From Phragmitibacter flavus (GTDB lineage: Bacteria > Verrucomicrobiota > Verrucomicrobiia > Verrucomicrobiales > Verrucomicrobiaceae), in NCBI RefSeq assembly GCF_005780165.1, contig NZ_VAUV01000005.1:62001-126000 (forward strand): 64,000 bases of DNA, given 5' to 3'. Both the position numbers and the translations under genes were made by a program. Positions 1 through 64,000 of the stretch are shown piece after piece (within the stretch, counting starts at the first letter, position 1; every line of letters begins with the position of its first letter). The notes beneath the pieces were generated by a model, which did not search any database, had not been told where the DNA came from, and saw only the letters and a list, made by a program, of their open reading frames with translations.

Positions 1-369
1 GGTGACGTCCTTGAGCTGTTTCCACCCGCATTCGCGCATGAGACGCTGAACGCGCTTATTGAGTTCTCTTACATACTTGTCGTCGCGTCCCACCGCATGG
101 AGGTCGGAAATGTATTCGGAGAGATGTTCATCGAGCGCAGACTGGAAGGCCGTGCGGATCGATTCAGGAGGCAGCATCCCAACGGCTTCGAGTTGTTTGT
201 CGCGAACGATTTCTTCAAGGCGCTTGAGGGCGACTCGCTTGTCGGAAGTGTAGAGGGGAATGTCGTGGACCTTGTCCTGGCCATCAAGGCGGTATCGACC
301 TCGATAGCTGCGGCAAACATAGGGTTTGCCCTTGATGGTTTTTTTGGCGCGGAAGACATTGAAGGTCAT
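1..369 (-). CDS. Tyrosine recombinase / integrase, N-terminal part (runs off the left edge)
   Basis: The reverse strand reads from an ATG at 367-369 to base 1 without a stop (123 codons); the C-terminal part lies outside the window. The N-terminus (MTFNVFRAKKTIKGKPYVCR) is an integrase-like arm-type beta-strand segment with a 'shape of the substrate' lead-in. It is followed by an alpha-helical core-binding stretch (about residues 65-120) of the SAM-like type found in phage and ICE integrases. The catalytic R-H-R-Y residues would lie in the missing part, so activity cannot be judged. Context supports a mobile-element integrase: an excisionase-like HTH gene, a conjugative-element helicase and, 50 kb away, a type IV secretion operon. 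It could be an ordinary genomic-island or prophage integrase unrelated to the right-hand T4SS. Confidence 0.62.
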   Translation of the reverse strand, partial: MTFNVFRAKKTIKGKPYVCRSYRGRYRLDGQDKVHDIPLYTSDKRVALKRLEEIVRDKQLEAVGMLPPESIRTAFQSALDEHLSEYISDLHAVGRDDKYVRELNKRVQRLMRECGWKQLKDVT

Positions 370-896
370 GGTCTCAATTGGTTGCGACGGTCAGGCCGTC
401 TGGTTGAAATCGTCTGATGCAGGTTCCGGCTACGCCATTTTCAGCGCCTGAAGACCTGTAAATTGGCTGGTCCATCACGGCGTGGTGAAGGCGTAAAAGA
501 CCTTTCTGTAGCTCTTCTATGGAGCAATGCGTGCCGCGAAAAGGGGGCAGGCAAATAAGCGCCGGGCTTCATTTGAGCCGGGAAATTGTCCGTTCCGTTG
601 TGCGAACAAGACCATTCCATCATAACACAAAATGCCGCCATGACAATGATTGAACAAGGCAGTGCGAAAATAAAGTGGGGCCAATCTCCGGCCACCGACG
701 GCTGTGCTAGCTGTGATGGTTAAAGTGCTCGATTGGTTTACGTCGAGTTGATCGTCCGTTCGAATTCCGAGTCTTGCCCCCCGGCTTTTTTTGGGACTCT
801 GGAGCGGCGGGCGAAGCGAAGATCCCGGTGGGGCCTTCCCGAAAAGTCTCGCACTCGACCGGGCAATTTTCCGGTGGGTCAGGCGGAATTACTGTT
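370..896. other. Intergenic region left of the SDR gene; no gene supported
   Basis: More than 500 bases between the truncated integrase and the SDR gene. A reverse open frame at 441-695 has no recognisable composition, no convincing ribosome site and no family resemblance. A forward open frame running into the SDR gene from 733 is Arg/Pro/Ser-rich and looks like non-coding read-in. An integrase-proximal stretch like this is where an attachment site would be expected, but I see no tRNA gene and no direct repeat that I can match elsewhere in the window. Confidence 0.5.
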
Positions 897-920
897 TGAC
901 CATTTATGTTTTTTTGGTCA
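897..920. promoter_or_regulatory. Inverted repeat, possible operator of the SDR-TetR operon
   Basis: TGACCA (897-902) and TGGTCA (915-920) form a perfect 6-bp inverted repeat with a 12-base AT-rich spacer. It lies 28 bases upstream of the SDR start codon. TetR regulators commonly bind such palindromes in front of the operon they belong to, and a TetR gene is second in this operon. The assignment is inference from position only. Confidence 0.35.
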
Positions 921-948
921 TCTGTTCATTTTCAGATTCAGGAGTCTT

Positions 949-1869
949 ATGAAGTCATCAAAAATAGGCTATTCGGTAATGACAGGCGGGACCTCCGGCC
1001 TTGGGCTGGTTGCCGCTCGTATGATTGTGGAGCGAGGCAATAAGCTTTTCGTCGGCAAACGAAGTCCTGGCCCCGCGCCGGTGGGACACGCGATACCTTT
1101 GCAGCTGGCAAGCATCATCTCGGTTAGGGAATTCTGTCGACAAGTTCACGAGACCTGCAACCACTGCGGAATTGATCTGCTGGTGCTAAACGCCGGTGGC
1201 AATTTCCCATTGGAAAAGACCGCGGACGGGTTTGAAATGAATTTTGCGGTGAACCACTTAGCGCACTACCTCATTGTTCGCGAGCTTCTGCCGATTCTTA
1301 ACCCAGGATCGCGCGTTCTATTAACGACCAGCGGCACACACGACCCGGAAGAGGGGGCTGCGGTGCCCGCTCCAAAACACGCAAACGGACACCGTCTGGC
1401 CTATCCGGAGACTGATCCGGATCTCGACGATAGCAAGTCAAGAGCGGCTGGACGAGCTTACTCGGCTAGCAAGCTCTGCAACCTCCTGACCGCGCAGGCG
1501 TTGGCGCGTCACGCTTTGATTCGCTCAAAGGGCATTCGGGTGGTGGCCTATTCTCCCGGTCCGACCCCTGGCACCGGGCTGGTTGCGGCGCGTGGCCTCG
1601 CGATCGGGCTGGCGTTCCGATATGTTCTACCGCTGGTCGCGAAGTTCGTTCCCGCGCTTCATACACCAGAGTTGGCCGGATCAACGCTAGCAGAACTCGC
1701 TCTTGGCGAGATACAACCCCCGGATGGTCAGATTTATGTGCTGCTAAAAAAGGGCAAAGTCACTTTTCCAGCACCATCGGCGCTCGCACGCGACGAAAAT
1801 ACCATCACGCGCATGTGGAGTGACAGCGCAAGCTTGTTGGACCTTCAAGGGGAGCTCGAACGAGCATGA
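949..1869 (+). CDS. Short-chain dehydrogenase/reductase (SDR family)
   Basis: A 306-residue NAD(P)-dependent oxidoreductase of the classical SDR fold. The dinucleotide-binding motif TGGTSGLG lies near the N-terminus, NAGG follows in the middle, and the catalytic YSASK (Y-x-x-x-K) sits about residue 170. The proline-rich segment after it (SPGPTPGTGL) matches the substrate-binding loop of retinol-dehydrogenase/protochlorophyllide-reductase-like SDRs. I chose the ATG at 949 because AGGAG at 940-944 sits 4 bases before it and because the upstream extension does not look coding. The substrate cannot be read from the sequence. It overlaps the next gene by ATGA, so the two are translationally coupled. 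Confidence 0.88.
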   Translation: MKSSKIGYSVMTGGTSGLGLVAARMIVERGNKLFVGKRSPGPAPVGHAIPLQLASIISVREFCRQVHETCNHCGIDLLVLNAGGNFPLEKTADGFEMNFAVNHLAHYLIVRELLPILNPGSRVLLTTSGTHDPEEGAAVPAPKHANGHRLAYPETDPDLDDSKSRAAGRAYSASKLCNLLTAQALARHALIRSKGIRVVAYSPGPTPGTGLVAARGLAIGLAFRYVLPLVAKFVPALHTPELAGSTLAELALGEIQPPDGQIYVLLKKGKVTFPAPSALARDENTITRMWSDSASLLDLQGELERA

Positions 1870-2426
1870 GCGAAGCGACTAAATCGAAAGCAACCGATGC
1901 TCGACGAACAGCTCGGATACTTGACGCGGCGACCAGGCTCTACATTACGTATGGTGCCCGCCGCACATCCATGGACGACATCGCTGCCGAAGCCGGGATG
2001 GCGAAGGGATCGCTATACTTATCGTTTAAGTCCAAAGACGAACTTTTCCATGCGCTAATACAGAATGTGCTGCAGCAATGGTTGGCTTCAGCACAAGAAC
2101 GGCTGGCAGCGGAATCCAGCATTGTTGAAAAACTCGTGGTTTATCTGGATGCGACTGTAGGAGAGCCGACCAGACTGCTTCGTTCAACTGCACACGCCGC
2201 AGATTTACTCGAAGCGAAGGGTCGTGTTGCTGGCGACCTACTGTTCAACTATCGCCAAAACATCACTGAGCAGGTGTCGTCTCTGCTTTCGGATCAACAT
2301 TCTCTACCGACAATGGTGCTTGAGGCAGCTTACGGTTGCCGCGAAACGGGTGACATGACTCCCGACGCCTACATGCAACGCCTTCGACGGCACTTAGCAG
2401 TTCTTCTTGTCACTGAAGTTCAGTGA
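1866..2426 (+). CDS. TetR/AcrR-family transcriptional regulator
   Basis: A 186-residue one-domain DNA-binding repressor. The N-terminal helix-turn-helix region spans about residues 14-60 (RILDAATRLYITYGARRTSM, then DIAAEAGMAKGSLYLSFKSK), a clear TetR_N signature. The C-terminal helical ligand-binding half is unassigned. It starts inside the last codons of the SDR gene (ATGA overlap), so it probably controls its own operon in response to the SDR substrate or a related compound. The inverted repeat at 897-920 is a candidate binding site. The length is typical of the family. Confidence 0.9.
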   Translation: MSEATKSKATDARRTARILDAATRLYITYGARRTSMDDIAAEAGMAKGSLYLSFKSKDELFHALIQNVLQQWLASAQERLAAESSIVEKLVVYLDATVGEPTRLLRSTAHAADLLEAKGRVAGDLLFNYRQNITEQVSSLLSDQHSLPTMVLEAAYGCRETGDMTPDAYMQRLRRHLAVLLVTEVQ

Positions 2427-2627
2427 GTGGCGCTGATTGACTCCTGGAAATGGACGCTGGATGGTGTGGAGCGGAGTGGTTGGCAATGTCGTGAGCCAAT
2501 TGACGATGCACTGAGGTGGGAGCGGACCATGGCGACCATGGCAAAAGTGATTGAGGGAACTGGGATGAGTTCTTTCGAAAATCGCAATGCTGCCAGCCGC
2601 ACCTCTCCATCTGAGAGTTGCGGAAGG

Positions 2628-2855
2628 TTACGGTGAGGAGGTTTGTTTGCGTTTGCGTTTGAGGTTGAGTTTTTCGAGATACGCCACCACTTCGGAGTGG
2701 TAGAGCCGGGGGGAACTGCGGACTTTTACAGGCTGAGGTAAGTCCCCTGCCGCGATAAGGCGGCGGACCGAGCGTTCGGAGATGTCACCGAGCAGATGAG
2801 CGACTTCGTGGAAGTCCATCAGGCGATCCTCTTGATTGGAGATGGTTTTGTTCAT
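2628..2855 (-). CDS. Excisionase-like / MerR-type helix-turn-helix protein
   Basis: A 75-residue basic protein with a winged-HTH 'helix_turn_helix_17' pattern: DFHEVAHLLGDISERSVRRL followed by IAAGDLPQPVKV and a C-terminal RLYHSEVVAYLEKLNLKRKR. This is the layout of AlpA/Xis-like DNA-binding proteins, which control excision or transcription of integrated elements. I took the ATG at 2853-2855; a TTG six codons upstream is possible. No strong ribosome site is visible for either. Proximity to an integrase fragment and the conjugative-element helicase suggests a role in the mobile element, but many chromosomal proteins share this fold. Confidence 0.7.
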   Translation of the reverse strand: MNKTISNQEDRLMDFHEVAHLLGDISERSVRRLIAAGDLPQPVKVRSSPRLYHSEVVAYLEKLNLKRKRKQTSSP

Positions 2856-3054
2856 AAGGCGTCTATTTAACAAGGTTTGCCGTGACCTACAGGAACGGGA
2901 AAAGGCCGGTCTGGGTTTACGGAAGCGCCATTATCGGTGAAATGCTTGTCTGGAGCGTTCTCAACTGGGAGCAAGATTACCCTAAATTATGGGCGGCGAT
3001 GGACACGCAGGATTGCGATACGAATGAAAAACCTGCGTGTGCTTCAAGCCGTGG

Positions 3055-3654
3055 TCAAAGGGGCGCCGATTGTGCGGCCTCCGCCAGCAGCCGCAATTCG
3101 TCGGCATCGGCTGCATTGGGCGGATAGATGACGGGCAGGTGATCCTGGGTGCGTTTCTCGACGGCATCAAACCTAGCGAATTCGCCGGAGGATTTCAGGA
3201 TAAGTTTGAGTTGCGGTTCCACTTCCGGGCCGAGGGCCAGCCGCGCTGTGATTGCGGCCTGCACAGCTTCGGATAGCTCAAGATCCAATCCGGTGCAGGC
3301 ATCTCCGAGGTTGACCAGATGGTTGCAAGTGTAAAGGCTCCACAGGATGTGGCGGACCCTGGTGCCCTGGCCCGTGCTCCAATGTGAACGGAGGCTATCG
3401 ACAAGCAAAGGCGTCGCGGCTTCTAGGGCGGCAGCGGCGCTTGATGAGCGATGGCTTGCAAGGTGGAGACTCGTGGCAAGGGCATGGATGCAGGCCGAAG
3501 TATCGTAGTCTCGTGCAGGGTCAAGATTGGTGGGTTGCATGGCAGCAGGAGGAATTGAAGGACACACCTCAACACAGGGAAGGAGGCGACGGATGACTGC
3601 TTCGATCTCTGATACAGAGAAAGCCACTTGTGGCGGTGGGGTGCGATACGACAC
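3055..3654 (-). CDS. Unknown protein, about 199 residues
   Basis: I do not recognise this protein. It starts with GTG at 3652-3654, supported by AGGAG about 10 bases upstream and an in-frame stop just before that. It is soluble and mostly helical, rich in Ala and Leu, with no signal peptide or membrane segment. There is a Cys-Pro-containing N-terminal part (VIRRLLPCVEVCPSIPP), a central helical region with WSLYTCNHLVNLGDACTG, and an acidic C-terminus. It diverges from the XRE regulator at 3781, with a 9-bp hairpin between them, so the regulator may control both. Codon composition is normal for the region. Confidence 0.6.
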   Translation of the reverse strand: MSYRTPPPQVAFSVSEIEAVIRRLLPCVEVCPSIPPAAMQPTNLDPARDYDTSACIHALATSLHLASHRSSSAAAALEAATPLLVDSLRSHWSTGQGTRVRHILWSLYTCNHLVNLGDACTGLDLELSEAVQAAITARLALGPEVEPQLKLILKSSGEFARFDAVEKRTQDHLPVIYPPNAADADELRLLAEAAQSAPL

Positions 3655-3713
3655 CCAAGAGATGCTCCTTCAGATCAGTAGCATAGCGTCTGCTTGAACG
3701 AGTCGTTTGAATT

Positions 3714-3735
3714 CTTGCTCCCAAACGGGAGCAAG
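3714..3735. repeat. Perfect 9-bp inverted repeat between divergent genes
   Basis: CTTGCTCCC (3714-3722), AAAC loop, GGGAGCAAG (3727-3735). It lies between the divergent starts of the 199-residue unknown gene and the XRE regulator, 45 bases before the regulator's ATG. Candidate operator. There is no T-run, so it is not a good terminator. Confidence 0.55.
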
Positions 3736-3765
3736 GATCACTTTCAACTTCCCTATGATAGCGAG

Positions 3766-3780
3766 TGAACCAGCGCTGTC
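3766..3780 (+). promoter_or_regulatory. Leader directly before the XRE start, shared with its paralogue
   Basis: TGAACCAGCGCTGTC abuts the ATG of the XRE gene. The paralogous gene at 49766 has TGAACCAGGGATGTC in the same position (13 of 15 identical). Neither contains a ribosome-binding site. TATGAT at 3754-3759 could be a -10 box, which would make the message short-leadered or leaderless-like. Conservation right at the start codon suggests an operator or a translation signal. Confidence 0.4.
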
Positions 3781-4062
3781 ATGAGAAAACGCAATCTCAT
3801 CGGACCCCAGGTGCGCAAACTGCGTGACCAAAGGAGGTGGACGCAGGAGGAACTCGCTGTGCGGTTGCAGATGGTGGGGTTTGATGTGTCGCGCGGCAGT
3901 CTGGCCAAAATAGAATCGCGGTTGGTGTGGGTAGGTGATTATGAGTTGCTTTACTTCATGAAGGTTTTCCGGGTGTCCTACGAAGCATTGTATCCGCCGA
4001 TCCAAGTTAACGACGACGACCTTCATGACGCTGTGGAACGTTTGCTGAAGACGCGGTTCTGA
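3781..4062 (+). CDS. XRE-family helix-turn-helix regulator (copy 1)
   Basis: A 93-residue protein with a lambda-repressor-like HTH in the first 60 residues (IGPQVRKLRDQRRWTQEELA, then VRLQMVGFDVSRGSLAKIES). A short linker and acidic tail follow. It belongs to the small Cro/C1-type regulators. A paralogue with the same opening (RNLIGPQ-RKLR), the same LVWVGD-ELLYF-F-VS core and a nearly identical 15-base leader lies at 49766-50059, on the far side of the secretion locus and next to the T4SS operon. It likely autoregulates and controls the divergent unknown gene or mobile-element functions; that role is inferred from position. Confidence 0.85.
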   Translation: MRKRNLIGPQVRKLRDQRRWTQEELAVRLQMVGFDVSRGSLAKIESRLVWVGDYELLYFMKVFRVSYEALYPPIQVNDDDLHDAVERLLKTRF

Positions 4063-4243
4063 AAGGACAAGCCAACGGTTTTTCCGAAGTGAAAAAACTC
4101 TAAGTGACCAACCTTCCGAGGCGGAGCGGGGGCAAAGGGGAAACGGAATAAGTGCCGAAGGTCGAGCGTAGCGAGTTATGCCGGATTCCCCCTTGCTGCC
4201 GCGAGCACTTGGGACACAAAGTCGGCGTGACAATCTACGTTGT

Positions 4244-7200
4244 TCAAGGTTTGTTTGCATGGCGTTTTACTTGGATGTCTTTGCGAAGGGTGTCCGACTG
4301 ATCTTCCGCGCCTTCATCTACCTGCACCGATGCTTGATTCTTGGTGATGTCGAGTGCCTCAATGATTTCCTGTTGCCGATTTCTGGCTGCACTGAGCTTG
4401 TCCTCGTGCTCGAAGGGCGACTGCACCTGGATGTTTAGAGCTTCCAGTTGATCCTTATGACGGCGAAGGTTGCTGTTGACCTCCTGAAGGTGCTTGTCGA
4501 GGCCATCCAATGCGTGTTCAAGTGAAGAGATGGTTCCCTGAGGACTTTCGCTCACTGTGGCTTCATAATTGTTCTTGCCGTGAATGCGGAGTTCAATGCG
4601 AGTATCCAACCTGCGCATGGAAATGGGGAACCCCGCGATGGAGCCGATCCGACCGGTGACCTGCAAAGGTTTGAGAGCGGCCCCGATGAACACCATTTTC
4701 CGCCCCGCCGTGAGACGGTCATCGAAGGATTGGTTCTCAATAGTCATGGAGAACTGGTCGCCGCGAGTGGGAGTGCGTGTGCGGATGTCTTGTTTGAGGT
4801 TTTCGGCAAGCTGCCCGGTTTCCTTGATTAGTTGCTTGGTGCGTTTGATGCGCAAGCGCATGGTGTGGACGCCATCCATGTGCTGCCGTTGAAGCCGGGT
4901 GAGGCGGATAACCTCAGCATCGATCTGAGCTTTCTCCATGACCATGGGGTTGCCGGAGGCGATGGCTTTGACCTCGGCATAACTTAAGGCTGTGGAATCC
5001 ACGTCTTCAGCCTTGCGCATGGAGGCGTCCCCAGTCATAACTTGGGCGATGAAACGGGCTTTGGTTTCCAGAGTTTGCCACATGTAGGCATCGAAACTTC
5101 CTTCCGTGACATAGCGGAAAACACTGACAAATTCGTTTTGATTACCCTGGCGAAGAATGCGTCCTTCACGTTGCTCGATGTCCGAGGGCCTCCATGGAGC
5201 GTCAAGGTGATGTAGGGCGATAAGGCGTTGCTGAACATTTGTGCCCTCACCCATTTTCAAGGTGCTGCCAAGCAGCACCCGCACGCGGCCTGCGCGGACG
5301 GACTTGAACAGGGCATCCTTTGCGGCATCGGTGTCGTGCTGCTGGATGAAAGCGATCTGCTCATCGGGAATGCCTCTGGCGACAAGCTTGTCGCGGATGT
5401 CGTCATAGACCGAAAATCCGCGTTTGCCTTTTTGCGGAGTAGATAAATCGCAGAAAACAAGCTGGGCATTGTTCCGGGTTGCGGATTCCAGCCAGATACG
5501 ATGGATTTTTTCCACGGCGAGATTCACCTTGGAATCGGGAGCATCGGCGGCTCCCGGAAACGCCAGCCGGATGTCCAGTGCAGCTAGTCTACCCTCGGAA
5601 GTAATCTTGAGCATGTTATCCTTTTTGGGGTCGATCTTGCCTCCCTTGACTTTTTCGGCACGCTTGACCAGTTGTTCGACGAACTTCTTCAACATGGGGC
5701 TGCAAGGTGCGCTTACGATGATGGCGTGCCCTGATTCCAGCTTCGGAATAGGGAGTTTGAGCATGTCTGCGGTTTGCACGTCGGCGGCTTGGCGGAACTG
5801 CTGCATGAGTTCGGGCACATTGACGAATCTGGCGAAGCGGTGTTGCATGCGATAGCCCGCTCCATCAGGACTCAATTCCATGGCGGTAACGGTTTCACCG
5901 AAGGTTCCCGCCCAAGAGTCGAAGTGCTGAAGTCCGTGGCGGCGCAAGGAAGCCATTTGCAGGTAACGCTGCATGGTGAACATCTCCGCCATCGTGTTGG
6001 AAATGGGGGTGCCGGTGGCGAACACCACGCCGCCCCCGTCGTTGCGGCGCTGTATGTGCTGCACCTTGAGAAACAAATCAAAGGCGCGTTCGGAGGCGGT
6101 TTGCGGTAGCCCGGCCACGCGGGTCATTTTGGTGACGTAAAAAAGGTTTTTGAACTTGTGGGCTTCATCAATGAACAGGCGGTCCACGCCCAATTCTTCG
6201 AAGGTGAGGGTGAGGTCCTTTTTCTTGTCTGCTGAGAGTGCCTCCAGTTTGACCTCAAGGCGCTTGCGAACGCGCTCCAGTTCCTTCACCAGCCGGGTGC
6301 CGCTGCGATCGGATTTCTGATCGCGGATGACCTCCTCTATCTCCGCAATCTGCGAAGAGATGAAATCTTTCCGGGCATGGGTAGATAGCGGGATTTTTTC
6401 AAAGCTGGAATGAGTGACGATGACGGCATCCCAGTTGCCGGTGGCGATACGGCTGAAAAGCTGGGCGCGTCGGGCAGCCTCGAAATCGTTCTTGCCAGCA
6501 GCAAGGATGGTGGCGTTTGGATAAAGGATGAGTAATTCGGTGGAGAACTGCGTGAGCATGTGATTTGGGACGACGAACATGGGTTTGGTTGCCAGTCCGA
6601 GACGCTTCATCTCGATGCCAGCCGCTACCATGCTGAAGGTCTTGCCCGCGCCGACAGCGTGGGCCAGCAGGGTGTTTTTGCTTTGGATGATGCGCCAAAC
6701 GGCGGCTTTCTGGTGAGGCCGCAAGCTGACATGGAGGCTGCTACCGGGCAGGGTCAGATGGCTGCCGTTGAAGACGCGCAGGCGCACGGAATTGAACTGG
6801 TCGTTGTATTGGCGGCACAGCCGTTCGCGGCGGTCATCGTCCTCCCATATCCAAGTCTTGAAGCGTTCTTTGAGCTTTTCCTGGCGGTCACGAGCGCCTT
6901 CCGTCTCAACGGAATTGACCACGAGGTTGCTCGACACGGTATCTTTGTCATAAACAGTGGGGGTTTTGAGATTGAGCGAATCCTGGATCAAGTCGAGCGC
7001 GGAATAGCGGGCGATGCCCCATTCGGTGGTGTTGGCGACAGATGACCTTGCCTGATTGCTGCCTCGCACAAACCAGATGCCCACCTGAGGGGCGTGGCTG
7101 ACCTCGACTTTTTCGCCACCCAAAAGTGATGAGGCAAAAGCGGCCACGTCTTGGGCGGGAATCCAAGCGGCTCCCAGCCGGGCTTCGATTTCTGAAGGTT

Positions 7201-9373
7201 TCAAATCCTCGGGCTGCACGGCTTGCAGCGCATCCACATTTTCCTGAAAACGATCATCGGCCGCTGCTGCTTGGCGAGCCAGCTTTAGCTTGTCACGAAC
7301 ATTCCCGAAAAGGTAATTGTCTTCGGTCTCCCAATGCCGTGTTTCGGGGTTGAGAAAAATCAGCCCCTTGAGTTCGGGCATTATGTCTGTCACGTCTTTT
7401 TGCAACAGCCCTGCCATGTGCTCCAGGTCCACTTTTGCGCGTTCATTGAGAGTGACGACAAGGGCATCCCTGGCGCTATCGGCATGGCGGACAGGAGCGG
7501 AGGCATGAATGGTGCGCTCACGGAAGATGGCGGCCTTTTTTGCTCCCTTGGAGTCTGGGCGGTAGTCCTCCAGCGAGCAGAGCAAGGGCGAATCGGGATC
7601 ACTACGAAACGCCCGACGGTTGGCGAGGGCATTGATCGGGCCGAAGCGTGAGACGAAGTGATCGTAGCGAATATGGAGTTGCTGGCGTGCGGCGAGAATG
7701 GCGGGTTCGCCGCTTTCCTCAAGTTGGGTTCGCAACACCTCCCTCAAGGCATCCCGCACTAAAATAAGGCCGCGAATACGGCGTGAGGCTTCGCCGGACA
7801 AGCCTTCAACCAGCACAAGATGATTCCCCTGCCGGGCAGTCACATGGCCGTCATGCAGGGCGAATCCCACTTCCTTGATTCCTTCGGGTGCGGGGAGACC
7901 TTCCCCGGCAACTTCATTGTCTGAGCACGATATTGCTAATTCCCGGTATATGCCCTGCGGCAGGCGAGCGACGGCCTCCTTCAAGGCCTCTTCGAGAGGA
8001 CGAGCATCAGGCACCAAGGCGGGTTCGCCGGGACCATACATGGTTGCTTCCTCGGCCATGTCGCCGCACATCATGTGGCGGCGTTCAGCGAAGTAGCGAT
8101 TGATCTCGAAGGTGACGCCTTGGGAATTGACATATTTCGCCAATTCACGCCAGTCGTGACCGCAAGGGCTTTCTCCATTTTCCAGCCGACGCAGAAAAAT
8201 AATATCGGTAGTGACTTCGGTGTTGGCGTTCTGCTTGAAGGCGGTGTTGGGCAGACGGATGGCTCCCAAGAGTTCCGCGCGTTCATGCATATAGTCACGC
8301 ACCCGGCGATCCGCCTTGTCCATCGTGCCCTTGGAAGTGATGAACGCGATGAGTCCTCCGGGGCGGGTTTTTTGCAGAGCCTTGGCGAAGAAATAGTCGT
8401 GAATGAGGAAACCATGCTTGTTGAATTCAGGATCGAAGACCTTGTAGTTGCCGAAGGGCACGTTGGAGATGGCCAGATCAAAGGCATTATCGGGGAGCCG
8501 GGATTGCTCAAACCCCTGTTGGCTGATGTGCGCACCGGGATAGAGCAGCCGGGCGATACTGGCGGTGGTGGCGTCGATCTCGACGCCGCTGAGTCGTGAT
8601 TGCTGGCGCATTGGCTCCGGCATCAGACCGAAGAAGTGGCCGATGCCGAGGGCTGGTTCCAAGATGTGGCCGTGAGTAAACCCCAAGCGTTGCACAGCGC
8701 CATAAATAGCTGAGACGATTGTGGGGGAGGTATAGTGTGCGTTGAGCGTGGATGCCTGGGCGGATCGATGTTCCTCCGGGGTGAGGAGTTCGCGGAGTCG
8801 TTCGCGCTCCTGCTGCCAAGTTTCGTCCTCGTGCGTGGCGAACACTTGGGGGATACCACCCCAACCGACATAACGGACCAAGGTTTGCTGCTCCTCGGCA
8901 GTGGCCTGCCGATTCTCCTTGCGGACGGCGTTAAGAACTTCGATGGCGCGGAAATTGGCCAGGCTTTTTTCCTTGAGCGAGCCCCCGCCGACGTTATCAT
9001 CGGGCAGGATACGATAATCGCTCGTGCCGTTTATTCGTCGGTTTCCGATGGCAGCAGGATGTAGCTCTCCCTGACCATTTCCCAAGCTTGAGCCTGTGCT
9101 TGCTGGACGGTCAGGCCCTGAGCTTCGAGTTTCGTTTCCAAATTCATCAGTTCGTCCAGTGTCCGCTCCTGCGCCTCGTAGAGAGCTTCTTGCAGTCTCC
9201 CCTCCGCCTCCAGTTCGCGCACCATCCGAGGGCGAAATTCCCTCCAGTGACGTTCGGCCATCAGTCCGTAGCCGGTGAGCGGGAAGGTCGTTTTCATGGG
9301 AGGCAAAGAGGTCGAAAAAGCTGAGTTGTTCAGCCGCTGGCTTTGCGGGTGACTTGCCATTGCGCTTTATCAT
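4244..9373 (-). CDS. Giant N6-methylase / SNF2-type helicase protein of conjugative elements
   Basis: A 1709-residue multidomain protein. After a low-complexity N-terminal linker, the family block NYR/DYRILPDDN-GGGSLKEK begins near residue 118. A methyltransferase-like domain follows, with ILEPALGIGHFFG (SAM site, about 237-249) and SNVPFG (NPPF-type motif, about 303). A superfamily-2 helicase follows: Walker A AVGAGKT (about 905), DEAH in LFIDEAHKF (about 1067) and motif VI QREGRILRQG (about 1400), then coiled coil. Proteins of this type occur on plasmids, phages and ICEs, and some (DarB-like) protect incoming DNA from restriction; that role here is inference. No Shine-Dalgarno is visible at the start. 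A second gene overlaps bases 9031-9297 in another frame, so the true start may be debated, but EQLSFFDLF near the N-terminus is typical of the family and supports 9373. Confidence 0.88.
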   Translation of the reverse strand: MIKRNGKSPAKPAAEQLSFFDLFASHENDLPAHRLRTDGRTSLEGISPSDGARTGGGGETARSSLRGAGADTGRTDEFGNETRSSGPDRPASTGSSLGNGQGELHPAAIGNRRINGTSDYRILPDDNVGGGSLKEKSLANFRAIEVLNAVRKENRQATAEEQQTLVRYVGWGGIPQVFATHEDETWQQERERLRELLTPEEHRSAQASTLNAHYTSPTIVSAIYGAVQRLGFTHGHILEPALGIGHFFGLMPEPMRQQSRLSGVEIDATTASIARLLYPGAHISQQGFEQSRLPDNAFDLAISNVPFGNYKVFDPEFNKHGFLIHDYFFAKALQKTRPGGLIAFITSKGTMDKADRRVRDYMHERAELLGAIRLPNTAFKQNANTEVTTDIIFLRRLENGESPCGHDWRELAKYVNSQGVTFEINRYFAERRHMMCGDMAEEATMYGPGEPALVPDARPLEEALKEAVARLPQGIYRELAISCSDNEVAGEGLPAPEGIKEVGFALHDGHVTARQGNHLVLVEGLSGEASRRIRGLILVRDALREVLRTQLEESGEPAILAARQQLHIRYDHFVSRFGPINALANRRAFRSDPDSPLLCSLEDYRPDSKGAKKAAIFRERTIHASAPVRHADSARDALVVTLNERAKVDLEHMAGLLQKDVTDIMPELKGLIFLNPETRHWETEDNYLFGNVRDKLKLARQAAAADDRFQENVDALQAVQPEDLKPSEIEARLGAAWIPAQDVAAFASSLLGGEKVEVSHAPQVGIWFVRGSNQARSSVANTTEWGIARYSALDLIQDSLNLKTPTVYDKDTVSSNLVVNSVETEGARDRQEKLKERFKTWIWEDDDRRERLCRQYNDQFNSVRLRVFNGSHLTLPGSSLHVSLRPHQKAAVWRIIQSKNTLLAHAVGAGKTFSMVAAGIEMKRLGLATKPMFVVPNHMLTQFSTELLILYPNATILAAGKNDFEAARRAQLFSRIATGNWDAVIVTHSSFEKIPLSTHARKDFISSQIAEIEEVIRDQKSDRSGTRLVKELERVRKRLEVKLEALSADKKKDLTLTFEELGVDRLFIDEAHKFKNLFYVTKMTRVAGLPQTASERAFDLFLKVQHIQRRNDGGGVVFATGTPISNTMAEMFTMQRYLQMASLRRHGLQHFDSWAGTFGETVTAMELSPDGAGYRMQHRFARFVNVPELMQQFRQAADVQTADMLKLPIPKLESGHAIIVSAPCSPMLKKFVEQLVKRAEKVKGGKIDPKKDNMLKITSEGRLAALDIRLAFPGAADAPDSKVNLAVEKIHRIWLESATRNNAQLVFCDLSTPQKGKRGFSVYDDIRDKLVARGIPDEQIAFIQQHDTDAAKDALFKSVRAGRVRVLLGSTLKMGEGTNVQQRLIALHHLDAPWRPSDIEQREGRILRQGNQNEFVSVFRYVTEGSFDAYMWQTLETKARFIAQVMTGDASMRKAEDVDSTALSYAEVKAIASGNPMVMEKAQIDAEVIRLTRLQRQHMDGVHTMRLRIKRTKQLIKETGQLAENLKQDIRTRTPTRGDQFSMTIENQSFDDRLTAGRKMVFIGAALKPLQVTGRIGSIAGFPISMRRLDTRIELRIHGKNNYEATVSESPQGTISSLEHALDGLDKHLQEVNSNLRRHKDQLEALNIQVQSPFEHEDKLSAARNRQQEIIEALDITKNQASVQVDEGAEDQSDTLRKDIQVKRHANKP
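9031..9297 (-). CDS. Small helical protein (TnpV-like) nested in the helicase gene in another frame
   Basis: An 88-residue protein starting at an ATG (9295-9297; an upstream ATG at 9360 is possible). It has a clear amphipathic helical pattern: GYGLMAERHWREFRPRMVRE, then LEAEGRLQEALYEAQERT, ending ESYILLPSE. This resembles the TnpV-like small proteins (LTEYGRMAE-HWREF...) that often precede large helicases on mobile elements. The helicase frame across the same bases gives Gly/Ser/Arg-rich low-complexity sequence. This frame has the higher G+C in third codon positions, as expected of real coding here. It ends where the conserved part of the helicase begins. Either the two genes truly overlap, or the helicase's first ~115 codons are misread. 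Function unknown. Confidence 0.6.
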   Translation of the reverse strand: MKTTFPLTGYGLMAERHWREFRPRMVRELEAEGRLQEALYEAQERTLDELMNLETKLEAQGLTVQQAQAQAWEMVRESYILLPSETDE

Positions 9374-9887
9374 CGACTTTTTTGACGCGATTGTAAATGC
9401 TCAAAGGCTCAGGCTTGTTCCGGATTGGGAGCACGATCCGGCGGACAGCGCACCAGCGAGGTCTGGAGTTAGCTAAGTGATAGCAAGGTGACAGAAATAT
9501 TTCCCTCATGTATGAAGGCAACGGCCTGGGCGCGGGTGATGAATTGGCGCAGACTGGGGAACCAGTGCGAGGAAAACTTGCTGAGCCGGATCAGGAATTC
9601 ATTTACGCGAAGCCAGGTGATCACCCCAAGAAGTCGTTTCTGTAACTCCCAAAGGTCCCAAATTTAGGGTTGGGATCGGCAAGCATGATGTCGAGTCACT
9701 GCGGATCTGGATGCCCAAGCCGGAAAAAAGACCAAAACCTAAAAGACCGTCGCCCGGTAAAAAATAAGTAGAATCTGTGACAAAAAGCCAGTGGGCAGTC
9801 CATATTTTTCAGCCAATAAAGCGTGTGGTAATTATGTGACATTTCCGTGTGTTGACCATCTCGGTCTGGATGGTGGATAATTTAGGA
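9374..9887. other. Intergenic region with coding-like fragments but no secure gene
   Basis: Over 500 bases between the helicase start and the secreted acidic protein. The reverse strand is open from about 9663 to a stop at 9469-9471 and reads like a real protein piece (for example ITWLRVNEFLIRLSKFSSHW), but it has no ATG; the only start is GTG at 9622-9624. A forward 45-codon frame lies at 9508-9645. A Lys/Pro-rich forward tail ends at 9767 (ESLRIWMPKPEKRPKPKRPS). These look like remnants of genes broken at a mobile-element boundary. TGTGAC sequences occur near 9776 and 9835. Confidence 0.4.
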
Positions 9888-10580
9888 ATGAACCCGCTGA
9901 ATCTATTTGCTTGGATAATATCGCTTGGTGTTCTCTGGATGGGTGCACCTGCTGCCCACTCACAGATGCTGGTTTACAAAGTGCTAATTGACGAAGGTAA
10001 AGGCATCAATTACCACGCTTATGATGGCGGCTATTTTGTGGCACCTGTGCTCGGTGGAAGCGGCTCCTTTTTGCTTACTAGCTCAGACAACCGGCGAATC
10101 TACGTGGAAGCCACCGACAGCGGCCGTCTGTTCACTGCGGTGAATGACAATTCCAAGAAGGCGGTGGTTTCGGCCACCACTGGAACGGGGACGGCTTCCG
10201 GGGCGATGCTGGCGTATGGCGAGGTGAATCATCGGATTCACGTCAGCGGAAGAACTGCGGATTTGCATGTGCGAGTTGCCAAGAACCTTAGTGGCACGGC
10301 GCTGAGTTCCAACGACGAGAGCGAAGTGGAAGCCCCGACCACGAATCGAAGTTTGGGGGTGGCGGGAATTTCGACTTTCAAACTGAATTTGGATGAGAAT
10401 GCAACACGTCGTGCGAACCAGGACGGGCTTTCAATGGCGCAAACAATGGAGCAGCTAAAGCTCGCGCTGGAACGGGAAGGATATAGCAACGCCGATGCAG
10501 GTGAGGACGACGAAGATGGAGGTGGAGATGGCGAAGATGACGACGAAGGCGAAGATGACGATGAAGGTGAAGATAATTGA
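9888..10580 (+). CDS. Secreted protein with a highly acidic Asp/Glu/Gly tail
   Basis: A 230-residue unrecognised protein. The chosen ATG (9888) gives a clean Sec signal peptide, MNPLNLFAWIISLGVLWMG, ending at APAAHS. An upstream start at 9849 would spoil it. The mature part is beta-rich with Gly/Ser/Thr. The last ~30 residues are almost only Asp, Glu and Gly (DDEGEDDDEGED), which could bind divalent cations or be disordered. It ends at 10580 just before gspE and is probably co-transcribed with gspE and gspF. Position makes it either a substrate or an accessory of the type II secretion machine. I do not assign a function. Confidence 0.75.
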   Translation: MNPLNLFAWIISLGVLWMGAPAAHSQMLVYKVLIDEGKGINYHAYDGGYFVAPVLGGSGSFLLTSSDNRRIYVEATDSGRLFTAVNDNSKKAVVSATTGTGTASGAMLAYGEVNHRIHVSGRTADLHVRVAKNLSGTALSSNDESEVEAPTTNRSLGVAGISTFKLNLDENATRRANQDGLSMAQTMEQLKLALEREGYSNADAGEDDEDGGGDGEDDDEGEDDDEGEDN

Positions 10581-10600
10581 GGGTTTCACCATTTATCGCC

Positions 10601-12340
10601 ATGAACGTTCTTTTGCAATCTGCCAGTCATGCAGGTGTGGCCGATATGGAGGCGGTCACCCTGGTGGTGCGCGAGGCGGCGGTTTGTGGGCAGTCCCTGG
10701 TGGACACGGCATTGACGAAGCTGCCCTTGGATGAAGCTGAATTTTTACACGACCTCGCCAGAAGGTTTCAATGGGACTGCCAAAACTCTCTGAAACCGGA
10801 TGTGGGCTCGGCTGCCGAACTTAAGCAGGCTTGCCCGGCGCGTCTGGCGCTAAGGCATCGATTGCTGCCGCTGAAATTGGAGAGCCGCCGCGTCGACCAT
10901 GAGACAGGTCACGAGGAAACCCCGATCCACAAGGTGTTGACGGTGGCCTGTTATGATCCGTTTGATCTGGTGGCGCGTCAGGCCGTTTCCCGCATGGTGC
11001 CGATGCAGGTGCGCTGGTGCCTTGCTCCGCGGAGCGAGATATTGAGAGGCATCCAGGCGTTTTATGGCGTGGGCGCGGATACTTTTGATGATCTCCTCAA
11101 AAATCGTGCCCAAGATGATGACGACAGCCACATGCGGGATGAGGCAAACGTCATTGATGCGGACGATGATGACGCTTCCGTGGTCAAGTTCGTCAACCAG
11201 ATCATCCGAGAGGCATTGGGGCAGCGGGCGACGGACATTCATGTGGAGCCATTGCATGACAATCTGCGGATCCGTTATCGGATTGACGGTGAGCTGCACG
11301 AAGTGCCGGTGCCGGAGAACATCAAAACCTTGCAGGCGTCGTTGTTGGCCCGCATCAAGGTCATGGCAAAGCTGGATATTGCGGAGAAACGTTTGCCGCA
11401 GGATGGCCGCATCAACCTGAAGCTGGACAACCAAAGCATCGACGTGCGTGTGGCATGCATCCCAAGCGTGGAAGGAGAAAGCATCAGCCTGCGCCTGCTG
11501 GGACAGGAACGTTTCACCCTCGACAAGCTGGGGCTGACGCCTGATTACCGGGACAAGATCGACCAATTATTGGCGAAACCGAACGGCATCATCTTGGTGA
11601 CGGGCCCGACCGGTAGTGGAAAAAGCACTACGCTCTACACTTGCCTCTCGCACTTGAACAAAGTAAACCGGCGCATTGTCACCATTGAAGACCCGGTGGA
11701 ACACAAGCTTTCCGGGGTGGTGCAGATTGCGGTCAAGCCGGAGATCAACCTGACCTTTGCCAGCGGGTTACGCAGTATTTTGCGCGGTGATCCTAATGTG
11801 GTGATGGTGGGGGAAATTCGTGACCTTGAAACCGCAGAAATCGCCGTGCGTGCTTCGCTGACAGGACACCTGGTGTTTTCCACTCTGCATACCAACGACG
11901 CGGTGGGCGGCATCACGCGGTTGGTGGAGATGGGGGTGGAACCCTTCCTTGTTAGTTCTTCGGTGCGGGCCTTCGTCGCCCAACGTCTGGTGCGCTCGCT
12001 TTGTCCTCACTGCAAAAAGCCGGTGCAATACAGCACGGATCAACTGAACGCCTGTCAGTTTGGCGAGGCCATTGGCAAGACCATCTATGGGGCGGACGGT
12101 TGCCAAGCCTGCCGGGGAACTGGACATCACGGACGGCTGGCGATTTATGAAATGGTCATCATCAGCCCTACCTTGCAGGACATGATTTCGCGCAGGGCGA
12201 GCGGCAATGAACTATTAAAACAGGCACGCAAGGAAGGGTTGATTTCCATGCGTGAATACGGCTGGCGCAAGGTGCTGGAAGGCGTGACCACGGTTGAGGA
12301 AGTGATGAGGGTCACCAGTGAGGACTTCTTGGATGAATAA
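10601..12340 (+). CDS. gspE: Type II secretion ATPase GspE
   Basis: The cytoplasmic hexameric ATPase that drives pseudopilus assembly. The ATG at 10601 gives 579 residues; a TTG at 10577 overlapping the previous stop is the alternative. Visible motifs are Walker A GPTGSGKSTT (about 335-344), Asp box TIEDPVEHK, Walker B region VMVGEIRDLETAEIA, His box GHLVFSTLHTNDA, and a zinc-binding pair CPHC (about 468) / CQAC (about 502). The N-terminal domain is shorter and more divergent than in proteobacterial GspE. gspF follows 24 bases later. Paralogous PilB ATPases are similar, but the neighbouring gspD, gspG-K, gspL and gspM genes favour type II secretion. Confidence 0.93.
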   Translation: MNVLLQSASHAGVADMEAVTLVVREAAVCGQSLVDTALTKLPLDEAEFLHDLARRFQWDCQNSLKPDVGSAAELKQACPARLALRHRLLPLKLESRRVDHETGHEETPIHKVLTVACYDPFDLVARQAVSRMVPMQVRWCLAPRSEILRGIQAFYGVGADTFDDLLKNRAQDDDDSHMRDEANVIDADDDDASVVKFVNQIIREALGQRATDIHVEPLHDNLRIRYRIDGELHEVPVPENIKTLQASLLARIKVMAKLDIAEKRLPQDGRINLKLDNQSIDVRVACIPSVEGESISLRLLGQERFTLDKLGLTPDYRDKIDQLLAKPNGIILVTGPTGSGKSTTLYTCLSHLNKVNRRIVTIEDPVEHKLSGVVQIAVKPEINLTFASGLRSILRGDPNVVMVGEIRDLETAEIAVRASLTGHLVFSTLHTNDAVGGITRLVEMGVEPFLVSSSVRAFVAQRLVRSLCPHCKKPVQYSTDQLNACQFGEAIGKTIYGADGCQACRGTGHHGRLAIYEMVIISPTLQDMISRRASGNELLKQARKEGLISMREYGWRKVLEGVTTVEEVMRVTSEDFLDE

Positions 12341-12364
12341 ACGCAGAACATCGCGAGATTGATC

Positions 12365-13624
12365 ATGTCTTCCTTTCACTACGAAGCCATTTCTTCCTCT
12401 GGCGAACGCAGCAACGGCGTTTTGGAGGCATCGGACCGTGGAGAGGTGATGCGGTTGTTGGCACGTCGGGGCTTGCAGCCCTTTGCCATTCATGACGCAG
12501 TGGAAATGACGGATCGGAAGACGTCCTCCGATAAGAATAAGGGCAAGAGCGAAAAAGCGGTGCGCACGGCAAAGGCCACTGGTATCAAGCTTAGTCGTGC
12601 ACAGGTGATCCAGTTCACTGAGGAATTGTGCGACTTGTTGGGAGCCGGATTGCAGTTGGAACAGGCGTTGCACGCGATGGAGAATCGAAGCGCGGCTTCG
12701 TCGCGAGACACTGCCTCAAGCTTGCGGGCGAGAGTCAGGGATGGGATGCCCTTTTCCACAGCACTGGCACAGGTTAGCCCGTCCTTTGGCGAATTGTATT
12801 GCAATCTGGTTTCTGCCGGGGAGGCCAGCGGTGCTTTGGCTCCCATCCTGCAACGGCAAGTGCGATATCTGAATCAAATGGAAGCCCTCCGTTCAAAGGT
12901 GACAGGAGCGTTGATCTATCCGGCGTTTATCGTGTTTTCAGGCGTTGCGCTGGCCATTGTGTTCGTGACTTATTTGCTGCCCAAACTGGCGGTGCTGGTG
13001 AAAAACACGCAAGGCAAACTACCGCCCGTCGCGCAGTGGATGCTGGCGGCCAGCGATGTGTTTCGTGGTTGGTGGTGGCTGCTGTTGATGTTGGTCGTGT
13101 TGGCTGCCGTGACCATTCGTGTGCTGCTGCAGGACAAAGCCCGGTTGCTGTGTTGGCATCGCATCAAGTTGACGCTTCCCATTTACGGTCCCGTCTTGCG
13201 CAGTCGATTTGAAGTGCAGTTTCTTGAAACCTTAGGCAACCTGCTGGTCAACGGCCTACCGCTCAACCGTGCATTGGAATTGGTCAAACGTGCCACCATG
13301 AATCTGTTCCTACGTGACCGTTTGAGCGCGGTGGAGGCTATGGTGGGCGATGGCGGCTCATTGAGCCGGGCGCTGGAAAAGACCGAAGTGGCGAGGCCAC
13401 TGGTGGTGGACATGATCAAGGTCGGCGAGCAGACCGGTGAGATGGCGGAAACCCTGCAAAAAGCGGCGACACGGTTTGATAACCAGTTGAGCAAGCTCAT
13501 TGACAGGGCCGCATCATTGATTCAGCCAGTGATCGTGCTGGTGATGGCCGTGGGCGTAGGGATCATGGCCTGGATGATGGTGAGCGTGGTCTACGGAACC
13601 ATGGAAAATCTGCGGCATCGATGA
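12365..13624 (+). CDS. gspF: Type II secretion inner-membrane platform protein GspF
   Basis: A 419-residue polytopic protein that couples the GspE ATPase to the pseudopilus. It starts SSFHYEAISSSGERSNGVLE, the typical GspF/PilC opening. It contains two copies of the T2SSF domain: the first has FTEELCDLLGAGLQLEQAL and FSTALAQVSPSFGELY, the second has QFLETLGNLLVNGLPLNRAL. Three hydrophobic segments lie at about residues 185-210, 235-255 and the C-terminus (VIVLVMAVGVGIMAWMMVSV). Length is normal for the family (about 400). It follows gspE by 24 bases and ends that block; no prepilin peptidase follows. Confidence 0.93.
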   Translation: MSSFHYEAISSSGERSNGVLEASDRGEVMRLLARRGLQPFAIHDAVEMTDRKTSSDKNKGKSEKAVRTAKATGIKLSRAQVIQFTEELCDLLGAGLQLEQALHAMENRSAASSRDTASSLRARVRDGMPFSTALAQVSPSFGELYCNLVSAGEASGALAPILQRQVRYLNQMEALRSKVTGALIYPAFIVFSGVALAIVFVTYLLPKLAVLVKNTQGKLPPVAQWMLAASDVFRGWWWLLLMLVVLAAVTIRVLLQDKARLLCWHRIKLTLPIYGPVLRSRFEVQFLETLGNLLVNGLPLNRALELVKRATMNLFLRDRLSAVEAMVGDGGSLSRALEKTEVARPLVVDMIKVGEQTGEMAETLQKAATRFDNQLSKLIDRAASLIQPVIVLVMAVGVGIMAWMMVSVVYGTMENLRHR

Positions 13625-13748
13625 TGAATTCGAAGCTGGTCGCTAAAATCCAGGGCGAATCAGGAGCTATTCTCGGACGACAAACATCGACTTTGGTAAT
13701 TCAACACAAGAATACTTAGCCGGTGTCGCAAGGCGCTGGAACCAATGT

Positions 13749-14003
13749 TCAGACCGAATTGCAACCGCAGATGTTTGCGCTCTCAAGATCAAGTCCGGTT
13801 CGCTTCAGTCCACACTCGCAAGACTTTGTCGGAGGGGTTAAGTTTCGAGCGGGCGGACGACCGCGAGGTCTAGGTTCGACCAAGCCTTTCTGCGCTTGGG
13901 GTTCAATGTAGCGCTGAACTGTGCGCTGAGAAATGCCAGAATTATCAGCCAGTTCCTTGATGCTCCACCCACTTTGGTGCCCAGCTGGTAAGTGTCTTCG
14001 CAA
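13749..14003 (-). pseudogene. HTH fragment, probably a degraded transposase or regulator
   Basis: The reverse strand encodes an obvious helix-turn-helix (QSGWSIKELADNSGISQRTV) followed by a Pro/Arg hinge (VEPRPRGRPPARNL), like the N-terminal DNA-binding part of IS630-type transposases or small regulators. A Cys-containing tail then ends at a stop. There is no ATG; only TTG (14001-14003) is available. The frame is open upstream to the TAA of the MORN gene, with which it is in the same reading frame. No catalytic transposase domain follows. I read it as a remnant, possibly of an insertion next to the MORN gene. Confidence 0.4.
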
Positions 14004-14045
14004 ATCAGGGTGGTAGAATTTAATGCTGCGATTATCAAGCAGTTG

Positions 14046-15437
14046 TTATTGGCGTTGTTGCTGGATCTTGTCCGCCCGTTTACAGAAGTCGTTGAGAAAA
14101 AGGAGCAACTGTGCAGCCTGACCTTCGGTGGTTCCTATTTCCTTGGCGAGAGTAACCGCTTCTGCCCTAGCCGTCCTTTGGACTAGGTTGTCAACGGAAA
14201 GTGTGCCATCGCACACCGAACAAATGAGATTGCGCACCAGCCTGATTCCCGGATCGGGAACATCCGGCAGGAGGATGCGAAGATTGTTGTCGATGACTCC
14301 CGATCTGATATAGTGCCGCGAAAGGAGAGAAATTGCGGCCCCTGTCAGGGTGTTCTCCGCATCGAAAATGGCATCTACTCCCCATTGGGCGACGACCATA
14401 CCCATAATGTTATAGATTGCCTGTTCCTGACGCTGGCTATGCGAGCGAGTTTCGTCAACGGCTACCTCGTCATATCGGTGCATGTCATCGCTGGAATTCG
14501 AAAACATGGCGGAGGAATTTGCCACAGAGGGTTCGCGCATCTGAGAAACGAGCCTGTCATATTCATAAATGCCGTGGGCATGTCGCTTGCCGGATAATGA
14601 GATCATGTAACCTTCGCCATGCCGCTGTTCATTGCGCCAGTCTCCAATGAAGATAGAACCGTCCGGGTAGAACATTTGGCCGTAGCCATGCTCGTTCCAG
14701 TCCTGCAATTCACCTACATATGCCATTCTCGCGTTCATGTTCGCATAGATGGCGACGACATTGGTATCGAGTTTGCCCTGACTGGCCAAGCCATGGTAAA
14801 TGCCTGCAATGCCATTTTTTCCACTGGACACGGCTATTCCAAAGCCGGCTGCCATACCGTGACGGTCAATCGGGCCATACCAATGGATCTGGACGCTTTG
14901 ATAGAGTTTTTGGACGATGGCACCGGAAGATAAGCTTTGCTGAGAACGTTCAAAAGAGTAGTCGCTTGAGGTGGGTTGGTCGTCATAAAAACCACCCTGA
15001 TAGGCGATGTTTCCGCCTGGTGACCATTGCAATCCAGAACCGTGACGCAGACCATCATGCCAGTTCCCCTCATACCGACTACCGTCGGCAAACCGCATCA
15101 CACCATACCCGTGCTCTGACCAATCCTTTAGCTGACCGACATAGCAGAGACCTGTGAGGGGGTAAATGGCTACTGCATCGCCATCCATCCGTCCGACATT
15201 CATTTCGCCATAGTAAGCGGCTGCGAGACGGTCATTGTGTGTAAAAAGGGCTACGCCACGCCCGGTGGCATAACCATCGGCATCCAAATGACCGCGCCAC
15301 TCCATCTTGCGGGTCTGGCTACGGTACTTGTTCCACACTTTTGCTTGATTATTCTCTGCGCGGCTGAAGCCGCCTGTTTGGGCATGGGCAGAGAGCATCA
15401 AGCCGACGAGTATTAAAGTGGTTAGGAGTCGTTTCAT
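14046..15437 (-). CDS. Secreted MORN-repeat protein
   Basis: A 463-residue protein with a signal peptide (MKRLLTTLILVGLMLSAHA) and at least four MORN-type repeats. The clearest are EHGYGVMRFADGSRYEGNW with HDGLRHGSGL, and EHGYGQMFYPDGSIFIGDW with RNEQRHGEGY. Other degenerate copies lie near GRGVALFTHNDR and GFGIAVSSGKNG. The C-terminal 150 residues are helical and unassigned, with a CSVC pair. MORN repeats form elongated beta-hairpin arrays; the role is usually scaffolding or cell-envelope contact. It is downstream of the SIR2 gene on the same strand (gap about 130 bases), but it is exported while SIR2 is cytoplasmic, so a joint function is doubtful. Confidence 0.8.
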   Translation of the reverse strand: MKRLLTTLILVGLMLSAHAQTGGFSRAENNQAKVWNKYRSQTRKMEWRGHLDADGYATGRGVALFTHNDRLAAAYYGEMNVGRMDGDAVAIYPLTGLCYVGQLKDWSEHGYGVMRFADGSRYEGNWHDGLRHGSGLQWSPGGNIAYQGGFYDDQPTSSDYSFERSQQSLSSGAIVQKLYQSVQIHWYGPIDRHGMAAGFGIAVSSGKNGIAGIYHGLASQGKLDTNVVAIYANMNARMAYVGELQDWNEHGYGQMFYPDGSIFIGDWRNEQRHGEGYMISLSGKRHAHGIYEYDRLVSQMREPSVANSSAMFSNSSDDMHRYDEVAVDETRSHSQRQEQAIYNIMGMVVAQWGVDAIFDAENTLTGAAISLLSRHYIRSGVIDNNLRILLPDVPDPGIRLVRNLICSVCDGTLSVDNLVQRTARAEAVTLAKEIGTTEGQAAQLLLFLNDFCKRADKIQQQRQ

Positions 15438-15570
15438 AGGATTGCTTGATGTATAGTTCTTGCCCGTAAGGTGATTATTTTTGCGTTTGATTGGCAGTGA
15501 CTGTTGTTATTGATCGTGTTGATGGCTAACGCCGTGCATGTGTTGTTCTGGCTGCTGTGGTGGAATTGCA

Positions 15571-18500
15571 TCAAGCTGCGCTAGCCGTCTGTGGCATCGC
15601 CAAAGCATTCAAGCGCAAACGGACATCCTCGACGAATGGCCTTTCGAGAGAGTCGTAGCCTTCCAAGTCATCTAGGGACTCCTCCGCAAGTTCCGACAGT
15701 TCCCGGTCATCGCGCAAATGATGGACATTTAACGATGCGGCTGCCAGGAGATAGTAATGAATCAAACGAGCGTTGCGATATCCTTGGGTTATGGGGAGCA
15801 AGAGGCCTTGCCGGAGTATATAAAGAATATGATCAGCCGGAAGAATGCGTCTGCGATCAGCTAGCCAATAATGGGATGGCAAGAGAGCTTTTTTGCGCGA
15901 GTTGTTGATTTCACAAACCTCGCAGAGCACTTTCATTTTTAGGACATATAGGCGATTCCACCACCAGGAGGAGCGCTCGACATCCTGAAGATTGTTCTCG
16001 GCTGTTTCCAGACATGCCCAAGCCTGATCTAGCAAGCAACAATGCTTCTGGTCGTGAATCGGGCACTTCTGGGTGCTGAGCGCTCCTTGGCCGAATTGGG
16101 AGCGGATTAGGAAGAACTTTGAAACAAACACCTCTGCCTGCCGCAAGGCAACTATGGCCCATTCACTTGGGTCTCCAGCGAAATGCTTTGAATTGTTCAG
16201 GTAAGCGAGTGCCTCATTCAGTTTGCGCGTCGCCTCATTGTCTCTTCCGAGCATACCGAGGCTAAGTCCGTAAATGACCCGTGAGCGCAAATTAGCCCAT
16301 TCAAACGCTTCACAGTTTTGCAGACTCAATTGACGCGACAGCCGGATTGCGACCATGCATTGGGCGCAGATGTGAGCCCAAAGACTCCGAGCTATGGAAT
16401 CTGCTTCGTGCGAGTGAACGTCTTTCGATTCGAGTTTACGCACGCGGGTGCGCGTCAAGAATTCAAAATGTTGCCAGCGATAAGCACGTTCGACGTTAAT
16501 CTGCGCACCGAGAATGATGAGTCGAATCAGGCGGGCTATTGAGTTGCCGGTTCTGTTTTCTTTTGGAGCCGTGGCCCACCAACGATCAATAGTTGAGCGA
16601 ACCAGAAGAGGACTGGGGCGAACTTCCTCACAATTTTTGTGTGCGAGCAATATCTGAAGAGCTTCCTCATCGAAACCCTCCACATAGTTTTTGAAGTCTT
16701 TTGCAAGATTTTTCGCGCGTTGAAGCGGTGCCCCTTGCAAATAGAGGCTGTCGCTGTCTGAGCAGGAAGGGGCACCTTGGAGGTTGGAACGTAACCCTTC
16801 CCAACGCACTTGCATGAAGAAGCCATCCCCTTGAGCAGACTTGATCATGTTGATTATGCGTTGAATCTGGCTTCGCAACATCGTCCAGGGAATATTCTGC
16901 TGCCCTTCGCAGGTATCATTGCTCAGCCCTGTCTCCTGAATTTCCAGCCGCAGCCGTTCAAACAAATCGTCCTCGATTCCCCAAAAGATAATCACATCCT
17001 CGGACAGACGAAGAATCTTACTGAGTTGATTGAATGCAATTTCAGCAAGTAGTTCTTTGTAGCGCGAGGAGGATTTCCCTTCATCGCCGCACAAATCATT
17101 ATCCATTTGGGGTGTTGGCTTGGCTTCTGATATCCAGTGGAGACATTGGACATAATGATAAAGGCATTCAACTAGGGGAACTGGATCGTGTGATGCCTGA
17201 GTTGCCTTGAAATACCATTCAGCAATCCACATATGGGTTCGAGCACGTCTGGCGCGGAGGCTTCTGCGAATCGCACCCTTGTCCTTCAGAATGTCCTGTT
17301 CGTCAGCTTCGTATTGTTCACACCAATGAGCGATACGGATGCGCAAGTCCCAATGGAGCCAGAAGAAGGACGCCGCTTTCATTCTAAAGAGGCCGAAACC
17401 GTGGAGTTCCCTGCTCCATTTCTCAGCCAGCAGAGAGCGTTGTGCATCCCGATCCGTGCCGGACGCCGCATCAAAACGATTGTTGCAGTCCATCACGCCT
17501 TCAGCCCACATGGAGCAAGGATGGCGAGACTGGCGGAAAAGGCAAAGCGCATATAGAAAGCGAACTCGCAGGAGCTTGGTATCGAATTGGTTGCCCGTTG
17601 CTTCGGATACCCAATCCTTGAGTCGCTCGACTATTTTTTCGCTATGAATCAGGCCGGGATATGAATCTGAGTCTTTGATGAGATAGCCGGGTTCACTGGA
17701 GGAGGCATGATGTATTTCACGTAGTAGTTGTTCGTCGCATTGGACTTTATCCTTGATGAGTTCCCATGTCTTTTCCCGGACGGCAAGATCAAGCTGCAAT
17801 TCATCTGCAATGACGTGCGCAGGCTTGGCTTCCTGCTGCTTAGTTGACATGCTAGCCAAATGTCTGGCAACCAAGTCACGCCGATAGCTGGCAAAGGGCA
17901 GGTAAACAATGCTTATTCCGACGGAACAAAGTTCATCAAACAGTATATGAAGCTCGTTGTAGTCTTTGTCGGTCCAATGCTGTAAGCTAAATGCCGCATT
18001 GACTCCGGGAGGCGTGCGTCCTGAAACAAAAATGGTCACCTTTTGATGATCGAGACGCAAGTATCTGCGTAGAATTTTCTGCTGTTTTCTAGTGGCACTT
18101 GCATAGGCAATTGGTTCCATGCGGAATGAACCAAGACGATTGGCCACGCTCTGCCACAACACTCGCTTCAAGTGCTTAACAGTGATAAAATCACCCAATT
18201 CATACCACGCATAACCATCAATCTTATGTGTGTCCCTCCAGAAATATTGGGAACACAAAGAGGACAAGCCTGATCCGCCGTAAATAACGAGCTTGGGGGA
18301 TGCCTTGCCTGGAGCCACATGCTCATGATTCACACAGTGAATCAGATAGTTTCCGTCGTACTCACCGGCATGCAGAAGGGACAGCTTGCCCGCAAGGGAC
18401 TCGTTCAGATTATCAATGAACTGCGCAACGACGTTCACAGACTTCTTTGATTTCGGTTCATCTGTCAGCTTGCTGTTTTCCCTTCCCGATGGAACTAGAG

Positions 18501-19722
18501 GATGTGGAGGAACGAAATGAGCATATTCGTATCGGAGTCCGCCTGGAGGCAGCGTATGAGTGATTTTTTGATACAATTCAAGGAGAAATAGGTCAGGGCG
18601 AGGTTCAATTGCGGAATAAAAAAAGGCGCTGTCTTCCGATTCCAATTCGAGCTTTCTGATGACGCTTTTTTCGCCTTTTTCGCTATGAGCTAGCCAAAAT
18701 ACCTTCAGGGTCATTCCGCTGTCTTGCAGACGCGACTGCTGAATAGCATATTTTAAGAGATGCCGCACTCTGCCATCATTAAGCGAATATCCCATCACAA
18801 TAAGGCAACACTTTGAGCGAACAATGCCACTATCTTCCGGGCCTACCATGTAGGAATAGAATCTTTCGCAATCTTCTTGCGTGGGCCTCTGGTCGACCGA
18901 GTAATCGGCCCTGGTTTCAAACATGCCACCATGTAGTTTCACGATGGTGTCTTGAAGACGGACAATTTTCGCATCGGGAAGGCCTCCACTGATACTGACA
19001 TCGAAAACTTGTAGATGTGATTTATTGGTGGTGAACGCCTGCTCAATCAGTTCGTCGAAATTGGTCGTAAGTACCGTATGAATGCGCAGTGGCATCGCAA
19101 GGTTGGCGAGCATCTGATGGATCAAGCTGGGCCGCCTTCCCTTCGTCACAAAGACGTTATAGGCATCTAAGACCGCCTGATTGGGGGCGCCTAGAGATGG
19201 AGTCTTGTCATTTTTTTCCCTGTATATCCTGCAAATAAAGACAAGTGCCGATTTCCATTCCGAACAAGCGCCCAATGCTTCCGCGACAAGTCTGCTCTTA
19301 TCGGTTTCCCTCCGGTTGCTGGCTTTTTCAGAGGGCGAAGGATTCTTCAACCTACTCATAAAGGAAAGTAAATCAGTTTCCCAACGACGCAGCGATTCAC
19401 CCTGTTCGATGGTCGGATAAGGAGGCCAGCCGTTGGCAACGAAATTCCAATAATCGGACTGTCGTTCAGATCCCTGTTCAGACACTTTGTCGCAAATAAG
19501 AGTTTCAATGGCAGCGTCATCGCTCGGAGAATTGGGGTGAGCGACGGGTATGCCTACACCTCTAAAAACAGCCCACTTGAGATATTCGATGAATTCCTGT
19601 CCTCGGGGGATTCCTGATCTGCTTGAACATCCGCTGCCTAGGAATGGAACAAAGTCATATCCTTCTCTTACAGCCTTAACTAGTTCCGCCATGAATGCTT
19701 CGCGCGGTTCGATCTTTTCCAT
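15571..19722 (-). CDS. Giant SIR2-domain protein, SIR2-STAND-like candidate antiphage sensor
   Basis: A 1383-residue protein (ATG at 19722; a GTG at 19770 would add 16 residues). Residues about 20-330 form a SIR2-like NADase domain: VPFLGSGCSSRSGIPRG (NAD pocket), TTNFDELIE, KLHGG with the putative catalytic His, and VMGYSLND. A STAND-like centre follows at about 475-620, where KLVIYGGSGLSSLCS has the shape and place of a P-loop but lacks the essential Lys, with VTIFVSGRTPPG after it. The last 700 residues are Trp/Leu-rich helices of TPR-like character. The architecture resembles Avs5-type and other SIR2 antiphage proteins, which destroy NAD+ on phage sensing; this is family inference. Base composition is visibly lower in G+C than the gsp genes around it, suggesting acquisition by transfer. 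Confidence 0.82.
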   Translation of the reverse strand: MEKIEPREAFMAELVKAVREGYDFVPFLGSGCSSRSGIPRGQEFIEYLKWAVFRGVGIPVAHPNSPSDDAAIETLICDKVSEQGSERQSDYWNFVANGWPPYPTIEQGESLRRWETDLLSFMSRLKNPSPSEKASNRRETDKSRLVAEALGACSEWKSALVFICRIYREKNDKTPSLGAPNQAVLDAYNVFVTKGRRPSLIHQMLANLAMPLRIHTVLTTNFDELIEQAFTTNKSHLQVFDVSISGGLPDAKIVRLQDTIVKLHGGMFETRADYSVDQRPTQEDCERFYSYMVGPEDSGIVRSKCCLIVMGYSLNDGRVRHLLKYAIQQSRLQDSGMTLKVFWLAHSEKGEKSVIRKLELESEDSAFFYSAIEPRPDLFLLELYQKITHTLPPGGLRYEYAHFVPPHPLVPSGRENSKLTDEPKSKKSVNVVAQFIDNLNESLAGKLSLLHAGEYDGNYLIHCVNHEHVAPGKASPKLVIYGGSGLSSLCSQYFWRDTHKIDGYAWYELGDFITVKHLKRVLWQSVANRLGSFRMEPIAYASATRKQQKILRRYLRLDHQKVTIFVSGRTPPGVNAAFSLQHWTDKDYNELHILFDELCSVGISIVYLPFASYRRDLVARHLASMSTKQQEAKPAHVIADELQLDLAVREKTWELIKDKVQCDEQLLREIHHASSSEPGYLIKDSDSYPGLIHSEKIVERLKDWVSEATGNQFDTKLLRVRFLYALCLFRQSRHPCSMWAEGVMDCNNRFDAASGTDRDAQRSLLAEKWSRELHGFGLFRMKAASFFWLHWDLRIRIAHWCEQYEADEQDILKDKGAIRRSLRARRARTHMWIAEWYFKATQASHDPVPLVECLYHYVQCLHWISEAKPTPQMDNDLCGDEGKSSSRYKELLAEIAFNQLSKILRLSEDVIIFWGIEDDLFERLRLEIQETGLSNDTCEGQQNIPWTMLRSQIQRIINMIKSAQGDGFFMQVRWEGLRSNLQGAPSCSDSDSLYLQGAPLQRAKNLAKDFKNYVEGFDEEALQILLAHKNCEEVRPSPLLVRSTIDRWWATAPKENRTGNSIARLIRLIILGAQINVERAYRWQHFEFLTRTRVRKLESKDVHSHEADSIARSLWAHICAQCMVAIRLSRQLSLQNCEAFEWANLRSRVIYGLSLGMLGRDNEATRKLNEALAYLNNSKHFAGDPSEWAIVALRQAEVFVSKFFLIRSQFGQGALSTQKCPIHDQKHCCLLDQAWACLETAENNLQDVERSSWWWNRLYVLKMKVLCEVCEINNSRKKALLPSHYWLADRRRILPADHILYILRQGLLLPITQGYRNARLIHYYLLAAASLNVHHLRDDRELSELAEESLDDLEGYDSLERPFVEDVRLRLNALAMPQTASAA

Positions 19723-19832
19723 AGATTGGTTGATGATGAGCGTTAGTTGATTGGCTGGTCGGATAAGCACGTTTTGCGGATAAAATTTCGAGCTTAGTCT
19801 TCGTATTTTTGAGTGATTGAGCGATACCTTTG

Positions 19833-19860
19833 TTAATATGTCTACTCATTTATTGATCAA
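19833..19860 (-). promoter_or_regulatory. Candidate sigma-70-type promoter of the SIR2 gene
   Basis: On the reverse strand TTGATC (19855-19860), a 16-base spacer and TATTAA (19833-19838) form a plausible -35/-10 pair about 110 bases before the SIR2 ATG, in an AT-rich stretch unlike the surrounding DNA. It suggests the SIR2 gene is transcribed independently of gspD. Weak, by eye only. Confidence 0.3.
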
Positions 19861-19882
19861 ATCCAGGTTGCTCATGTGTTTC

Positions 19883-19924
19883 AGACATCCTGTCTATGAA
19901 TTGCTTTTGGGAAACAATAGACAG
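19883..19924. repeat. Overlapping inverted repeats between gspD and the SIR2 gene
   Basis: AGACA-TCC-TGTCT (19883-19895) overlaps a second pair, CTGTCTAT (19890-19897) with ATAGACAG (19917-19924). The same pentamer thus occurs three times in alternating orientation, just downstream of the gspD stop and upstream of the SIR2 promoter candidate. This could be a transcription end for gspD, though no U-tract is visible, or an operator for the SIR2 gene. Confidence 0.45.
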
Positions 19925-19947
19925 AATGTGGGGTAGGGGGCCACCAG

Positions 19948-22272
19948 TCAGCGTTTGGTTGTGCTTGGGGTGGATTTCGCTTTTCCAGTGGACTTCTGTT
20001 TTATGCCCGGCTCAACAGCTTGCGCTTTTGAAGCGTCTGAGTCCTCTTTCCATTCCGGAAGGGGGAGAAGGGGAGTTCCGTCGCCGGGATTCGCGAATTC
20101 CTGGGTGCGTTGGTAGCTGCGGCTGTCGCGATTGAGGTCGGTTTGTTCCTGGATGTGGTCCGCTCCGTCGTTGAGGATGCGCGGTTGCACGAAGATCATC
20201 AACTCGCGGCGCTCCTTGGTTTTGTTAGTGCTTCCAAACAGGTGTTTCACGACGGGGATGCGAACCAGAAATGGCAGTCCGCTCTTGGCTTTGCGGTCGC
20301 GCTCGGTGATCAATCCGCCGAGCATCACCGTGGTGCGGTCGGGCACGATGAGCCTGTTACGCATGCCCTGTTCAGAGATGTTGGGAATTTGGTTGCCGCT
20401 GATGGTGGTGAAACCACTGATGTCGTTGTTCTGCTGCTGGAACTCCAGCATCACCTCGTTGTTGTTGTAGATGTGCGGTGTGATGTCCAGTTGCAGACGC
20501 ACGGGGATGTATTGAGTGGTAGAGCGAATGGTGTTGCCGGAATCGAGATTGTTCACGGAACTGAGCGTTTCGCCAGGGATGGCAAGTTGTTGGCCGATAT
20601 AGATGGTGGCGGATTGATGGTTCAGCGTGGTGATGGTCGGCTTTTGCAAGATGTGGAAGCGTTCGGTCTTTTCCAGCGTTTGCAGGAACACGTTCCAATG
20701 CTTGCCGATCTGACCATAAACCGTCAATCCGTCCAGCGCGGGCAGGAAGTCGGCGGCGCCGCCAAGTTGAGAAATGTCGGTGAATGCGGTGCCCTGGGTG
20801 TTGAGCACGCCGCCCAAAAGGCTGTCGTTGCCCACGTTTTCAAGGGTGCGAATCCAGTCGAGGCCAAAGTTAAAATCTTCTCCGACGGTGAACTCGCCGA
20901 TGATGACGGAAAGCAGGATTTGTTTGGGCCGCACGTCCAGTTCGTCAGCGAGTTGTTCCAGCATGCGAAGCTGGTCGGGAGGACCGCTGGCGTAAAAACG
21001 GGAACTGCCGGGATCGACAATCACCAGGGTCTTGGAAACCAGCACGCTATAAGCCTTCTTGGTGACATCGAGTGGCTCCACGCCGCCAAATCCGAAGCCG
21101 CTGGAAGCTGACCCACCGCTTCCGCCCAAGCCCAAGCCGCCGCCGTCGAGCCCAGAGCGGCCTGTGCCACGATTGCCGAAGCCGCCGCTGGTGTTGGAAG
21201 GTTCGACTGGTGTGGTGCTGGTGGTGGTTTGGGGGGTGATCGACTCTCCGGCCTCCTTGCTGTTTCGTTGCAGGGACTTCTCGGCGATGGAAACGAAAGT
21301 CGTGAGGTCAATGTAGTTGAGCTTGCGCGAAATGAACCCGCTGGTGGGAGATTCGCCATCAAGGTAGGCAATCAAACTTTCGATGTATTGAATGTCCAGA
21401 GGGCGGGCGATGATGACCAGACTGTTGGTGCGCTCAACCGGCTGGATGATGGGCTTGATGGCCTTGGTGGACATGCCTGCAAAGGAGGCGACGGTTTGTG
21501 GGGCAGCAGCTTCTTCCGCCGTCGGCTGGCGGCTGGTCGGGCGTTCGCGCTCGGTGGGGGCACGGGTTCCGGAAGCGGAAGCCGTTTCCAATCCCAACAA
21601 AGTGGAAAGCTGTTCGGCGACCACTTCAGCATCGGCGCGGGTCAGATGCACCAGATGGTGTTTCGTTTCACTCGGTGGAAGATCCACCTGAGCCGCCAGT
21701 TCGACATAAGAGCGAATGGTGTTGGAGTTCTCGGTGATGAGCAGTGCCTGGGCATTGGGCACGGCGGTGATCTTTCCATACGAATGAGGCGGAACGACCT
21801 GCGCAAAGGCACGTGCGGCTTCGTCGGCATCCAGGTAACGCAGGGGCAGAAGGTAGTTGACCACCTGGTCGCTCTGCGGGAGGTCGGCCTCGCGCAGGAT
21901 CATCGGCACCCCTTCGCTGGCGGGAAGTTTGTCGCCGGAAATGACGATGACCTTGATCATCTGGTCGCCGCTGGGAACGAGGGCATAGCCAGCCAGCAGC
22001 AGCGATTTTTCGATGAACTCGATGGCCTCGGGGGGGCTGAGCTTTCCGGTGGTTTCGATGTTAACTACGGCGGCTTCCAGAGCAGTATCGCGGATAAGAC
22101 GTTTGCCGGTGAGGCGTTGATAGGTATTGAGCACCTCGCCAATCGGAGTTCCCGGCGGAAACTGCACCGCGATGGACTCCGGCGAGTCCGGTGAGGGTGC
22201 GTTATTTTGCGCATGAACGCCCGCCAGCAGCAGGGATGCGACGACGCACAAATAAAAGGATCGGCAAAACAT
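19948..22272 (-). CDS. gspD: Type II secretion secretin GspD
   Basis: A 774-residue outer-membrane channel protein with a signal peptide (MFCRSFYLCVVASLLLAGVHAQ). N0/N1-like modules follow: VNYLLPLRYLDADEAARAFA, ITAVPNAQALLITENSNTIR and RTNSLVIIARPLDIQYIESL. A Gly-rich insert lies around 370-395. The C-terminal secretin domain has LSVIIGEFTVGEDFNFGLDW, VPDRTTVMLGGLITERDRK and SGLPFLVRIPVVKHLFGS. The C-terminal tail is Lys/Ser-rich. It is the last gene of a reverse block (L-M-C-like-D) that starts near 24596. PilQ-type secretins are related, but the neighbours make GspD the better name. Confidence 0.93.
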   Translation of the reverse strand: MFCRSFYLCVVASLLLAGVHAQNNAPSPDSPESIAVQFPPGTPIGEVLNTYQRLTGKRLIRDTALEAAVVNIETTGKLSPPEAIEFIEKSLLLAGYALVPSGDQMIKVIVISGDKLPASEGVPMILREADLPQSDQVVNYLLPLRYLDADEAARAFAQVVPPHSYGKITAVPNAQALLITENSNTIRSYVELAAQVDLPPSETKHHLVHLTRADAEVVAEQLSTLLGLETASASGTRAPTERERPTSRQPTAEEAAAPQTVASFAGMSTKAIKPIIQPVERTNSLVIIARPLDIQYIESLIAYLDGESPTSGFISRKLNYIDLTTFVSIAEKSLQRNSKEAGESITPQTTTSTTPVEPSNTSGGFGNRGTGRSGLDGGGLGLGGSGGSASSGFGFGGVEPLDVTKKAYSVLVSKTLVIVDPGSSRFYASGPPDQLRMLEQLADELDVRPKQILLSVIIGEFTVGEDFNFGLDWIRTLENVGNDSLLGGVLNTQGTAFTDISQLGGAADFLPALDGLTVYGQIGKHWNVFLQTLEKTERFHILQKPTITTLNHQSATIYIGQQLAIPGETLSSVNNLDSGNTIRSTTQYIPVRLQLDITPHIYNNNEVMLEFQQQNNDISGFTTISGNQIPNISEQGMRNRLIVPDRTTVMLGGLITERDRKAKSGLPFLVRIPVVKHLFGSTNKTKERRELMIFVQPRILNDGADHIQEQTDLNRDSRSYQRTQEFANPGDGTPLLPLPEWKEDSDASKAQAVEPGIKQKSTGKAKSTPSTTKR

Positions 22273-22304
22273 GGGAGGAAACAGGTTTGAAGGTTGCAGA
22301 TGGG

Positions 22305-22844
22305 TTAGCGCGTAGAAGTCGGCGTGGTTTCACGGCGGCGGCGGGAGCGCAATGACTCGTCGTCGCTGCTTGAAGTTCGGGTGCTTGCGGCAATGCTTTT
22401 CGAGGAGCCACCCGAGACTGGCGAGCCGGGGGATGTGGCCAGTTGCTTCAAGAAATTCTCATCGTAGTGGAGCACCGCGCTTTCGCCATTCACTTCGACT
22501 TCAACAAAGGAGTCTTTGCGGGTGTCCTCAAGGCTGGCAGTCTTAATCTTCATGCCGTTGGCGGCGTTCTGACCGCTCACCAGTTCGGTGCGCTCCCGCG
22601 TTTTGGTGTTGACCACCACGGCGACGATTTCCTCACCAAACTGAACCATGCTTCCAAGAACCAGATCCTTGGCGAAGGATTCCTTCTGGACCGCCACTGG
22701 CGCAGTTTTCAGGGTGAAAGGATTTTTTTTCCAGATCTCTTGAAAATGCTTTAGGGGATGGGCATCCGGCGGCGCAAATCCATCCTCGGCCACGGCGAAC
22801 GCCGGACCCAGAACCAGGATGAAAAATAGAATGCTCCGTTGCAT
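22305..22844 (-). CDS. Periplasmic GspC/PilP-like protein
   Basis: A 179-residue exported protein with a signal peptide (MQRSILFFILVLGPAFAVAE). It has the IWKKNPFTLKTAP motif (NPFTLK at 41-46) seen at the start of the homology region of PilP and GspC proteins, then a small beta domain (LGSMVQFGEEIVAVVVNTKT) typical of their HR domain. The C-terminus is a disordered Ser/Arg tail. Unlike classical GspC it has no transmembrane anchor and no PDZ domain, so it may be the minimal link between the GspL/M platform and the GspD secretin. It lies 32 bases upstream of gspD and 11 bases after gspM. Confidence 0.65.
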   Translation of the reverse strand: MQRSILFFILVLGPAFAVAEDGFAPPDAHPLKHFQEIWKKNPFTLKTAPVAVQKESFAKDLVLGSMVQFGEEIVAVVVNTKTRERTELVSGQNAANGMKIKTASLEDTRKDSFVEVEVNGESAVLHYDENFLKQLATSPGSPVSGGSSKSIAASTRTSSSDDESLRSRRRRETTPTSTR

Positions 22845-22855
22845 GGGAATGAGAT

Positions 22856-23389
22856 TTAGGATTTGCCAGCTAAGGCAGCCGCATACCAGCGCCAGAATTC
22901 GATCATCACCACCACCTCGCTGGGCGACTCCTTGTCTGGAACGACCCTGACGGACGGAACCACACGAAATTGCGAGGGGGCCAGCAAGCCGTGCATCCAG
23001 GTCACGACTTTTTCCAAATCGCCCTTAACCGCGAGCGTAACGCCGAACTGCTGATAGTATTCAGTATTGGTGGTCTCTTGAAGCTGTTGTGACTGGACGG
23101 TCAGGCCGAGTTGTTTCGCGTTTTTCACGATGGTATCGAGTTCGGCATTGGCCTCCAGGGCACCTTCATTGGCGACGGGCTGGCTGTTTGTCACCCACTG
23201 GTGCTTTTCGAGCCATTCAGGCGCTTCAGCCAGCATGCTCTCGGTTTCGAACTGCATCAACTCCAGGTCATGCTTGCGACGTTCGATCTGCTCCTGCCAG
23301 TTCATCAGGCGCTGGCTGAGCACCAACGCGACGACCAGGGTGAACAGCATCCCTGCAACCATCAGAAGACGGCGTTCATTGGATTTCAT
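22856..23389 (-). CDS. gspM: GspM/PilO-like inner-membrane assembly protein
   Basis: A 177-residue bitopic protein: short cytoplasmic tail, one membrane helix (LLMVAGMLFTLVVALVL, about 8-25), a coiled coil, then a periplasmic ferredoxin-like domain (TVQSQQLQETTN... VTLAVKGDLEKVVTWMHGLL). This is the GspM/PilO plan. The start is chosen at 23387-23389 because AAGGAGG precedes it by 5 bases. Longer upstream readings overlap gspL and look non-coding. It overlaps the end of gspL by 14 bases, so the two are translationally coupled. GspM and PilO cannot be separated by eye; the gsp context decides. Confidence 0.75.
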   Translation of the reverse strand: MKSNERRLLMVAGMLFTLVVALVLSQRLMNWQEQIERRKHDLELMQFETESMLAEAPEWLEKHQWVTNSQPVANEGALEANAELDTIVKNAKQLGLTVQSQQLQETTNTEYYQQFGVTLAVKGDLEKVVTWMHGLLAPSQFRVVPSVRVVPDKESPSEVVVMIEFWRWYAAALAGKS

Positions 23390-24596
23390 CGGCACCTCCT
23401 TGAGTCGGGATTCCTTCCACGCGGAAATTGGCACGGTTGTCGTCAAGGATGGTCGGCTGGGGGGCGTTGAAGGCAAAACGCTTGAGCGATGCGGCCGTCT
23501 TGAGGTCGGACTGGAACTTGGACGCATGAATCAACGAAGTTGCCTCGCCACTGATCACGACCTTTTCCAAGTCCATGCTGAATTCCTTGAAGCGGATGCC
23601 TTCGGGCGGCAGGAGCGCTACGATCTCGCGGAACACCTCCAGAGGGTAGTTGTCGCGGTTGACTGCTGGCTCCAGCGCCCACCATTGCACCTGCGCCTGT
23701 TGAACCCGTTCCACTTCCGGCTGGCGGGCGTGGATTTGGGTGAATGATCGGTTCAGTTGCTGTTCCTGCCACATCAGCCAGCCAGCCCATGCGGCAAACC
23801 CAAACACCAAGACCCCAAGCAAAGCCAGCAGCGCACGAAGTTGCTGACGTTGCTTGCGCTGTTGAATACGTGCAGTAGCGGCTGAGGCGGGCAGCAGACC
23901 GCAAGGCTTTGCGGGCGATTGCGGAGTAGGTCTTGCCTCGATCAGAACGGGAATGGCCAGAGCCGTCTCCAACGCTTGTTTGAATTCCTCGGAAATCTCC
24001 GTCCAGACATGCAACGTTGTCCATCCATGCAATGGCCAATTGACGGCGAGAATATGGCAGATGTCCCGAATTTCACGAATGGCATCCTCTTGAAGTTCGT
24101 GGGCGCTGATAGCGGACACATGCAGCAACGTTTCGCCCTGGGTGAAGGCAAGCACGAATCTTCCGAGCTCCTTCCACAAGATGATACTGTTGCACGGAAG
24201 TGGAAAAAACGAAACGGAAGGCTCGAAAGCATCGCCATCCTGTGCCCGGACGGGACTCCCAAAATCGATGTCAGCCAGCGCCAGCGTTCCCATCAACACC
24301 CCTTGGTCGCTGGCGGCGACTTGCCATGAGAACCAGTGGCAGCCCGCCGCCGGAGTCTCCACGCCGAGGGCATTCCAACGTAGCGCCACGGTGGCCTCCA
24401 AGGGAGCGTCATCACCGTCAAACGCTAGCGCGGGGAAAGGGCTGCTTACCAGGGATCGCAGGGGCACTGCCTGAATGCCGTGTTTGGCGCGGGCTTCGCC
24501 TTCCTGTCTCTCCCATAATCCGTCACGATCACGTCGCCATTGCTCCCACCTGTCTTCACCGGGCAGATGGAGGATTGTTGAAGGGACGTTGCTCAT
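23376..24596 (-). CDS. gspL: GspL/PilM-PilN-like platform protein
   Basis: A 406-residue protein with a cytoplasmic actin-like N-terminal half (about 1-235), one membrane helix (LRALLALLGVLVFGFAAWAG, about 247-268), and a periplasmic PilN-like domain (DNYPLEVFREIVALLPPEGI then RFKEFSMDLEKVVISGEATS). This is the fusion layout of GspL, which recruits the GspE ATPase to the membrane. ATG at 24594-24596 is preferred; a TTG at 24617 is possible. The actin-like half is divergent and I see no clean nucleotide-binding loop. First of the reverse block gspL-M-C-like-D. Confidence 0.75.
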   Translation of the reverse strand: MSNVPSTILHLPGEDRWEQWRRDRDGLWERQEGEARAKHGIQAVPLRSLVSSPFPALAFDGDDAPLEATVALRWNALGVETPAAGCHWFSWQVAASDQGVLMGTLALADIDFGSPVRAQDGDAFEPSVSFFPLPCNSIILWKELGRFVLAFTQGETLLHVSAISAHELQEDAIREIRDICHILAVNWPLHGWTTLHVWTEISEEFKQALETALAIPVLIEARPTPQSPAKPCGLLPASAATARIQQRKQRQQLRALLALLGVLVFGFAAWAGWLMWQEQQLNRSFTQIHARQPEVERVQQAQVQWWALEPAVNRDNYPLEVFREIVALLPPEGIRFKEFSMDLEKVVISGEATSLIHASKFQSDLKTAASLKRFAFNAPQPTILDDNRANFRVEGIPTQGGADEIQ

Positions 24597-24643
24597 GGGA
24601 ATGACCGCCGCCCTCAAGAACGGACGAGCGCGTTACGGGGTGG

Positions 24644-25954
24644 TCAGCGTTGCGGACGCCAAGCTTCGATTCGGGACACGACCCCCTTGGGAGCCTCCCG
24701 GTGTTTGACGCTGCGGGTGGCGAGGTCATAGACCATCCATTGCTGCGCACCTTCCGCACCGACAAGAAGCAGCAAAAGTTGATTTGAGCTTTCGGAGACG
24801 GGTTCCACCCGCGTCACCGGACCTTCAAACTCAATCGTTTCCATGGTGGCTTCTCCACCCGCTTCCAGCGGTGCGAGATCGAAGACCAACAGCTCATTGC
24901 TGGTGCCGGAGATTTCATTGCTCAAACCGGAACTGCCTCGTGCTTTCACCTTGCCGGAAATCACCGTCACCGCTTTCTTCGCCGTCGGCAGCCAGATCGG
25001 ATGCTCTGCGCCCGCCTGTGCAGGAAAGGTTTGCGTGATCTTGCGTTCCTTCAAATTCACCAGGACGAGCCCGCCATTGTCGGAGGCATTGCTGACCAGC
25101 AAGCGCTCCCTTCCTCCCGCCTCGAACTGCATGCCCCGGTCTGGAAATGACGTGCCCCAAGCCCCGTCCAGCGCGGTCGATACATACTCCAGATTCTTCC
25201 ATTCACCCTTCAGCGCGGCGTCGAGGTCGGCAAAGGCCAGCGCCCCATACAAATCTAGCGTCAGGGCAATCGTGTTGCTTTTCGGTGCCACAAAAATGAG
25301 TTCCGGATTCGGCCCCTGTTCACGCAGGTCAGCGGCGATGTGCAATTCCGGGCGGTTGCGCGGCAGGGAAAGATCGTGCCGAGGGGTGAATGGTTTTGGG
25401 TCAAAAACTAACAAACGGCTGCCCATATGCTTGCCTTTTTTGCTGTCCTTCTGGAAACTCACCAAAGCCACCTGCTTGTCCGGCAAGAAAAGGATGTCCT
25501 CCCCCTTGCGACCGGACGGCGACATCTGTTCCTCTGAATTCCATGTCCTCTCGATGGTTGCTTGCTTGGGGTCAATCCAATAAAAGAAACCTTCCCCAGC
25601 GGTGAGCATCAGTTTGTTGTCGACCAAAGCGATGTCGGTGGTTTCCCCGCCAAGTTGCAGCTCTTTGTGGAATTTGGGAGTGCCGCCAAGCTGGTAAAAC
25701 CACACGCGGTCGGATTCATCGGAAGTCACAACGGCATGGCCACCGTCTTTGGTGATGGCCAGCTTCTTCGGCTGGTCAAGGCCGGGGCCTTCGATGGTTT
25801 GATGACCCTGCCACTGCCCGGTTTGGTCATGAACGGCGATGCGTGCAAGACCTCCGTCACCCTCCTTGCCGTGCGTATAATAGAAAACCACGGCATGGGC
25901 TGGCGTGGCAAGAAGTGCCAAGGTCATTGCGCAGAACGAGATCCACAATTTCAT
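24644..25954 (-). CDS. Secreted beta-propeller protein
   Basis: A 436-residue protein with a strong signal peptide (MKLWISFCAMTLALLATPAHA). Repeated beta-sheet blades follow, of YVTN/WD-like type: LAITKDGGHAVVTSDESDRV, DILFLPDKQVALVSFQKDSK, ERLLVSNASDNGGLVLVNL. No catalytic motif is visible. It ends 47 bases before gspL and reads in the same direction, so it may be the first gene of that operon and a periplasmic accessory or substrate of the machine. A second, longer secreted propeller lies at 50155-51663. Confidence 0.72.
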   Translation of the reverse strand: MKLWISFCAMTLALLATPAHAVVFYYTHGKEGDGGLARIAVHDQTGQWQGHQTIEGPGLDQPKKLAITKDGGHAVVTSDESDRVWFYQLGGTPKFHKELQLGGETTDIALVDNKLMLTAGEGFFYWIDPKQATIERTWNSEEQMSPSGRKGEDILFLPDKQVALVSFQKDSKKGKHMGSRLLVFDPKPFTPRHDLSLPRNRPELHIAADLREQGPNPELIFVAPKSNTIALTLDLYGALAFADLDAALKGEWKNLEYVSTALDGAWGTSFPDRGMQFEAGGRERLLVSNASDNGGLVLVNLKERKITQTFPAQAGAEHPIWLPTAKKAVTVISGKVKARGSSGLSNEISGTSNELLVFDLAPLEAGGEATMETIEFEGPVTRVEPVSESSNQLLLLLVGAEGAQQWMVYDLATRSVKHREAPKGVVSRIEAWRPQR

Positions 25955-26467
25955 AGCCACCAACCATGTCGCTGTCCGCAACTAAGGGCGATGTTCAATT
26001 TGTTACATATTTGAAACAAAGCCGTCACAAAGAGAATTGCTTGGGTAAATGTCTTGAGGCGGGGTGGCAAAAGAGAGGTTCGACTCAAAGGGGCATGACC
26101 AGCTTCAAGAACAGGTAAAGAGGTTTGCCAATAGAATGCAGATGAGGGTGCAAGTAGGTCCGTGAATTGCCTCACATGCCATTATTATGCGCATGAATTT
26201 GAGAAATCTAGAAGATTTTCAGCGCCTGAAATTCCTAGTAAACAGTTGATAATGAGGTGTTTCTATTTTGTGACGTAATCGTGTCATGGAATTCAACGAC
26301 ATTTTCTTTGACGGCTATATTTATTTTAGCGTCACATGCAGAACCTTTTCATCAGTTCACCAATTTGCCGATTTTCCGAGAGAGGGCAATCCGATCAGCA
26401 TTGCCTCCTGAAGGCGGCTGAAGCCAATTGCAGCATAGAAGTTAAGGGAGCTGTAATATCTCAGGTT
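25955..26467. promoter_or_regulatory. Divergent control region between the gspL and cassette blocks
   Basis: About 510 bases separate the reverse block (propeller-gspL-M-C-D) from the forward cassette genes, so both promoters should lie here. The 7-mer CGTCACA occurs at 26023-26029 and 26330-26336, and its complement TGTGACG at 26269-26275; the last two form an inverted pair 54 bases apart. The DNA is AT-rich (TATTTATTTTAG near 26320). I cannot fix a promoter. A reverse open frame at 25951-26175 is not convincing. Confidence 0.4.
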
Positions 26468-27010
26468 ATGTCTGTTAGGCTACAGATGCGGAGGGGCTTT
26501 ACCCTGATGGAGGTTGTTGTTACCTTGGGCATCTTCGCATTGTTTGTCGGCGTGCTGGGACTGTTTCCACAGCTAATGAATGTGTCCGCTGAGTCCGCCA
26601 TCGAGACCCGTGCTGCCCATATCGCCCAGCAAGTGGTGCGTGATTTGGTGCCCGCCTTGCACACCTTGCCGCCAGTGGATTCAGAATCGACGGACCCGGA
26701 CGGACACCCGCCCTCGGTGGTGCCCTATGGAACTATTGTCAGCGAGGTGACCATTGACGGTGGGCAGGTGGAAACGGTGGACTTGCGTGAGTCAGGGGTT
26801 CACACCGGTCACTATGACCTTGAGGGACTGCCCGTTGCAGTAGATGACGTCAACGCCCGGTTGAGAGTCGAGGTGAAAATCACCCCGGAGGCGAATCGCA
26901 TCGGAATTTGCCAGGTCGAGGTGCGAGTGCGCTCCCTTAGCGCTTCCCCTGAAACTCCCGCCCATCGCTTTTTCACCAAGGCCACCTTTCCGAGAAAGGA
27001 GGGGTCGTAG
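26468..27010 (+). CDS. Verru_Chthon cassette protein B-like pseudopilin
   Basis: A 180-residue type IV pilin-like protein from the ATG at 26468. A short basic leader ends in the prepilin peptidase site RRG-FTLMEVVVTLG, followed by a hydrophobic helix (IFALFVGVLGLFP). The globular part is beta-rich. The size, the motif, and the position directly before a C-type partner and ahead of A and D homologues match cassette protein B described in Verrucomicrobium/Chthoniobacter. A GspI-type minor pseudopilin is the alternative name, but a separate gspI is present at 47366. Three bases before the next gene. Confidence 0.72.
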   Translation: MSVRLQMRRGFTLMEVVVTLGIFALFVGVLGLFPQLMNVSAESAIETRAAHIAQQVVRDLVPALHTLPPVDSESTDPDGHPPSVVPYGTIVSEVTIDGGQVETVDLRESGVHTGHYDLEGLPVAVDDVNARLRVEVKITPEANRIGICQVEVRVRSLSASPETPAHRFFTKATFPRKEGS

Positions 27011-27012
27011 TC

Positions 27013-27939
27013 ATGACTGTTCAGTGGCTAAAGGATGACGCTAAGCGCTTTGGACTGCGGCGGATTGCCGGGCTTCGCCCGCCCTTCGGGCAGCCTTTGG
27101 CTGGCTGTCTACACTCCGTTTCGGCTGACGCCGCTTTTTCCAGGACTTCTGCCGCGTCGGAGCAAGCTCCTTCCTTCCAAAGCGGTGGCAAACCACCGCC
27201 CTCCAAAATTTCAGCGGGTTTCAGTCTGGTGGAATTGCTTGTCGCCACCACGGTGGCCATGCTGATGCTGACTCTGCTGCTGACGACGTTCTCCGGCACA
27301 CTCGAATCCTGGACGACCACCGCCGCCCGCAGTGAAACCTTTAGCGAAGCGCGTGCTGCTCTGCACCTTTTGGAAAGGGAGTTGAGGCACGTTGCTCCCA
27401 AAATCGAAAGCGAGGGCGAGACCCTCCACGATGTCATCACCGGACTGGAAGCGCCGGTTGGCGGAATGGACAAGGCACTAGGATTCTTCTGCAAGGTGCC
27501 GCATCAGGGGCAGCCATCCACTTCTGCCCAAAGTAACATTTGCGGTGTCACCTATTTTCTGGCGCCAGAATCGAGTCAGGTCAACGCACCCCATGCCTTG
27601 TTCCGCCGATTGATTCCCAGTGGAGACACCTTCGCCATGTTGAGTGAAGCCCCTACCGGTTTCTTTGCGGATGCCTGCTTGGTCGACGACCTAGCCGAAG
27701 TGGTGGCGCAGAATGTCATCGATTTCCAGGTGCGTCTGCGGGATTCGCAGTTAACACCCGTGGCATTCCCCGCCACACCCACGTCGCCCACGGATGCCGC
27801 CTTTGTCGAGGTGAAGCTAAAGGTCATCAGCACCCGTGGGGCACAAAGTTATTTCGATCCCGTCGTCTCCGCCGCGCAGAAGGACAAGGTTGCCCTTCAG
27901 GAAGCGCGGGAGTTCACCCTTCGTCATCCGCTCCGGTGA
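27013..27939 (+). CDS. Verru_Chthon cassette protein C-like pseudopilin with an unusually long leader
   Basis: 308 residues. The prepilin site SAG-FSLVELLVATTVAM occurs only after about 66 residues, followed by a hydrophobic helix (LMLTLLLTTFSGTL) and a GspJ-like body (ARAALHLLERELRHVAPKIE). Normal prepilin leaders are 6-25 residues. The DNA coding for residues 14-66 (27052-27210) consists of small hairpins like the intergenic repeats elsewhere in this window, so a repeat seems to have inserted into the leader in frame. No good internal ATG is available before the motif. Cassette C is the best name by size and position; GspJ-like otherwise. Confidence 0.7.
   Translation: MTVQWLKDDAKRFGLRRIAGLRPPFGQPLAGCLHSVSADAAFSRTSAASEQAPSFQSGGKPPPSKISAGFSLVELLVATTVAMLMLTLLLTTFSGTLESWTTTAARSETFSEARAALHLLERELRHVAPKIESEGETLHDVITGLEAPVGGMDKALGFFCKVPHQGQPSTSAQSNICGVTYFLAPESSQVNAPHALFRRLIPSGDTFAMLSEAPTGFFADACLVDDLAEVVAQNVIDFQVRLRDSQLTPVAFPATPTSPTDAAFVEVKLKVISTRGAQSYFDPVVSAAQKDKVALQEAREFTLRHPLR
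27060..27215 (+). repeat. Hairpin-rich repeat inside the cassette C leader
   Basis: A run of small perfect hairpins: GGGC-TTC-GCCC, GCCC-TTC-GGGC, GCC-TTT-GGC, and CGGTGG-CAAA-CCACCG near 27183-27198. The composition matches the REP-like intergenic elements at 28560-28800 and 36232-36303, and it is read in frame as part of a pseudopilin leader. Confidence 0.5.
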
Positions 27940-27968
27940 TTTTCCAATTTTCATCTCTTACGCTCGAC

Positions 27969-28403
27969 ATGAATTCGACCACCAATAGTGCCGCCGCCAG
28001 TCCGGAGTGGCTGTATCATTTCGAAGAAAGGCTGCACGATTTCACGCCCAGTTTTCCAGACATTCTGGATGGGGTCGTGTTTGAGCAGCTGGTGGCTGAC
28101 GCCTTGGTGTTTCGCGTGGTGTTGACGCTGAACGAGCGTCAGTGGGTGCTGGAGAGGCTGGCGCAGGGGGTGGCGTTGCTTCACGACTGGCAGCATGACA
28201 GCCGCCGCCGCAGTGCGAATTCGTTGCGGGCTCTCTCGCTCCTGCCGCCGCTCAGCAGTGCAGTCGATACCTCCGCTGCCTATGGCATTGCCAACCGCCT
28301 CATTCAACTGGCCGTGCGCCTCATGGAGCATCCCAACTACATCTCGGAAATCGGTCAAGACCTCGGCCTGTTGTGCCGGGATTCCTTCTTGCCTGCCGCA
28401 TGA
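27969..28403 (+). CDS. Unknown small protein of the cassette region
   Basis: A 144-residue soluble helical protein (ATG at 27969). It has no signal peptide or membrane segment and no motif I recognise. It is acidic in the first half (PEWLYHFEERLHDFTPSFPD) and Leu/Ala-rich later (LERLAQGVALLHDW, LIQLAVRLMEHP). It lies 29 bases after cassette C and is probably co-transcribed with cassette B and C. The intracellular prediction makes it a chaperone-like or regulatory candidate for the surface protein encoded next, which is a guess from position only. Confidence 0.6.
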   Translation: MNSTTNSAAASPEWLYHFEERLHDFTPSFPDILDGVVFEQLVADALVFRVVLTLNERQWVLERLAQGVALLHDWQHDSRRRSANSLRALSLLPPLSSAVDTSAAYGIANRLIQLAVRLMEHPNYISEIGQDLGLLCRDSFLPAA

Positions 28404-28612
28404 ACCCCTTTTTGAAACTGTCGTGAGCACACCCATCAACATCACCACAAACAACTTGCCTGCCATATCGCGTCGAAGCGAAACAGGTGCGTTGCCGGGT
28501 GCCGCTTTCGGCAGAACCGGCTTGATGGTTCGTCCCACGATAGTGTCCATCAAAAAAGTCTGCCGCGCGGGCAAGGCGGCGTTTCGGGGACAGGCTAAAA
28601 GCCCGTCACACC
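28404..28612. other. Intergenic stretch before the giant surface protein; no gene supported
   Basis: Non-coding, GC-rich DNA following the 144-residue unknown gene. Long open frames cross it but none has a plausible start or protein-like composition. It leads into the hairpin repeats at 28613-28632 and 28738-28796. The final 95 bases before 28892 are AT-rich and probably hold the promoter of the surface-protein gene. Confidence 0.4.
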
Positions 28613-28632
28613 CACAGGCAGGAATGCCTGTG
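28613..28632. repeat. Hairpin repeat CACAGGC-N6-GCCTGTG
   Basis: CACAGGC (28613-28619), loop AGGAAT, GCCTGTG (28626-28632); a perfect 7-bp stem. The loop is nearly the same as in the hairpin at 36280-36297 (AAGAAT), which suggests one family of short palindromic intergenic repeats. Confidence 0.6.
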
Positions 28633-28737
28633 TCACCCAATCTTTCAGAAGCCCGTTTCCGAGCCGCAGGCGCTCCGGGTTTCGCAACCCTTTGGCGCGG
28701 GCCTTCCCACCGCGTCAGAACCAAAGCCCCAAACATA

Positions 28738-28796
28738 CGATGCATCCCGCAGGGATATAAGCGGCCCTGTCCCCTTGCGGGAAACGGGATGCATCG
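28738..28796. repeat. Long two-part inverted repeat before the surface-protein gene
   Basis: CGATGCATCCCG (28738-28749) pairs perfectly with CGGGATGCATCG (28785-28796). Inside it CCCGCAGGG pairs almost perfectly with CCCTTGCGGG. The result is a long cruciform-capable element about 95 bases ahead of the surface-protein start. It looks like a MITE- or REP-like element. Confidence 0.65.
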
Positions 28797-28891
28797 GTCC
28801 TCAAGCACGCATGAGCTTCCCACTCATAATAGTAATGGTTAGAGAAAACTCAGTCAATAATCGAGAGAGAAACTCAAATCAAAACACGATT

Positions 28892-31800
28892 ATGAAACTT
28901 AACAAATTCACATCTTATCTGGCCCTCATCGGGCTGGGCGTAGGAGCGGCGATTTCGCCGTCTCTACGTGCTCAACAGCCTGAACCGGCTGACACCCACG
29001 GCATCAAAAGTGGGTCTGCCGGTCCAGTCATTACCGATCCGGCAGAGGCCATCGAAATCGATTTCGACGATTTTGATCATTCCTCGACCGTCAACGCGGC
29101 AGGATCAACGCTGGCCACTCTTCCGACATTGCCAGGCGGCTTCTACCTTCTGGGCACGCCCAAGTCATCAAATTTGAGGTATAGGGGCCTGAGCGCCGGC
29201 ACTGAAGGTTCTGTTCCTGCCGGCGGTTTCTACTCCTATGGCAATGATCCTGATGAACGCTCCCTGGGCGTTCTGGAAGGGGCTACCAGTGAGCTGCGCG
29301 AATCCCGGATTGGTTTCAAATTCGAGAACGACACGAGTGCGAATATTGATCGTATTCTTGTCAAATACGACTTGGAACTTTGGCGCGACGGCGAACGCCG
29401 CAATCGCCTGCGTCTCCGCTATTCGGACGTCCAGAGCCCTCTGATCGAAGACGAAGACAATGACGACTGGAGCGACATCCAATTGGACGTTGGCGCGGTC
29501 GTCAACAATGAAAGCGACGCCACGGCCAACGGCGTCTCCGCCACTGGAACCGCTTTGATTCTCCTCAATGATTCTGGAGATCACCGCTCAGCATTGGCCG
29601 ACGGCGACGTCGGTTGGCTGCGCTGGCAATACTCCTCCACGTCTGGAGAAGACAGCGGCACCCGCGACGGCCTCGGTTTGGACAATGTGGTGGTTCAGGC
29701 GTTGAAAAGCGGAACGGACTATGTCTGGACTGGTGCGACCGAAGACATTTGGAGCACCTCTGCTGCCGAGTGGAACATTGGCACTCAGGTTGTTTGGGAC
29801 AACACCGATAAAAATGCCAAGTTCAATGGCAGCGGCCAAACCCCGGTGAATCTGGCTTCCGCCGGTGCCACCGCGGTCGACCTCATCGTGGAGGCCAATC
29901 CATCCAACTTCGGCACCTTGGGTGATTACACCATCGAGCCAGAGTCTGGTGATCCCGTGCTGACGCTTGAGGGCATCGTGAACAACGCCGTTAATGTTAA
30001 CGTCGATGTCAAACTTGATGTGGATGACACTCAAGTCCCTGGCCTCTATAAGATCGGCGCTGGCACACTTAACTTGGGTGCAGCCAGCAACCCATTTGCT
30101 GGTGGCCTGAACATTCTGGACGGCGAAGTTCAGCTCGGAATTGACGGTGCGTTAAACACCACTACGCCTAACCTTGTGAACGTCAGCGCCGGAGCTAGCC
30201 TTCTGGTAGGCGACCACACCGCCACGGTTGGCGGTCTCACCAGCGTGGTCGGCGGAACGGTCGAGTTGAAGCCTGGATCAGGCGGAACGAAGACCTTCAC
30301 GATAAACGTTGCAGATGGCCTACAGGCTCTCCATCGCGGCGCTTTGTCCGGCTATGCCGACAAAGTCGTGAAAACCGGTCCCGGCTTGCAGAAGTTCCAG
30401 ACGAGCACCAAAACCTACTACGCCAAGACTCTTGTCGAGGACGGGGTGCTGCAATTGACGGAAAACAGCGGCCTGCCCAACACCTCGGAAATCAAGGTGA
30501 CCAGCGGCAGCGGCATGCAAGGTGAGTTCTACCTCTACAGTGATTCCACGTCCAATGAGGACTTCAGCTACCCCCAGTCCATCACCCTTGAAGGTGGTTA
30601 CCTGCGGGCGGAAACTGAAGGCGGTGCGACCTTGCTCAGCGGCGTCGCGCTTGGTGCTGGGGACAACCGCATCTACTCCAGCGGCGGAGCCACCCATGAG
30701 TTCCACATCGATGGCGTTATCAGCGGCACCGGTGACTTGCGCAAGCAAGGCACGGGTTTCCTCTACCTCAATAATGCTAGCAATACCTACACCGGTGAAA
30801 CCAACATCAACAACGGCACGATCGTCGTCCCCGCCACGGGTTCGCTCGGCAGCGGCAAATTGTGGTTGACTGATCCTGATGAGAATCGCCGTCTGGTGCT
30901 GGAAGCGCCAACGATGGGCACCAAGGTGGTGACGGTGGCAGGCTTGGAAGGCAACTCCCCCGACCTCGAACTAGAACTGGAGCAATCCGGTTTCATCGAA
31001 GTGCCGGATGGCGTGGAGTTTGAGATTGACCAAGTGGCTTCCGTGGATGGTGAAGATGAGGAAATCAAACCTTCCTATCAGGGTGACTTCGAGGGAGATG
31101 GTTTGATCGTCAAAAAAGGCAATGGCACTACTAGGCTCACGCGCTACGTGAAAACCTTCGAAGGCGACTTCATCGTCGAGGAAGGCGTGCTACAGGTATC
31201 TGCGGACGGTCAACCCACCAGCGCTGTCAGCATTACGGTGGAGCAAGGAGGTCAGCTTCGCCTGTCCTCTGGCGTGGATGACATCGGTGATATTGCCGAT
31301 GCCACCTATAACTTTGGCACTCCGGTGGTTCTGAAGAGCACTCAGCGCGAAGTCAGCGGCGTCGTCGTCTATCCAGAAGAGGGATTCGGCGTCCTCGGCG
31401 GTCTGCGTTTCGACCCAGACACGGGCATTCAGTATGGAGCGTTGGTTTCTGGCATCCAGGTGGACGCTGCCTCCGACATTCATATCAATGGTGTGGACAA
31501 AGTGCTCACCTTCAGCGGAGCTCTTACCGGATCGGCTGCCCTCAGCCGCACCGGTGGCGGGACATGGGTCATCGAAGGCGACGCTTCTGGTTACACAGGA
31601 GTATTAACGCTGAGCAATGGCACAACTGAGTTGAGCGCGGCTCAAGTGTTCGGGGGGAGCGTCGTGGTGAATGCCGACGAGTTGGTTGTGGAAGCGGACG
31701 CAGAAATCCAGGGCGATCTCACCGTGGCCAACGCTGCAGTCATCGCTTATACAGCGGATCCGAATAACATCATCATCGTTGGAAACGACGCCGCACTCGC

Positions 31801-31972
31801 TGCTGGTGCGGTTATCGACTTCCAAGGAACTGGCGTGCCCGGCACCACCTACACGGTGATTGTGGCAGGTAACTCTGTTAGTTTGGGAGGTGCGATCAGT
31901 GTAGTCAATACGCCGACAGCGGCAACAGTGAACAACACAGGCACCGATCTCGAAATTCAACTGGCTCCATAA
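28892..31972 (+). CDS. Giant secreted protein with autotransporter-associated beta-strand repeats
   Basis: A 1026-residue exported protein. The ATG at 28892 gives a good signal peptide (MKLNKFTSYLALIGLGVGAA, then ISPSLRAQ); upstream starts would put repeat DNA in front of it. The body is Gly/Asn/Thr-rich beta-helix sequence with several PATR-type repeats: KIGAGTLNLGAASNPFAGGL, KQGTGFLYLNNASNTYTGET and GGGTWVIEGDASGYTGVLTL. There is no translocator barrel and no PEP-CTERM tail, so it is not a self-secreting autotransporter and needs another route; the surrounding type II machine is the obvious candidate. A terminator follows at 31998. It may be a secreted matrix or adhesion protein. Confidence 0.8.
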   Translation: MKLNKFTSYLALIGLGVGAAISPSLRAQQPEPADTHGIKSGSAGPVITDPAEAIEIDFDDFDHSSTVNAAGSTLATLPTLPGGFYLLGTPKSSNLRYRGLSAGTEGSVPAGGFYSYGNDPDERSLGVLEGATSELRESRIGFKFENDTSANIDRILVKYDLELWRDGERRNRLRLRYSDVQSPLIEDEDNDDWSDIQLDVGAVVNNESDATANGVSATGTALILLNDSGDHRSALADGDVGWLRWQYSSTSGEDSGTRDGLGLDNVVVQALKSGTDYVWTGATEDIWSTSAAEWNIGTQVVWDNTDKNAKFNGSGQTPVNLASAGATAVDLIVEANPSNFGTLGDYTIEPESGDPVLTLEGIVNNAVNVNVDVKLDVDDTQVPGLYKIGAGTLNLGAASNPFAGGLNILDGEVQLGIDGALNTTTPNLVNVSAGASLLVGDHTATVGGLTSVVGGTVELKPGSGGTKTFTINVADGLQALHRGALSGYADKVVKTGPGLQKFQTSTKTYYAKTLVEDGVLQLTENSGLPNTSEIKVTSGSGMQGEFYLYSDSTSNEDFSYPQSITLEGGYLRAETEGGATLLSGVALGAGDNRIYSSGGATHEFHIDGVISGTGDLRKQGTGFLYLNNASNTYTGETNINNGTIVVPATGSLGSGKLWLTDPDENRRLVLEAPTMGTKVVTVAGLEGNSPDLELELEQSGFIEVPDGVEFEIDQVASVDGEDEEIKPSYQGDFEGDGLIVKKGNGTTRLTRYVKTFEGDFIVEEGVLQVSADGQPTSAVSITVEQGGQLRLSSGVDDIGDIADATYNFGTPVVLKSTQREVSGVVVYPEEGFGVLGGLRFDPDTGIQYGALVSGIQVDAASDIHINGVDKVLTFSGALTGSAALSRTGGGTWVIEGDASGYTGVLTLSNGTTELSAAQVFGGSVVVNADELVVEADAEIQGDLTVANAAVIAYTADPNNIIIVGNDAALAAGAVIDFQGTGVPGTTYTVIVAGNSVSLGGAISVVNTPTAATVNNTGTDLEIQLAP

Positions 31973-31997
31973 CGCTCAACTTCGTTTAACCATCTTG

Positions 31998-32028
31998 GGA
32001 GCCCCTCTCATGGGGGGGCTCCTTTATT
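31998..32028 (+). terminator. Intrinsic terminator after the beta-strand-repeat gene
   Basis: GGAGCCCC (31998-32005) pairs with GGGGCTCC (32015-32022), loop of 9 bases, followed by TTTATT. It lies 26 bases after the stop and before the next gene at 32042, so the two surface-protein genes are separate transcription units or only partly read through. Confidence 0.8.
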
Positions 32029-32041
32029 AAAAAAAAACTAC

Positions 32042-34984
32042 ATGACAATCCTTTGCAAATCAAAGCTATTACGCATCTTCTTAGGTGCAGCTGTTATTAC
32101 AGGAGCATTCCTTGAGGGAATTTCTTACGGGCAGACATTTCCCACTACTGGAAGCCAATATATCTGGAAAGTTGGCGACGGCACCTACAGTGACTGGACC
32201 ACAAATTTCTCCTTTAACAATGCCGCTCCGACGTCGGCACCCAATGCAGCGCGAGATGTGGTCTTTGGGTGGGAAGGCACTCCCTCTACTGCAGTTATTT
32301 CTCTCGATCCATTGGTAACAGCCACTGGTTCCACATTCCCATCAAACGGAAACGCCAGGAGCTTTAACATCTACGACGGTGACTACACATTTGATTTCAA
32401 CGGCAGCACCTCCACCATTCCTTGGAGCAATAAAATCTGGCGATTCGGCAATGGTGCGGGCAACACACCAACAGTGCATTTCACTGATTCGACGAATGCA
32501 GATCAATCCATCGTGTTTACAAATCTGGTGATTGGCGACAATGGAAGCTCCAACAATGTTTGGGGGGGGGGAGATGCGACCATCACCTTTGACCCAAATG
32601 TGACGCACTCTCTTACTACCGCTGGCACTCTGACTGTGGGCTCGACAGCCGGAGGAGGGGGGAATGAGTTCAACGTGCAGGCCGGACAAAACATCACGCG
32701 GGGCGCGATCACCGTGAATGCTGGGGCGGGTAACAAGATTTCGGTAAGTGGTGGGGGCATGCTTTCCACGACGGCGGCGACAACGGTTGGAGCAGGTGCC
32801 GGGCTTGTCGTCGAAGGGCAAGATAGCAATTTCACAAGGATCGGCAGCACCGAGTTCACTATTTCCGGTGACGTTGTGGTGAGCAATCGAGCAACGATCA
32901 ACCAAAGTGGCAATGGCAATGTCCTCGCTGTCAACAGCGGTGGTAGTTTGACCGTGGATAATAGCGCTTTTGCCATAGAGCGCGCTGGAATAAACGGCAA
33001 CAATACTGTTCCCGCAACGATCAGCGGGCTGCTAGATGTTAGCAACGGCGGACAGTTTACAGGCACGTTCACCGGTGACACGGCACTCCAAAGTCTATTT
33101 AGAGTGAGCAGCACGGGTCATGTGGTGGTGGACAACGGGAGCACCTTCTCCATCAACAACGAGTTGGAATTGCAAGGGGGGGCTCAGTTCGAGGTGAAGG
33201 GCAACAGCGCGGCAGAAGTTGGAACATACGCCACCTATTATTTCAGTAGTAATTATGTTATTACGGATACGCCGAGCGTGGAAGAGGGGAGCGCGTTCCG
33301 CTTTGATGCGTTGAAGTTGATCAACAGAAACGCCGTGGCACCCCAGTTTGGAACCACAGAATACGTAAATTTGCTCAATGCCGACGGCTACGCCAAAGGT
33401 CTGCTGATCTGGGGAACCGGAGGAACGATTGTCGGCCAGTTCAGTGGTCATACCGAGGCGTATCTGGCTTTAGCATCCGGCACTCGGCTGCAACTGGACG
33501 GGCAGGCGAGCACGCTCTACAGCGTCTCCCGGTTTACCGTGCAAGAAGGCGCATCGCTGGAAGGGACGGGCACGGTGGATACTGGATCTTTCACCAATCT
33601 GGGTCTCATCAACGCCGGGAAGAACGACGGTGCCGCCGGTGAGGCCGGGGTGCTGAACATTAGTGGAAGCACCATCCAGGGCCAGGGGGATGTGACGTTT
33701 GACATCTTCGGCCATGATGCGCCGGGCGTGAGCTATGATCAGGTGCGCGCGTCTGGCGTTGACTCGGCAGGGCTAGGCACGGTGAGCGTGAACGTGTGGG
33801 ATCGCGGCGACGGCGGGCTGGACAATTTGTTTGCAAGCACCTTCTTCGAGCTGTTCCGCAACACGAGCGGCGGGGACCTGAATCTGCAAAGTGTCGCGGG
33901 TTATGATTTCAGCCAATCCAGCGCTGTGCTGGGGGATCTCGGCTTGGGCTGGGACACCAGTGAGTTCGCGGCTACCGGGGTGCTGACCTTGCAGGAAGTG
34001 GCCCGGCTGGTCTTTGAGGACGCGGTCACCGGCGAGGAACTGGCCCCCGGCTCGACCTTGGACCATGGACAGAAGCTAAAGGTGACCAATGCTCTCTATG
34101 GCTTCCTGTCGGTAGGTGAATTCACCGAGATTGGTGACGGGGTGGATGCCTCCATCACTTCCAAGGAGGTGAGCAACGCGGGCTTTGAAGTGTATGGTCT
34201 GGACGCAGGCACGGAGATCGCCAAATTTGATGGGGAAGAATACCACTTCACCGAAGGCACCGTGTCTTTCGTGAACGTCAACGCGCTGAACGGCACCCAT
34301 CGCGCGACTCTCAGAGTCGGCTTCGACCACGGCAATCCGGACGTAACCGCCACGCCCGTGGTGCGCGAGTGGGAGCTGAGTCAAACCGTGGCCAGTGCTA
34401 CCGCCGCGACTTACGGGGAAACTTACACGGCTTATGTGGACGCCGGCGGGAGTTATGCCGGGTTCTGGCTGGAAAGTCAGGACGGCACCATGGCCAGGTT
34501 AAAGGGCGGCCAGGCCTCCAGCGCGGTGATTCTGCAAATGAGCTTCGATGACATGACAGGGGAAGTGACCGGAGGAGCCAACAGCCCGCAGTTCCTCAGC
34601 GATGTGGTGAGCGTCACGGGCACAGGCGATGACTGGTTCGTGCTCGAACTCACCTATAACGAAGAGGAATATCTCGGGTTGTATGGAGAGCTTGGCGCGA
34701 CGGACATGGACGCGCCGCTGTTGGCCTGGTTCGACGGTAACGATTGGGTGAACGCCGTGTTGGGAAACACGAGCGGCACCGCGCAATACTACTCGGGCTT
34801 GTGGCAGGAAAGTTACGGCCTGGGTTCTTATGGATGGGATGAAGAAACCGGCATGGTGTGGGCGGTGCTGGACCACAACAGTGACTTTGGAGTGCTGGGT
34901 GGCAGCGTAGTGCCTGAACCAAGCCGGATGGTTTTGGTGCTGTTGGGGGCGATGGCTTTGATCTTCCATCGCAAGCGGAGGTGA
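32042..34984 (+). CDS. PEP-CTERM surface protein
   Basis: A 980-residue exported protein: signal peptide (KLLRIFLGAAVITGAFLEG), a Gly/Thr/Asn-rich beta-helix body (for example SGGGMLSTTAATTVGAGAGL), and a textbook PEP-CTERM tail, VVPEPSRMVLVLLGAMALIF followed by HRKRR. That tail is recognised by an exosortase (EpsH family), which is not encoded here. The protein should be processed and displayed or released in connection with exopolysaccharide. A run of ten G's at 32562-32571 (codons near residue 174) makes the gene prone to frameshift by slippage. It starts 14 bases after the terminator of the preceding gene. No enzymatic domain is recognised. Confidence 0.87.
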   Translation: MTILCKSKLLRIFLGAAVITGAFLEGISYGQTFPTTGSQYIWKVGDGTYSDWTTNFSFNNAAPTSAPNAARDVVFGWEGTPSTAVISLDPLVTATGSTFPSNGNARSFNIYDGDYTFDFNGSTSTIPWSNKIWRFGNGAGNTPTVHFTDSTNADQSIVFTNLVIGDNGSSNNVWGGGDATITFDPNVTHSLTTAGTLTVGSTAGGGGNEFNVQAGQNITRGAITVNAGAGNKISVSGGGMLSTTAATTVGAGAGLVVEGQDSNFTRIGSTEFTISGDVVVSNRATINQSGNGNVLAVNSGGSLTVDNSAFAIERAGINGNNTVPATISGLLDVSNGGQFTGTFTGDTALQSLFRVSSTGHVVVDNGSTFSINNELELQGGAQFEVKGNSAAEVGTYATYYFSSNYVITDTPSVEEGSAFRFDALKLINRNAVAPQFGTTEYVNLLNADGYAKGLLIWGTGGTIVGQFSGHTEAYLALASGTRLQLDGQASTLYSVSRFTVQEGASLEGTGTVDTGSFTNLGLINAGKNDGAAGEAGVLNISGSTIQGQGDVTFDIFGHDAPGVSYDQVRASGVDSAGLGTVSVNVWDRGDGGLDNLFASTFFELFRNTSGGDLNLQSVAGYDFSQSSAVLGDLGLGWDTSEFAATGVLTLQEVARLVFEDAVTGEELAPGSTLDHGQKLKVTNALYGFLSVGEFTEIGDGVDASITSKEVSNAGFEVYGLDAGTEIAKFDGEEYHFTEGTVSFVNVNALNGTHRATLRVGFDHGNPDVTATPVVREWELSQTVASATAATYGETYTAYVDAGGSYAGFWLESQDGTMARLKGGQASSAVILQMSFDDMTGEVTGGANSPQFLSDVVSVTGTGDDWFVLELTYNEEEYLGLYGELGATDMDAPLLAWFDGNDWVNAVLGNTSGTAQYYSGLWQESYGLGSYGWDEETGMVWAVLDHNSDFGVLGGSVVPEPSRMVLVLLGAMALIFHRKRR
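32562..32571 (+). repeat. Poly-G tract (G10) inside the PEP-CTERM gene
   Basis: Ten consecutive G's read as TGG GGG GGG GGA in frame. A gain or loss of one base would truncate the surface protein soon after residue 174. A shorter G7 run lies near 33174 in the same gene. Confidence 0.7.
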
Positions 34985-35029
34985 CAAGATGGAGGGCGGG
35001 ACAGGCCGATGGCGTGTCTCAAATCGGAA

Positions 35030-35061
35030 GCCTGGAACTGGTGGCGCGGTTCCAGGCCTTT
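35030..35061 (+). terminator. Terminator-like hairpin after the PEP-CTERM gene
   Basis: GCCTGGAAC (35030-35038) and GTTCCAGGC (35049-35057) form a perfect 9-bp stem with a 10-base loop, followed by CTTTAAG. It lies 46 bases after the stop codon. The U-tract is poor, so termination may be partial. Confidence 0.6.
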
Positions 35062-35356
35062 AAGTCAATTTCATTAAGCCAGACATAGAAAAATGAAACA
35101 ACCACTGTTAAGCGACAACGAGAAAAGTGCGGCGGTCTGGCGCCGTCTGGGGGGGGAGGCATGGGTTTGGGAAACCGATGCCCGCCATCGATCGCTTGCG
35201 GTGGCTCCCGGACAACTCCCGGCGGCGTCAGACCATTGCACTTTGATGAGGAAGAGCAGGAAACGCGCCGAGATAGGGGTTTCTTTCGGGAAAGCAATCA
35301 AAAGCAAGTTTGGCCCTGCCTCCGGGGGCGGGAAGCGGCAGTATGCAATTTCCCCT
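35062..35356. other. Gap between the PEP-CTERM terminator and the toxin gene
   Basis: Nearly 300 bases. A forward frame begins at 35093 with a plausible protein start (KQPLLSDNEKSAAVWRRLGG) but then runs antisense through the toxin-antitoxin pair, so at most it marks a gene fragment. Reverse frames here have no recognisable content. Confidence 0.35.
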
Positions 35357-35923
35357 TTACTGGAGCGGCAGGAAATAACCGGCGATGCACGCCGGGTTGC
35401 GCACGCAAATCTGAATGTGGTCCAGCTGCCGGATGCCTGCGGTGGGATAAAGAGGCTCGCCCTCGGTGAAGAAAGCGCGCACGGTGTCGAAGGGAGCCTG
35501 GTAGTCTTCTTCTCTAAAAACGTGGAGGGATTGGAATACGGCGCAATCAAGAGCGCGCGCTCCCAAATCTTTTCCAGTATTGGCCGGAACGGGTTGGTTG
35601 GCTTCCCGAAACACGCCCAACATGCGCTCATAGGCATTTTTGACGAGGTCGAGATGCTCGACCTGAACCAAATCAAGACAGCTTCTCAACTCAATGATCG
35701 CTCCGAGAACGGCGGGACGTTTCACTTTACCACGCTGTTTGCTGGACTCATCCAGCGCCCAGCGATGGGCGCGTTCAAAGCTGTCTTCCCAGAAGTAGAG
35801 ACCGTGGCCAAGCCAGTCGTAATCGTTCTCACTGGGATTCAACGCATCCTCACCCGCCACGATCTTCTTGGCGACGCTTGCATCACAGCCGTGATACCCC
35901 AAAGCGTATCGATTCCAAGGCAT
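35357..35923 (-). CDS. Putative ADP-ribosyltransferase-like toxin of a toxin-antitoxin pair
   Basis: A 188-residue cytoplasmic protein. The N-terminal blocks GYHGCD (9-14) and NDYDWLGHGLYFWE (33-46), then a helix with RAHRWALDES, match a widespread family with the PARP/ADP-ribosyltransferase-like pattern (H...Y/F...) that is usually encoded after a small partner gene. A conserved C-terminal part has ALDCAVFQSLH and IRQLDHIQICVRNP. The upstream gene ends 9 bases before its ATG, a classical TA layout. It lies on the strand opposite to the surrounding cassette genes. The enzymatic reaction is inference; the target is unknown. Confidence 0.7.
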   Translation of the reverse strand: MPWNRYALGYHGCDASVAKKIVAGEDALNPSENDYDWLGHGLYFWEDSFERAHRWALDESSKQRGKVKRPAVLGAIIELRSCLDLVQVEHLDLVKNAYERMLGVFREANQPVPANTGKDLGARALDCAVFQSLHVFREEDYQAPFDTVRAFFTEGEPLYPTAGIRQLDHIQICVRNPACIAGYFLPLQ

Positions 35924-35932
35924 GGAGCTTGT

Positions 35933-36121
35933 TTAACGGTAAGGTTTGGCGAGCTTGCCTTCTGTATCGAGAATGCCAGCACGCTTGAGGAAAGCAATCG
36001 CTGTCTTTTTCGACTTGGTCACACGCTTGTAAGTAGTCTCAATGGATTTAAGTTCGGCTTCCACATCCAAACGATATGGCGAGCCATGAAGGGTGGGGGT
36101 GCTGATGGTGCTCTTGGCCAT
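35933..36121 (-). CDS. Putative antitoxin partner
   Basis: A 62-residue basic protein starting at the ATG 36119-36121; a longer reading from 36241 runs through a repeat and is not used. The pattern LKSIETTYKRVTKSKKTAIA, then FLKRAGILDTEGKLAKPYR, is the short helical type with a C-terminal 'GKL-K-YR' ending often found in front of GYHGCD-type toxins. The stop lies 9 bases before the toxin start. It presumably binds and neutralises the toxin and autoregulates; inferred from gene pairing. Confidence 0.65.
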   Translation of the reverse strand: MAKSTISTPTLHGSPYRLDVEAELKSIETTYKRVTKSKKTAIAFLKRAGILDTEGKLAKPYR

Positions 36122-36231
36122 GTTGCCAAGAATACAGGGGAAAGCTCCCAGGTGCCAGTGGAATTTTGCTCGGGGAGGTTGGCTGGCAATTCTCCCAGGG
36201 GAGGCGGACGTTTGTCTCGCGGTTTTGCAGG

Positions 36232-36303
36232 CTGTCCGCATTCCATGGAGCGGTGCGGCGAGGGCGTTGCGAGAAACCAGCGGACAAGAATGTCCGCACT
36301 CCT
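36232..36303. repeat. REP-like palindromic element in front of cassette A
   Basis: GCGGAC (36280-36285), AAGAAT, GTCCGC (36292-36297) is a perfect hairpin. An inverted partial copy (CTGTCCGCATTCCATGGAG) lies at 36232-36250. It is of the same type as the hairpin at 28613 and sits about 25 bases before the cassette A start, so it is transcribed in the leader if the promoter is upstream. Confidence 0.6.
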
Positions 36304-36324
36304 TCCTTTTTGTTTACAAAACCC

Positions 36325-39300
36325 ATGATTATTTCCAAACATCATTGCCGATCTGACAGGGGCGTCTCCCTGCTCCTCACGCTGATCATCATTTCCGCCG
36401 TCGTTGTATTGTTGACCATCATGGCGCGGTTGGTGTCGGTGGACAAGCGGGTGAGCGCTGGTTACAGCAACATTCTGCGTGCTGAACTCGCGGCCAAGGC
36501 GGGCGTGGCGGATGCCTCGGAGGTTTTGCTTGACCTGTTTCAGAAATATCCGGATTCGGTGACTTATTGGGATCGCCAGTTGGGGGCGACGGAAACGCCG
36601 GGCACGGTGTTCATGTTTCGCGATCTGCCGCCAAACCAAGAATACGTCGGGAGCAACGGAGCGGCGAAGGTGTATGCCAGGCCCTTGATCTCCGGAGCGG
36701 AGACGAAGGAGTTCTATCCGACAAATGAATATGCGCAAACACTTCCAGAGACGGCGGTGGAGGCGGCGGAGTCCACGGACATAAACTTGCCCAAGCGTTT
36801 CAATGGCAAAGACGAAAAGGGCTGGATCGGTGCGCCTCCGGGGAAGACCACACTGCCAGGCAAAACCAATCTCGAAATCCGCGTGCCGTGGGTGGAAATC
36901 ACAGATGAGGACGGACTTGTGGTGTCCCGCTATGCGTATTGGGTGGAAGACGAAAGTTTCAAGCTGAACGTGAACAAGACGCATGAGCGACTGCGCGGTG
37001 ATGTGGCAACCGAGTCGGCCGGAACTACCGGGGAATACCAGCCGCTTGCGAGCCTGCGCGGGTTATTCGATTCGATGGTTGCGACCAGTGTGCATGAGGC
37101 GCGGACGAAACTGACAGCTACGGACAGCCGGATGCTGTCGCCGATGCAGATAGGGCATACCACTGTGTTGCCAGATGAAATGACGGCGGAAGAGTTTGGT
37201 CGAGAATATCGTTTTTTGCTCACTACGGAGAGCACCGGGTTGGATTTGTCTCGTATTGGGGCGAAGCGGCTGAACGTGAACCATGTTGTGCGGCACAGCC
37301 TTAGAGAGGCTTCACTGGATGCGACGGGCAAGCCGGATTTGAGCAGCGGCGACGTTGCCGAAGAAGTGGGCAAAGGAGTGGAGCGCCTCGAAGCGGCCAT
37401 TCATGCCAATGCACCACGTTTCGGCCAGCGATTCTACCGGCTGAATGATGCTGATCTGCTCGTCCCTACCCCCAGCGGTTCGGGCACGGCGGCGGTTGTT
37501 TCCGGGAAGAACAGCCTGGATGTGCTTCGCACCGCCCTTGATTCCCATGAGGAAATGTATGTGCGCAAGGTGGCAGCGAATTTGTTTGATTATATCAGTC
37601 CGTCCGCGAATCCGACGGTGATCGACAACGGAGGCAATGTGCTGCTGGGGACTCCCATGTATGCACCGGACATCTGGCAAACCATGGAAACTGTCGGGAC
37701 TGAGGAAAATGCACTGGTGGCAGTAGGCAAGAAACGGCTGCCTTACTTCACGGAATACATGCTGCATGTGAAGCAGGCGACAGGATGGAATGACCGGTCG
37801 CCGATGAATGATACCAATGGATATAGAGACTACTGGCTGGAGATTGACCATTACTTTGAGTTCTGGAACATGACCAACAAGGATATTGTTCCCGCTAACG
37901 GCGACCTTGGACCCGACCCTTATCTCGCATTGGAGAACCAGCCGGGCATTGCGGTTGCCGATGACACACTGATGCCCCCCAGCAACGGGCGTCCGGGTAG
38001 TGACGTGCATGAGGGACGGCCCTTCGAAATCAAGCTGGATGAGCAATTCATTACCGACGCTGGTGATGAAGACCTGATTTTTCGAGCCGGGTCAGTTACC
38101 GTCATCACCACAGATCCCAATTACAAAACGAAAGGGCCAAGCTGGATAAGCAACAAGAAGGTGTATGCAGCAAAAGCACTCTATCAGTTGGGAACGGATG
38201 TGACGTGCTCGGATGCTAGCACCTTTTATGGTCCCAAATTTGAAGAAAGAGTGGAGGGCAGCAGGATGATACCTCCAGCCAATGCTCGACGTTATCATAT
38301 CATCAGCTACGATGGTCGCACTGATCGTGAGATCCAGTTCGGGCGCAACATGGAAGGTGCGACAACTATGAAAGTGGTGCTGGGGAACGGGTATGGATTG
38401 TTGGACGCCCATCCCTCCCTGGCGATGGACAAGAATACTACGAACATGCTTGTCGTCAAAAGTGGGAGAGATAACATGTATCGCGGCAGCATTGCGGATG
38501 GTGGCTTGACGGGGCAGTTTGACCCAAGAGGTAACCTTGAGCCACTGGACTATCATTTGGAAGCGGCCTCTTCTACGACGGCCACGGATGTCAGTAATAC
38601 TTCGATGGGCCGTTTGAACGGGCAGGCCGGGACGGACACCGGACCCAAGGACAGCCACCTGGGGGATATTGCCAGGGAAGAGTTTGCTGACACCTCGTAT
38701 TGGAAATCTGATCGGGTTTCCTATGTTCAAGGGGCTTCAACAGGTCCGATGGTTGTGGCGGGCGAAGCAATGAAATCTATTGGCGAACTTGGTCATGTGT
38801 TTGATCCCGTCCGGGTGGGTTCCACGGACATGACGCATCTGCGCAGACGGCGCGCCGGTGGGCGCACGCTGACCGTCGGCCAGCCGGACAACGCCTGGGA
38901 CGGCACGCGCACCGCTGCGGTAACGACGGCGGAGATGGCGTTTCAGACCTCCCGTAGCCGGGGTTGGACGGCCTGGCGTCTGGCTGATATTTTTACGGTG
39001 CGCGAGGATAAGAGCATGCGTGGTGATGCCAAAGTGGCAGTGGAGGGGCTTTACAACATCAACGGGTTCCTGCGCGACGAAGGGCAGTCGCTCAAGGCGT
39101 TTTTGCAGGGGGTGAACTTTGAACCGGGCGAACAGTCCGATTCCAACCTGGCAGGCAAAACTCTTTCCACATCCGACATGGAGAGCTTGTTAAGGGATAA
39201 TCTCCTGACGGTCATCCCGCCCAACCAACTCAAGTCGGGCGGAAACGCGCTGGCCAATCTCATGTCCCAGAGACTACGGCGGAACATTCCCCGGCGTTTC

Positions 39301-39705
39301 AGCCCGCTATGGGAGCGGGGGGAGCTTTCCCAACTGGCAATGTTTGACCCCGCCGCGACTTTGGGACCGTTACTTCATACAGGCGTCAACGCGAACCAGG
39401 TGAATGACCGTGGACGAGAGGAGATTTTTCGTCGGTTGGTGGATATGATTACTACCAAAGGCAGCACTTACAGTGTGTATGTGGTGGGGCAGGCACTCAA
39501 CAGGTTGGGCAACCCCATTTCCACCAAGGCGCAACGGGTGACGGTGCGGTTGCATCCGGTATTTGATCCTGTGCTTTACGAGCCGGAGGATGAGTATGGT
39601 GCGGGAGGAGATAACTTTGATCCTACTGATGTCACAGAGGTGGAAAAACGGTTCCGTGCACCGGATGCCTGGACTGTGGAAATCGTGAACGTAGAGGACG
39701 CCTGA
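36325..39705 (+). CDS. Verru_Chthon cassette protein A-like, PilX/GspK-type N-terminus
   Basis: An 1126-residue protein. The ATG at 36325 puts one N-terminal hydrophobic helix (RGVSLLLTLIIISAVVVLLT) right after a short basic leader, in the style of PilX/GspK. It continues VDKRVSAGYSNILRAELAAK, typical of pilus-tip-like proteins. The large remainder is periplasmic or extracellular, beta-rich and without known enzymatic motifs. Size and neighbours (B and C upstream, D downstream) match cassette protein A, known only from Verrucomicrobia. By analogy with GspK it may cap a short pseudopilus built from B, C and D; that is inference. Upstream in-frame sequence from 36166 lies in a repeat and is excluded. 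Confidence 0.75.
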   Translation: MIISKHHCRSDRGVSLLLTLIIISAVVVLLTIMARLVSVDKRVSAGYSNILRAELAAKAGVADASEVLLDLFQKYPDSVTYWDRQLGATETPGTVFMFRDLPPNQEYVGSNGAAKVYARPLISGAETKEFYPTNEYAQTLPETAVEAAESTDINLPKRFNGKDEKGWIGAPPGKTTLPGKTNLEIRVPWVEITDEDGLVVSRYAYWVEDESFKLNVNKTHERLRGDVATESAGTTGEYQPLASLRGLFDSMVATSVHEARTKLTATDSRMLSPMQIGHTTVLPDEMTAEEFGREYRFLLTTESTGLDLSRIGAKRLNVNHVVRHSLREASLDATGKPDLSSGDVAEEVGKGVERLEAAIHANAPRFGQRFYRLNDADLLVPTPSGSGTAAVVSGKNSLDVLRTALDSHEEMYVRKVAANLFDYISPSANPTVIDNGGNVLLGTPMYAPDIWQTMETVGTEENALVAVGKKRLPYFTEYMLHVKQATGWNDRSPMNDTNGYRDYWLEIDHYFEFWNMTNKDIVPANGDLGPDPYLALENQPGIAVADDTLMPPSNGRPGSDVHEGRPFEIKLDEQFITDAGDEDLIFRAGSVTVITTDPNYKTKGPSWISNKKVYAAKALYQLGTDVTCSDASTFYGPKFEERVEGSRMIPPANARRYHIISYDGRTDREIQFGRNMEGATTMKVVLGNGYGLLDAHPSLAMDKNTTNMLVVKSGRDNMYRGSIADGGLTGQFDPRGNLEPLDYHLEAASSTTATDVSNTSMGRLNGQAGTDTGPKDSHLGDIAREEFADTSYWKSDRVSYVQGASTGPMVVAGEAMKSIGELGHVFDPVRVGSTDMTHLRRRRAGGRTLTVGQPDNAWDGTRTAAVTTAEMAFQTSRSRGWTAWRLADIFTVREDKSMRGDAKVAVEGLYNINGFLRDEGQSLKAFLQGVNFEPGEQSDSNLAGKTLSTSDMESLLRDNLLTVIPPNQLKSGGNALANLMSQRLRRNIPRRFSPLWERGELSQLAMFDPAATLGPLLHTGVNANQVNDRGREEIFRRLVDMITTKGSTYSVYVVGQALNRLGNPISTKAQRVTVRLHPVFDPVLYEPEDEYGAGGDNFDPTDVTEVEKRFRAPDAWTVEIVNVEDA

Positions 39706-39712
39706 GCATAAT

Positions 39713-40507
39713 ATGAAGAATATTCCTATCCAACCTGAATCAACACTATCGACGGCAAGCCGATGGAGTTGGACGAGTTTCACGGCGGTGATGATTCCTG
39801 CACTGTATTGTTTGGGAGCGTTTGTCTTCATCGCCGCACAGGAGCAGCCTGCTAACGAAGCTGACCTAGCAGCAGGACAGCAAGTGGCCTATGTGCGTTA
39901 TTGGGCGGTGCTGGGCGATCCTTCATCGCAGGCAACTTATTCATTGTTCGCGACACCTGACAACCCAGGCGGCGGCGACGAGAAGCAAGAAGTGTTTTCT
40001 GGACTAAAAGGCAGCTATCGAAGTGGCTTTGGTAAAGACTACTCCAAGGTCACACCGGGAAAACGCCGATACACCCTGGTTCTGGATGGCGATATGCAGG
40101 AGAAAGTGGCTGAGGTCGAACATGATTTTGAAAAAGGCTCCGCGTATGTTCTGATCGCAGCCTTTGAACATGGAAAGCCTGTGCTGAATCTCATCCCAGA
40201 GTTTCCCACGGAACCGGAGAAAGATGGAATTTATATCTACAATCTTCTTACGGAACCCGCCCTGAAAGTGCAAATCGGGAATTTTGAGCCTGAGGTGGTG
40301 CCTTCTTCAGTTTTTCTGCCGCTGCATATTCCCGCCGCCAAGACAGGTGGAAGTCCCGTTACTTTGCTCTACGAGTCCAAGCGAAAAACTCAGATCCGCA
40401 ACGCCGTTCGTTACGATGGCCATGGCAGGACCACTGTGGTGTTTATGCGAGATGGTTATAGCCGCCCGGCGGCTTTTGTTTATTCAGCCAACCCCGTCAC
40501 AGACTGA
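39713..40507 (+). CDS. Unknown exported protein between cassette A and D
   Basis: 264 residues. A hydrophobic N-terminal segment (TAVMIPALYCLGAFVFIAAQ) acts as signal peptide or anchor. The rest is beta-rich (YVRYWAVLGDPSSQATYSLF, RRYTLVLDGDMQEK, IYIYNLLTEPALKVQIGNF), resembling a small Ig-like or DUF-type periplasmic domain. I recognise no family with certainty. It lies 7 bases after cassette A and 4 bases before cassette D, so it belongs to that operon and may be a periplasmic partner of the pseudopilus. Confidence 0.65.
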   Translation: MKNIPIQPESTLSTASRWSWTSFTAVMIPALYCLGAFVFIAAQEQPANEADLAAGQQVAYVRYWAVLGDPSSQATYSLFATPDNPGGGDEKQEVFSGLKGSYRSGFGKDYSKVTPGKRRYTLVLDGDMQEKVAEVEHDFEKGSAYVLIAAFEHGKPVLNLIPEFPTEPEKDGIYIYNLLTEPALKVQIGNFEPEVVPSSVFLPLHIPAAKTGGSPVTLLYESKRKTQIRNAVRYDGHGRTTVVFMRDGYSRPAAFVYSANPVTD

Positions 40508-40511
40508 AACC

Positions 40512-41219
40512 ATGAACGGAATGCAATTCTCTTTACCCATGCAGAGACCGCAAAGGCCATCCGGCTTCACCTTGATCGAACTGATCGTGGTGGTGGCAGT
40601 CATTGCAGTATTGGTGTCATTGACGGCGATGACGGTGATGGGGTTGCAGTCGCCGGGTTCGCGACAGGGGGCGATGTTGCAAATTACCCAGGCGCTGGAG
40701 GAGGCACGCATGACGGCCATTGAGCAAAGTGCAACAGTCTATGTTGGGTTTGCTGATGCCGGTCATCCCGATGAGGAAAAAAAGCTTTGCGCCCATTTGC
40801 TTTTTCGTGAATACACGACGGAGGAAGTCGCGGCCATGACTGCACCGCCTGCCGCCAACACTTACAAGGCATTGACGGGCTGGAACCTGCTGCCTAAGGG
40901 ATTTTATCTTGATCCAGGCACGGTGGATTCGTTGCTGGCGGGAGATACGATCAAGATGGATGTCGTGGGATTGCCGGGGGAGCCGGAGAGCGTGTATGCG
41001 ATTGCCTTTGGATCGCTGGGTCAAGTGGTGAAGCCGGAGCAGACGGCGCTCGCGCCGATGGTGGTGATGCCGGCGGAGCTGGTGGATGGATCTGGAGCTT
41101 TAAAAAAGGTCCCCAACAGCGATGCCAGTGCCTTCAGTGTCCAGATTAACCGGTTTACGGGGCGGGTGAAAACTTATGATGGACTGCCCGTCACGGAACC
41201 ATCCGGCCCATCAGAATAA
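40512..41219 (+). CDS. Verru_Chthon cassette protein D-like pseudopilin
   Basis: A 235-residue pilin-like protein. The ATG at 40512 gives a 19-residue leader ending PSG-FTLIELIVVVAV, followed by a hydrophobic helix (IAVLVSLTAMTVM) and a GspH-like body starting MLQITQALEEARMTAIEQSA. Upstream in-frame starts would overlap the preceding gene heavily. Position behind cassette A supports cassette D. GspH/FimT is the general superfamily. It ends 8 bases before the ABC transporter ATPase gene, suggesting one transcript. Confidence 0.76.
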   Translation: MNGMQFSLPMQRPQRPSGFTLIELIVVVAVIAVLVSLTAMTVMGLQSPGSRQGAMLQITQALEEARMTAIEQSATVYVGFADAGHPDEEKKLCAHLLFREYTTEEVAAMTAPPAANTYKALTGWNLLPKGFYLDPGTVDSLLAGDTIKMDVVGLPGEPESVYAIAFGSLGQVVKPEQTALAPMVVMPAELVDGSGALKKVPNSDASAFSVQINRFTGRVKTYDGLPVTEPSGPSE

Positions 41220-41227
41220 ACAAAAAA

Positions 41228-42352
41228 ATGTCACAACGTTCGCCATCTTTCATGCCAACCACGCCGCCCGCTTCTTCGTCCGCGCCTTATCTGCAAGCCG
41301 ACCAACTCGGGAAATTCTACGGGGAGAACCGAGTGCTCAATGGAATTTCGTTTTCATTGGAGCGGGGCAAGTGTCTGGCATTGCTCGGGCCTTCCGGCTG
41401 CGGCAAATCCACCTTGTTGAACATCCTCGCCGGACTGCTGCCCGCAGACGAAGGTCGGGTGCTGCTGGATGGCAAGGTGATCGAGGAAGCGGTGACCGGC
41501 GTGAGCCTGCCAGCTCAGCATCGGCGCTTTTCGGTGGTGTTTCAAGATTTGAGCCTGTGGCCGCACATGACGGTGGCGGAGAATGTGGGCTTTGGCCTCG
41601 ATAATCAGCGGCTTGCTGATGATGAGAAACACCGCCGGGTCGATGAGGCGTTGAAAAGAGTGGAGATTTATCCGTTGCGGCACCGGCATCCGGCCACGTT
41701 GTCGGGTGGACAGCAGCAACGCGTGGCGATTGCGCGGGCGATTGTGGTGGAGCCTTCGGTATTGTTGATGGATGAACCTCTGGCGGCACTTGATGCGAAC
41801 CTGCGGGAGACGATGCGTGATGAAATTGCTGGGTTGATCCGCCGATTGAACATCACCACCATCTACGTGACACACGATCATACGGAGGCGTTGACCATTG
41901 CGCATCAGGTGGCGGTGATGAACGAGGGCAATATTGAGCAGATTGCGGCTCCAAGAAAAATTTATGACGAGCCTGCGACGACGTTCGTGGCTTCATTTCT
42001 GGGCAGCGCCAATGCGTTTCTCTACACTTATGAGATGCAGGCATTGCAGAATTCGTCGGGTGAGGCGCTGTTTCCACCACGTCCGGTGAGCACCCAGCAT
42101 TGTTATTTGATGGTTCGTCGCGAGCATGTGCGCATCATTCCGGTGGGACAGGCGGATGAGTTTCCCATTGAGGATCTCATTCAATGGAAGGCGACCTGTG
42201 TGAAGAACACGTTTTCAGGAGAGCGTTATGAAGTGCAAGCGGTGACTGCGAAGGGGGAGGTGTTCAGGGGATTCACGCGTGAACCGTTGCCGTTGGATCA
42301 ACCGGTGTTGGTGGAGTTCGATCCGAGGCAGGTGATGCTGGTGGAGAAGTGA
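41228..42352 (+). CDS. Iron-type ABC importer, ATP-binding subunit
   Basis: A 374-residue ATPase: Walker A GPSGCGKST (54-62), Q-loop in VVFQDLSLWP, signature LSGGQQQRVAIARA (158-171), Walker B VLLMDEP (178-184), D-loop LAALDA, H-loop YVTHDHTEA (about 212-220). A C-terminal TOBE-like beta domain follows. It belongs to the spermidine/sulfate/ferric ion group (CysA/PotA/FbpC). The next two genes, a lipoprotein binding protein and a fused double permease, point to a Fe3+ (Fbp/Afu/Fut-type) importer; metal specificity is inference. The three genes are closely spaced (13 and 7 bases). Confidence 0.9.
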   Translation: MSQRSPSFMPTTPPASSSAPYLQADQLGKFYGENRVLNGISFSLERGKCLALLGPSGCGKSTLLNILAGLLPADEGRVLLDGKVIEEAVTGVSLPAQHRRFSVVFQDLSLWPHMTVAENVGFGLDNQRLADDEKHRRVDEALKRVEIYPLRHRHPATLSGGQQQRVAIARAIVVEPSVLLMDEPLAALDANLRETMRDEIAGLIRRLNITTIYVTHDHTEALTIAHQVAVMNEGNIEQIAAPRKIYDEPATTFVASFLGSANAFLYTYEMQALQNSSGEALFPPRPVSTQHCYLMVRREHVRIIPVGQADEFPIEDLIQWKATCVKNTFSGERYEVQAVTAKGEVFRGFTREPLPLDQPVLVEFDPRQVMLVEK

Positions 42353-42365
42353 CCGGAGGATTTGT

Positions 42366-43385
42366 ATGCAAGCTTTCTTGAAGAGAACATTTGGACGAAA
42401 ACGAGCCGCTTGGCTGTTGTTAGGGGCGTCGGTGATCGTGCTGGCATCCTGCGGTGAGCGCCCGGCCAAAAATGAGCTGGTGGTGTATTCTGCGGGACCG
42501 CGCGAAATGGCGGAGAGCATTTGCAAGGAATTCGAGAGACGAAGCGGTGTTCCTACCAGATTGTTCAGTGCGACGACCGGGGAGATCATGGCAAAACTCG
42601 CAGCGGAGGAGTTCCGTCCCCAAGCTGACGTGGTGATCCTCGCGGGGCAGACAGCGGCGGAGGTGCTTCGAGAGCAGGAGCTACTGGCTCCATTACCAGA
42701 GGGTGATTATTTGAAGATGAACCCGGCCTGGAACGATCCAGATGGGTTTTATGCTGCCACGGGTGCTTGTGCGCTGGGCGTGGCGGTGCCTATGGACCGC
42801 AAGGATGTGACGCTCGACTGGCCTGCTATTTTTGATGGTGCCATTGAGGGAAAGTTTATCATGCCCTCACCATCGCAGTCGGGTTCCAGCGCGGAGTTCG
42901 TAGTGAGCTTTCACCTGAATTCGCCGGAGCTGTTCTGGAACGGCATGAGGGGCTTGAAGAAACGCGGTTTGCAGGTTTCCGGGCCGAACAACCAGGCACT
43001 GACGAGTCTGATTCTCGGGGCACATGAGGGTGTGATGGGGGCGGCGGATTATTTGGTGTTCCGCCAGATGGAGAAGGGTGAGCCGTTGGCGATGCACTTT
43101 CCACCGTCGGGTTGTCCGTTAAGCTTGCGGCCCATTTGCATCCTGGCATCAAGCCGCAATCTGGCGGCGGCGGAGGATTTTGTGGAATTCTGTTTCACCA
43201 AGGAGGTGCAGTCCATGATCGCAGCGATGCATCTGCTGCCCGCTGATCCGGAGGTCGAGTTGAGTGAGCAACGCCGGTCTGCCCCGGAGCTTCGTCCGCT
43301 GTTGGTGGATGTGCGGGAGGCGCGCAAGGCGCAACAAAAGGCGCTGCACCAGTTTCGTTATGAGATCGAGAAAGGAGTCAGATAA
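42366..43385 (+). CDS. Substrate-binding lipoprotein of the iron-type ABC importer
   Basis: A 339-residue extracytoplasmic solute-binding protein. A type II signal peptide ends in LASC (Cys29), so it is lipid-anchored. The mature part opens ELVVYSAGPREMAESICKEF with the FbpA/AfuA-like pattern 'vYsa...', and shows the domain features ADVVILAGQ, GACALGVAVPMD and SGSSAEFVVSF. Ribosome site GGAGG lies 7 bases before the ATG. The tyrosine pair that binds Fe3+ in FbpA cannot be assigned confidently, so a phosphonate- or other anion-type ligand remains possible. Confidence 0.85.
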   Translation: MQAFLKRTFGRKRAAWLLLGASVIVLASCGERPAKNELVVYSAGPREMAESICKEFERRSGVPTRLFSATTGEIMAKLAAEEFRPQADVVILAGQTAAEVLREQELLAPLPEGDYLKMNPAWNDPDGFYAATGACALGVAVPMDRKDVTLDWPAIFDGAIEGKFIMPSPSQSGSSAEFVVSFHLNSPELFWNGMRGLKKRGLQVSGPNNQALTSLILGAHEGVMGAADYLVFRQMEKGEPLAMHFPPSGCPLSLRPICILASSRNLAAAEDFVEFCFTKEVQSMIAAMHLLPADPEVELSEQRRSAPELRPLLVDVREARKAQQKALHQFRYEIEKGVR

Positions 43386-43392
43386 GCACGGC

Positions 43393-45090
43393 ATGAGTCA
43401 TCGTATTTCTGCTTCAAAGCCGTTGGGGAAAACCCGCCCACGTCTGGCTTGGCCGGTGATGGGAGGCTTGATAGTGGTGGGCATCACGGTCGGTTATCCC
43501 TTGCTGATGCTGCTGTTGCAAAGCGTGTTCCCCAATCTGATGCGCGGCAGCCTGGAAGGGATGTTCAGACCCTACGCGGAGCTGTGGGCGATGGAAGGGC
43601 TGTCACAAATGTGGGTGAACTCACTGGCTTGCGGGGCTTCGGCCACGCTGCTGGCCTGGGTGCTGGGGACGTCGGCGGGATGGTTGCTGGCACGCACAGA
43701 TATTCCGGGGAAGACATGGCTGCGGGTGTCGCTGTTGATTCCGGTGATGTCGCCGGCTTACTTGTTGGCGCTGGCTTATGTGCTGATCTTCCAACCAAAC
43801 GGATTGTCCGAAGCATGGGGAATACCCGCGCCTGATTGGATGAAGTCGGCTTTTTTTAGCTTTGGCGGCGTGGTGATGATCATGACGCTGACCACGTTTG
43901 GAGCGGTGGCACTGTTGGTGGAGTCGGCGCTACTTGGCATCTCCACTCGAATGGAAGATGCGGCGCAATGCATGGGCACTCCTCCATGGAGAACTTTTCG
44001 TTCGATCACATTGCCGCTGTTGCTACCAGCGTTGATCAATGCGGGTATCCTGGTGTTTATTGATTCGGTTTCGAACTTTGGCATTGCGGCAATCCTTGCC
44101 CCAAGGGCGAATCTGCCTTTGCTACCTGAAGTGATTTACGAGCAGTTGACCACATGGCCGGTAAACCTGCCGCTGGGCAGCGCACTGTCGACCATCCTGG
44201 CGGTCACGGCGATGGGGATGGTGTTCATCAGCCAGCAGTTTCTGGCCACGCGGGCATCGGTGAACGGGCGCATCCCGGCGATGCGGCTGACACCGTTGAA
44301 GACGCGCGGCAAAGGATTGGGATGGCTGTTTTTTGGAGTGCTGTTTTTGTTGAGTTCGGCACTGCCGGTGGCTGCGGTGGTGTATATGAGCCTGATCGGC
44401 AAGTGGCACGGTGGATCGCCCGCGTTCACGCTGGAGCACTACGCAAACCTGTTCAAGGAAGGATCGTCGGGATGGCAGGCACTGAGCACGAGCCTGTTGC
44501 TGAGTCTGGTGGCCGCTACTTTGTGTGTGGTGGTGGGATCGATGGTGGCGTATGCGCTGGCGCGGCATCGGGGGAGATTGGTGGCGTTTCTGGATCAACT
44601 GGCAGTGCTGCCGCGTATTGTTCCCAATCTGGTGGTAGCCGTGGCGTTGATCCTGGCTTGGAATGTGCCATGGAGCCCGCTGCCCATTTACGGCACGGTT
44701 GGTATCTTGTTGCTGGCCTATGTGGCGCTCTATCAAGCCACGGCGCTGAGGTTCGCAGATGCAGCCATGCACCAGATCACGCCGAAGCTGGAGCAGGCGG
44801 CGGCGTGCCTTGGGGTGTCGCGGTGGCGCATCCTGTGGGGAATCATTTTGCCGATGATGCGACCAAGTCTTTTTGTGGCCTGGATTACCATCGTTATCAT
44901 GTGTCTGCGGGATTGGGTGGCTTCCATCATGCTACTGCCGCCGGGTGTGCAGACAGTGGGCAGTTTTATCTTCAACCAGTTTGAGCAAGGCGATTTCGCT
45001 CAGGCGATGGCGATGACGGTCTCCACGGTGGTGTTGAGCACAGTGCTGCTGGTTGTCACTAATTTGAACTTCTATCGCAAGGTTTTCTAA
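43393..45090 (+). CDS. Iron-type ABC importer, fused double permease
   Basis: A 565-residue membrane protein with about 12 helices in two homologous halves, each a BPD_transp_1 domain. The EAA-like loops are EDAAQCMGTPPWRTFRSITL (first half) and EQAAACLGVSRWRILWGIIL (second half), which contact the ATPase. This duplication is typical of FbpB-type ferric permeases. The start is the ATG at 43393, 7 bases after the binding-protein stop; longer readings overlap that gene. Last gene of the three-gene transporter. Confidence 0.9.
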   Translation: MSHRISASKPLGKTRPRLAWPVMGGLIVVGITVGYPLLMLLLQSVFPNLMRGSLEGMFRPYAELWAMEGLSQMWVNSLACGASATLLAWVLGTSAGWLLARTDIPGKTWLRVSLLIPVMSPAYLLALAYVLIFQPNGLSEAWGIPAPDWMKSAFFSFGGVVMIMTLTTFGAVALLVESALLGISTRMEDAAQCMGTPPWRTFRSITLPLLLPALINAGILVFIDSVSNFGIAAILAPRANLPLLPEVIYEQLTTWPVNLPLGSALSTILAVTAMGMVFISQQFLATRASVNGRIPAMRLTPLKTRGKGLGWLFFGVLFLLSSALPVAAVVYMSLIGKWHGGSPAFTLEHYANLFKEGSSGWQALSTSLLLSLVAATLCVVVGSMVAYALARHRGRLVAFLDQLAVLPRIVPNLVVAVALILAWNVPWSPLPIYGTVGILLLAYVALYQATALRFADAAMHQITPKLEQAAACLGVSRWRILWGIILPMMRPSLFVAWITIVIMCLRDWVASIMLLPPGVQTVGSFIFNQFEQGDFAQAMAMTVSTVVLSTVLLVVTNLNFYRKVF

Positions 45091-45152
45091 ACTAAAAGAA
45101 TCATCATCAACACACGCTCCTCACTCCTTTTCCCTCCAAGCTCCGTAAAATC

Positions 45153-46376
45153 ATGATCTCCATCTCATCCGTTATTCTTGGCATTTTGTTATTCTGCCTG
45201 TTGGTGGCAGCCGCCGTGTATTTTCTAGGACTGCGACCCGCGCGAATCGTGGAGCAATGGGCTGCGGGTTTGAGCAATGGAGGGCATTTTCCGAAGAAAC
45301 CCATTGTGAACGGCCTTTATTGGCTGCTGCCGGTGCATCGGGAGTTGCAGGCGGTGGCGGACAAAATCGAAGGGCTGCAGAAGCAAGTTCAGGAGGCAAG
45401 GTCGGGGATTTCTGATGAGGCGTTTCTCAAACATTGTGTGCTGGCCAGCCTTTTGGAGGGGGTGATGGTGGTGGATGCGCATGGAGTGATCACCCTGGCG
45501 AACGTGGAGTTTATCCACATGTTTCACCTCAACCAGAGTCCTTTGCGGCGACCAATGGGCGAGGTGGTGGGCGACCGCAAGCTGCAAACGATGGTCGTGG
45601 AGGCAATGACCTCCGGGCAGGTGCGTTCGGGCCGATTTACCCGTCCGGCAGCCCTGGCTGAAGTGGGAAGGCCGCAAACCATTGAGGTCAGTGCGGTGCC
45701 GTTGCGTTTGCACAGGGACAAGGTTGGGGGTGTGATCGTGCTTTTCCTGCCTCCGCCGGACCGGCTACGCATCGTGCAGGACATGAAGCGCCATGCGCAG
45801 CGGCTGAACAATTTGGTGAACGAGGTCGCCTTTTCCCGCATCGGCAGTGGCGAGGCTGCCGCATTCAACCGGCACGAGGTGGATGTCCATGAGCTCTTGA
45901 GCGAGGTGCTTTCAGCATTCAATGTCAAGGCGGAGAACGGCGCGATCAAAGTTCAGCGTCATGGCAAGAGTGAGTCAGTGACCTTGCACGGGGATGGGGA
46001 TCTGGTGCGGCTTGCCATGGGGCATCTGCTGGACAACCTGACCTTTGATCTTGATACGGTGACGGAGATCGATTTGGAGGTTGCTTCAGGCAATGGCGAA
46101 GTGGTCATACAAACCACTTTTACCGGTGGCAGCATGGCGGAACTTCAGTTGCGCAGGGCGTTGGCGCTGCCTCTGGATCTGAACGTGCCCGGCGTGCCAG
46201 TCATCGGAGGTGCGAGCTTGGGATTGGTGCGGGCGGTCATGGAAAAGCATGGGGGGGCCGTGGAAGCGGAGATTACCGAATCCAAGCAATTGCGAATCAT
46301 CTTGCGATTCCCTGGACAGTCCGTGCAGCTCGCTGCGGGCATGGAAACGTTGCAAAACCAAAGCGAACTCGCCTGA
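45153..46376 (+). CDS. PAS-domain, membrane-anchored kinase-like regulator lacking the phospho-acceptor His
   Basis: A 407-residue protein with an N-terminal membrane helix (ISISSVILGILLFCLLVAAA), a PAS domain (about 92-195; LLEGVMVVDAHGVITLANVE), then a dimerisation helix (VQDMKRHAQRLNNLVNEVAF) where a HisKA box with H-E/D-x-x-x-P would be expected but is absent. An ATPase-like region (DLVRLAMGHLLDNLTFDLDT; GGASLGLVRAVMEKHGG) resembles HATPase N and G boxes. The layout is like a PhoR-type sensor kinase that has lost its phosphorylation site. It lies between the iron importer and the gspG-K genes, all in the same direction. No response regulator is nearby. Confidence 0.7.
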   Translation: MISISSVILGILLFCLLVAAAVYFLGLRPARIVEQWAAGLSNGGHFPKKPIVNGLYWLLPVHRELQAVADKIEGLQKQVQEARSGISDEAFLKHCVLASLLEGVMVVDAHGVITLANVEFIHMFHLNQSPLRRPMGEVVGDRKLQTMVVEAMTSGQVRSGRFTRPAALAEVGRPQTIEVSAVPLRLHRDKVGGVIVLFLPPPDRLRIVQDMKRHAQRLNNLVNEVAFSRIGSGEAAAFNRHEVDVHELLSEVLSAFNVKAENGAIKVQRHGKSESVTLHGDGDLVRLAMGHLLDNLTFDLDTVTEIDLEVASGNGEVVIQTTFTGGSMAELQLRRALALPLDLNVPGVPVIGGASLGLVRAVMEKHGGAVEAEITESKQLRIILRFPGQSVQLAAGMETLQNQSELA

Positions 46377-46394
46377 GCCTTGAATCCAACTGAG

Positions 46395-46829
46395 ATGAGA
46401 ACGATTTACCCTACCCGTCGGTGCCGTGCTCGCGGCTTCACCCTCATGGAAATGATGCTGGTGCTTTTTATCATTGCCCTAATTGTTGGCGGCGGTGTGG
46501 TGCTGATGCAGAACGTGGGGCAGGACGCGGAGATTTCCAAGGCGAAGTCCGACATCCGCTCCTGGGAGACAAATTTGATCCGTTACAAAACCAAGGCGCT
46601 GGCACTGCCGACGCAGCAACAGGGGCTGGAGGCGATGGTGGTCAAACCTACGGTGGAACCTATTCCGCGCAGTTGGACGCCGATGGCCAAGCCGGAGGCG
46701 TTGCTTGACCCCTGGCAACGGAAGTATCAATATCGAAATCCGGGCAAGCAGAATCCATCCAGCTATGATGTGTTTTCACTGGGTCCTGACGGTCAGGAAG
46801 GGACGGAGGATGATGTTGGCAACTGGTGA
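46395..46829 (+). CDS. gspG: Major pseudopilin GspG
   Basis: A 144-residue pilin-like protein with the prepilin site RARG-FTLMEMMLVLFII and the family ending YDVFSLGPDGQEGTEDDVGN, the calcium-binding beta-loop of GspG. DPWQRKYQYRNPG is also diagnostic. The ATG at 46395 is used; a TTG at 46380 is possible. First of the G-H-I-J-K run, with GspG forming the shaft of the pseudopilus. It requires a prepilin peptidase not found in this window. Confidence 0.93.
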   Translation: MRTIYPTRRCRARGFTLMEMMLVLFIIALIVGGGVVLMQNVGQDAEISKAKSDIRSWETNLIRYKTKALALPTQQQGLEAMVVKPTVEPIPRSWTPMAKPEALLDPWQRKYQYRNPGKQNPSSYDVFSLGPDGQEGTEDDVGNW

Positions 46830-46847
46830 TTCATCCGATGCACCACG

Positions 46848-47369
46848 ATGAAAACACGCTTCCACCAGTCTGGCTTTCCGGCGTTCACACTGCTGGAAAT
46901 GACAGTGGTGATGTTTGTCATGGCCATCATTGTGGGCATCTCGGTTTACAGCTTCAACGGGATGTCTGAGGAGGACATCCTGAGACGTCCGGCAGCGGAG
47001 TTCCAGAGCATGGTAATGGAGGCGGTGAGACGAGCCGGGTTGGAGGAGCAGGAGCAAATCATTCTGTTCAACTCCAGTGGCTTTTTCATGCGCTTTCGTG
47101 AAGTTGCTGAGGGACGAGCCTCTGACGACAACGATGGCCTGTGGGTGAAGGCGGTGGAAGCCCCGGGGGACATGCGCATTTCTCTGCGGCGCTGGCGGTC
47201 AAACAAGTTTACCCCGGCATTGGGACAGCAACTGGTCATTCTGCCTGGTGGCTTATGTGAGCCGTTGACGATTCGCTTTGAGCGCAAAAATTCTTGGCTG
47301 GAACTGAGTCTCGACGCGTTAGGCGGCGGTGTGCGTGAAGAGGCGATGGAAATTGCGGCAGCTCCATGA
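46848..47369 (+). CDS. gspH: Minor pseudopilin GspH
   Basis: A 173-residue pseudopilin with hydrophobic helix MTVVMFVMAIIVGISVYSF. The prepilin site reads FPA-FTLLE: the residue before the cleavage point is Ala instead of the nearly invariant Gly. Glu5 is kept. The body (LRRPAAEFQSMVMEAVRRAG) is GspH/FimT-like. It overlaps gspI by four bases (ATGA). Role: minor component near the base of the tip complex. Confidence 0.83.
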   Translation: MKTRFHQSGFPAFTLLEMTVVMFVMAIIVGISVYSFNGMSEEDILRRPAAEFQSMVMEAVRRAGLEEQEQIILFNSSGFFMRFREVAEGRASDDNDGLWVKAVEAPGDMRISLRRWRSNKFTPALGQQLVILPGGLCEPLTIRFERKNSWLELSLDALGGGVREEAMEIAAAP

Positions 47370-47809
47370 AGCACGCGATTTTATGGCACCGAGAGGGGCG
47401 GCGGCAGGGCTTCACGCTGATGGAAGTGTTGCTGGCATTGTTCGTTTTTGTGGTGGCGGTGATGGGTCTGGTAGAGTGCATCAACCACATTGGACTGGCA
47501 TCGGCGGAGACGCGGCTTGAACGGCGGGTGCAGTCGCGACTTGACTCCCTGTTGGTGGAGGCCACTCGACGTTCTCCTTGGATCAACCAAGGCAGGGTAG
47601 ATGACAGCAAGCTGGAAACGGTGGTAGAGGAAGACAACGTGCGGTATGAAATCAAGGCCGCGCCACTGGAGATTAAGACTGACGATGGGAACTCCGTTCG
47701 TGGCCTCTACCATGTAAGCGTGACGGGAAGCTGGCTGGAAGATGGCAGGCCACACGAATCCACCGTGGAAACCTGGGTGTGGCCGAACCTCTTTGAACGT
47801 CAGCGATAA
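47366..47809 (+). CDS. gspI: Minor pseudopilin GspI
   Basis: A 147-residue pseudopilin with prepilin site RRQG-FTLMEVLLALFVFV and a small globular part (SAETRLERRVQSRLDSLLVE). It is the third gene of the run and overlaps gspH. GspI nucleates the I-J-K tip complex in characterised systems. The length is typical of GspI (about 120-150). Confidence 0.87.
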   Translation: MKHAILWHREGRRQGFTLMEVLLALFVFVVAVMGLVECINHIGLASAETRLERRVQSRLDSLLVEATRRSPWINQGRVDDSKLETVVEEDNVRYEIKAAPLEIKTDDGNSVRGLYHVSVTGSWLEDGRPHESTVETWVWPNLFERQR

Positions 47810-47819
47810 CCCGTATGCC

Positions 47820-48575
47820 ATGAAGACATACCATTCCCAACGTCCATCCCGTGCCGGCTTCAGCCTGTTGGAAATGATGGTGGTCATGCTGGTGCTGACG
47901 CTTTTGCTGGGGGCCATCACCAGCATCGTGCGCGGCACGGTGCAGCTCACCGATGATGTGTCGGTCGCACAGGCGCGGGAAGCCCGTCTGCATGGGTTGG
48001 CGCAGCTTTGCGAGCGTGCTTTTTGGTCCGTGCCGGGACATGGGATGGTGAGGTTGCGCAATACCCAGGCCGGCAACCGGTATTTGAGCCAGTTGACCTT
48101 GACGGGGTTGCCGCCGTTACTGGCGGGGGAAGGGTCATTGGATGACGTGATCGTGTTGGAGACAGACGAAGCTCCTGATGGTTATCTGCGGTTGCAAATG
48201 CACTTCCTGACGGCGGAGGAAGCTGAGACATGGGAAAACGGCGATACCACCACTGGAACGCGCCTTCTGCTACTGGAGAATATCGCTACTTTGGAGTGGA
48301 GGTTTTTCAACGAATCAAGCCGACAATGGGAACCGCTTTGGAATGAGCGGCTGACCTTGCCGCAATGGATGGGTGACACACCCATAAGCAGCCCTCCCGG
48401 TAACGCGGAGGATGACTCAGAAGGTGGCGGCGCTGAGTCTGAACCTGCTGCCGTAAATATACCGGACTTGGGACGCCGGCCCGGCCTTGTCGAATTGACC
48501 GTGGCGCAAGGCGCGGAACTTCCCCGGCGTTGGACGTTTTGGGTGCCAGAGGCGCAGGTGCCGGGAACCGAATAG
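47820..48575 (+). CDS. gspJ: Minor pseudopilin GspJ
   Basis: A 251-residue pseudopilin with prepilin site RAG-FSLLEMMVVMLVLTL. The longer globular domain is typical of GspJ, containing ARLHGLAQLCERAFWSVPGH and a Ser/Glu-rich insert around 200-215. The ATG at 47820 lies 10 bases after the gspI stop; a longer reading into gspI is excluded. A neighbour of GspI and GspK in the tip complex. Confidence 0.86.
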   Translation: MKTYHSQRPSRAGFSLLEMMVVMLVLTLLLGAITSIVRGTVQLTDDVSVAQAREARLHGLAQLCERAFWSVPGHGMVRLRNTQAGNRYLSQLTLTGLPPLLAGEGSLDDVIVLETDEAPDGYLRLQMHFLTAEEAETWENGDTTTGTRLLLLENIATLEWRFFNESSRQWEPLWNERLTLPQWMGDTPISSPPGNAEDDSEGGGAESEPAAVNIPDLGRRPGLVELTVAQGAELPRRWTFWVPEAQVPGTE

Positions 48576-48581
48576 GAAATC

Positions 48582-49535
48582 ATGAGAGCCATCTGCCGAC
48601 CTTGTATTTTGAATCCGCGTTCCGCCAGAGCCTCGGCTCTGCTGGTGGTGTTGTGGGTGGTGGCCTTTCTGTCGTTCCTAGTCGTCACCGGTATGATGGT
48701 GACTTCGCAAGAAATGGAATCGCTCGCTTCGCGCAAGCTTGCATCTCGGGCGCGACATTTAGCGGAGATGGGGTTGGCCGTGGCCGCGCATCCCAGAGTG
48801 GAATCAGGTCAGAGCATCCTGACCAGCAAGCTCTCTGAGCTAGAAAGTTATGAGGCACGCAAAACTAGCGAAGAGGGCCGTTTGAATCTCAACGCGTTTC
48901 TCACTGAAGAACGGCGGGGCGTGCTGGAGCAGTTGTTTCAGGGCTGGGGTTTGCAGCCAGCCGAAGCGCAGACCCTGGTAAACGCCATGATGGATTGGGT
49001 GGATGCCGACGATCTTCCCCGGCTCAACAGTGCCGAGAAGGCGCAATATCTGGAGGCGGGATTTCCGGGCCGTCCCACCAATCGTCCGTTCCGCAGTTTG
49101 GATGAGGTGGAACTGGTGGCAGGTATGGAGACTCTGGCCGCGCACAAGCCGGACTGGAGGGAGTCTTTCACTCTTTGGGGTAGGGGGCGGCTGGACATCA
49201 ACGCAGCAAGCGCCGAGCTGCTCGCCGTGGTGACGGGGCTGCCTTCCGGTGCGGTAGAAATGATCGTGAGGCATCGTGCCGGACCGGATGGAATCGCTTA
49301 CACCAACGATGACACGCCGTTCAAGGATATTGACGATTTCCTTGAACTGTTGGGGCTGTCAGGGGATGAAGATGAGCGAAGGAATATTACCGATTGGGTC
49401 ACTGTGGAGGGACATATCAAACGAGTCGAAAGTGTGGGACGAATAGGTGACTATTCGCGGGGAATTGTGGTGGTGGTGAAGGACAACGGGACGAAGCCGG
49501 AGATGCTGGAATGGAGGGAATTTGTGATAAAATAG
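48582..49535 (+). CDS. gspK: Minor pseudopilin GspK
   Basis: A 317-residue protein with the GspK-type N-terminus (SARASALLVVLWVVAFLSFL, without the usual Glu5), a large alpha domain (LNAFLTEERRGVLEQLFQGW, then MDWVDADDLPRLN) and the second half RGRLDINAASAELLAVVTGL. Both features are diagnostic of GspK, the pseudopilus tip cap. Last gene of the run; a strong composite inverted repeat follows 2 bases after its stop. Confidence 0.9.
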   Translation: MRAICRPCILNPRSARASALLVVLWVVAFLSFLVVTGMMVTSQEMESLASRKLASRARHLAEMGLAVAAHPRVESGQSILTSKLSELESYEARKTSEEGRLNLNAFLTEERRGVLEQLFQGWGLQPAEAQTLVNAMMDWVDADDLPRLNSAEKAQYLEAGFPGRPTNRPFRSLDEVELVAGMETLAAHKPDWRESFTLWGRGRLDINAASAELLAVVTGLPSGAVEMIVRHRAGPDGIAYTNDDTPFKDIDDFLELLGLSGDEDERRNITDWVTVEGHIKRVESVGRIGDYSRGIVVVVKDNGTKPEMLEWREFVIK

Positions 49536-49537
49536 AA

Positions 49538-49612
49538 CTCCAATTTGCGTTCCCTTTGGGTGGTGCCAAAGGGGCACCTCGATTAACTTCGATTTACCCG
49601 AGCAAATTGGAG
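49538..49612. repeat. Nested inverted repeat after gspK
   Basis: CTCCAATTTGC (49538-49548) and GCAAATTGGAG (49602-49612) form a perfect 11-bp outer stem. Inside, GGTGCC (49562-49567) and GGCACC (49573-49578) form a second hairpin. The element spans 75 bases between gspK and the second XRE gene. It could end the gsp transcript, though there is no U-tract, or be a short mobile or attachment-type element. Confidence 0.6.
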
Positions 49613-49750
49613 AAATATGACTGGCGAGCATATTAGAACACTTTCGTTGCCTCCGTGATTACCTAAATGGGTGGTTACGCGGTTCCATGACATCCTATTC
49701 GGTAGCCGGGTAGGATATTGTTGCTTGCCGTCATCCCAATCTGTTCATTC

Positions 49751-49765
49751 TGAACCAGGGATGTC
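49751..49765 (+). promoter_or_regulatory. Leader directly before XRE copy 2, shared with copy 1
   Basis: TGAACCAGGGATGTC abuts the ATG and matches 13 of 15 bases of the leader of the paralogue at 3781. There is no Shine-Dalgarno sequence. It is a candidate operator or translation-initiation element. Confidence 0.4.
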
Positions 49766-50059
49766 ATGCGACATCGCAATCTCATCGGACCACAGATTAG
49801 AAAGCTGCGAGTCGAGAGAGGTTGGACACAAGACTACCTGGCAATTAAATTGCAGCTTTCCGAGTTCGATGTGTCTAGGAGCGGTCTTGCGAAGATTGAG
49901 GCACGCTTGGTCTGGGTTGGCGACCATGAGCTTCTTTATTTTACTCATGTATTTAAAGTTTCCTTGCCCGCCTTGTATCCTGACACGGACGATCAAGACC
50001 CTGATTTCCCCTCGAATTTGGACAGGATCATGGAGCGCCGTCCGCGAAATGGGCAGTAG
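49766..50059 (+). CDS. XRE-family helix-turn-helix regulator (copy 2)
   Basis: A 97-residue paralogue of the regulator at 3781-4062: RNLIGPQIRKLRVERGWTQD, then LAIKLQLSEFDVSRSGLAKI, and LVWVGDHELLYFTHVFKVS. The DNA for the first codons (CGCAATCTCATCGGACC) is identical between the copies; the rest has diverged. The tail differs (DTDDQDPDFPSNLD). It lies between the gspG-K run and the conjugation operon, while copy 1 lies at the other junction. It is likely a Cro/C1-type switch for mobile-element or secretion genes. Confidence 0.85.
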   Translation: MRHRNLIGPQIRKLRVERGWTQDYLAIKLQLSEFDVSRSGLAKIEARLVWVGDHELLYFTHVFKVSLPALYPDTDDQDPDFPSNLDRIMERRPRNGQ

Positions 50060-50154
50060 CAGACATTTTAGCAGGAAAATAAGGTCGACCTCAACAACCG
50101 TGAGATCCCTATCTAATTTTGCTGTTTTGCGTATTCGAAAGGATGAAGGTCAGG

Positions 50155-51663
50155 TTATGGAATGACTTCAAACACCCCTATGCGTCCTCCGTGGAGTTCG
50201 TAGCCACCCAGCAGCAGCGGTTTTCCAGAAGGAGTGGCAGACTCAGGCAGAAAAAGGAGGGACTCTGGGGCCACGAGATTCTCCTCAATGGTGTTCACAT
50301 AGGCAGCAAAAATAGCTTGGTTGGGGTCGGTGATGTCGAACATCAGGATGCCGTTCTGCCGTTCCAATCCCACGAACAGAAATCTCCGTCCACTAGTTTC
50401 CCCAACGGTTAGCGCTTCGGGTTCTGGGCCTTTCTTGGCAGATCGTTTGTCGAAGTTGTCAGGCGTGCCACCGTCGATGTTATGCGGGGCAGGGTCTTTT
50501 TCCAATAGCAGGGGTTCCAGAGAGCCGCTGTCATGAACGAGTTCGCCGCTTTGACCATTCCAGATGGAGAAAGATCGGGTGCCGAACATCGTGGGCACGT
50601 CGATGACACCATCACCGTTGGTATCACCGTCCAAGGTGGAAATTTCCAGATGTTTGAAATTTTCGTCAGCAGACAGGGAAGCCAGGCTGCCACTCAAAGG
50701 TGCGGTTGCCACCGTGGTGACATCAAATTCATCATGGCGGGCATCGCCTTCATTGGCGGTGGCGATCAAAACCACGCCTTGGTGTTCGAAGGCGACGATG
50801 GTGTCGGGCATGGGAAGGCCCGCGACCGTTTGAGAAATGTCCGCTTTCTTGTCGTTGGGATTGGCGTCAATGGTTTGTGTCAAGGTGCCTAGGCTGTGGA
50901 TGGCCTCCCAGCGGCGATGCTTGAGGTCAAAGACGGCTACTGCGTTGTTTTCCTGTAAGGTCACGTAGGCTTTGTCATTTAGGCCGGTGACGTATTCGGG
51001 TTCGATGGCGTGCCATTTGGGCACATCGAATTCATGAATGCGAATGCCGGTGAGGTCGCAGGCGCTGAAATCATGGTCTTCCGCCTTCAGTTGAGAAATG
51101 GACTCCGCGTCGGCTGTCTTGAGCGAGGAAAGGTCAATCACCGACAGCGAACCGGGAGCGGATGCGTAGGGGCTGAACTCCCCCTCGTTGGCAACAAGCA
51201 GGTATTTTCCGTCCTGGCTGAAGTTCACGCAATCGGGATGGAAGCCGATTTCAAGCCCTTTCCCCAGTCGTTCGCCGGTGCGGTAGTTGAAGAAAACCAG
51301 CCAACCCCTGACCCTTGCATTGTCTTCGGGAATCACCACGACAGCGCCAAGCCCGCGGCCCAAAGGATCGAGTGCGACGCTGCTGACACTGAGGATTTTG
51401 CCATCAAATAGAGCACCAAGATCAAGGGTTTGATCCTCTTTCAGGCTGTCGTCGGCTTTGAGGGTGAAAAGCTGCACGCCATGACTGTCCGTTCCTCCCG
51501 AAAAATTGGAGGCAAGACGGTGACCGTCCGTCGTATAACTGATGATTTCCGCGCCGCCGTCTTTTGGGGTGTGCTGGCTGATGAGTTTCAGGGAAGAGGC
51601 GGTGACAGGGGTGACGGTGCAGGTGAGCAGTAGCCACGAAGCTATGTGGGAAAGTTTTGTCAT
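50155..51663 (-). CDS. Secreted 'choice-of-anchor I'-type beta-propeller protein
   Basis: A 502-residue exported protein (ATG at 51661-51663; signal peptide SHIASWLLLTCTVTPVTASS). Propeller blades include LLVANEGEFSPYASAPGSLS, TGLNDKAYVTLQENNAVAVF and LIATANEGDARHDEFDV. It also has a calcium-loop-like DGDTNGDGVIDVPTMFGTRS and the ending NLVAPESLLFLPES, GKPLLLGGYE. These features match the choice-of-anchor I family of secreted proteins related to alkaline-phosphatase-like propellers. No anchor domain is present at its C-terminus. It is transcribed away from the second XRE gene's neighbours and diverges from the small gene at 51855. Confidence 0.78.
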   Translation of the reverse strand: MTKLSHIASWLLLTCTVTPVTASSLKLISQHTPKDGGAEIISYTTDGHRLASNFSGGTDSHGVQLFTLKADDSLKEDQTLDLGALFDGKILSVSSVALDPLGRGLGAVVVIPEDNARVRGWLVFFNYRTGERLGKGLEIGFHPDCVNFSQDGKYLLVANEGEFSPYASAPGSLSVIDLSSLKTADAESISQLKAEDHDFSACDLTGIRIHEFDVPKWHAIEPEYVTGLNDKAYVTLQENNAVAVFDLKHRRWEAIHSLGTLTQTIDANPNDKKADISQTVAGLPMPDTIVAFEHQGVVLIATANEGDARHDEFDVTTVATAPLSGSLASLSADENFKHLEISTLDGDTNGDGVIDVPTMFGTRSFSIWNGQSGELVHDSGSLEPLLLEKDPAPHNIDGGTPDNFDKRSAKKGPEPEALTVGETSGRRFLFVGLERQNGILMFDITDPNQAIFAAYVNTIEENLVAPESLLFLPESATPSGKPLLLGGYELHGGRIGVFEVIP

Positions 51664-51803
51664 GAAATAGGATGAGGTTTTTGACCAGGCAGGGAGCAGC
51701 CGAGACACGATGTGAGTGAATGGGCGTCCGACCGGTTGCAGCGTCAAGGCTGGCAACTTTCCCAACAGGAGCATTTAGCTGAGAGAATTGAATCCACGGA
51801 GTG

Positions 51804-51819
51804 GTGACGACTTTGTCAC
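51804..51819. promoter_or_regulatory. Palindrome GTGAC-N6-GTCAC between divergent genes
   Basis: A perfect 5-bp half-site palindrome located between the start of the secreted propeller (reverse) and the 55-residue gene (forward). It is a plausible regulator-binding site. Similar TGTGAC sequences occur in other intergenic regions of the window. Confidence 0.35.
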
Positions 51820-51854
51820 ATGACAGCAGCGCTATTGTGCTGGCAGGTTCAGCC

Positions 51855-52022
51855 ATGGCAAATACCGAAGATGTTGATCCTCAAGAGTGCCTGAAAACAC
51901 TGGCGAACGAAGATGCTGAAGTCTTGAAACAGCGCGTGATCGCTCGTCTTGAGACTGTCCTTTCCGAGAAATACTTCGACCGTGAAGGTTTCGCGGTCAT
52001 CTGGAAGTTCTTGAGCGAATAA
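51855..52022 (+). CDS. Small acidic protein of unknown function
   Basis: A 55-residue protein (ATG at 51855): ANTEDVDPQECLKTLANEDA, then EVLKQRVIARLETVLSEKYF and DREGFAVIWKFLSE. Compact, acidic and helical, with no known motif. Upstream, GTGAC-N6-GTCAC (51804-51819) forms a palindrome between it and the divergent propeller gene. A strong hairpin follows the stop by 10 bases. It could be a small regulator; no function is assigned. Confidence 0.55.
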   Translation: MANTEDVDPQECLKTLANEDAEVLKQRVIARLETVLSEKYFDREGFAVIWKFLSE

Positions 52023-52032
52023 AAATGACGCG

Positions 52033-52058
52033 GCCGCCCGGATGAATATCCGGGCGGC
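52033..52058 (-). terminator. Strong hairpin, probable end of the reverse T4SS operon
   Basis: GCCGCCCGGAT (52033-52043), GAAT loop, ATCCGGGCGGC (52048-52058): a perfect 11-bp GC stem. On the reverse strand it is followed by CGCGTCATTTTTATT, giving a U-rich tail, so it can terminate transcripts arriving from the T4SS genes. On the forward strand it directly follows the 55-residue gene but has no T-tract. Confidence 0.55.
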
Positions 52059-52085
52059 GGCGAAACAGTGGAGGTTGGGACGGAA

Positions 52086-52154
52086 CCAAGTCTTCGGTTG
52101 CGGGAGCGGAGGTCTGCGAAGCAGGAGCCGGAGCGGACGGGACCGAAGTCTTGG
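52086..52154. repeat. Imperfect inverted repeat at the end of the T4SS operon
   Basis: CCAAGTCTTCGGT (52086-52098) and ACCGAAGTCTTGG (52142-52154) pair except in the central base pair, around a 43-base purine-rich spacer. It lies between the terminator-like hairpin and the last T4SS-region gene and could fold in the 3' part of that transcript. Confidence 0.45.
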
Positions 52155-52164
52155 TATGGAGGGG

Positions 52165-52560
52165 TCAGACCGTTACCGCACCCTGAGTGCGCTCCTTGCG
52201 TGACTGGCGTGCGGCGATGTCACGCATGGTGCGGGAGGCGATGCTAACCATGGCTTTCTCGCGTTGATCCTCCGGCAAATCCTTGACGAGATTCTCGTAA
52301 GTCTTCTTCAATTCCGGATCACGTTCGAGCTTGCGCAGGATGCCGTTCTCCAGCTTCTGTTGCCGTTCGTTCTTTTGAACCTCATGCAACACCATGGCGC
52401 GCTCCATGCGCTGTCGCGGCATGGCCTGGATGTATTGCCAGTGTTTGGGGTTTTTCTGGATGTAGTCATCAATCTTTTGGTTAATCTGCGCGTTGTCTCG
52501 AAACGTGGTTTGCGAGCTGTCTGCCGCTTCGTGACCGTCGGTTTTGGATTTCTTTATCAT
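52165..52560 (-). CDS. Unknown highly charged helical protein of the conjugation region
   Basis: 131 residues, rich in Lys, Arg, Glu and Gln, entirely helical in appearance: INQKIDDYIQKNPKHWQYIQ, MPRQRMERAMVLHEVQKNER, LERDPELKKTYENLVKDLP. No signal peptide and no membrane segment. It is the last gene of the reverse conjugation block, 72 bases after the lipoprotein gene. It might bind DNA or act in the relaxosome or coupling step; I recognise no family. Confidence 0.6.
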   Translation of the reverse strand: MIKKSKTDGHEAADSSQTTFRDNAQINQKIDDYIQKNPKHWQYIQAMPRQRMERAMVLHEVQKNERQQKLENGILRKLERDPELKKTYENLVKDLPEDQREKAMVSIASRTMRDIAARQSRKERTQGAVTV

Positions 52561-52632
52561 GGCGGATGGTTCCTTTCTGGAACGGGTTGGGTTTCGTGGT
52601 TTTATGGTTTGCCGGAAAAGTCCCGTGATGAA

Positions 52633-53208
52633 TCACCATGGGGCATCCTCCAGTTGCATCGTGGTTTCGGGGGTGGAAGAGGAGGAGGCACGCTCTTTTT
52701 GCTCAAGTGTTTTCAGGCGGCTGCGGGTGTCGGTGAGTTCCTTCTGAATGTTGGCATTCTGTTCGGCGAGGATGCGATTCTGCTGGAGGGCCTGGGTCAA
52801 TTCGGTGAGCTTGGCAGAAACTGTTTGGCCACTTCGCATGACGGCTCTGGTTGCCTCCCGCTGTCGGTTGAGTTCGACCAGCAATTCATTGCGGGTGGGT
52901 TCGGAGTCGGATGGCTGATAAGAGCGGACGACGACGGGTGAGGCTGAGTTGGCCAGGTTCCATTTCGCGGTGGACTCGACACGATAGATGGTGTGTGCCT
53001 CGTGCATGACCTTGCGGTTGTTGGGATCAACGTAGCGGCCCAAAGGATAGGCTTTGAGGATTTCGGGATGGCGCACGACACGGGTTTCCCCATTGTTGAG
53101 ATTGCGACCTGCTGGACTTGGATGAACTTGGACAACGGCCTTGGGCGCTTTGCTTGCGCAGCCGGTGGCAAGTAGTGCAGGCAGGAGAAAAAGGAGGAGA
53201 CGTTGCAT
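52633..53208 (-). CDS. Lipoprotein with coiled-coil tail, conjugation region
   Basis: A 191-residue lipoprotein. The ATG at 53206-53208 gives MQRLLLFLLPALLATGC with a lipobox ending at Cys17. The middle part (EILKAYPLGRYVDPNNRKVM, HEAHTIYRVESTAKW) resembles short domains of TraK/TraN-like or VirB7-linked lipoproteins. The C-terminus is a heptad-like coiled coil (ELTQALQQNRILAEQNANIQ). It lies 44 bases after VirB10. It probably stabilises the outer-membrane core complex; inference from position. Confidence 0.65.
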   Translation of the reverse strand: MQRLLLFLLPALLATGCASKAPKAVVQVHPSPAGRNLNNGETRVVRHPEILKAYPLGRYVDPNNRKVMHEAHTIYRVESTAKWNLANSASPVVVRSYQPSDSEPTRNELLVELNRQREATRAVMRSGQTVSAKLTELTQALQQNRILAEQNANIQKELTDTRSRLKTLEQKERASSSSTPETTMQLEDAPW

Positions 53209-53252
53209 GGAATGGAGGAAGGGTGAGGGAGGACGTTTGGAAGATGAAACGA

Positions 53253-54239
53253 TCATGGGATCTGGTCGTTGGTGATCGGGGGGCTTGTTGCTGAGCCAAG
53301 TGAGGCTTTTGAGGCATCCACGGTTTGCGTGAGGTAGAGGTAAAATTGCTTGCCTGCGGGGACGCGAACGTAGAATCCTTCACGTTCGATGGTGTCCAGA
53401 ATCTGCCTAGCGTAGGTGTTCAACACCTGCTGCACTCCGGTTAAGGAGGCGTTCTGCACGGAGGCGACTGGCTGAGATCCGATGATGGTGTGTTCGCGCT
53501 GGGTAAAGGCTCCTGCTGCCCCGCTGAGGAACGATGCTGCGAACATCTTTACCTCGGCGTAATCGTCGCTCTTGAGAAGCCGGCCGCGCAAGCCAGCGCT
53601 GCCATCGGTGATGGCCCAGCCCTCGCCATGCGCTTGTTTCTCACGGTCGAGGGCGATTCCTGAGACTTGGAGTTCCCTGCCGTCCTGCCAGACCAACTTC
53701 CATGAACCCTGACTGGCGATGCGTTCACGCATCCGGTCGACCCTTGCTGTGCCGTGGACTTCGGTTCCGACGGGCACAATCAACCGCTCATTGTGCCAAA
53801 TTTCCTCTGTCACCAATCCGACAATGGGAGTGTCGATCCCCGAGGAGTCCACGGTGATTACCAGTTCACAGGAAATCAATCTGCCGTAAGGCGCGAAGTC
53901 GGAGCTCAAGGCGTTTTCGGCTGGCTTTTGTTCTGGCGTTTGTGCGAACAGACTTAGTGGAGGCATGGGTTTGGGTGCGGGTGGTTGTTCCTGGGGTGGG
54001 AGCGAAGGTTTTGAAACCTGCTCCTGGGGAGGCCGGAAGGGCGTCATGTCCTTGGTCACCGATTGCACCACTTGCGGCCTGGCGGCAGTGCCACCAGCTT
54101 TGGCCGGTTCTTCCTTTCCAAACCCCGGCGGCTGAAAACCTCGAACCAACACATATCCGACAATGCAGATGACGAGAAACAAGAGCAACGCGCCAGTGCG
54201 TGTTTTCAGGAATTGGATGGCATCTCGTGGGTTCATCAT
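53253..54239 (-). CDS. virB10: T4SS core protein VirB10/TrbI
   Basis: 328 residues: short cytoplasmic N-terminus, one membrane helix (ALLLFLVICIVGYVLV, about 17-32), a Pro-rich periplasmic linker, and the conserved C-terminal beta-barrel domain with ISCELVITVDSSGIDTPIVG, LIVPVGTEVHGTARVDRMRE and AASFLSGAAGAF. This protein spans both membranes and senses ATP use by the secretion ATPases. The length is at the short end of the family. The start overlaps the VirB9 stop. Confidence 0.87.
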   Translation of the reverse strand: MMNPRDAIQFLKTRTGALLLFLVICIVGYVLVRGFQPPGFGKEEPAKAGGTAARPQVVQSVTKDMTPFRPPQEQVSKPSLPPQEQPPAPKPMPPLSLFAQTPEQKPAENALSSDFAPYGRLISCELVITVDSSGIDTPIVGLVTEEIWHNERLIVPVGTEVHGTARVDRMRERIASQGSWKLVWQDGRELQVSGIALDREKQAHGEGWAITDGSAGLRGRLLKSDDYAEVKMFAASFLSGAAGAFTQREHTIIGSQPVASVQNASLTGVQQVLNTYARQILDTIEREGFYVRVPAGKQFYLYLTQTVDASKASLGSATSPPITNDQIP

Positions 54240-55147
54240 TTGTTCCCTTTCTTTGATGAAGGTTGGGATTTGTCCGGGTTGGGGGTGGCCATTGCGTCCA
54301 GCACAATCATAAAATCATTCTGGAGAGAGAGGTCATTGCGGCCTCCCGAGGATGTTCCAGTGACGGCGAAATAGGCGACGGCGTCCTTGTTGGGAGGAAT
54401 CACGCCGCTGGCGTCACTGATGGAGGCATTGAAGCGCTGTTCACCGACACGCAGCATAAAGCTGCCGGGATCATAACGCAGTTCACTGTCGGTGGTGTTG
54501 CGCAGCAAGACGCGAAACACCAGCGTGTCTTGGGCATCGAATCGAAACGCTTCCTCCAGCAAGATGTGGAAATGGCCGTGATCCATGACGGGTGGCTTGG
54601 CCCGGTGATCCACATAAGCGATTTCGATGACGGCTTGCGGTTGGCTCTCCTTGAGAACAGGGTAGGCTTTTGCCATGTCCAGCGTGCTGAGCAACGTAAC
54701 CGGAGTGACGGGAGTCTGCTGATTGCTGGCGGCGAGCCGGGGATCGGGGGGAGGCTGGAAAATAAGAGACAACACCGGTGCTGCGCTGTCCTTGAGTTCC
54801 AGCACATAGGTCTTGTTGTTCCAGCGGACGTTGACGTTGGTAGTGGCGTCCTTAATAAGGCTACGCACCGAGAAAAATGCCGTGCCCGGCTGGTGGGCGA
54901 GTTGGAAAAGTCCGGCGGTCTTGCCGTCGGTCGTCACCAGCGCGGCGTCAATGGCGGCGATGGGAGTGGGAAACGAAACCGTGGTGACTCGCGCTACAGA
55001 GACGGGCACCGTGTAAACACGATGTTCATCAAGCGGCATCTCGTGGATAGCCTTTGGTGCTTCGGCGTTGTTCGCGCTGGCGCTGGAGGATAGTGACAGG
55101 GCGAGAGCAACACCGTGATTGAGGAGGATGTTAGAGAGCGGGTTCAT
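54236..55147 (-). CDS. virB9: T4SS core protein VirB9/TrbG-like
   Basis: A 303-residue periplasmic protein with a signal peptide (HGVALALSLSSSASANN). It is beta-rich, with RVYTVPVSVARVTTVSFPTP near the N-terminus, where VirB9 has its 'i.v....v.tvi' strand, and TNVNVRWNNKTYVLELK later. The C-terminal half is divergent from proteobacterial VirB9, and I do not see the usual TraC-like GxxYxIDxE motif. Position between VirB8 and VirB10 with overlaps on both sides supports the assignment. Confidence 0.72.
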   Translation of the reverse strand: MNPLSNILLNHGVALALSLSSSASANNAEAPKAIHEMPLDEHRVYTVPVSVARVTTVSFPTPIAAIDAALVTTDGKTAGLFQLAHQPGTAFFSVRSLIKDATTNVNVRWNNKTYVLELKDSAAPVLSLIFQPPPDPRLAASNQQTPVTPVTLLSTLDMAKAYPVLKESQPQAVIEIAYVDHRAKPPVMDHGHFHILLEEAFRFDAQDTLVFRVLLRNTTDSELRYDPGSFMLRVGEQRFNASISDASGVIPPNKDAVAYFAVTGTSSGGRNDLSLQNDFMIVLDAMATPNPDKSQPSSKKGNK

Positions 55148-55811
55148 ATTTGAAGTCGGTTACGGCGGTTGGGAACCGCCCGTTTTGAACCATGTCGGGG
55201 TTGCGGCGCATCTTGAGCGCCAGCTTGAAAGGGATCACTTCGTTGAAGACCTTGCCGTCAAAGACGCCGGTGCGAATCAACTGGCCCGTCACCTGGGTCA
55301 TGACGAAATCCTGACGGGTTTCCAGAATGTCGATGCGGGCGACTTCGGGTTTTTGATGTTGCTGTTTGGCTTTGAACTCCGGCGCTTCGGCGGAGATTTG
55401 GCGCTGAGCCTTTTCATGGGCAGCCTTGAGCAAGAGTTGCTTCAGCAATTCAGGATGATCAAGTCCCTTGGGATTGCGTTCAAGAAAGGCCATGACCACC
55501 AGCGTGCTTTGCTGCGCATGGAAATCCCTGGCCTCCTGGAATCTCAGTAAAGGCGAAACATGGTAAGTGCCCGCCGGATCGAGGATGACGACACGCTCGC
55601 GTTCCGTGAGTTTTCGGATGAGAAAATGCGGTTGAACCAAGGCAACCGTGACGGCGATGGCGGCGAGGCAGAACCACAAGAACGCGGTTCGATCTTTGTC
55701 CACGAAGATGCGCGTGGGCTGGAAGGGTCGTTTGGGAAGGCGGGTTCGTTCGCCTGGGACGGTGGTTTCGCGAAGGGTTTCCGAGGAGGTCATGGTGGTC
55801 ATAGGAGTCAT
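55131..55811 (-). CDS. T4SS VirB8/TrbF-like bitopic protein
   Basis: 226 residues: a cytoplasmic N-terminus of about 40 residues, one membrane helix (TAFLWFCLAAIAVTVALV), and a periplasmic domain that begins with ERERVVILDPAGTYHVSPL. The bitopic layout and the slot between VirB6 and VirB9 fit VirB8/TrbF, but sequence signs of the NTF2-like fold are weak. It overlaps VirB6 by ATGA and VirB9 by 17 bases. Confidence 0.62.
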   Translation of the reverse strand: MTPMTTMTSSETLRETTVPGERTRLPKRPFQPTRIFVDKDRTAFLWFCLAAIAVTVALVQPHFLIRKLTERERVVILDPAGTYHVSPLLRFQEARDFHAQQSTLVVMAFLERNPKGLDHPELLKQLLLKAAHEKAQRQISAEAPEFKAKQQHQKPEVARIDILETRQDFVMTQVTGQLIRTGVFDGKVFNEVIPFKLALKMRRNPDMVQNGRFPTAVTDFKYEPAL

Positions 55812-56911
55812 GATGAGCGGCGGTTGGATTTGCGGGCTCTACCGATGATACTGGCTGCCTGCCTGTCGTTGGCGGGGTCCGATGAGGTGTAGGCCGAATT
55901 GGGTTTGGCCTTACTGGATTGGGAGGATTTCGATTTTGCACTCCAGTCCACAGCGCTGCCTACCACTCCGGGGATGCTGGAAGATCCGTATCCCGAGAGT
56001 GACGAGGAACCAAAGGCCAATGCCCCAGCTCCGGCAGCGCCAAGAGCTGCGACCGGTGCTCCCACACCGCTACCGGCGAGCGCTGCACCGGTGGAAGCGC
56101 CACCGCTGACACCCGACCTTGCGGCACGCCATCCGCCACTGAGGAAGGCAGCTCCTGCATTGGTTCCTTCCGAAATCATCCGCTGAATGACCATCGGGGC
56201 CGAGATGGTGCTGAAGATGATCCACAAACCAGCTGCTGCCACAGCGATGAGGTTTTTTAGTTCCTCCATGCCAGTGGCTTCTACGAAGCTCTCCTGAGAC
56301 AAAATTTCTATGAGCGTGTCTGTGACCAACGATGCAAACCCCCAACCCAAAGGCCAGATAAGGATACCCACCGTGCTGAGGATGAACCGAACACCGACTG
56401 ACGACAGCGTGCGCACGCTAAGGAAGCCAATGAAAATAGGACTGGCCGCTATGGCGAAGGCCAACACCACTTTGTAGATAACATAGGCGATGAAGACGGT
56501 GAACTTGGCGATCCACTGCACAGTCCAAAGCACTGCGGTGATCAGTGCCTTAAATAACTGCTTCTCAGATAGATTGAAAATCGTGTGCCAGAAACCGCCT
56601 TCGGCCTCGTCCGATGAGGACGCTGTCATGGCTTTGTATCGTTCGTAGACCTCTGCGGGATTGGCCTGGAGCGTGTCATGAACAAGTGTATGCACGATCG
56701 TCTCGCCGTAGGTGAGCCAGATGGTGAACTGCGAAAGCACCAGAACGATGATGGCCGCATGAACGAATGCCCGCAGATACATGGTAGCGGAACGGTTTCC
56801 ATTGCTGACGTTGCTCCACAACGACAACACGATCAGCACAAAGGCAATGGGGGCCAGTGTGGCGAACATCAATTCGGCCTTTTCATAGAGGCGGGTATAG
56901 AACTCGTTCAT
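55808..56911 (-). CDS. T4SS polytopic membrane protein VirB6/TrbL
   Basis: 367 residues with six or more membrane helices, including LMFATLAPIAFVLIVLSLW, AIIVLVLSQFTIWLTYG, FTVFIAYVIYKVVLAFAIAA, ILIWPLGWGFASL and LIAVAAAGLWIIF. The C-terminal tail is Gly/Ala/Ser-rich. This is the plan of VirB6/TrbL, which forms the inner-membrane channel. Genes on both sides overlap it by four bases. Confidence 0.8.
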   Translation of the reverse strand: MNEFYTRLYEKAELMFATLAPIAFVLIVLSLWSNVSNGNRSATMYLRAFVHAAIIVLVLSQFTIWLTYGETIVHTLVHDTLQANPAEVYERYKAMTASSSDEAEGGFWHTIFNLSEKQLFKALITAVLWTVQWIAKFTVFIAYVIYKVVLAFAIAASPIFIGFLSVRTLSSVGVRFILSTVGILIWPLGWGFASLVTDTLIEILSQESFVEATGMEELKNLIAVAAAGLWIIFSTISAPMVIQRMISEGTNAGAAFLSGGWRAARSGVSGGASTGAALAGSGVGAPVAALGAAGAGALAFGSSSLSGYGSSSIPGVVGSAVDWSAKSKSSQSSKAKPNSAYTSSDPANDRQAASIIGRARKSNRRSS

Positions 56912-57126
56912 GGTTCTTTCGGTTGAGGAGGCGGTTTCCGCTGCATGTCGGTTGGGAGTTGAAACACATCGTCCAGTGCCTTTTCCGCTTTGCGAAAGTT
57001 CCTGGCGTCCTCCCTTGATTCGTCTTTGACTTGATGTTGCTGTTGCCAGCGGAAGTAAAGGATGACTCCGGTAGTTCCAGTGATTAGCAGGGTGACAATG
57101 AGCAGATAGATGTATGTTTTCTTCAT
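56908..57126 (-). CDS. Small membrane protein of the T4SS operon
   Basis: 72 residues with one N-terminal hydrophobic helix (TYIYLLIVTLLITGTTGVIL) and a charged, Pro-rich C-terminal part. No recognised family. It overlaps VirB6 by ATGA and follows the VirB5/TrbJ-like gene by 30 bases. Small TrbK-like entry-exclusion or assembly proteins occupy similar slots in other systems, which is only an analogy. Confidence 0.62.
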   Translation of the reverse strand: MKKTYIYLLIVTLLITGTTGVILYFRWQQQHQVKDESREDARNFRKAEKALDDVFQLPTDMQRKPPPQPKEP

Positions 57127-57156
57127 ATTGTTTCAGAGTTGTGTCTGGCCAGTTTG

Positions 57157-57948
57157 TCAGCGTCGCATGGAATCAGGAAGCGTGAGCAACGCATCAAATT
57201 GTTTGGTCGTAATGCCCCATTCGGCGGCGTCTTTTTCACGCTGAGCCTGCGATTGCTTCTCGTCGTCGTTCCGGTTCAAAGTGTCCTGAACCAGCACTTG
57301 GGAAGTCGCGTTTTGCACTTCTCCTTGCAGAGCGGCAAGCTGGGCATTTTGGCTGGCAAGGACGCCGTGCAGTTTTTGCACCTGAGCATCAGTGGTGGCT
57401 GATTGAAGGGCAGTGGTGGTGGAACTGATTTCCTGTTTGAGCGACTGGATCCTGGCGACAGCTTCTTCATGCACCATCTGGTAGTTGGCCGTGGTGTTTT
57501 CCAATGCCCCGAATTTCCTGTAAAGATCTTCGGCACGCGGAATCTCCACTCCCGAAATGGAAATGTTTTCAATGGTTTGATAGAGGCCGTCAGCATTGTT
57601 GTGCAGCGATTCAATGCCGGAAGCAGTCTGTTGTAGTTCACCAAGCAATTGCCCGACCTGGGATTGTTGAAGCTGGCCAATGATCTGGTCGGCTCCGGTG
57701 ATTTGCAGCAAGGTAGCGGGGTCGCCAAAGGCGGTTACATAAGCGGTGATTTGCTCAAGTTGGGAGGTCAGCAGGTTGATTTGTTCAATTTGATTGCTGA
57801 TCATTTCGACATACTTGGCGAGGTCGATGGTGTGTTGAATGGCGTTCTGGGCGATGGCAATAGGGTCTTCGACAATGACCTGTGATTGGGCGCTTTTCGG
57901 CAGCATGGCTGCGATGGGGAAAGACAAATAGAGGATGGTTCTTTTCAT
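57157..57948 (-). CDS. T4SS VirB5/TrbJ-like periplasmic protein
   Basis: 263 residues: signal peptide (RTILYLSFPIAAMLPKSAQS), then VIVEDPIAIAQNAIQHTIDL and IEQINLLTSQLEQITAYV. These are the typical TrbJ opening, with long helices and little else, ending in Lys/Gln-rich helices. TrbJ and VirB5 are minor pilus or periplasmic components. It lies between the small coiled-coil gene and the 72-residue membrane protein gene. Confidence 0.75.
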   Translation of the reverse strand: MKRTILYLSFPIAAMLPKSAQSQVIVEDPIAIAQNAIQHTIDLAKYVEMISNQIEQINLLTSQLEQITAYVTAFGDPATLLQITGADQIIGQLQQSQVGQLLGELQQTASGIESLHNNADGLYQTIENISISGVEIPRAEDLYRKFGALENTTANYQMVHEEAVARIQSLKQEISSTTTALQSATTDAQVQKLHGVLASQNAQLAALQGEVQNATSQVLVQDTLNRNDDEKQSQAQREKDAAEWGITTKQFDALLTLPDSMRR

Positions 57949-57960
57949 GGCTTTGATGAG

Positions 57961-58137
57961 TTAAGGACGGTTGGATGACTGGCGTGCTTGTTCCTGCAGT
58001 TGGCGGAGGCGTTCAGCTTCCTGTTGACGGATGCGCTCCTGCTCAAGTCGCAGTTGCTCCTCGCGTTCGCGACGCATTTGTTCGGCGTCGTTGATTCGGT
58101 CGAGGTTTGGTTCGTAGGGCTGGTAGGGTTCGATCAT
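57961..58137 (-). CDS. Small Glu/Gln/Arg-rich coiled-coil protein (58 residues)
   Basis: An ATG at 58135-58137 opens a 58-residue frame. It begins MIEPYQPYEPNLDRIND, then continues with a single charged helix (REREEQLRLEQERIRQQEAE). It fills the space between the lipoprotein gene and the VirB5/TrbJ gene exactly (6 and 12 bases to the neighbours) and has the operon's codon bias. Short coiled-coil proteins of this type are easily missed. Function unknown. Confidence 0.62.
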   Translation of the reverse strand: MIEPYQPYEPNLDRINDAEQMRREREEQLRLEQERIRQQEAERLRQLQEQARQSSNRP

Positions 58138-58143
58138 GGTGTG

Positions 58144-58560
58144 TTATTTTTCTATGCGTAGGGTTCTGGTGGAGCCGGGAGGAAACAGGGCGCCATCGGG
58201 CGTCTGTGCCGGCAGTGGAAACTGATAGAGGCTGACCTCTTCTTCGAATCCGTGGCCAGCGGCCTTCTTTTGCTGGTCCACGAGCAGCCAGTATTGCTGC
58301 TTCACCGCATCGCTGCGGCCTTTGTCATAACCTTCGGTATAGGATTTCTTTGCCTTTCCGTCTTGGGCATGGTTGATGGCTTCGCCCAACAAAAATCCGC
58401 CGCCTGCACTGGCGGCGGTGACCAGTGGATTGCCGTCGCTGAGACTGTGACCAAGTGCCGCGCCTCCGGCGGCTGCAAGGGTGCTGGTGACAAGACGGGA
58501 GGTGCTTGAGCAACTCGTGGAAAAAAGGGCGATGCCGATGGAAAGAAGGATGAGTTTCAT
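58144..58560 (-). CDS. Glycine-zipper lipoprotein of the T4SS operon (TrbH-like)
   Basis: 138 residues. The ATG at 58558-58560 gives the lipoprotein signal LILLSIGIALFSTSC (lipobox STSC). A Gly/Ala-rich membrane-inserting segment follows (LAAAGGAALGHSLSD and ASAGGGFLLGEAINH, glycine zippers). Then comes a small soluble part ending in LFPPGSTRTLRIEK. IncP TrbH has the same lipoprotein and glycine-zipper layout, so it may play the VirB7 role of anchoring VirB9. It overlaps VirB4 by ATGA. Longer upstream readings are rejected. Confidence 0.68.
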   Translation of the reverse strand: MKLILLSIGIALFSTSCSSTSRLVTSTLAAAGGAALGHSLSDGNPLVTAASAGGGFLLGEAINHAQDGKAKKSYTEGYDKGRSDAVKQQYWLLVDQQKKAAGHGFEEEVSLYQFPLPAQTPDGALFPPGSTRTLRIEK

Positions 58561-61304
58561 GGCTGATCGGTTGGTGGGTTGGAATTGGCGTGAAGGGCGA
58601 TGCCTTCGATGAGGTTGCCGTGGCGTTTGAGCTCCTGTGCCCGGCGTTCGAAGAGTTCTCCGCTGGTGCTGCTGCAATACAGCATCTCAGGGGAAGCGAT
58701 GTTATGCACCGTGCCGCACAGCGGTCTTGGGGTGTCGAGATGGAAGTAGGTGAAGGCTGCGAATTTTTGACCAGGCTGCTGGTCGGGAAGGGGATAACTC
58801 ATGATGCGTTGACGAGTGATGTCCGGCAGTTCAATGTCCTGAGCGATGTCTTCAAGGTCGGCGCGGTCGTTCTGCCGCATGAGGATGAACTGGCGGCTGT
58901 TGCCAAACACTGTGGAACGAATGCGGCTCTCTTTGAAGCGGGCGTATTGTTGCACGATGGCTACTGTCCAGCAGTTGAACTTGCGCATCTGTGCGTAGCT
59001 TTCTCGGACAATCTTCTCGCCTTCGGGGATGTCGAGGAATCGGGCGACTTCCTCATAGATGATGCGTTTGCGCTGTGAACGCGGAAGTGTTACCAAATGT
59101 TGGCGGGTGTGGTGCGTGATAAGAAACCCTGCTGCCGCCTTTAATTCAGGCGCGGACTCAGGAATGCAGCCCAATTCGAAATGCACAATGCGTCCGGTGA
59201 GTGACACATTGGTTTCACCGTCAAAGAGCGGGCCATACAAGCCATCCCTGCACCACGGTTGCAGCAGGGTCGAGATTTGATGAATCGATTCCTTCTGCGG
59301 CCCATAGGCTTCAAGGTGCATCAGCTCTTGCAGCATCCGGTGGGTGGGATGATCGGATGGTGTGAAGTAGGCAAAGGCAAGATTGCGAACCTCACGACTG
59401 GTCTTCGGATCTTTGAGAAATCGTGAGATGTCGCTTTCATCGAATGAGGTTAGGTATGCTTGGGCTTCGTCTGCATGGGCATGCGACCAGTCTCGGAAAT
59501 CGGCAAAGGCGTCGAGTGTGTTAGCGCCGGTGGGAAGTCGGTCACGACGATAGTTTTGCAGTGCGAATGCATGACGCGCGATGTCAGAGTTCTGGTCGCC
59601 ATGGTTCTGGCTCCACTCGTTGTAAGCGTCCTCGTAGAGTTGATTGATGAAGTGGGCGATCTGTGCCTGTTGCAGTCGTTGTTTGTCTTCATCGACCGGA
59701 ACACCGGCCATGCGGGAGACAAGGGCAGTTGCGGTAGATAGATGCAAAGGTGTCAGCGGTAGACTGCCCGTATCGAGGTAGTTCAAGGTGTGGGTGCCAT
59801 CAGGTTGCAGGATGATTGGATCAGCGCCCGGTTCTACTGTTTTGGTGTAGATGCCGTAGGATAGCCCTTCCTCAATGAGGACGGTGTAATCGAAATAAAG
59901 CTCCGTCTGCGAGAGTAAGTCACACATGGTGACCGATTTGCCAGCGCCGCTCATGCCCAGCAGCACCGCATGCTGCGGCGTTTTAGATCCCCCCGTGCCA
60001 AGGAAAGTGCGGATACCCACGAGGTTGTCGGCGTTGCCGTCGTAGAGGGCTTCGGCCTGATTGAGGTGGCCGGTGAATGTAGCACTGAAAGGTAGCATGT
60101 CCGCCAGATAGGCGTGCTCGGCATACAGCTTGCGGCATTCATATCGGCCCCACAGCCATCCCGGCCATGTCTGAAAGAACAACTTACGCGTGGTGGCAGG
60201 CAGGCAGCTTTCCACGTATTGGGCACCGTTCATGGAATTGACTGCGTTCTTGATGGCGGTGGTTTTGGCCGAAAGACCAGCCTTGCTTTTGTCCCACACG
60301 CGGATGACAAACAGTGCATGAAACGGCAGCGTGTGCCCCTGCATCAGTGCCGCGATCTTGCGTTCCTTTTTCTGCAACGCCGTCAGCAATGAAACCTTTT
60401 TCTCGCTGGCATAGTCTCCGGCGATACGATCATGGGCTTTTTCTTCACGAAAGATCTCAGCACGGACGGACAGGGGCTCGACATTGACCGTGATGGAATA
60501 GTCCAGCAGCCGCAGATGAGTGAGGCGATGAATGATGCCTGGGAAGGTGACACGTGGCCAGCGGTTGATCACCAGAATGGAGTGGTAGTGTCCATCCATC
60601 CAAAATCCAAAATCTGCCTGTCCGTTGCCTTCACTGTGCCAGCAGTTTTCCTGGATGGAACGTTGAGGATCGAACGTGCTCAAGGGATCATAGTCGAATC
60701 GGTCTGCCAGCGAAGGGTTCAGAAATCGAGCATAATGCCGATAGTGGTCTGCATTCGTCATGGCGATGAGGCGTGCTCCCTGTCCGGTGAACACACTGTT
60801 GAGCATGTCGTGAACGTGAGCGAATTCTTGCTGGAGTTGGTCGAGCAGATGTTCGTAGTGTTGGGTGAGGCTGCCACGGGTGAGTGCAAAGCCTGGTGAT
60901 GTATCAATCTGCCTGGATACCCATAGAACGAGCCGCTGCCGCCGTAGATGCCGATTCATCATCGCATTCCAGTAGCGGGTGAACCTTTCATTGCGGACGC
61001 GGCGTGTCCAGACATTGGAGGCACGCTGGGTTTCCTCGTGGTAGTGGAGCAACTCCTGTTGATAGTCGGAGTCGCAGAACCATTGCACCTGCAATCTTTG
61101 GTTTTCGCCAAGCGATGCCAACAGAAGCGTAAGTTGGCTTTGGAAGGCGTTCAGTTCCGTGATCGAAGCATTTGCAAGATCGGGAGGTTCAAAGATGAAA
61201 CCTTTTGCCACCGAGCAACCGGCACGCAGACCGCCGAAAACGATTAGGTCACGGACGAAATAACCGTTGGGCGGGGCTTCGGAGATATTATTGAAAAGTC
61301 CCAT
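58557..61304 (-). CDS. virB4: T4SS ATPase VirB4/TrbE
   Basis: A 915-residue ATPase from the ATG at 61302-61304 (a longer start at 61364 overlaps VirB3 more). It has an N-terminal CagE/TrbE-type domain, Walker A LLGMSGAGKSVT (about residue 450) and a Walker B-like RIIYEEVARFLD (about 745). Between them lies a typical insertion, and after them NCWTVAIVQQYARFKESRI (Q-loop/motif D-like). It energises pilus biogenesis and DNA transfer at the inner membrane. It overlaps the lipoprotein gene by four bases and VirB3 by 17. Size agrees with the family (about 800-920). Confidence 0.88.
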   Translation of the reverse strand: MGLFNNISEAPPNGYFVRDLIVFGGLRAGCSVAKGFIFEPPDLANASITELNAFQSQLTLLLASLGENQRLQVQWFCDSDYQQELLHYHEETQRASNVWTRRVRNERFTRYWNAMMNRHLRRQRLVLWVSRQIDTSPGFALTRGSLTQHYEHLLDQLQQEFAHVHDMLNSVFTGQGARLIAMTNADHYRHYARFLNPSLADRFDYDPLSTFDPQRSIQENCWHSEGNGQADFGFWMDGHYHSILVINRWPRVTFPGIIHRLTHLRLLDYSITVNVEPLSVRAEIFREEKAHDRIAGDYASEKKVSLLTALQKKERKIAALMQGHTLPFHALFVIRVWDKSKAGLSAKTTAIKNAVNSMNGAQYVESCLPATTRKLFFQTWPGWLWGRYECRKLYAEHAYLADMLPFSATFTGHLNQAEALYDGNADNLVGIRTFLGTGGSKTPQHAVLLGMSGAGKSVTMCDLLSQTELYFDYTVLIEEGLSYGIYTKTVEPGADPIILQPDGTHTLNYLDTGSLPLTPLHLSTATALVSRMAGVPVDEDKQRLQQAQIAHFINQLYEDAYNEWSQNHGDQNSDIARHAFALQNYRRDRLPTGANTLDAFADFRDWSHAHADEAQAYLTSFDESDISRFLKDPKTSREVRNLAFAYFTPSDHPTHRMLQELMHLEAYGPQKESIHQISTLLQPWCRDGLYGPLFDGETNVSLTGRIVHFELGCIPESAPELKAAAGFLITHHTRQHLVTLPRSQRKRIIYEEVARFLDIPEGEKIVRESYAQMRKFNCWTVAIVQQYARFKESRIRSTVFGNSRQFILMRQNDRADLEDIAQDIELPDITRQRIMSYPLPDQQPGQKFAAFTYFHLDTPRPLCGTVHNIASPEMLYCSSTSGELFERRAQELKRHGNLIEGIALHANSNPPTDQP

Positions 61305-61650
61305 GTGAGTCAGAGTGGAGCGGATGCTCCGGTTGATGTTGCGGGTCGGGGCTGAATCCGGCACCGTTCAGCCAGCCGTCCAGCAGGTCGCGGTCATATC
61401 CGGGAGGTTTTCCTTGGCGGAAACCGAACACATAAATGAAGGAGAGTGTCAGCGGCACTGCTGCCAGCACCGCTGACGCTTTGAAGCTCCAACGCATTGC
61501 GCTGAAGCAGAGCAACAGCGTGAGCACGGCGATGAACACGCCGAAGACGACATGCCAGAACAGATTACCTTCCAGCCCCCAAGTGCGCCCGGCTGAATCC
61601 TCGGCGCTGTTGGTTTCCGTCAGGCGAAGTTCAGAGGAAGCGTCTTTCAT
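61288..61650 (-). CDS. T4SS VirB3/TrbD-like membrane protein
   Basis: 120 residues with two adjacent hydrophobic helices (LFWHVVFGVFIAVLTLLLCF and AVLAAVPLTLSFIYVFGF), a short charged N-terminus and a His/Pro-rich tail. VirB3 proteins have this plan and lie between VirB2 and VirB4, as here. It overlaps VirB2 by four bases and VirB4 by 17. Confidence 0.72.
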   Translation of the reverse strand: MKDASSELRLTETNSAEDSAGRTWGLEGNLFWHVVFGVFIAVLTLLLCFSAMRWSFKASAVLAAVPLTLSFIYVFGFRQGKPPGYDRDLLDGWLNGAGFSPDPQHQPEHPLHSDSHGTFQ

Positions 61651-61940
61651 TCAAAGGCTCCCACGTCAACGGTTGAGCCATCAAGGCCGAAGGCGGTAAA
61701 GAGTGCCTTCACAATGACGGGTGCTCCCGCGATAATCAGCCCGCCGATGATGGAGAGCTTGCCTGCGTCCGTGTCACCGCGTCGGATGGCGAAGCCACCT
61801 CCGACAACACAGATGGTGCCGAAGATGAACCCAATGAGCATGACGATGCCCATTGCTTTGCTGGCTCCTTCGGCGAGTCCCCCTGCGGCCTGGGCCAGCA
61901 GGGGAGTGAATTTAAACAGAATAAGATGCGCTGTATTCAT
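61647..61940 (-). CDS. T4SS pilin-like protein VirB2/TrbC-like
   Basis: 97 residues: a hydrophobic N-terminal signal-like segment, then two hydrophobic helices (AMGIVMLIGFIFGTICVVGG and LSIIGGLIIAGAPVIVKALF) with a short polar loop (RRGDTDAGK) between. This is the T4SS major pilin pattern. First of the VirB block. The ending GSTVDVGAFE is not typical. The pilus subunit is expected to be processed and polymerised. Confidence 0.74.
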   Translation of the reverse strand: MNTAHLILFKFTPLLAQAAGGLAEGASKAMGIVMLIGFIFGTICVVGGGFAIRRGDTDAGKLSIIGGLIIAGAPVIVKALFTAFGLDGSTVDVGAFE

Positions 61941-62062
61941 AACGCGCCTGTTTTAACATGGCGCGCCGACTTCTCCGTTCTCGTTCAGGAGCAAGAATCT
62001 GCCCCACCACTTTTACAGGATGGGGTGTTCTTGATGTGATACTCAAGCCTTCATGGACTCGA

Positions 62063-62350
62063 TCAAGCCACCGGATTTACCTTTGCGCTCTTTTTGCCAA
62101 TCCCCTTCTTTGGAGTCTTGGGCTTGCCGCTATCCGCTTTTTTCAAAACCTTGAGATTTTTTTGCGCTTCCTTGGACGCCAGTTTGGCTTGTTTCAAATT
62201 CTTGCGGGCCTCTTTGAATCCTTCCTTGGCAGTGTCAACCGCGAGCTTTGATTCCTCCACCTGTTTAAGAGATTGAGCGATTTCAGGTGTCACTGCCTTG
62301 GCTTTCCTGATGGCTTGAGTGGATTTCTTTACCTTGGAGCTGGTAGGCAT
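62063..62350 (-). CDS. Lysine-rich helical protein
   Basis: 95 residues, strongly basic (Lys/Ala-rich, histone H1-like). Heptad-type helix EARKNLKQAKLASKEAQKNL and a Lys/Pro tail (GKPKTPKKGIGKKSAKVNP). It may bind DNA or RNA. It is the first gene before the VirB block on the same strand, separated from VirB2 by 122 bases. No family is recognised. Low-complexity composition makes coding status somewhat uncertain. Confidence 0.58.
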   Translation of the reverse strand: MPTSSKVKKSTQAIRKAKAVTPEIAQSLKQVEESKLAVDTAKEGFKEARKNLKQAKLASKEAQKNLKVLKKADSGKPKTPKKGIGKKSAKVNPVA

Positions 62351-62548
62351 GGATTTCGTGAGTTGAAGTGAAAAATGTAGATTTTGGATTCGTCATCCGA
62401 GAATGTGTGACAATTATGTAACGCAATGCGCCGACGGTTGGCAATGGTTTGAATGTGACAATTTTTGATGCGACCTGTTTCAGTGTAGGATGCTCCGTCT
62501 CGGGAACAAGCATTGGCGGCGTTTGTGTGAAGATGGCTGGACGATGTC
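62351..62548. promoter_or_regulatory. Divergent promoter region of the T4SS operon and the AAA+ gene
   Basis: About 200 AT-rich bases between the reverse Lys-rich gene and the forward AAA+ gene. A near-direct repeat is visible: GAATGTGTGACAATTAT (from 62401) and GAATGTGACAATTTTT (from 62451), 50 bases apart. A short T-rich stretch follows. The repeat is a candidate binding site controlling conjugation genes. No promoter can be fixed by eye. Confidence 0.45.
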
Positions 62549-63466
62549 ATGAATACGCCGAGTCCCATCGCAAAAATTCTTTCCAGCGAGCAAGCACATC
62601 TGCGAAATTTGGAGAGCCATCTCAAGGAATCCATTCGTGGACAAGAAGTTGCCCTCGCGAAAATGGCTTCGGTGTTGCGACGAGGCGAGCTTGGCTTGAC
62701 CGCACCGCGCCGTCCGAAAGGCAGTTTTTTACTGCTGGGTCCGACGGGGGTTGGCAAAACCGAATCTACCGTGGTTTTCACGCGGTATTTGATGGGAGAG
62801 GACTTCTTGTTCCGATTCGACATGTCTGAATACCAGACCCAAGAAAGCCTGGGTTTGCTGCTGGGAGCCAAGTCTACTGAGAAGGGGATTTTGGGGCAGG
62901 TGTTGGCAAGGGCATCGCATGGCACGCTGTTATTTGATGAAATCGAAAAAGCCCATCCGCGCGTCATGGACGTGTTTTTACAGATTCTTGATGCCGCAAG
63001 AATCACCCTCGCGGATGGCACGACGCCGGATTTGAGTGGATTCTATGTGGTTTTCACTTCAAACATTGCTTCCGGAGAACTGCTCGACTGGCAGCATTCC
63101 TCGTTTGCCACCATGGAGCGTCATGTGCTTGCCCGCGCCCAGCAGTGGCTGCGACCTGAATTGTATGCACGAATCACCGAGAAATTGGTGTTCCAGCGTC
63201 TTGGCTACGATGTGCAGGTGGAGATCGCCAGCATGATGCTTGATCAGCAATTTTCGTTTCTGGCGAGCAAAGGGTATCAATTGACCATGACGCCTGAAGT
63301 TTTGGCATTTGTCTTGAGGAGAGGTTTTCATCCTCGCCTCGGCGCCAGGCCATTGCGAGACACCATTGAGAAATTGACAGGTGATGCGGTCGTCAACCGA
63401 CGCTTGGGAGCGGGGCGATATGATGGGAGTCTACGCGTGGTGGGGGGCAAGCTCGAGGTCGTGTGA
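62549..63466 (+). CDS. Single-ring ClpB/ClpA-type AAA+ ATPase
   Basis: 305 residues comprising one AAA+ module of the Clp D2 type: Walker A LLGPTGVGKTES (about 63-74), Walker B LLFDEIEKAHPR (about 129-140), sensor 1 VVFTSNIASG, arginine-finger-like RPELYARI, and the C-terminal small domain VLRRGFHPRLGARPLRDTIE with the sensor 2 Arg (GARPL). It lacks the N-domain and D1 ring of ClpB, so it is not the classic disaggregase. It is divergent from and adjacent to the T4SS operon; such solo Clp-type ATPases occur on ICEs. Possibly remodels a transfer or maintenance complex. Confidence 0.83.
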   Translation: MNTPSPIAKILSSEQAHLRNLESHLKESIRGQEVALAKMASVLRRGELGLTAPRRPKGSFLLLGPTGVGKTESTVVFTRYLMGEDFLFRFDMSEYQTQESLGLLLGAKSTEKGILGQVLARASHGTLLFDEIEKAHPRVMDVFLQILDAARITLADGTTPDLSGFYVVFTSNIASGELLDWQHSSFATMERHVLARAQQWLRPELYARITEKLVFQRLGYDVQVEIASMMLDQQFSFLASKGYQLTMTPEVLAFVLRRGFHPRLGARPLRDTIEKLTGDAVVNRRLGAGRYDGSLRVVGGKLEVV

Positions 63467-64000
63467 AGGGGGGCTAGAAAATGCGAATAAATAGGCACAA
63501 TTGGGGATTGAGGCAGAAAATGCATATTTACCGTCAATTCTTACACGAACGATCCCTCATCATCTTCTCTATGCGGCTAATTCCTTCAAGAAGAGCGTGG
63601 AGGCTACATTATTTCGAACAGGGAGGAAGGCCTCGCAAACGCGTTGCAAGTCGATGGAGGGAAGCTCTAGTAGTAGTCAAATTTTGGCGTCTGAATTCGT
63701 ATGCCGAAGCCTTCTATCGAACAGGATTTGAGCGTCCATGCAGGTCTCGATTCAAAGAAACCATTCAAATCCAATGGCGGAATCACGCAAGCACACCAGT
63801 TTTCGTTTCGCCTCTGAACTCCGCTGCACGGGCGATATTGAAGGCATTCAGATAGTGCCACACGTGGGAGCGCACATCTGTGCGGTTGTTTTATTCCCGT
63901 TTCGACTCTTTTTTCCGGCTTCGACCGGTGGCCTTCGAATTAGCGGATGTTGGAATTGTGACCCTCAAAACCAGCGAGAATCCTGAGCTCCCAGCTTTTT
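63467..64000. other. Right-end region; fragments only, no secure gene
   Basis: More than 500 bases with short open frames in several registers and none with a firm start. On the reverse strand 63667-63861 reads like the C-terminus of a protein (VIPPLDLNGFFESRPAWTLK, then stop), and a forward 37-codon frame starts near 63698. The mix suggests a decayed or frameshifted gene at the edge of the AAA+ gene, possibly continuing outside the window. Confidence 0.35.

Follow-up and report, generated by a model that had tools for sequence, protein, structure and literature searches.

A TnpV-like gene apparently nested in another frame within a DarB-like methylase-helicase gene of Phragmitibacter flavus and its relatives in phages and plasmids

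Introduction

A small gene can lie within another gene on the same strand and in another frame, as does Rz1 within Rz in many phages. Few long overlapping genes have been fully established in prokaryotes (PMC9927249), and among the long same-strand overlaps of bacteria the phase-1 class, with a shift of one nucleotide, is the commoner one (PMC2542354). DarB of phage P1 shields incoming DNA against restriction and is a virion- or transfer-associated antirestriction protein (PMC5512222). For TnpV of Tn4451, a role in excision has been postulated from its homology with lambda Xis (PMC3158075). In the literature on TnpV, DarB, overlapping genes and Tn4451, searched among papers available without subscription, we found no description of an overlap between such genes, and neither "TnpV" nor "overlapping" occurs in the main text of the paper on DarB-like proteins (Iyer 2017, PMC5512222).

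Here, we analyze a stretch of 64,000 nucleotides of Phragmitibacter flavus (hereafter the window), in which a sequence-only reading had noticed a small TnpV-like frame inside the 5' end of a giant helicase gene, and had proposed either that the two frames are truly overprinted or that a frameshift joins two genes. From comparison of sequences, we consider it very probable that a TnpV-like gene and a methylase-helicase gene form a nested, dual-coding arrangement.

Results and Discussion

The locus and its two frames

The coordinates and frames of the sequence-only reading proved correct, 9031-9297 on the minus strand corresponding to 88 residues and 4244-9373 to one open frame of 1709 codons. 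The features of the locus are:

4244..9373, minus strand: host gene for a 1709-aa DarB-like adenine methylase / SNF2-type helicase, whose open frame runs on across the small gene
9298..9373, minus strand: 5' end of the helicase upstream of the small gene (MIKRNGK...EQLSFFDLF), with a start conserved in relatives
9314..9328, minus strand: QLSFF, helicase residues 16-20, which we take to resemble a sliding-clamp-binding motif; a QL-x-(L/F)-F motif is present in 17 of 20 verrucomicrobial-type loci
9031..9297, minus strand: putative nested small gene, TnpV-like, 88 aa, predicted four-helix protein, ATG start, stop codon included
9031..9297, minus strand: putative dual-coding stretch, where the helicase frame is a stop-free Gly/Ser/Arg/Thr-rich linker
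8855..8866, minus strand: GWGG, near the beginning of the conserved methylase-helicase region that follows the overlap
8450..8464, minus strand: NVPFG, at the position that is presumably methylase motif IV
6638..6652, minus strand: Walker A GAGKT of the helicase
6158..6169, minus strand: DEAH box of the helicase

The helicase starts 76 nt before the small ATG, which places the codons of the small gene one base after those of the helicase; as translated in the window, the small ORF is entirely within the helicase ORF, in the +1 frame relative to it. It had also been stated that no in-frame helicase start exists in the overlap. This holds for ATG and GTG, but one TTG is present at 9085-9083 (helicase residue 97).

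The window helicase matches the SNF2/ResIII Pfam profiles above their cut-off and methylase families below theirs. Among the best 40 of 2120 plasmid records and the best 20 of 125 phage records, its homologues share 38-47.5% identity over 90-95%, and several of those listed bear the name DarB-like. By these matches and its NVPFG, GAGKT and DEAH motifs, the giant combines an adenine methylase and an SWI2/SNF2 helicase within one protein and is DarB-like, possessing the same dyad as the polyvalent methylase-SNF2 proteins previously described (Iyer 2017, PMC5512222). No small ORF was found in darB of P1 itself.

We do not take ORF length as evidence for the small gene, as longer alternative-frame runs are present in the same helicase gene: the longest +1-frame stop-free runs are 183, 135, 117, and 111 codons, the last being the run that holds the small ORF. 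For the window copy, the probability that the small frame is open is 0.73 given the helicase amino acids and codon usage, and 0.09 when the small frame's own codons are permuted. Because the ORF alone is within chance, the case for the small gene is carried by conservation, selection and start signals in its relatives.

Conservation of the nested arrangement

We assembled 129 helicase loci from Verrucomicrobiota, phages, plasmids and IMG/VR contigs; these are related by descent, and the counts below are not independent events. A recognizable small ORF was detected at first pass in 109 loci (104 of 124 when five second copies of a contig are left out), and in 108 of these 109 it is nested, always in the same phase relative to the helicase. 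More sensitive profiles recovered it in five of the remaining 20 loci, three of them weakly and all in the same phase. The other 15 have no small ORF detectable even with these profiles, three of them being cut off near contig ends. In a broad set selected on the helicase only, by keeping 80 of 480 relatives from the helicase alignment, 67 of the 80 have the small ORF at first pass. The nested state is scattered across the entire helicase tree, and it is found in phages, plasmids and bacterial chromosomes. In most viral loci, thousands of bases of unbroken helicase frame precede the small gene.

The sequence-only reading had suggested comparing homologues, and had named side-by-side genes as the observation that would speak against it. 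This arrangement occurs once, in an Acaryochloris plasmid (L046) where the small gene adjoins the helicase, and the overlap is kept in all other loci where the small ORF was recognized at first pass. L046 shows an alternative arrangement, and the conserved overlap elsewhere stands. A conserved pair with one gene inside the other, on the same strand and in a different frame, is what defines nested overlapping genes, and judged by its sequences this pair appears to belong with them.

Annotation of the relatives varies. In 21 phage records, the annotation under the match never includes a small gene of its own, and in phages PEp14, Mwe-JY07, LASTA, and BcepIL02 the upstream region and the helicase form a single annotated CDS. 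In Monoglobus and Selenomonas plasmids, the annotated helicase begins downstream of an annotated TnpV gene. If the two genes overlap as we propose, the small gene is missing from the examined phage records carrying DarB-like giants, and the plasmid helicase is annotated too short where TnpV was recognized. Stand-alone annotated TnpV genes also exist, with the helicase absent from the stretch examined.

Selection on the two frames

Silent change was compared in 34 disjoint pairs, for which helicase divergence was the sole criterion; in all pairs used here the helicases are 55-98.5% identical, and in these 34 the small-protein identity goes down to 26%. Inside the overlap 60 of 983 helicase-frame four-fold sites are changed (6%), vs. 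2800 of 6318 outside (44%), and change is lower inside the overlap in 34 of 34 pairs. A wider pair cut (36 pairs) gave 60/1003 inside and 2964/6540 outside. Earlier pair sets had required more than 45% small-protein identity, which biases toward constraint, and the result stood once this requirement was dropped; the first of them (35 pairs) contained second copies of some contigs, and removal of seven rows led to a set of 32 pairs. The silent sites of the helicase frame are second codon positions of the small frame, and their slow change in the overlap points to strong purifying selection on the small protein.

The helicase frame is stop-free over all 96 distinct small genes, where 42.7 or 10.8 would be expected, and the other forward frame is open in only two of them. 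At small-frame four-fold sites preceding AA, AG, or GA, T is found in 0 of 542 cases, vs. 89 of 992 where no stop arises. TnpV genes without a helicase in the stretch examined keep the helicase-type frame open throughout in none of six cases, and those with a helicase in seven of seven (the adjacent Acaryochloris case being set apart). The helicase-frame amino acids of the overlap drift, forming a Gly/Ala/Arg/Ser/Pro-rich linker. In the verrucomicrobial clade, small-gene four-fold sites are changed at 99 of 254 positions, vs. 681 of 1723 outside (32-pair set), and stop avoidance would be the sole sign that the linker sequence matters in the window's clade. The synonymous-site check that the sequence-only reading had suggested finds a strongly constrained small frame and a helicase frame that avoids stops. 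Selection is detectable in both frames, strong in the small one, with amino-acid constraint weak or absent in the other.

Start signals, expression and rival readings

Outside the verrucomicrobial type, a Shine-Dalgarno motif precedes 76 of 82 small starts (control, 200 of 1721). In the window's own clade, it is found at two of 20 small starts, and the helicase start shows no such motif in any of the 13 loci compared. Ribosomes starting at the upstream ATG (9373) would read the giant methylase-helicase through, the overlap yielding a flexible and poorly conserved linker, and those starting at the internal ATG (9297), in a frame shifted by one base, would make the 88-residue four-helix TnpV-related protein. 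Overprinting is supported by the fixed phase (108 of 109), the purifying selection on the small protein, the stop avoidance of the helicase frame, and the internal Shine-Dalgarno motif in most phage and plasmid relatives. We infer that both products are made in P. flavus. The tnpV-like gene may be the older coding frame, over which the helicase frame would have been laid upon 5'-ward extension or fusion.

The other possibility raised at the outset, a frameshift that is programmed or accidental and fuses the small ORF to the helicase or to upstream domains, leaving it no independent start, appears very improbable. It draws on Sinorhizobium phage PBC5, where the upstream part of the giant is in the small gene's frame, unlike in its close relative L090; one PBC5 record is annotated in this way, with orf33 ending just past the small gene and the helicase orf23 beginning later, and the match of the small protein to PHROG family 938 falls near the profile end. 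However, PBC5 is the one case noticed, being also the one phage checked for such an arrangement, in the 76 of 82 loci mentioned above the small gene possesses a start and a Shine-Dalgarno motif of its own, and the helicase frame is uninterrupted far upstream in most viral loci. The conserved slippery sequence of a programmed frameshift is not seen at the junction: X_XXY_YYZ sites, counted in the small frame only, occur in 4 of 101 cases near the end of the small gene vs. 3 of 101 near its beginning. A sequencing frameshift at 9290-9373 is rejected, as the same frames are present there in 11 verrucomicrobial relatives with both genes (L004-L012, L014, and L016).

It is also hard to maintain that only the small gene is real, with a helicase starting downstream of its stop and a passive open frame upstream. 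The annotation of the Monoglobus and Selenomonas plasmid helicases from downstream of TnpV agrees with such a start, as do the nearly unconstrained helicase-frame amino acids of the overlap in the verrucomicrobial clade, yet a passive frame would not be open in 96 of 96 genes with at most 42.7 expected, nor lack T wherever a stop would arise (0/542), and TnpV genes without the helicase do not hold this frame open (0/6). Moreover, a single CDS spans the upstream region and the helicase in the four phages named above, and a relative, gp69 of phage JC1, was detected as a virion protein (PMC9144972). The idea that base composition and codon bias produced the small ORF, which would then be no gene, finds some comfort in its unexceptional length among the alternative-frame runs of the window helicase. 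For the family, at the level of sequence, this idea is refuted by the selection test, the second positions of the small frame being under purifying selection (60/983 vs. 2800/6318), and it also conflicts with the stand-alone annotated TnpV homologs and the confident fold model; we give it practically no credence.

The pair that overprinting would have produced resembles Rz1/Rz in having a small nested gene on the same strand and in another frame, although the proteins are unrelated, the host frame here supplies a linker only, and the spread covers phages, plasmids and bacterial chromosomes. It belongs to the same phase class as the long phase-1 overlaps of bacteria (PMC2542354), from which it differs in that a whole gene is nested and kept over great sequence divergence. 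Overlapping genes are usually argued from one genome, whereas more than 100 divergent loci are testable here, and across loci the phase, the selection and the start signals all bear the pair out. It would be a clean natural example of DNA sharing, where one frame folds and the other need only stay open.

The small protein and its relationship to TnpV

The window small protein matches the TnpV family PF14198 with an E-value of 5.1e-4 and 20.4 bits, not reaching the gathering cut-off of 27 bits; judged on this match, it is TnpV-related and not a formal member. Nested relatives match as well as E = 3e-41, and one of them (L043) passes the cut-off with 140 bits. At E ≤0.01, PF14198 matches 21 of 35 proteins (one of the 35 being the adjacent Acaryochloris gene) and 29 of 50 in another set. 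An iterative profile built from the window's small family reaches the annotated TnpV genes L043, L046, and L051, and the sequence continuum from the window small protein to TnpV held also in a mixed alignment (A6). The name TnpV-like is thus right as a resemblance, the window match, with its E-value of 5e-4, scoring under the cut-off and the continuum extending to nested proteins that match PF14198.

Confident four-helix models were obtained for the window small protein, whose mean pLDDT of 92 bears out the earlier remark that the small frame has the better protein character, and for a Firmicutes-type TnpV. In both models, compared without superposition, the four helices come in the same order and have similar lengths, and the window copy has no N-terminal hairpin such as that of the L114 TnpV model. 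With TnpV of Tn4451-type and other Firmicutes mobile elements, it shares a sequence continuum and possibly the four-helix fold. As far as the cited papers describe them, TnpV genes are ordinary small genes, whereas this one is enclosed by a helicase gene read in another frame. A structure search listed 14 PDB chains, none with E ≤0.001; the best match on a second look was 2apl (Z 4.7, 57 residues, rmsd 2.4), in the ordinary range for helical arrangements, and the sequence profile against the PDB gave at best 0.0011, for a designed helical repeat.

Possible function

The small protein may be a co-expressed accessory of the methylase-helicase, acting as a regulator, chaperone or subunit, which is a tentative guess. 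A doubtful, if attractive, proposal is that the DarB-like antirestriction methylase-helicases of phages, plasmids and integrated elements have a hidden conserved subunit or regulator in the nested protein, which would have been locked in before phage and conjugative versions diverged and would be co-inherited and co-delivered with them. If true, the DarB-like systems of this branch have been described minus one part. The overlap itself means that work on these antirestriction proteins should seek a second product, and by tying the obscure TnpV family to a methylase-helicase it makes TnpV function testable. A role as an excision or DNA-binding factor of a mobile element, functionally unrelated to the helicase, seems rather unlikely. 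Such a role was put forward for TnpV of Tn4451, where it is merely postulated (PMC3158075), and the stand-alone TnpV genes without a helicase in the stretch examined are in line with it. DNA binding is neither favored nor ruled out by the predicted fold, which is all-helical and has no convincing counterpart in the PDB. The gene's retention within the methylase-helicase gene, seen in phages, on plasmids and in chromosomes, suggests a link between the two.

Other searches with the small protein were less informative. PADLOC has no family for it, a tblastn search of plasmids with the window protein gave no match, and Firmicutes TnpV proteins retrieved no relative in two viral scans. PHROG family 938 is labeled "endolysin"; we set this identity aside, as the match is near the end of the PHROG profile and may be explained by the PBC5 arrangement. 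In BFVD, the best match is Q8W6J4_2 (E = 6e-4), which is probably the PBC5 protein.

A TnpV-related gene nested in the helicase gene

At one site in the window two open frames share the same bases. The sequence-only reading had placed a small gene inside the 5' end of the helicase gene, in another frame, and the coordinates and phase confirm this:

4244-9373, - strand, DarB-like methylase-helicase gene, 1709 codons
9031-9297, - strand, small gene, 88 codons, entirely within the helicase 5' end, in the frame one base later

The length of the small ORF is by itself no evidence, since the same alternative frame of the window helicase holds three longer stop-free runs. That reading had also held that no in-frame helicase start lies in the overlap; this is incorrect, as a TTG is present at 9085-9083.

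In Pfam the helicase product scores above the cut-off for SNF2/ResIII and below it for methylase families. Among the tblastn matches listed (40 of 2120 plasmid records and 20 of 125 phage records), it shares 38-47.5% identity over 90-95% of its length with plasmid and phage proteins alike, several of them annotated as "DarB-like antirestriction". For the small protein, the match to TnpV (PF14198) is weak (E 5e-4, 20.4 bits; cut-off 27), and because this score falls below the Pfam cut-off we call the protein TnpV-related; in two alignments, 29/50 and 21/35 proteins match PF14198 at E up to 0.01. Its predicted model has four helices (mean pLDDT 92.2), and that of L114, a Firmicutes-type nested TnpV, has the same four and, with lower confidence, an N-terminal hairpin (mean pLDDT 90.8). 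Structure and sequence-profile searches returned no convincingly similar solved structure.

Directly ahead of the nested gene, the helicase N-terminus carries a QL-x-(L/F)-F motif (9314-9328, - strand), present at that position in 17/20 loci of the verrucomicrobial type, the clade to which the window belongs. It looks similar to a sliding-clamp-binding motif.

Conservation of the nesting

Among named genome contigs, searches located the small protein at 11 loci, each under a verrucomicrobial title. It also occurs in 3/57 related genomes and 8/387 genomes of the phylum (own genome counted in both), and a profile search detected it in 12 IMG/VR loci. The window and its 11 relatives L004-L012, L014 and L016 have the small gene inside the helicase frame, each time at phase +1 (small-gene codons beginning one base after helicase codons) and 64-82 nt downstream of a conserved helicase ATG; in L013 the contig ends within the small gene. 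Three of these relatives (L008, L009, L016) have a helicase damaged downstream by an early stop, a frame change or an internal deletion and an intact small ORF, which may thus be retainable without the helicase.

We then searched all three forward frames of 129 helicase-anchored loci with an iterative profile seeded with 12 window-family proteins. The small ORF was present in 109, nested at phase +1 in 108 (104/124 loci with a small ORF when five second copies of the same contig are left out). The overlap is kept among homologues; the side-by-side arrangement that would have spoken for two separate genes occurs in one locus, the Acaryochloris plasmid L046, where the small gene lies beside the helicase in another phase. 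A helicase-only search of IMG/VR gave 480 relatives, and among the best 80 of these, which were kept, 67 had the small ORF at first pass. With more sensitive profiles, five of the 20 negatives gave a hit, always in the same phase (L044 and L131 clear; L061, L119 and L125 weak), as did phage BcepIL02 (L141), at phase +1 by coordinates; P1 darB gave no small ORF with these profiles. Little upstream sequence is available for L054, L070 and L130, three of the 15 loci that stay negative.

The viral contig L003, whose helicase frame is open across at least 3973 codons, has small-protein relatives in 21 records of phages of Klebsiella, Erwinia, Pseudomonas, Vibrio, Sinorhizobium, Ochrobactrum, Agrobacterium and Microcystis. 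None of the 21 has a separate small gene annotated under the match: the feature is named as the giant in 18, is a hypothetical protein in the two Itty13 rows (on the opposite strand in the record inspected), and in one PBC5 row is orf33, which is in the small-gene frame and ends shortly past the small gene. In Pseudomonas phage Itty13 (L038, NC_070969.1) the genes annotated across the DarB-like open frame run on the other strand, so the giant itself appears to lack annotation. In Sinorhizobium phage PBC5 (L118, L147) the upstream part of the giant enters the small-gene frame, which it does not do in the close relative L090; the small-protein match in PHROG 938 probably stems from this arrangement.

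At the place of methylase motif IV, NPPFG occurs in 52 and NVPFG in 46 of 109 non-verrucomicrobial loci, some being repeats of one contig; the verrucomicrobial type has NVPFG or NIPFG in 19/20, the remaining locus lacking the region.

Selection on both frames

The synonymous-site comparison that the sequence-only reading had proposed bears on both frames; the sequences counted are related to one another, so the counts do not represent independent events. In 34 disjoint locus pairs, picked by helicase divergence alone with seven duplicate or near-duplicate rows dropped, helicase-frame fourfold sites had changed at 60/983 in the overlap versus 2800/6318 outside, and less in the overlap in 34/34 pairs. 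The small protein is therefore strongly conserved. Small-frame fourfold sites had changed at 270/770, and at 177/456 of those unable to yield a stop. An earlier run of 32 pairs, which also demanded small-protein identity >45%, gave the same rate at small-frame sites as outside in nine verrucomicrobial pairs (99/254 vs 681/1723) and slower change in the 23 others (163/494 vs 1927/4281).

In the helicase frame the clear target of selection is openness. T before AA, AG or GA was found at 0/542 small-frame fourfold sites, against 89/992 in safe contexts. The helicase frame is open in 96/96 small genes, where 42.7 are expected with small-gene synonymous codons permuted and 10.8 under helicase codon usage; the third frame is open in 2/96 (expected 1.2 or 6.7) and the small frame in 101/101 (expected 30.2 or 56.2). 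Taken by itself, the window copy would have an open small frame with probability 0.09 or 0.73. Residues G/S/P/A/R/T make up 65% of the helicase frame in the overlap versus 42% in the helicase domain.

Start signals

We scored GGAG, GAGG, AGGA or AAGG 5-15 nt ahead of the small start, chosen to favour the motif in loci and controls alike. It is present in 76/82 loci outside the verrucomicrobial type, in 200/1721 controls (best-of-n same-frame starts elsewhere in helicase genes), and in 2/20 verrucomicrobial-type loci. Neither the small nor the helicase start of the window has one of these motifs, so initiation there would have to take some other route. Taken over the compared loci, dual coding is conserved, and most relatives of phage or plasmid type have signals for an internal start; both products would be translated from one message.

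Origin and possible function

TnpV also occurs alone. Among TnpV genes whose 1.6-3 kb flanks show no helicase match (L134, L135, L136, L143, L144, L145), the equivalent frame is open through TnpV in 0/6 cases, versus 7/7 with a helicase (L043, L051, L137, L138, L139, L140, L146; L138 and L139 repeat elements of L044 and L040, and L046 was set apart as the adjacent exception). Because TnpV exists alone and the helicase frame has little amino-acid constraint, the small gene would seem to be the older occupant, over which the helicase frame was extended. In a tree of 121 helicases, where negatives later found to carry the small gene are still scored negative, the nested state runs throughout (100 rows) with scattered negatives, requiring 15 state changes, 7 of them forced by well-supported branches. 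The constancy of the phase across such divergence agrees with one ancient overlap that was later lost in some loci, and a single origin is a candidate reading only.

Annotation of the Monoglobus and Selenomonas plasmids has the helicase starting downstream of the annotated TnpV, although the helicase frame continues through TnpV (NZ_OY725736.1, L043; NZ_CP017043.1, L137); these gene models are likely truncated.

P1 DarB is described in PMC5512222 as a virion-head protein that guards DNA against type I restriction. The JC1 report associates that phage's DarB-like giant with the virion, and its authors state that they found no homologues of P1's additional antirestriction proteins in that group (PMC9144972). 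A hidden accessory protein within the giant's gene would fit, and we offer this function for the small protein tentatively, rating it well short of an even chance. The alternative to an accessory role is that of excision factor, which PMC3158075 postulates for TnpV. Each of the parts (nested genes, TnpV, DarB-like proteins) is known; their union was not found in the literature searched.

Neighbouring genes

10577-13624, + strand, and 19948-22272, - strand, Type II secretion genes (T2SSE, T2SSF, secretin), past the helicase 5' side
15571-19770, - strand, 1399-aa protein with a SIR2-like domain like those of defence proteins (Pfam, PADLOC)
58557-61364, - strand, TraC/TraG-like conjugation ATPase

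The last of these suggests that the window includes part of a conjugative element.

What the first reader, a model, noticed from the sequence alone, without database searches (positions are those of the whole stretch)
15571..19722. 1383-residue SIR2 protein with a STAND-like centre whose P-loop has lost its Lys
An N-terminal SIR2 NADase domain with a complete-looking motif set is followed by GGSGLSSLCS where a STAND P-loop (GxxGxGK-T/S) belongs, and by about 700 helical residues. SIR2-STAND antiphage proteins (Avs5 type) have an intact P-loop. A degenerate one suggests nucleotide-independent activation, or a distinct sensor class. Lower G+C and insertion into a secretion cluster suggest recent gain.
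Basis: partly seen in the sequence, partly recalled or inferred. Interest (0 to 1): 0.72.

Follow-up and report, generated by a model that had tools for sequence, protein, structure and literature searches.

The report
SIR2 immune-like protein with dead ATPase
This bacterial gene encodes a probable phage alarm protein that would destroy the cell's NAD+ when triggered; its central 'ATP switch' keeps the shape of the plant and animal immune switches but has lost the ATP-gripping loop, in this protein and in every relative found, so it may fire without ATP.

Summary
Window 15571-19722, on the minus strand, encodes one intact 1383-residue protein with a SIR2 domain whose catalytic Asn221 and His264 are present. 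The predicted centre is a genuine STAND fold: VIA Z 15.5 to MalT, 15.2 to a STAND-TPR protein (6mfv), 12.3 to Apaf-1. A winged helix and a TPR superhelix follow. The P-loop loss is not private to this gene. All 23 distinct members inspected, from Verrucomicrobiota, Planctomycetota, Myxococcota, KSB1 and a gammaproteobacterium, lack the Walker A Lys, and none aligned over its length has a canonical Walker A motif anywhere. The usual replacement is GxSGVSS; the Walker B acid is gone too. In two relatives the SIR2 motifs have eroded and another effector is fused instead (nucleotide cyclase; SEFIR/TIR), which fits SIR2 being the effector elsewhere. Best explanation: a single-gene, immune-type SIR2 NADase whose STAND core works as a nucleotide-independent scaffold, switched by a ligand bound to the TPR arm. 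Nothing was tested at the bench. It resembles Avs5, but the Avs5 Walker A Lys is experimentally essential, so it should not be filed as Avs5. Inactive STANDs (iSTAND) have been described, so I rate it a new variant of a known kind.

The parts
15571..19722 (-). complete gene, 1383 aa: SIR2 - degenerate STAND - winged helix - TPR
   Evidence: ORF and translation, single copy with no internal stop; family-wide alignment
18568..19689 (-). SIR2 (SIR2_2) effector domain, about residues 12-385; catalytic Asn221 and His264 conserved
   Evidence: Pfam SIR2_2 E 3.3e-11; weak alignment to SIR2-APAZ 8jkz and ThsA 6lhx; motif table
17803..18447 (-). STAND-type nucleotide-binding-fold domain (pseudo-NTPase), about residues 426-640
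   Evidence: AlphaFold2 model, pTM 0.76, alternating strands and helices; MalT Z 15.5, 6mfv Z 15.2, Apaf-1 Z 12.3 over the central model
18253..18294 (-). degenerate P-loop, residues 477-490 (KLVIYG-GSG-LSSLC): strand, short loop, helix; no Lys
   Evidence: sequence; for the members inspected; model strand 93-98 and helix from 102 of the fragment
17995..18039 (-). Walker-B-equivalent strand and loop, residues 562-576 (VTIFVSGRTPPGVNA); acidic residue lost, the family has a conserved YGRNxPGG loop
   Evidence: alignment; conservation 0.57 against the 0.38 mean
17317..17643 (-). helical/winged-helix part of the STAND module, about residues 694-802 (LFRQSRHP ... SFFWLHWDLR)
   Evidence: model helices 310-418 with a short beta hairpin; conserved blocks
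15574..17280 (-). C-terminal TPR-like superhelix (putative sensor arm), residues 815-1383
   Evidence: all-helical model, pTM 0.77; LGN TPR Z 16.6, MalT domain III Z 14.7, Rap Z 14.6

Best explanation
A single-gene, immune-type NAD+-degrading alarm protein built like a bacterial NLR: an N-terminal SIR2 NADase effector, a central STAND scaffold, a winged helix and a C-terminal TPR superhelix. The STAND core no longer binds nucleotide in the canonical way, because the Walker A Gly-Lys and the Walker B acid are both gone throughout the family. It therefore probably serves as a structural relay and assembly surface rather than an ATP/ADP switch. Proposed sequence: an invader-derived ligand docks on the TPR arm; the arm moves off the STAND/winged-helix body; the protein self-associates (dimer, ring or filament); SIR2 is aligned and destroys NAD+; the infected cell stops growing. 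Shown here: the domain order, the catalytic residues, the predicted STAND fold, the family-wide loss of the motif, the effector swaps, and the insertion. Inferred: ligand sensing, ATP independence, assembly, NADase activity, antiphage function.
For: SIR2 Asn221 is retained in 19 of 19 aligned members and His264 in 17 of 19. SIR2 motifs are among the best conserved stretches (0.61-0.67 against a mean of 0.38), while the P-loop proper is only 0.46. The fold is STAND: MalT 8bob Foldseek E 9.6e-5, VIA Z 15.5 over 287 residues at 3.6 A. The C-terminus is a TPR superhelix resembling MalT domain III among others. No Walker A motif anywhere in 19 aligned family proteins, and no Lys in the degenerate loop of four further partial members. 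In the two members with eroded SIR2 motifs a substitute effector is fused: Guanylate_cyc E 2.1e-5 (L125) and SEFIR E 2e-16 (L162). No conserved partner gene across 21 loci. Neighbours at some loci are defence-like: PDC-M49A homologue E 1.7e-36 beside L160, LmuB-like and SIR2 genes beside L126, LRR-Roc-COR-TIR beside L012. Patchy occurrence: full-length in about 10 of 387 genomes of the order, with a tree that mixes phyla. Foreign composition, and the gene is absent from the gspD-gspF junction in two genomes of the same family.
Against: No functional data. The fold models rest on only 18-20 homologues (mean pLDDT about 72). Loss of Walker A does not prove that no nucleotide is bound. Sequence profiles do not connect the centre to any STAND family: no Pfam hit and no match to nSTAND3. 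Eroded SIR2 in L162 and L125 is inferred from motifs only; L162 has Asn at the His position, a change tolerated in Avs5 (PMC12931631). The window gene's own neighbours are not defence genes.
Confidence: 0.6

Rival explanations
1. The pseudo-NTPase is itself the sensor, a nucleic-acid receptor, as proposed for inactive STAND domains (iSTAND) by Kaur et al. The TPR arm would only scaffold.
For: The published proposal that inactive STANDs retain nucleic-acid binding (PMC8195603). Orc/Cdc6 structures are also among the matches (Z about 9). The Walker-B-side loop YGRNxPGG stays conserved (0.57), as if it had a new ligand.
Against: The best fold matches are MalT, the STAND-TPR protein 6mfv and Apaf-1, whose ligands bind elsewhere by general knowledge. 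A long TPR arm is the more usual sensor. No basic patch was analysed.
Confidence: 0.13
2. It works in a hetero-oligomer with an ATP-competent STAND protein that supplies the switch, as plant RRS1 (P-loop not needed) works with RPS4.
For: Plant precedent (PMC4246468). The same genome holds an nSTAND3 protein with Walker A GPPGTGKT about 46 kb away, outside the window.
Against: No partner gene is conserved beside the family in 21 loci. Each member carries its own effector, unlike a pure sensor. The nSTAND3 protein is of a different type.
Confidence: 0.12
3. The core still binds a nucleotide (or NAD+/ADP-ribose) through a non-canonical pocket, so the switch is kept by other means.
For: The fold and the loop after the Walker-B-like strand are well conserved, including an invariant Gly573 and a near-invariant Trp583.
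Against: Phosphate-loop Gly and Lys and the Walker B acid are lost together; the predicted loop between strand and helix is only about 3-4 residues, too short for a normal P-loop.
Confidence: 0.1
4. Not an immune protein: a SIR2 enzyme that signals or regulates in normal physiology.
For: Host neighbours are type II secretion genes, not defence genes; no activity data.
Against: Patchy distribution, foreign composition, effector swaps and defence-like neighbours in relatives.
Confidence: 0.05

Closest known systems
Avs5 (AVAST type 5, SIR2-STAND)
   Same: N-terminal SIR2 NADase, central STAND module, C-terminal repeats; single gene
   Different: Avs5 carries an nSTAND3 domain and a Walker A (GPAGSGKT in PaAvs5-1) whose Gly362 or Lys363 to Ala change abolishes immunity (PMC12931631). 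Here Walker A and B are lost in every member and no nSTAND3 match was found.
iSTAND / iSTAND2 (Kaur et al. 2020, 2021)
   Same: STAND domain with eroded NTP-binding motifs in a predicted bacterial conflict protein with an N-terminal effector-type domain
   Different: iSTAND proteins are third components of MoxR-vWA ternary systems (PMC7159879; PMC8195603). No conserved MoxR or vWA partner exists here, and the effector is a fused SIR2, a combination not reported in the passages read.
MalT and the STAND-TPR protein 6mfv
   Same: Closest overall folds of the centre; same order of NTP-binding fold, winged helix and TPR superhelix
   Different: By general knowledge these are nucleotide-dependent; MalT is a transcription factor and has no SIR2 domain.
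Plant NLRs that do not need the P-loop (RRS1, ADR1-L2)
   Same: Evidence that a STAND receptor can act without its P-loop (PMC4246468, PMC10442035)
   Different: Eukaryotic, and single examples or experimental mutants rather than a whole family with the motif lost
SIR2 of long/short pAgo systems, ThsA
   Same: Best sequence matches of the SIR2 domain (PADLOC Aga_SIR2 E 4.9e-14, ThsA)
   Different: Match is confined to SIR2; no Argonaute, APAZ or SLOG/macro part here

Membership tests
SIR2 (SIR2_2) domain | Sequence match above the curated cut-off | tested here: met
   PF13289 43.9 bits, cut-off 24.5
SIR2 (SIR2_2) domain | Catalytic Asn in TTNxD and His in HG | tested here: met
   Asn221 and His264, aligned and against 8jkz
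SIR2 NADase | Hydrolyses NAD+ | not testable with these tools
   needs a biochemical assay
STAND superfamily | STAND fold with winged helix | tested here: met
   Model m9a4dc35db00d; MalT Z 15.5 rmsd 3.6 A 287 aligned, 6mfv Z 15.2, Apaf-1 Z 12.3
STAND superfamily | Walker A GxxxxGK[ST] and Walker B acid | tested here: not met
   absent in this protein and in the core relatives examined
Avs5 | SIR2 followed by STAND and C-terminal repeats | tested here: met
Avs5 | Intact Walker A, essential in PaAvs5-1 | tested here: not met
Avs5 | nSTAND3 (PF20720) match | tested here: not met
   no hit up to E 0.1; profile comparison to four nSTAND3 proteins gave probability 0.3%, though that profile is small
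iSTAND / iSTAND2 | STAND fold with eroded NTP motifs | tested here: met
iSTAND / iSTAND2 | Part of a MoxR-vWA ternary system | tested here: not met
   no shared neighbour family across 21 loci; window neighbours are T2SS and MORN genes
iSTAND / iSTAND2 | Direct homology of the STAND core to iSTAND or iSTAND2 | not tested
   no iSTAND alignment was at hand; no named iSTAND model appeared in the Pfam hits

The most novel reading that the evidence does not exclude
An undescribed bacterial NLR-like family in which loss of ATP binding is ancestral and fixed, so that immune activation runs purely on ligand-driven rearrangement, with the effector slot exchanged (SIR2, nucleotide cyclase, SEFIR/TIR) around the same ATP-less core.
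Probability: 0.4. Interest if true: 0.8.

Novelty: new variant of a known kind. Interest (0 to 1): 0.6.

Why it matters
ATP binding is generally treated as the core of the NLR/STAND switch, and in Avs5 removing the Walker A Lys kills immunity. A whole family that kept the fold, winged helix, TPR arm and an active-looking NADase while dropping the ATP site is a natural experiment: it would show what the STAND body does apart from nucleotide exchange, and whether immune receptors of this kind can fire without it. The effector-swapped relatives make the family modular and testable in laboratory hosts.

Tried and rejected
Degeneration of this one gene: rejected, since relatives down to 22% identity share the loss. 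Sequencing error at the P-loop: rejected for the same reason. Canonical Walker A elsewhere in the protein: none. Pfam or PADLOC assignment of the centre to a STAND or NB-ARC family: no hits. HMM profile of the centre against PDB sequences: only a chance hit, E 4.7; only structure comparison showed the fold. Profile comparison to nSTAND3: nothing. Avs5 structures did not appear in the fold list; by the tool's own note that excludes nothing. Single-sequence scan of genome contigs, and plasmid and phage tblastn: no relatives; viral contigs gave only SIR2 matches. G220 locus: a different SIR2 protein with an unrelated C-terminus, set aside. L028 and L031 have broken frames and were used only in part; L032 is remote and was not counted; L163 is remote and is counted only in the 19-row alignment, not in the conservation scores. 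Literature search found no description of this family, but only open-licence papers are held. One paper on Avs5 filaments (PMC11897194) is not held; its finding is cited second-hand.

Full report
What is there. Window 15571-19722 carries a complete gene on the minus strand: ATG at 19722, stop at 15571, 1383 aa. The whole genome (5.9 Mb, 44 contigs) has a single copy with no internal stop. The genome is probably a member of Verrucomicrobiaceae, inferred from a kin contig named so whose frame length matches a genome of the same family.

SIR2 domain. Pfam finds only SIR2_2 (PF13289, 3.3e-11). PADLOC matches are limited to the SIR2 part, best to Argonaute-associated SIR2 proteins, with ThsA weaker. 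In an alignment of 19 members the sirtuin motifs GxGxS, TTNxD, HG and GYSxxD are clear; Asn221 is present in all 19 and His264 in 17. These motifs are among the best conserved blocks (0.61-0.67 against a mean of 0.38).

The family. A single-sequence scan found nothing in genome contigs, and neither plasmids nor phages hold a relative. Genome searches and an alignment-based scan brought in relatives from Verrucomicrobiota, Planctomycetota, Myxococcota, KSB1 and a Thalassolituus (gammaproteobacterium), at 22-29% identity for the core members and about 1300-1800 aa where complete. Within the order, about 10 of 387 sampled genomes have a long match. The tree has long branches and open forks, but mixes phyla.

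The lost P-loop. The segment is a strand, a short loop and a helix followed by WxExED: KLVIYGGSGLSSLCSQYF...WYELGDF here; GHLVIVRGEGGVSSVAADAF in L022; RLLVTYGGRGLSSVV in L162; HIYTIDGINGVSSVSSILF in L126; KILVVDGPSGVLAAM in L024. None of the 23 distinct members inspected (19; L025, L028 and L031; L137) has the Lys, and no GxxxxGK[ST] occurs anywhere in the 19 proteins aligned over their length. The most economical reading, an inference, is that GxGGhGKTT became GxSGhSS by losing the Gly-Lys pair; in the model only about 3-4 residues join strand and helix. The Walker-B strand also lacks its acid: VTIFVSGR here, FLYGRNGPGG in many relatives. Conservation is 0.46 for the P-loop proper, 0.57 for the Walker-B-side loop, 0.57-0.62 for the WxExED block and the winged helix. 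A remote relative, L163, has SGGGSSST at the P-loop and ALDSLDEF at a Walker-B-like place; it may be an outgroup or convergent.

The fold. AlphaFold2 on residues 385-905 with 20 homologues gave pLDDT 72.5 and pTM 0.76, with alternating strands and helices, then a winged helix and helical repeats. Foldseek's best match is MalT (8bob, E 9.6e-5), then Apaf-1. VIA-align 2 gives MalT Z 15.5 (287 residues, 3.6 A), the STAND-TPR protein 6mfv Z 15.2, Apaf-1 12.3 and NRC1 NB-ARC 11.3, clearly above the Orc/Cdc6 level of about 9. Residues 780-1383 model as an all-helical superhelix matching TPR proteins (LGN Z 16.6, MalT domain III 14.7, Rap 14.6).

Effector swaps. Two relatives have eroded SIR2 motifs and a second effector. 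L125 (TTNFD to SVNTD, KLHG to KIYG) has an N-terminal cyclase-like domain (Guanylate_cyc 2.1e-5). L162 (TTNAD, RLNH) has a C-terminal SEFIR domain (2e-16). Each lies in a genome that also has a SIR2-intact member (L022, L159). This pattern is what is expected if SIR2 is the effector in the others. Caution: PaAvs5-1 itself works with Asn in place of the HG His (PMC12931631), so L162 may not be dead.

Context. The gene has GC3 51% against 63-71% for most surrounding genes; the adjacent MORN-repeat gene has 56% and the small ORF at 9849 has 55%. In G011 and G001, of the same family, gspD and gspF lie about 250 bp apart with neither gene between. In the window the cluster is also rearranged, with gspE-gspF on the plus strand and gspD on the minus strand. 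No neighbour is shared beside the family gene across 21 loci apart from three weak or unrelated pairwise matches, so it looks like a one-gene system. Some relatives sit beside defence-like genes.

Mechanism. Avs5 shows the reference case: ligand sensing by the C-terminal repeats, a needed Walker A, and SIR2 NADase output (PMC12931631), with filament assembly also reported for Avs5 and ThsA (PMC12700824). Here the input and output parts are present but the ATP site is not. The best-supported mechanism is ligand-driven rearrangement of an ATP-less STAND body that assembles and activates SIR2. Sensing by the pseudo-NTPase itself, pairing with an ATP-competent partner, and a non-canonical pocket remain open.

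Comparison and novelty. It works like Avs5 by layout, but a defining feature (Walker A) was tested and not met, and nSTAND3 was not detected. It shares motif loss with iSTAND, but no conserved MoxR or vWA partner was found. Inactive STANDs and P-loop-independent plant NLRs are known. A SIR2-effector family with fixed loss was not found described in the held literature. Hence: new variant of a known kind.

Noticed in passing
L125:1591-7233: Relative with an N-terminal nucleotide-cyclase domain fused to an eroded SIR2 and the same P-loop-less STAND core; its genome also holds the SIR2-intact paralogue L022.
   Followed up: partly
L162:5552-12610: 2353-aa relative with an eroded SIR2 and a C-terminal SEFIR/TIR domain (E 2e-16); its genome also holds the SIR2-intact member L159.
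   Followed up: partly
L192:4029-8129 (G000:C5 about 128028-132128, outside the window): Same genome, about 46 kb away: an nSTAND3 protein with intact Walker A GPPGTGKT and HEAT repeats; N-terminus weakly LmuA-like. A possible canonical STAND defence protein.
   Followed up: partly
14046-15437 (-): MORN-repeat protein with lowered GC3 (56%) beside the gene; only a partial match in one other genome of the family, so it may have come in together with the SIR2 gene.
   Followed up: partly
4244-9373 (-): 1709-aa methylase-helicase protein with weak matches to DISARM DrmD, BREX BrxH and mad2 models; host-like composition. Could be a defence or mobile-element protein.
   Followed up: no
10577-24617: Type II secretion cluster is rearranged: gspE and gspF on the plus strand, gspD and gspM on the minus strand, while gspM-gspD-gspF are collinear in G011 and G001.
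   Followed up: partly
L012:6386-10093: LRR-Roc-COR-TIR protein directly upstream of one relative.
   Followed up: no
L160:407-2548: PHP-AAA protein matching candidate defence family PDC-M49A (E 1.7e-36) beside another relative.
   Followed up: no
L163:357-4955: Remote SIR2 relative whose P-loop reads SGGGSSST and which keeps a Walker-B-like ALDSLDEF; perhaps a separate route to the same loss.
   Followed up: no
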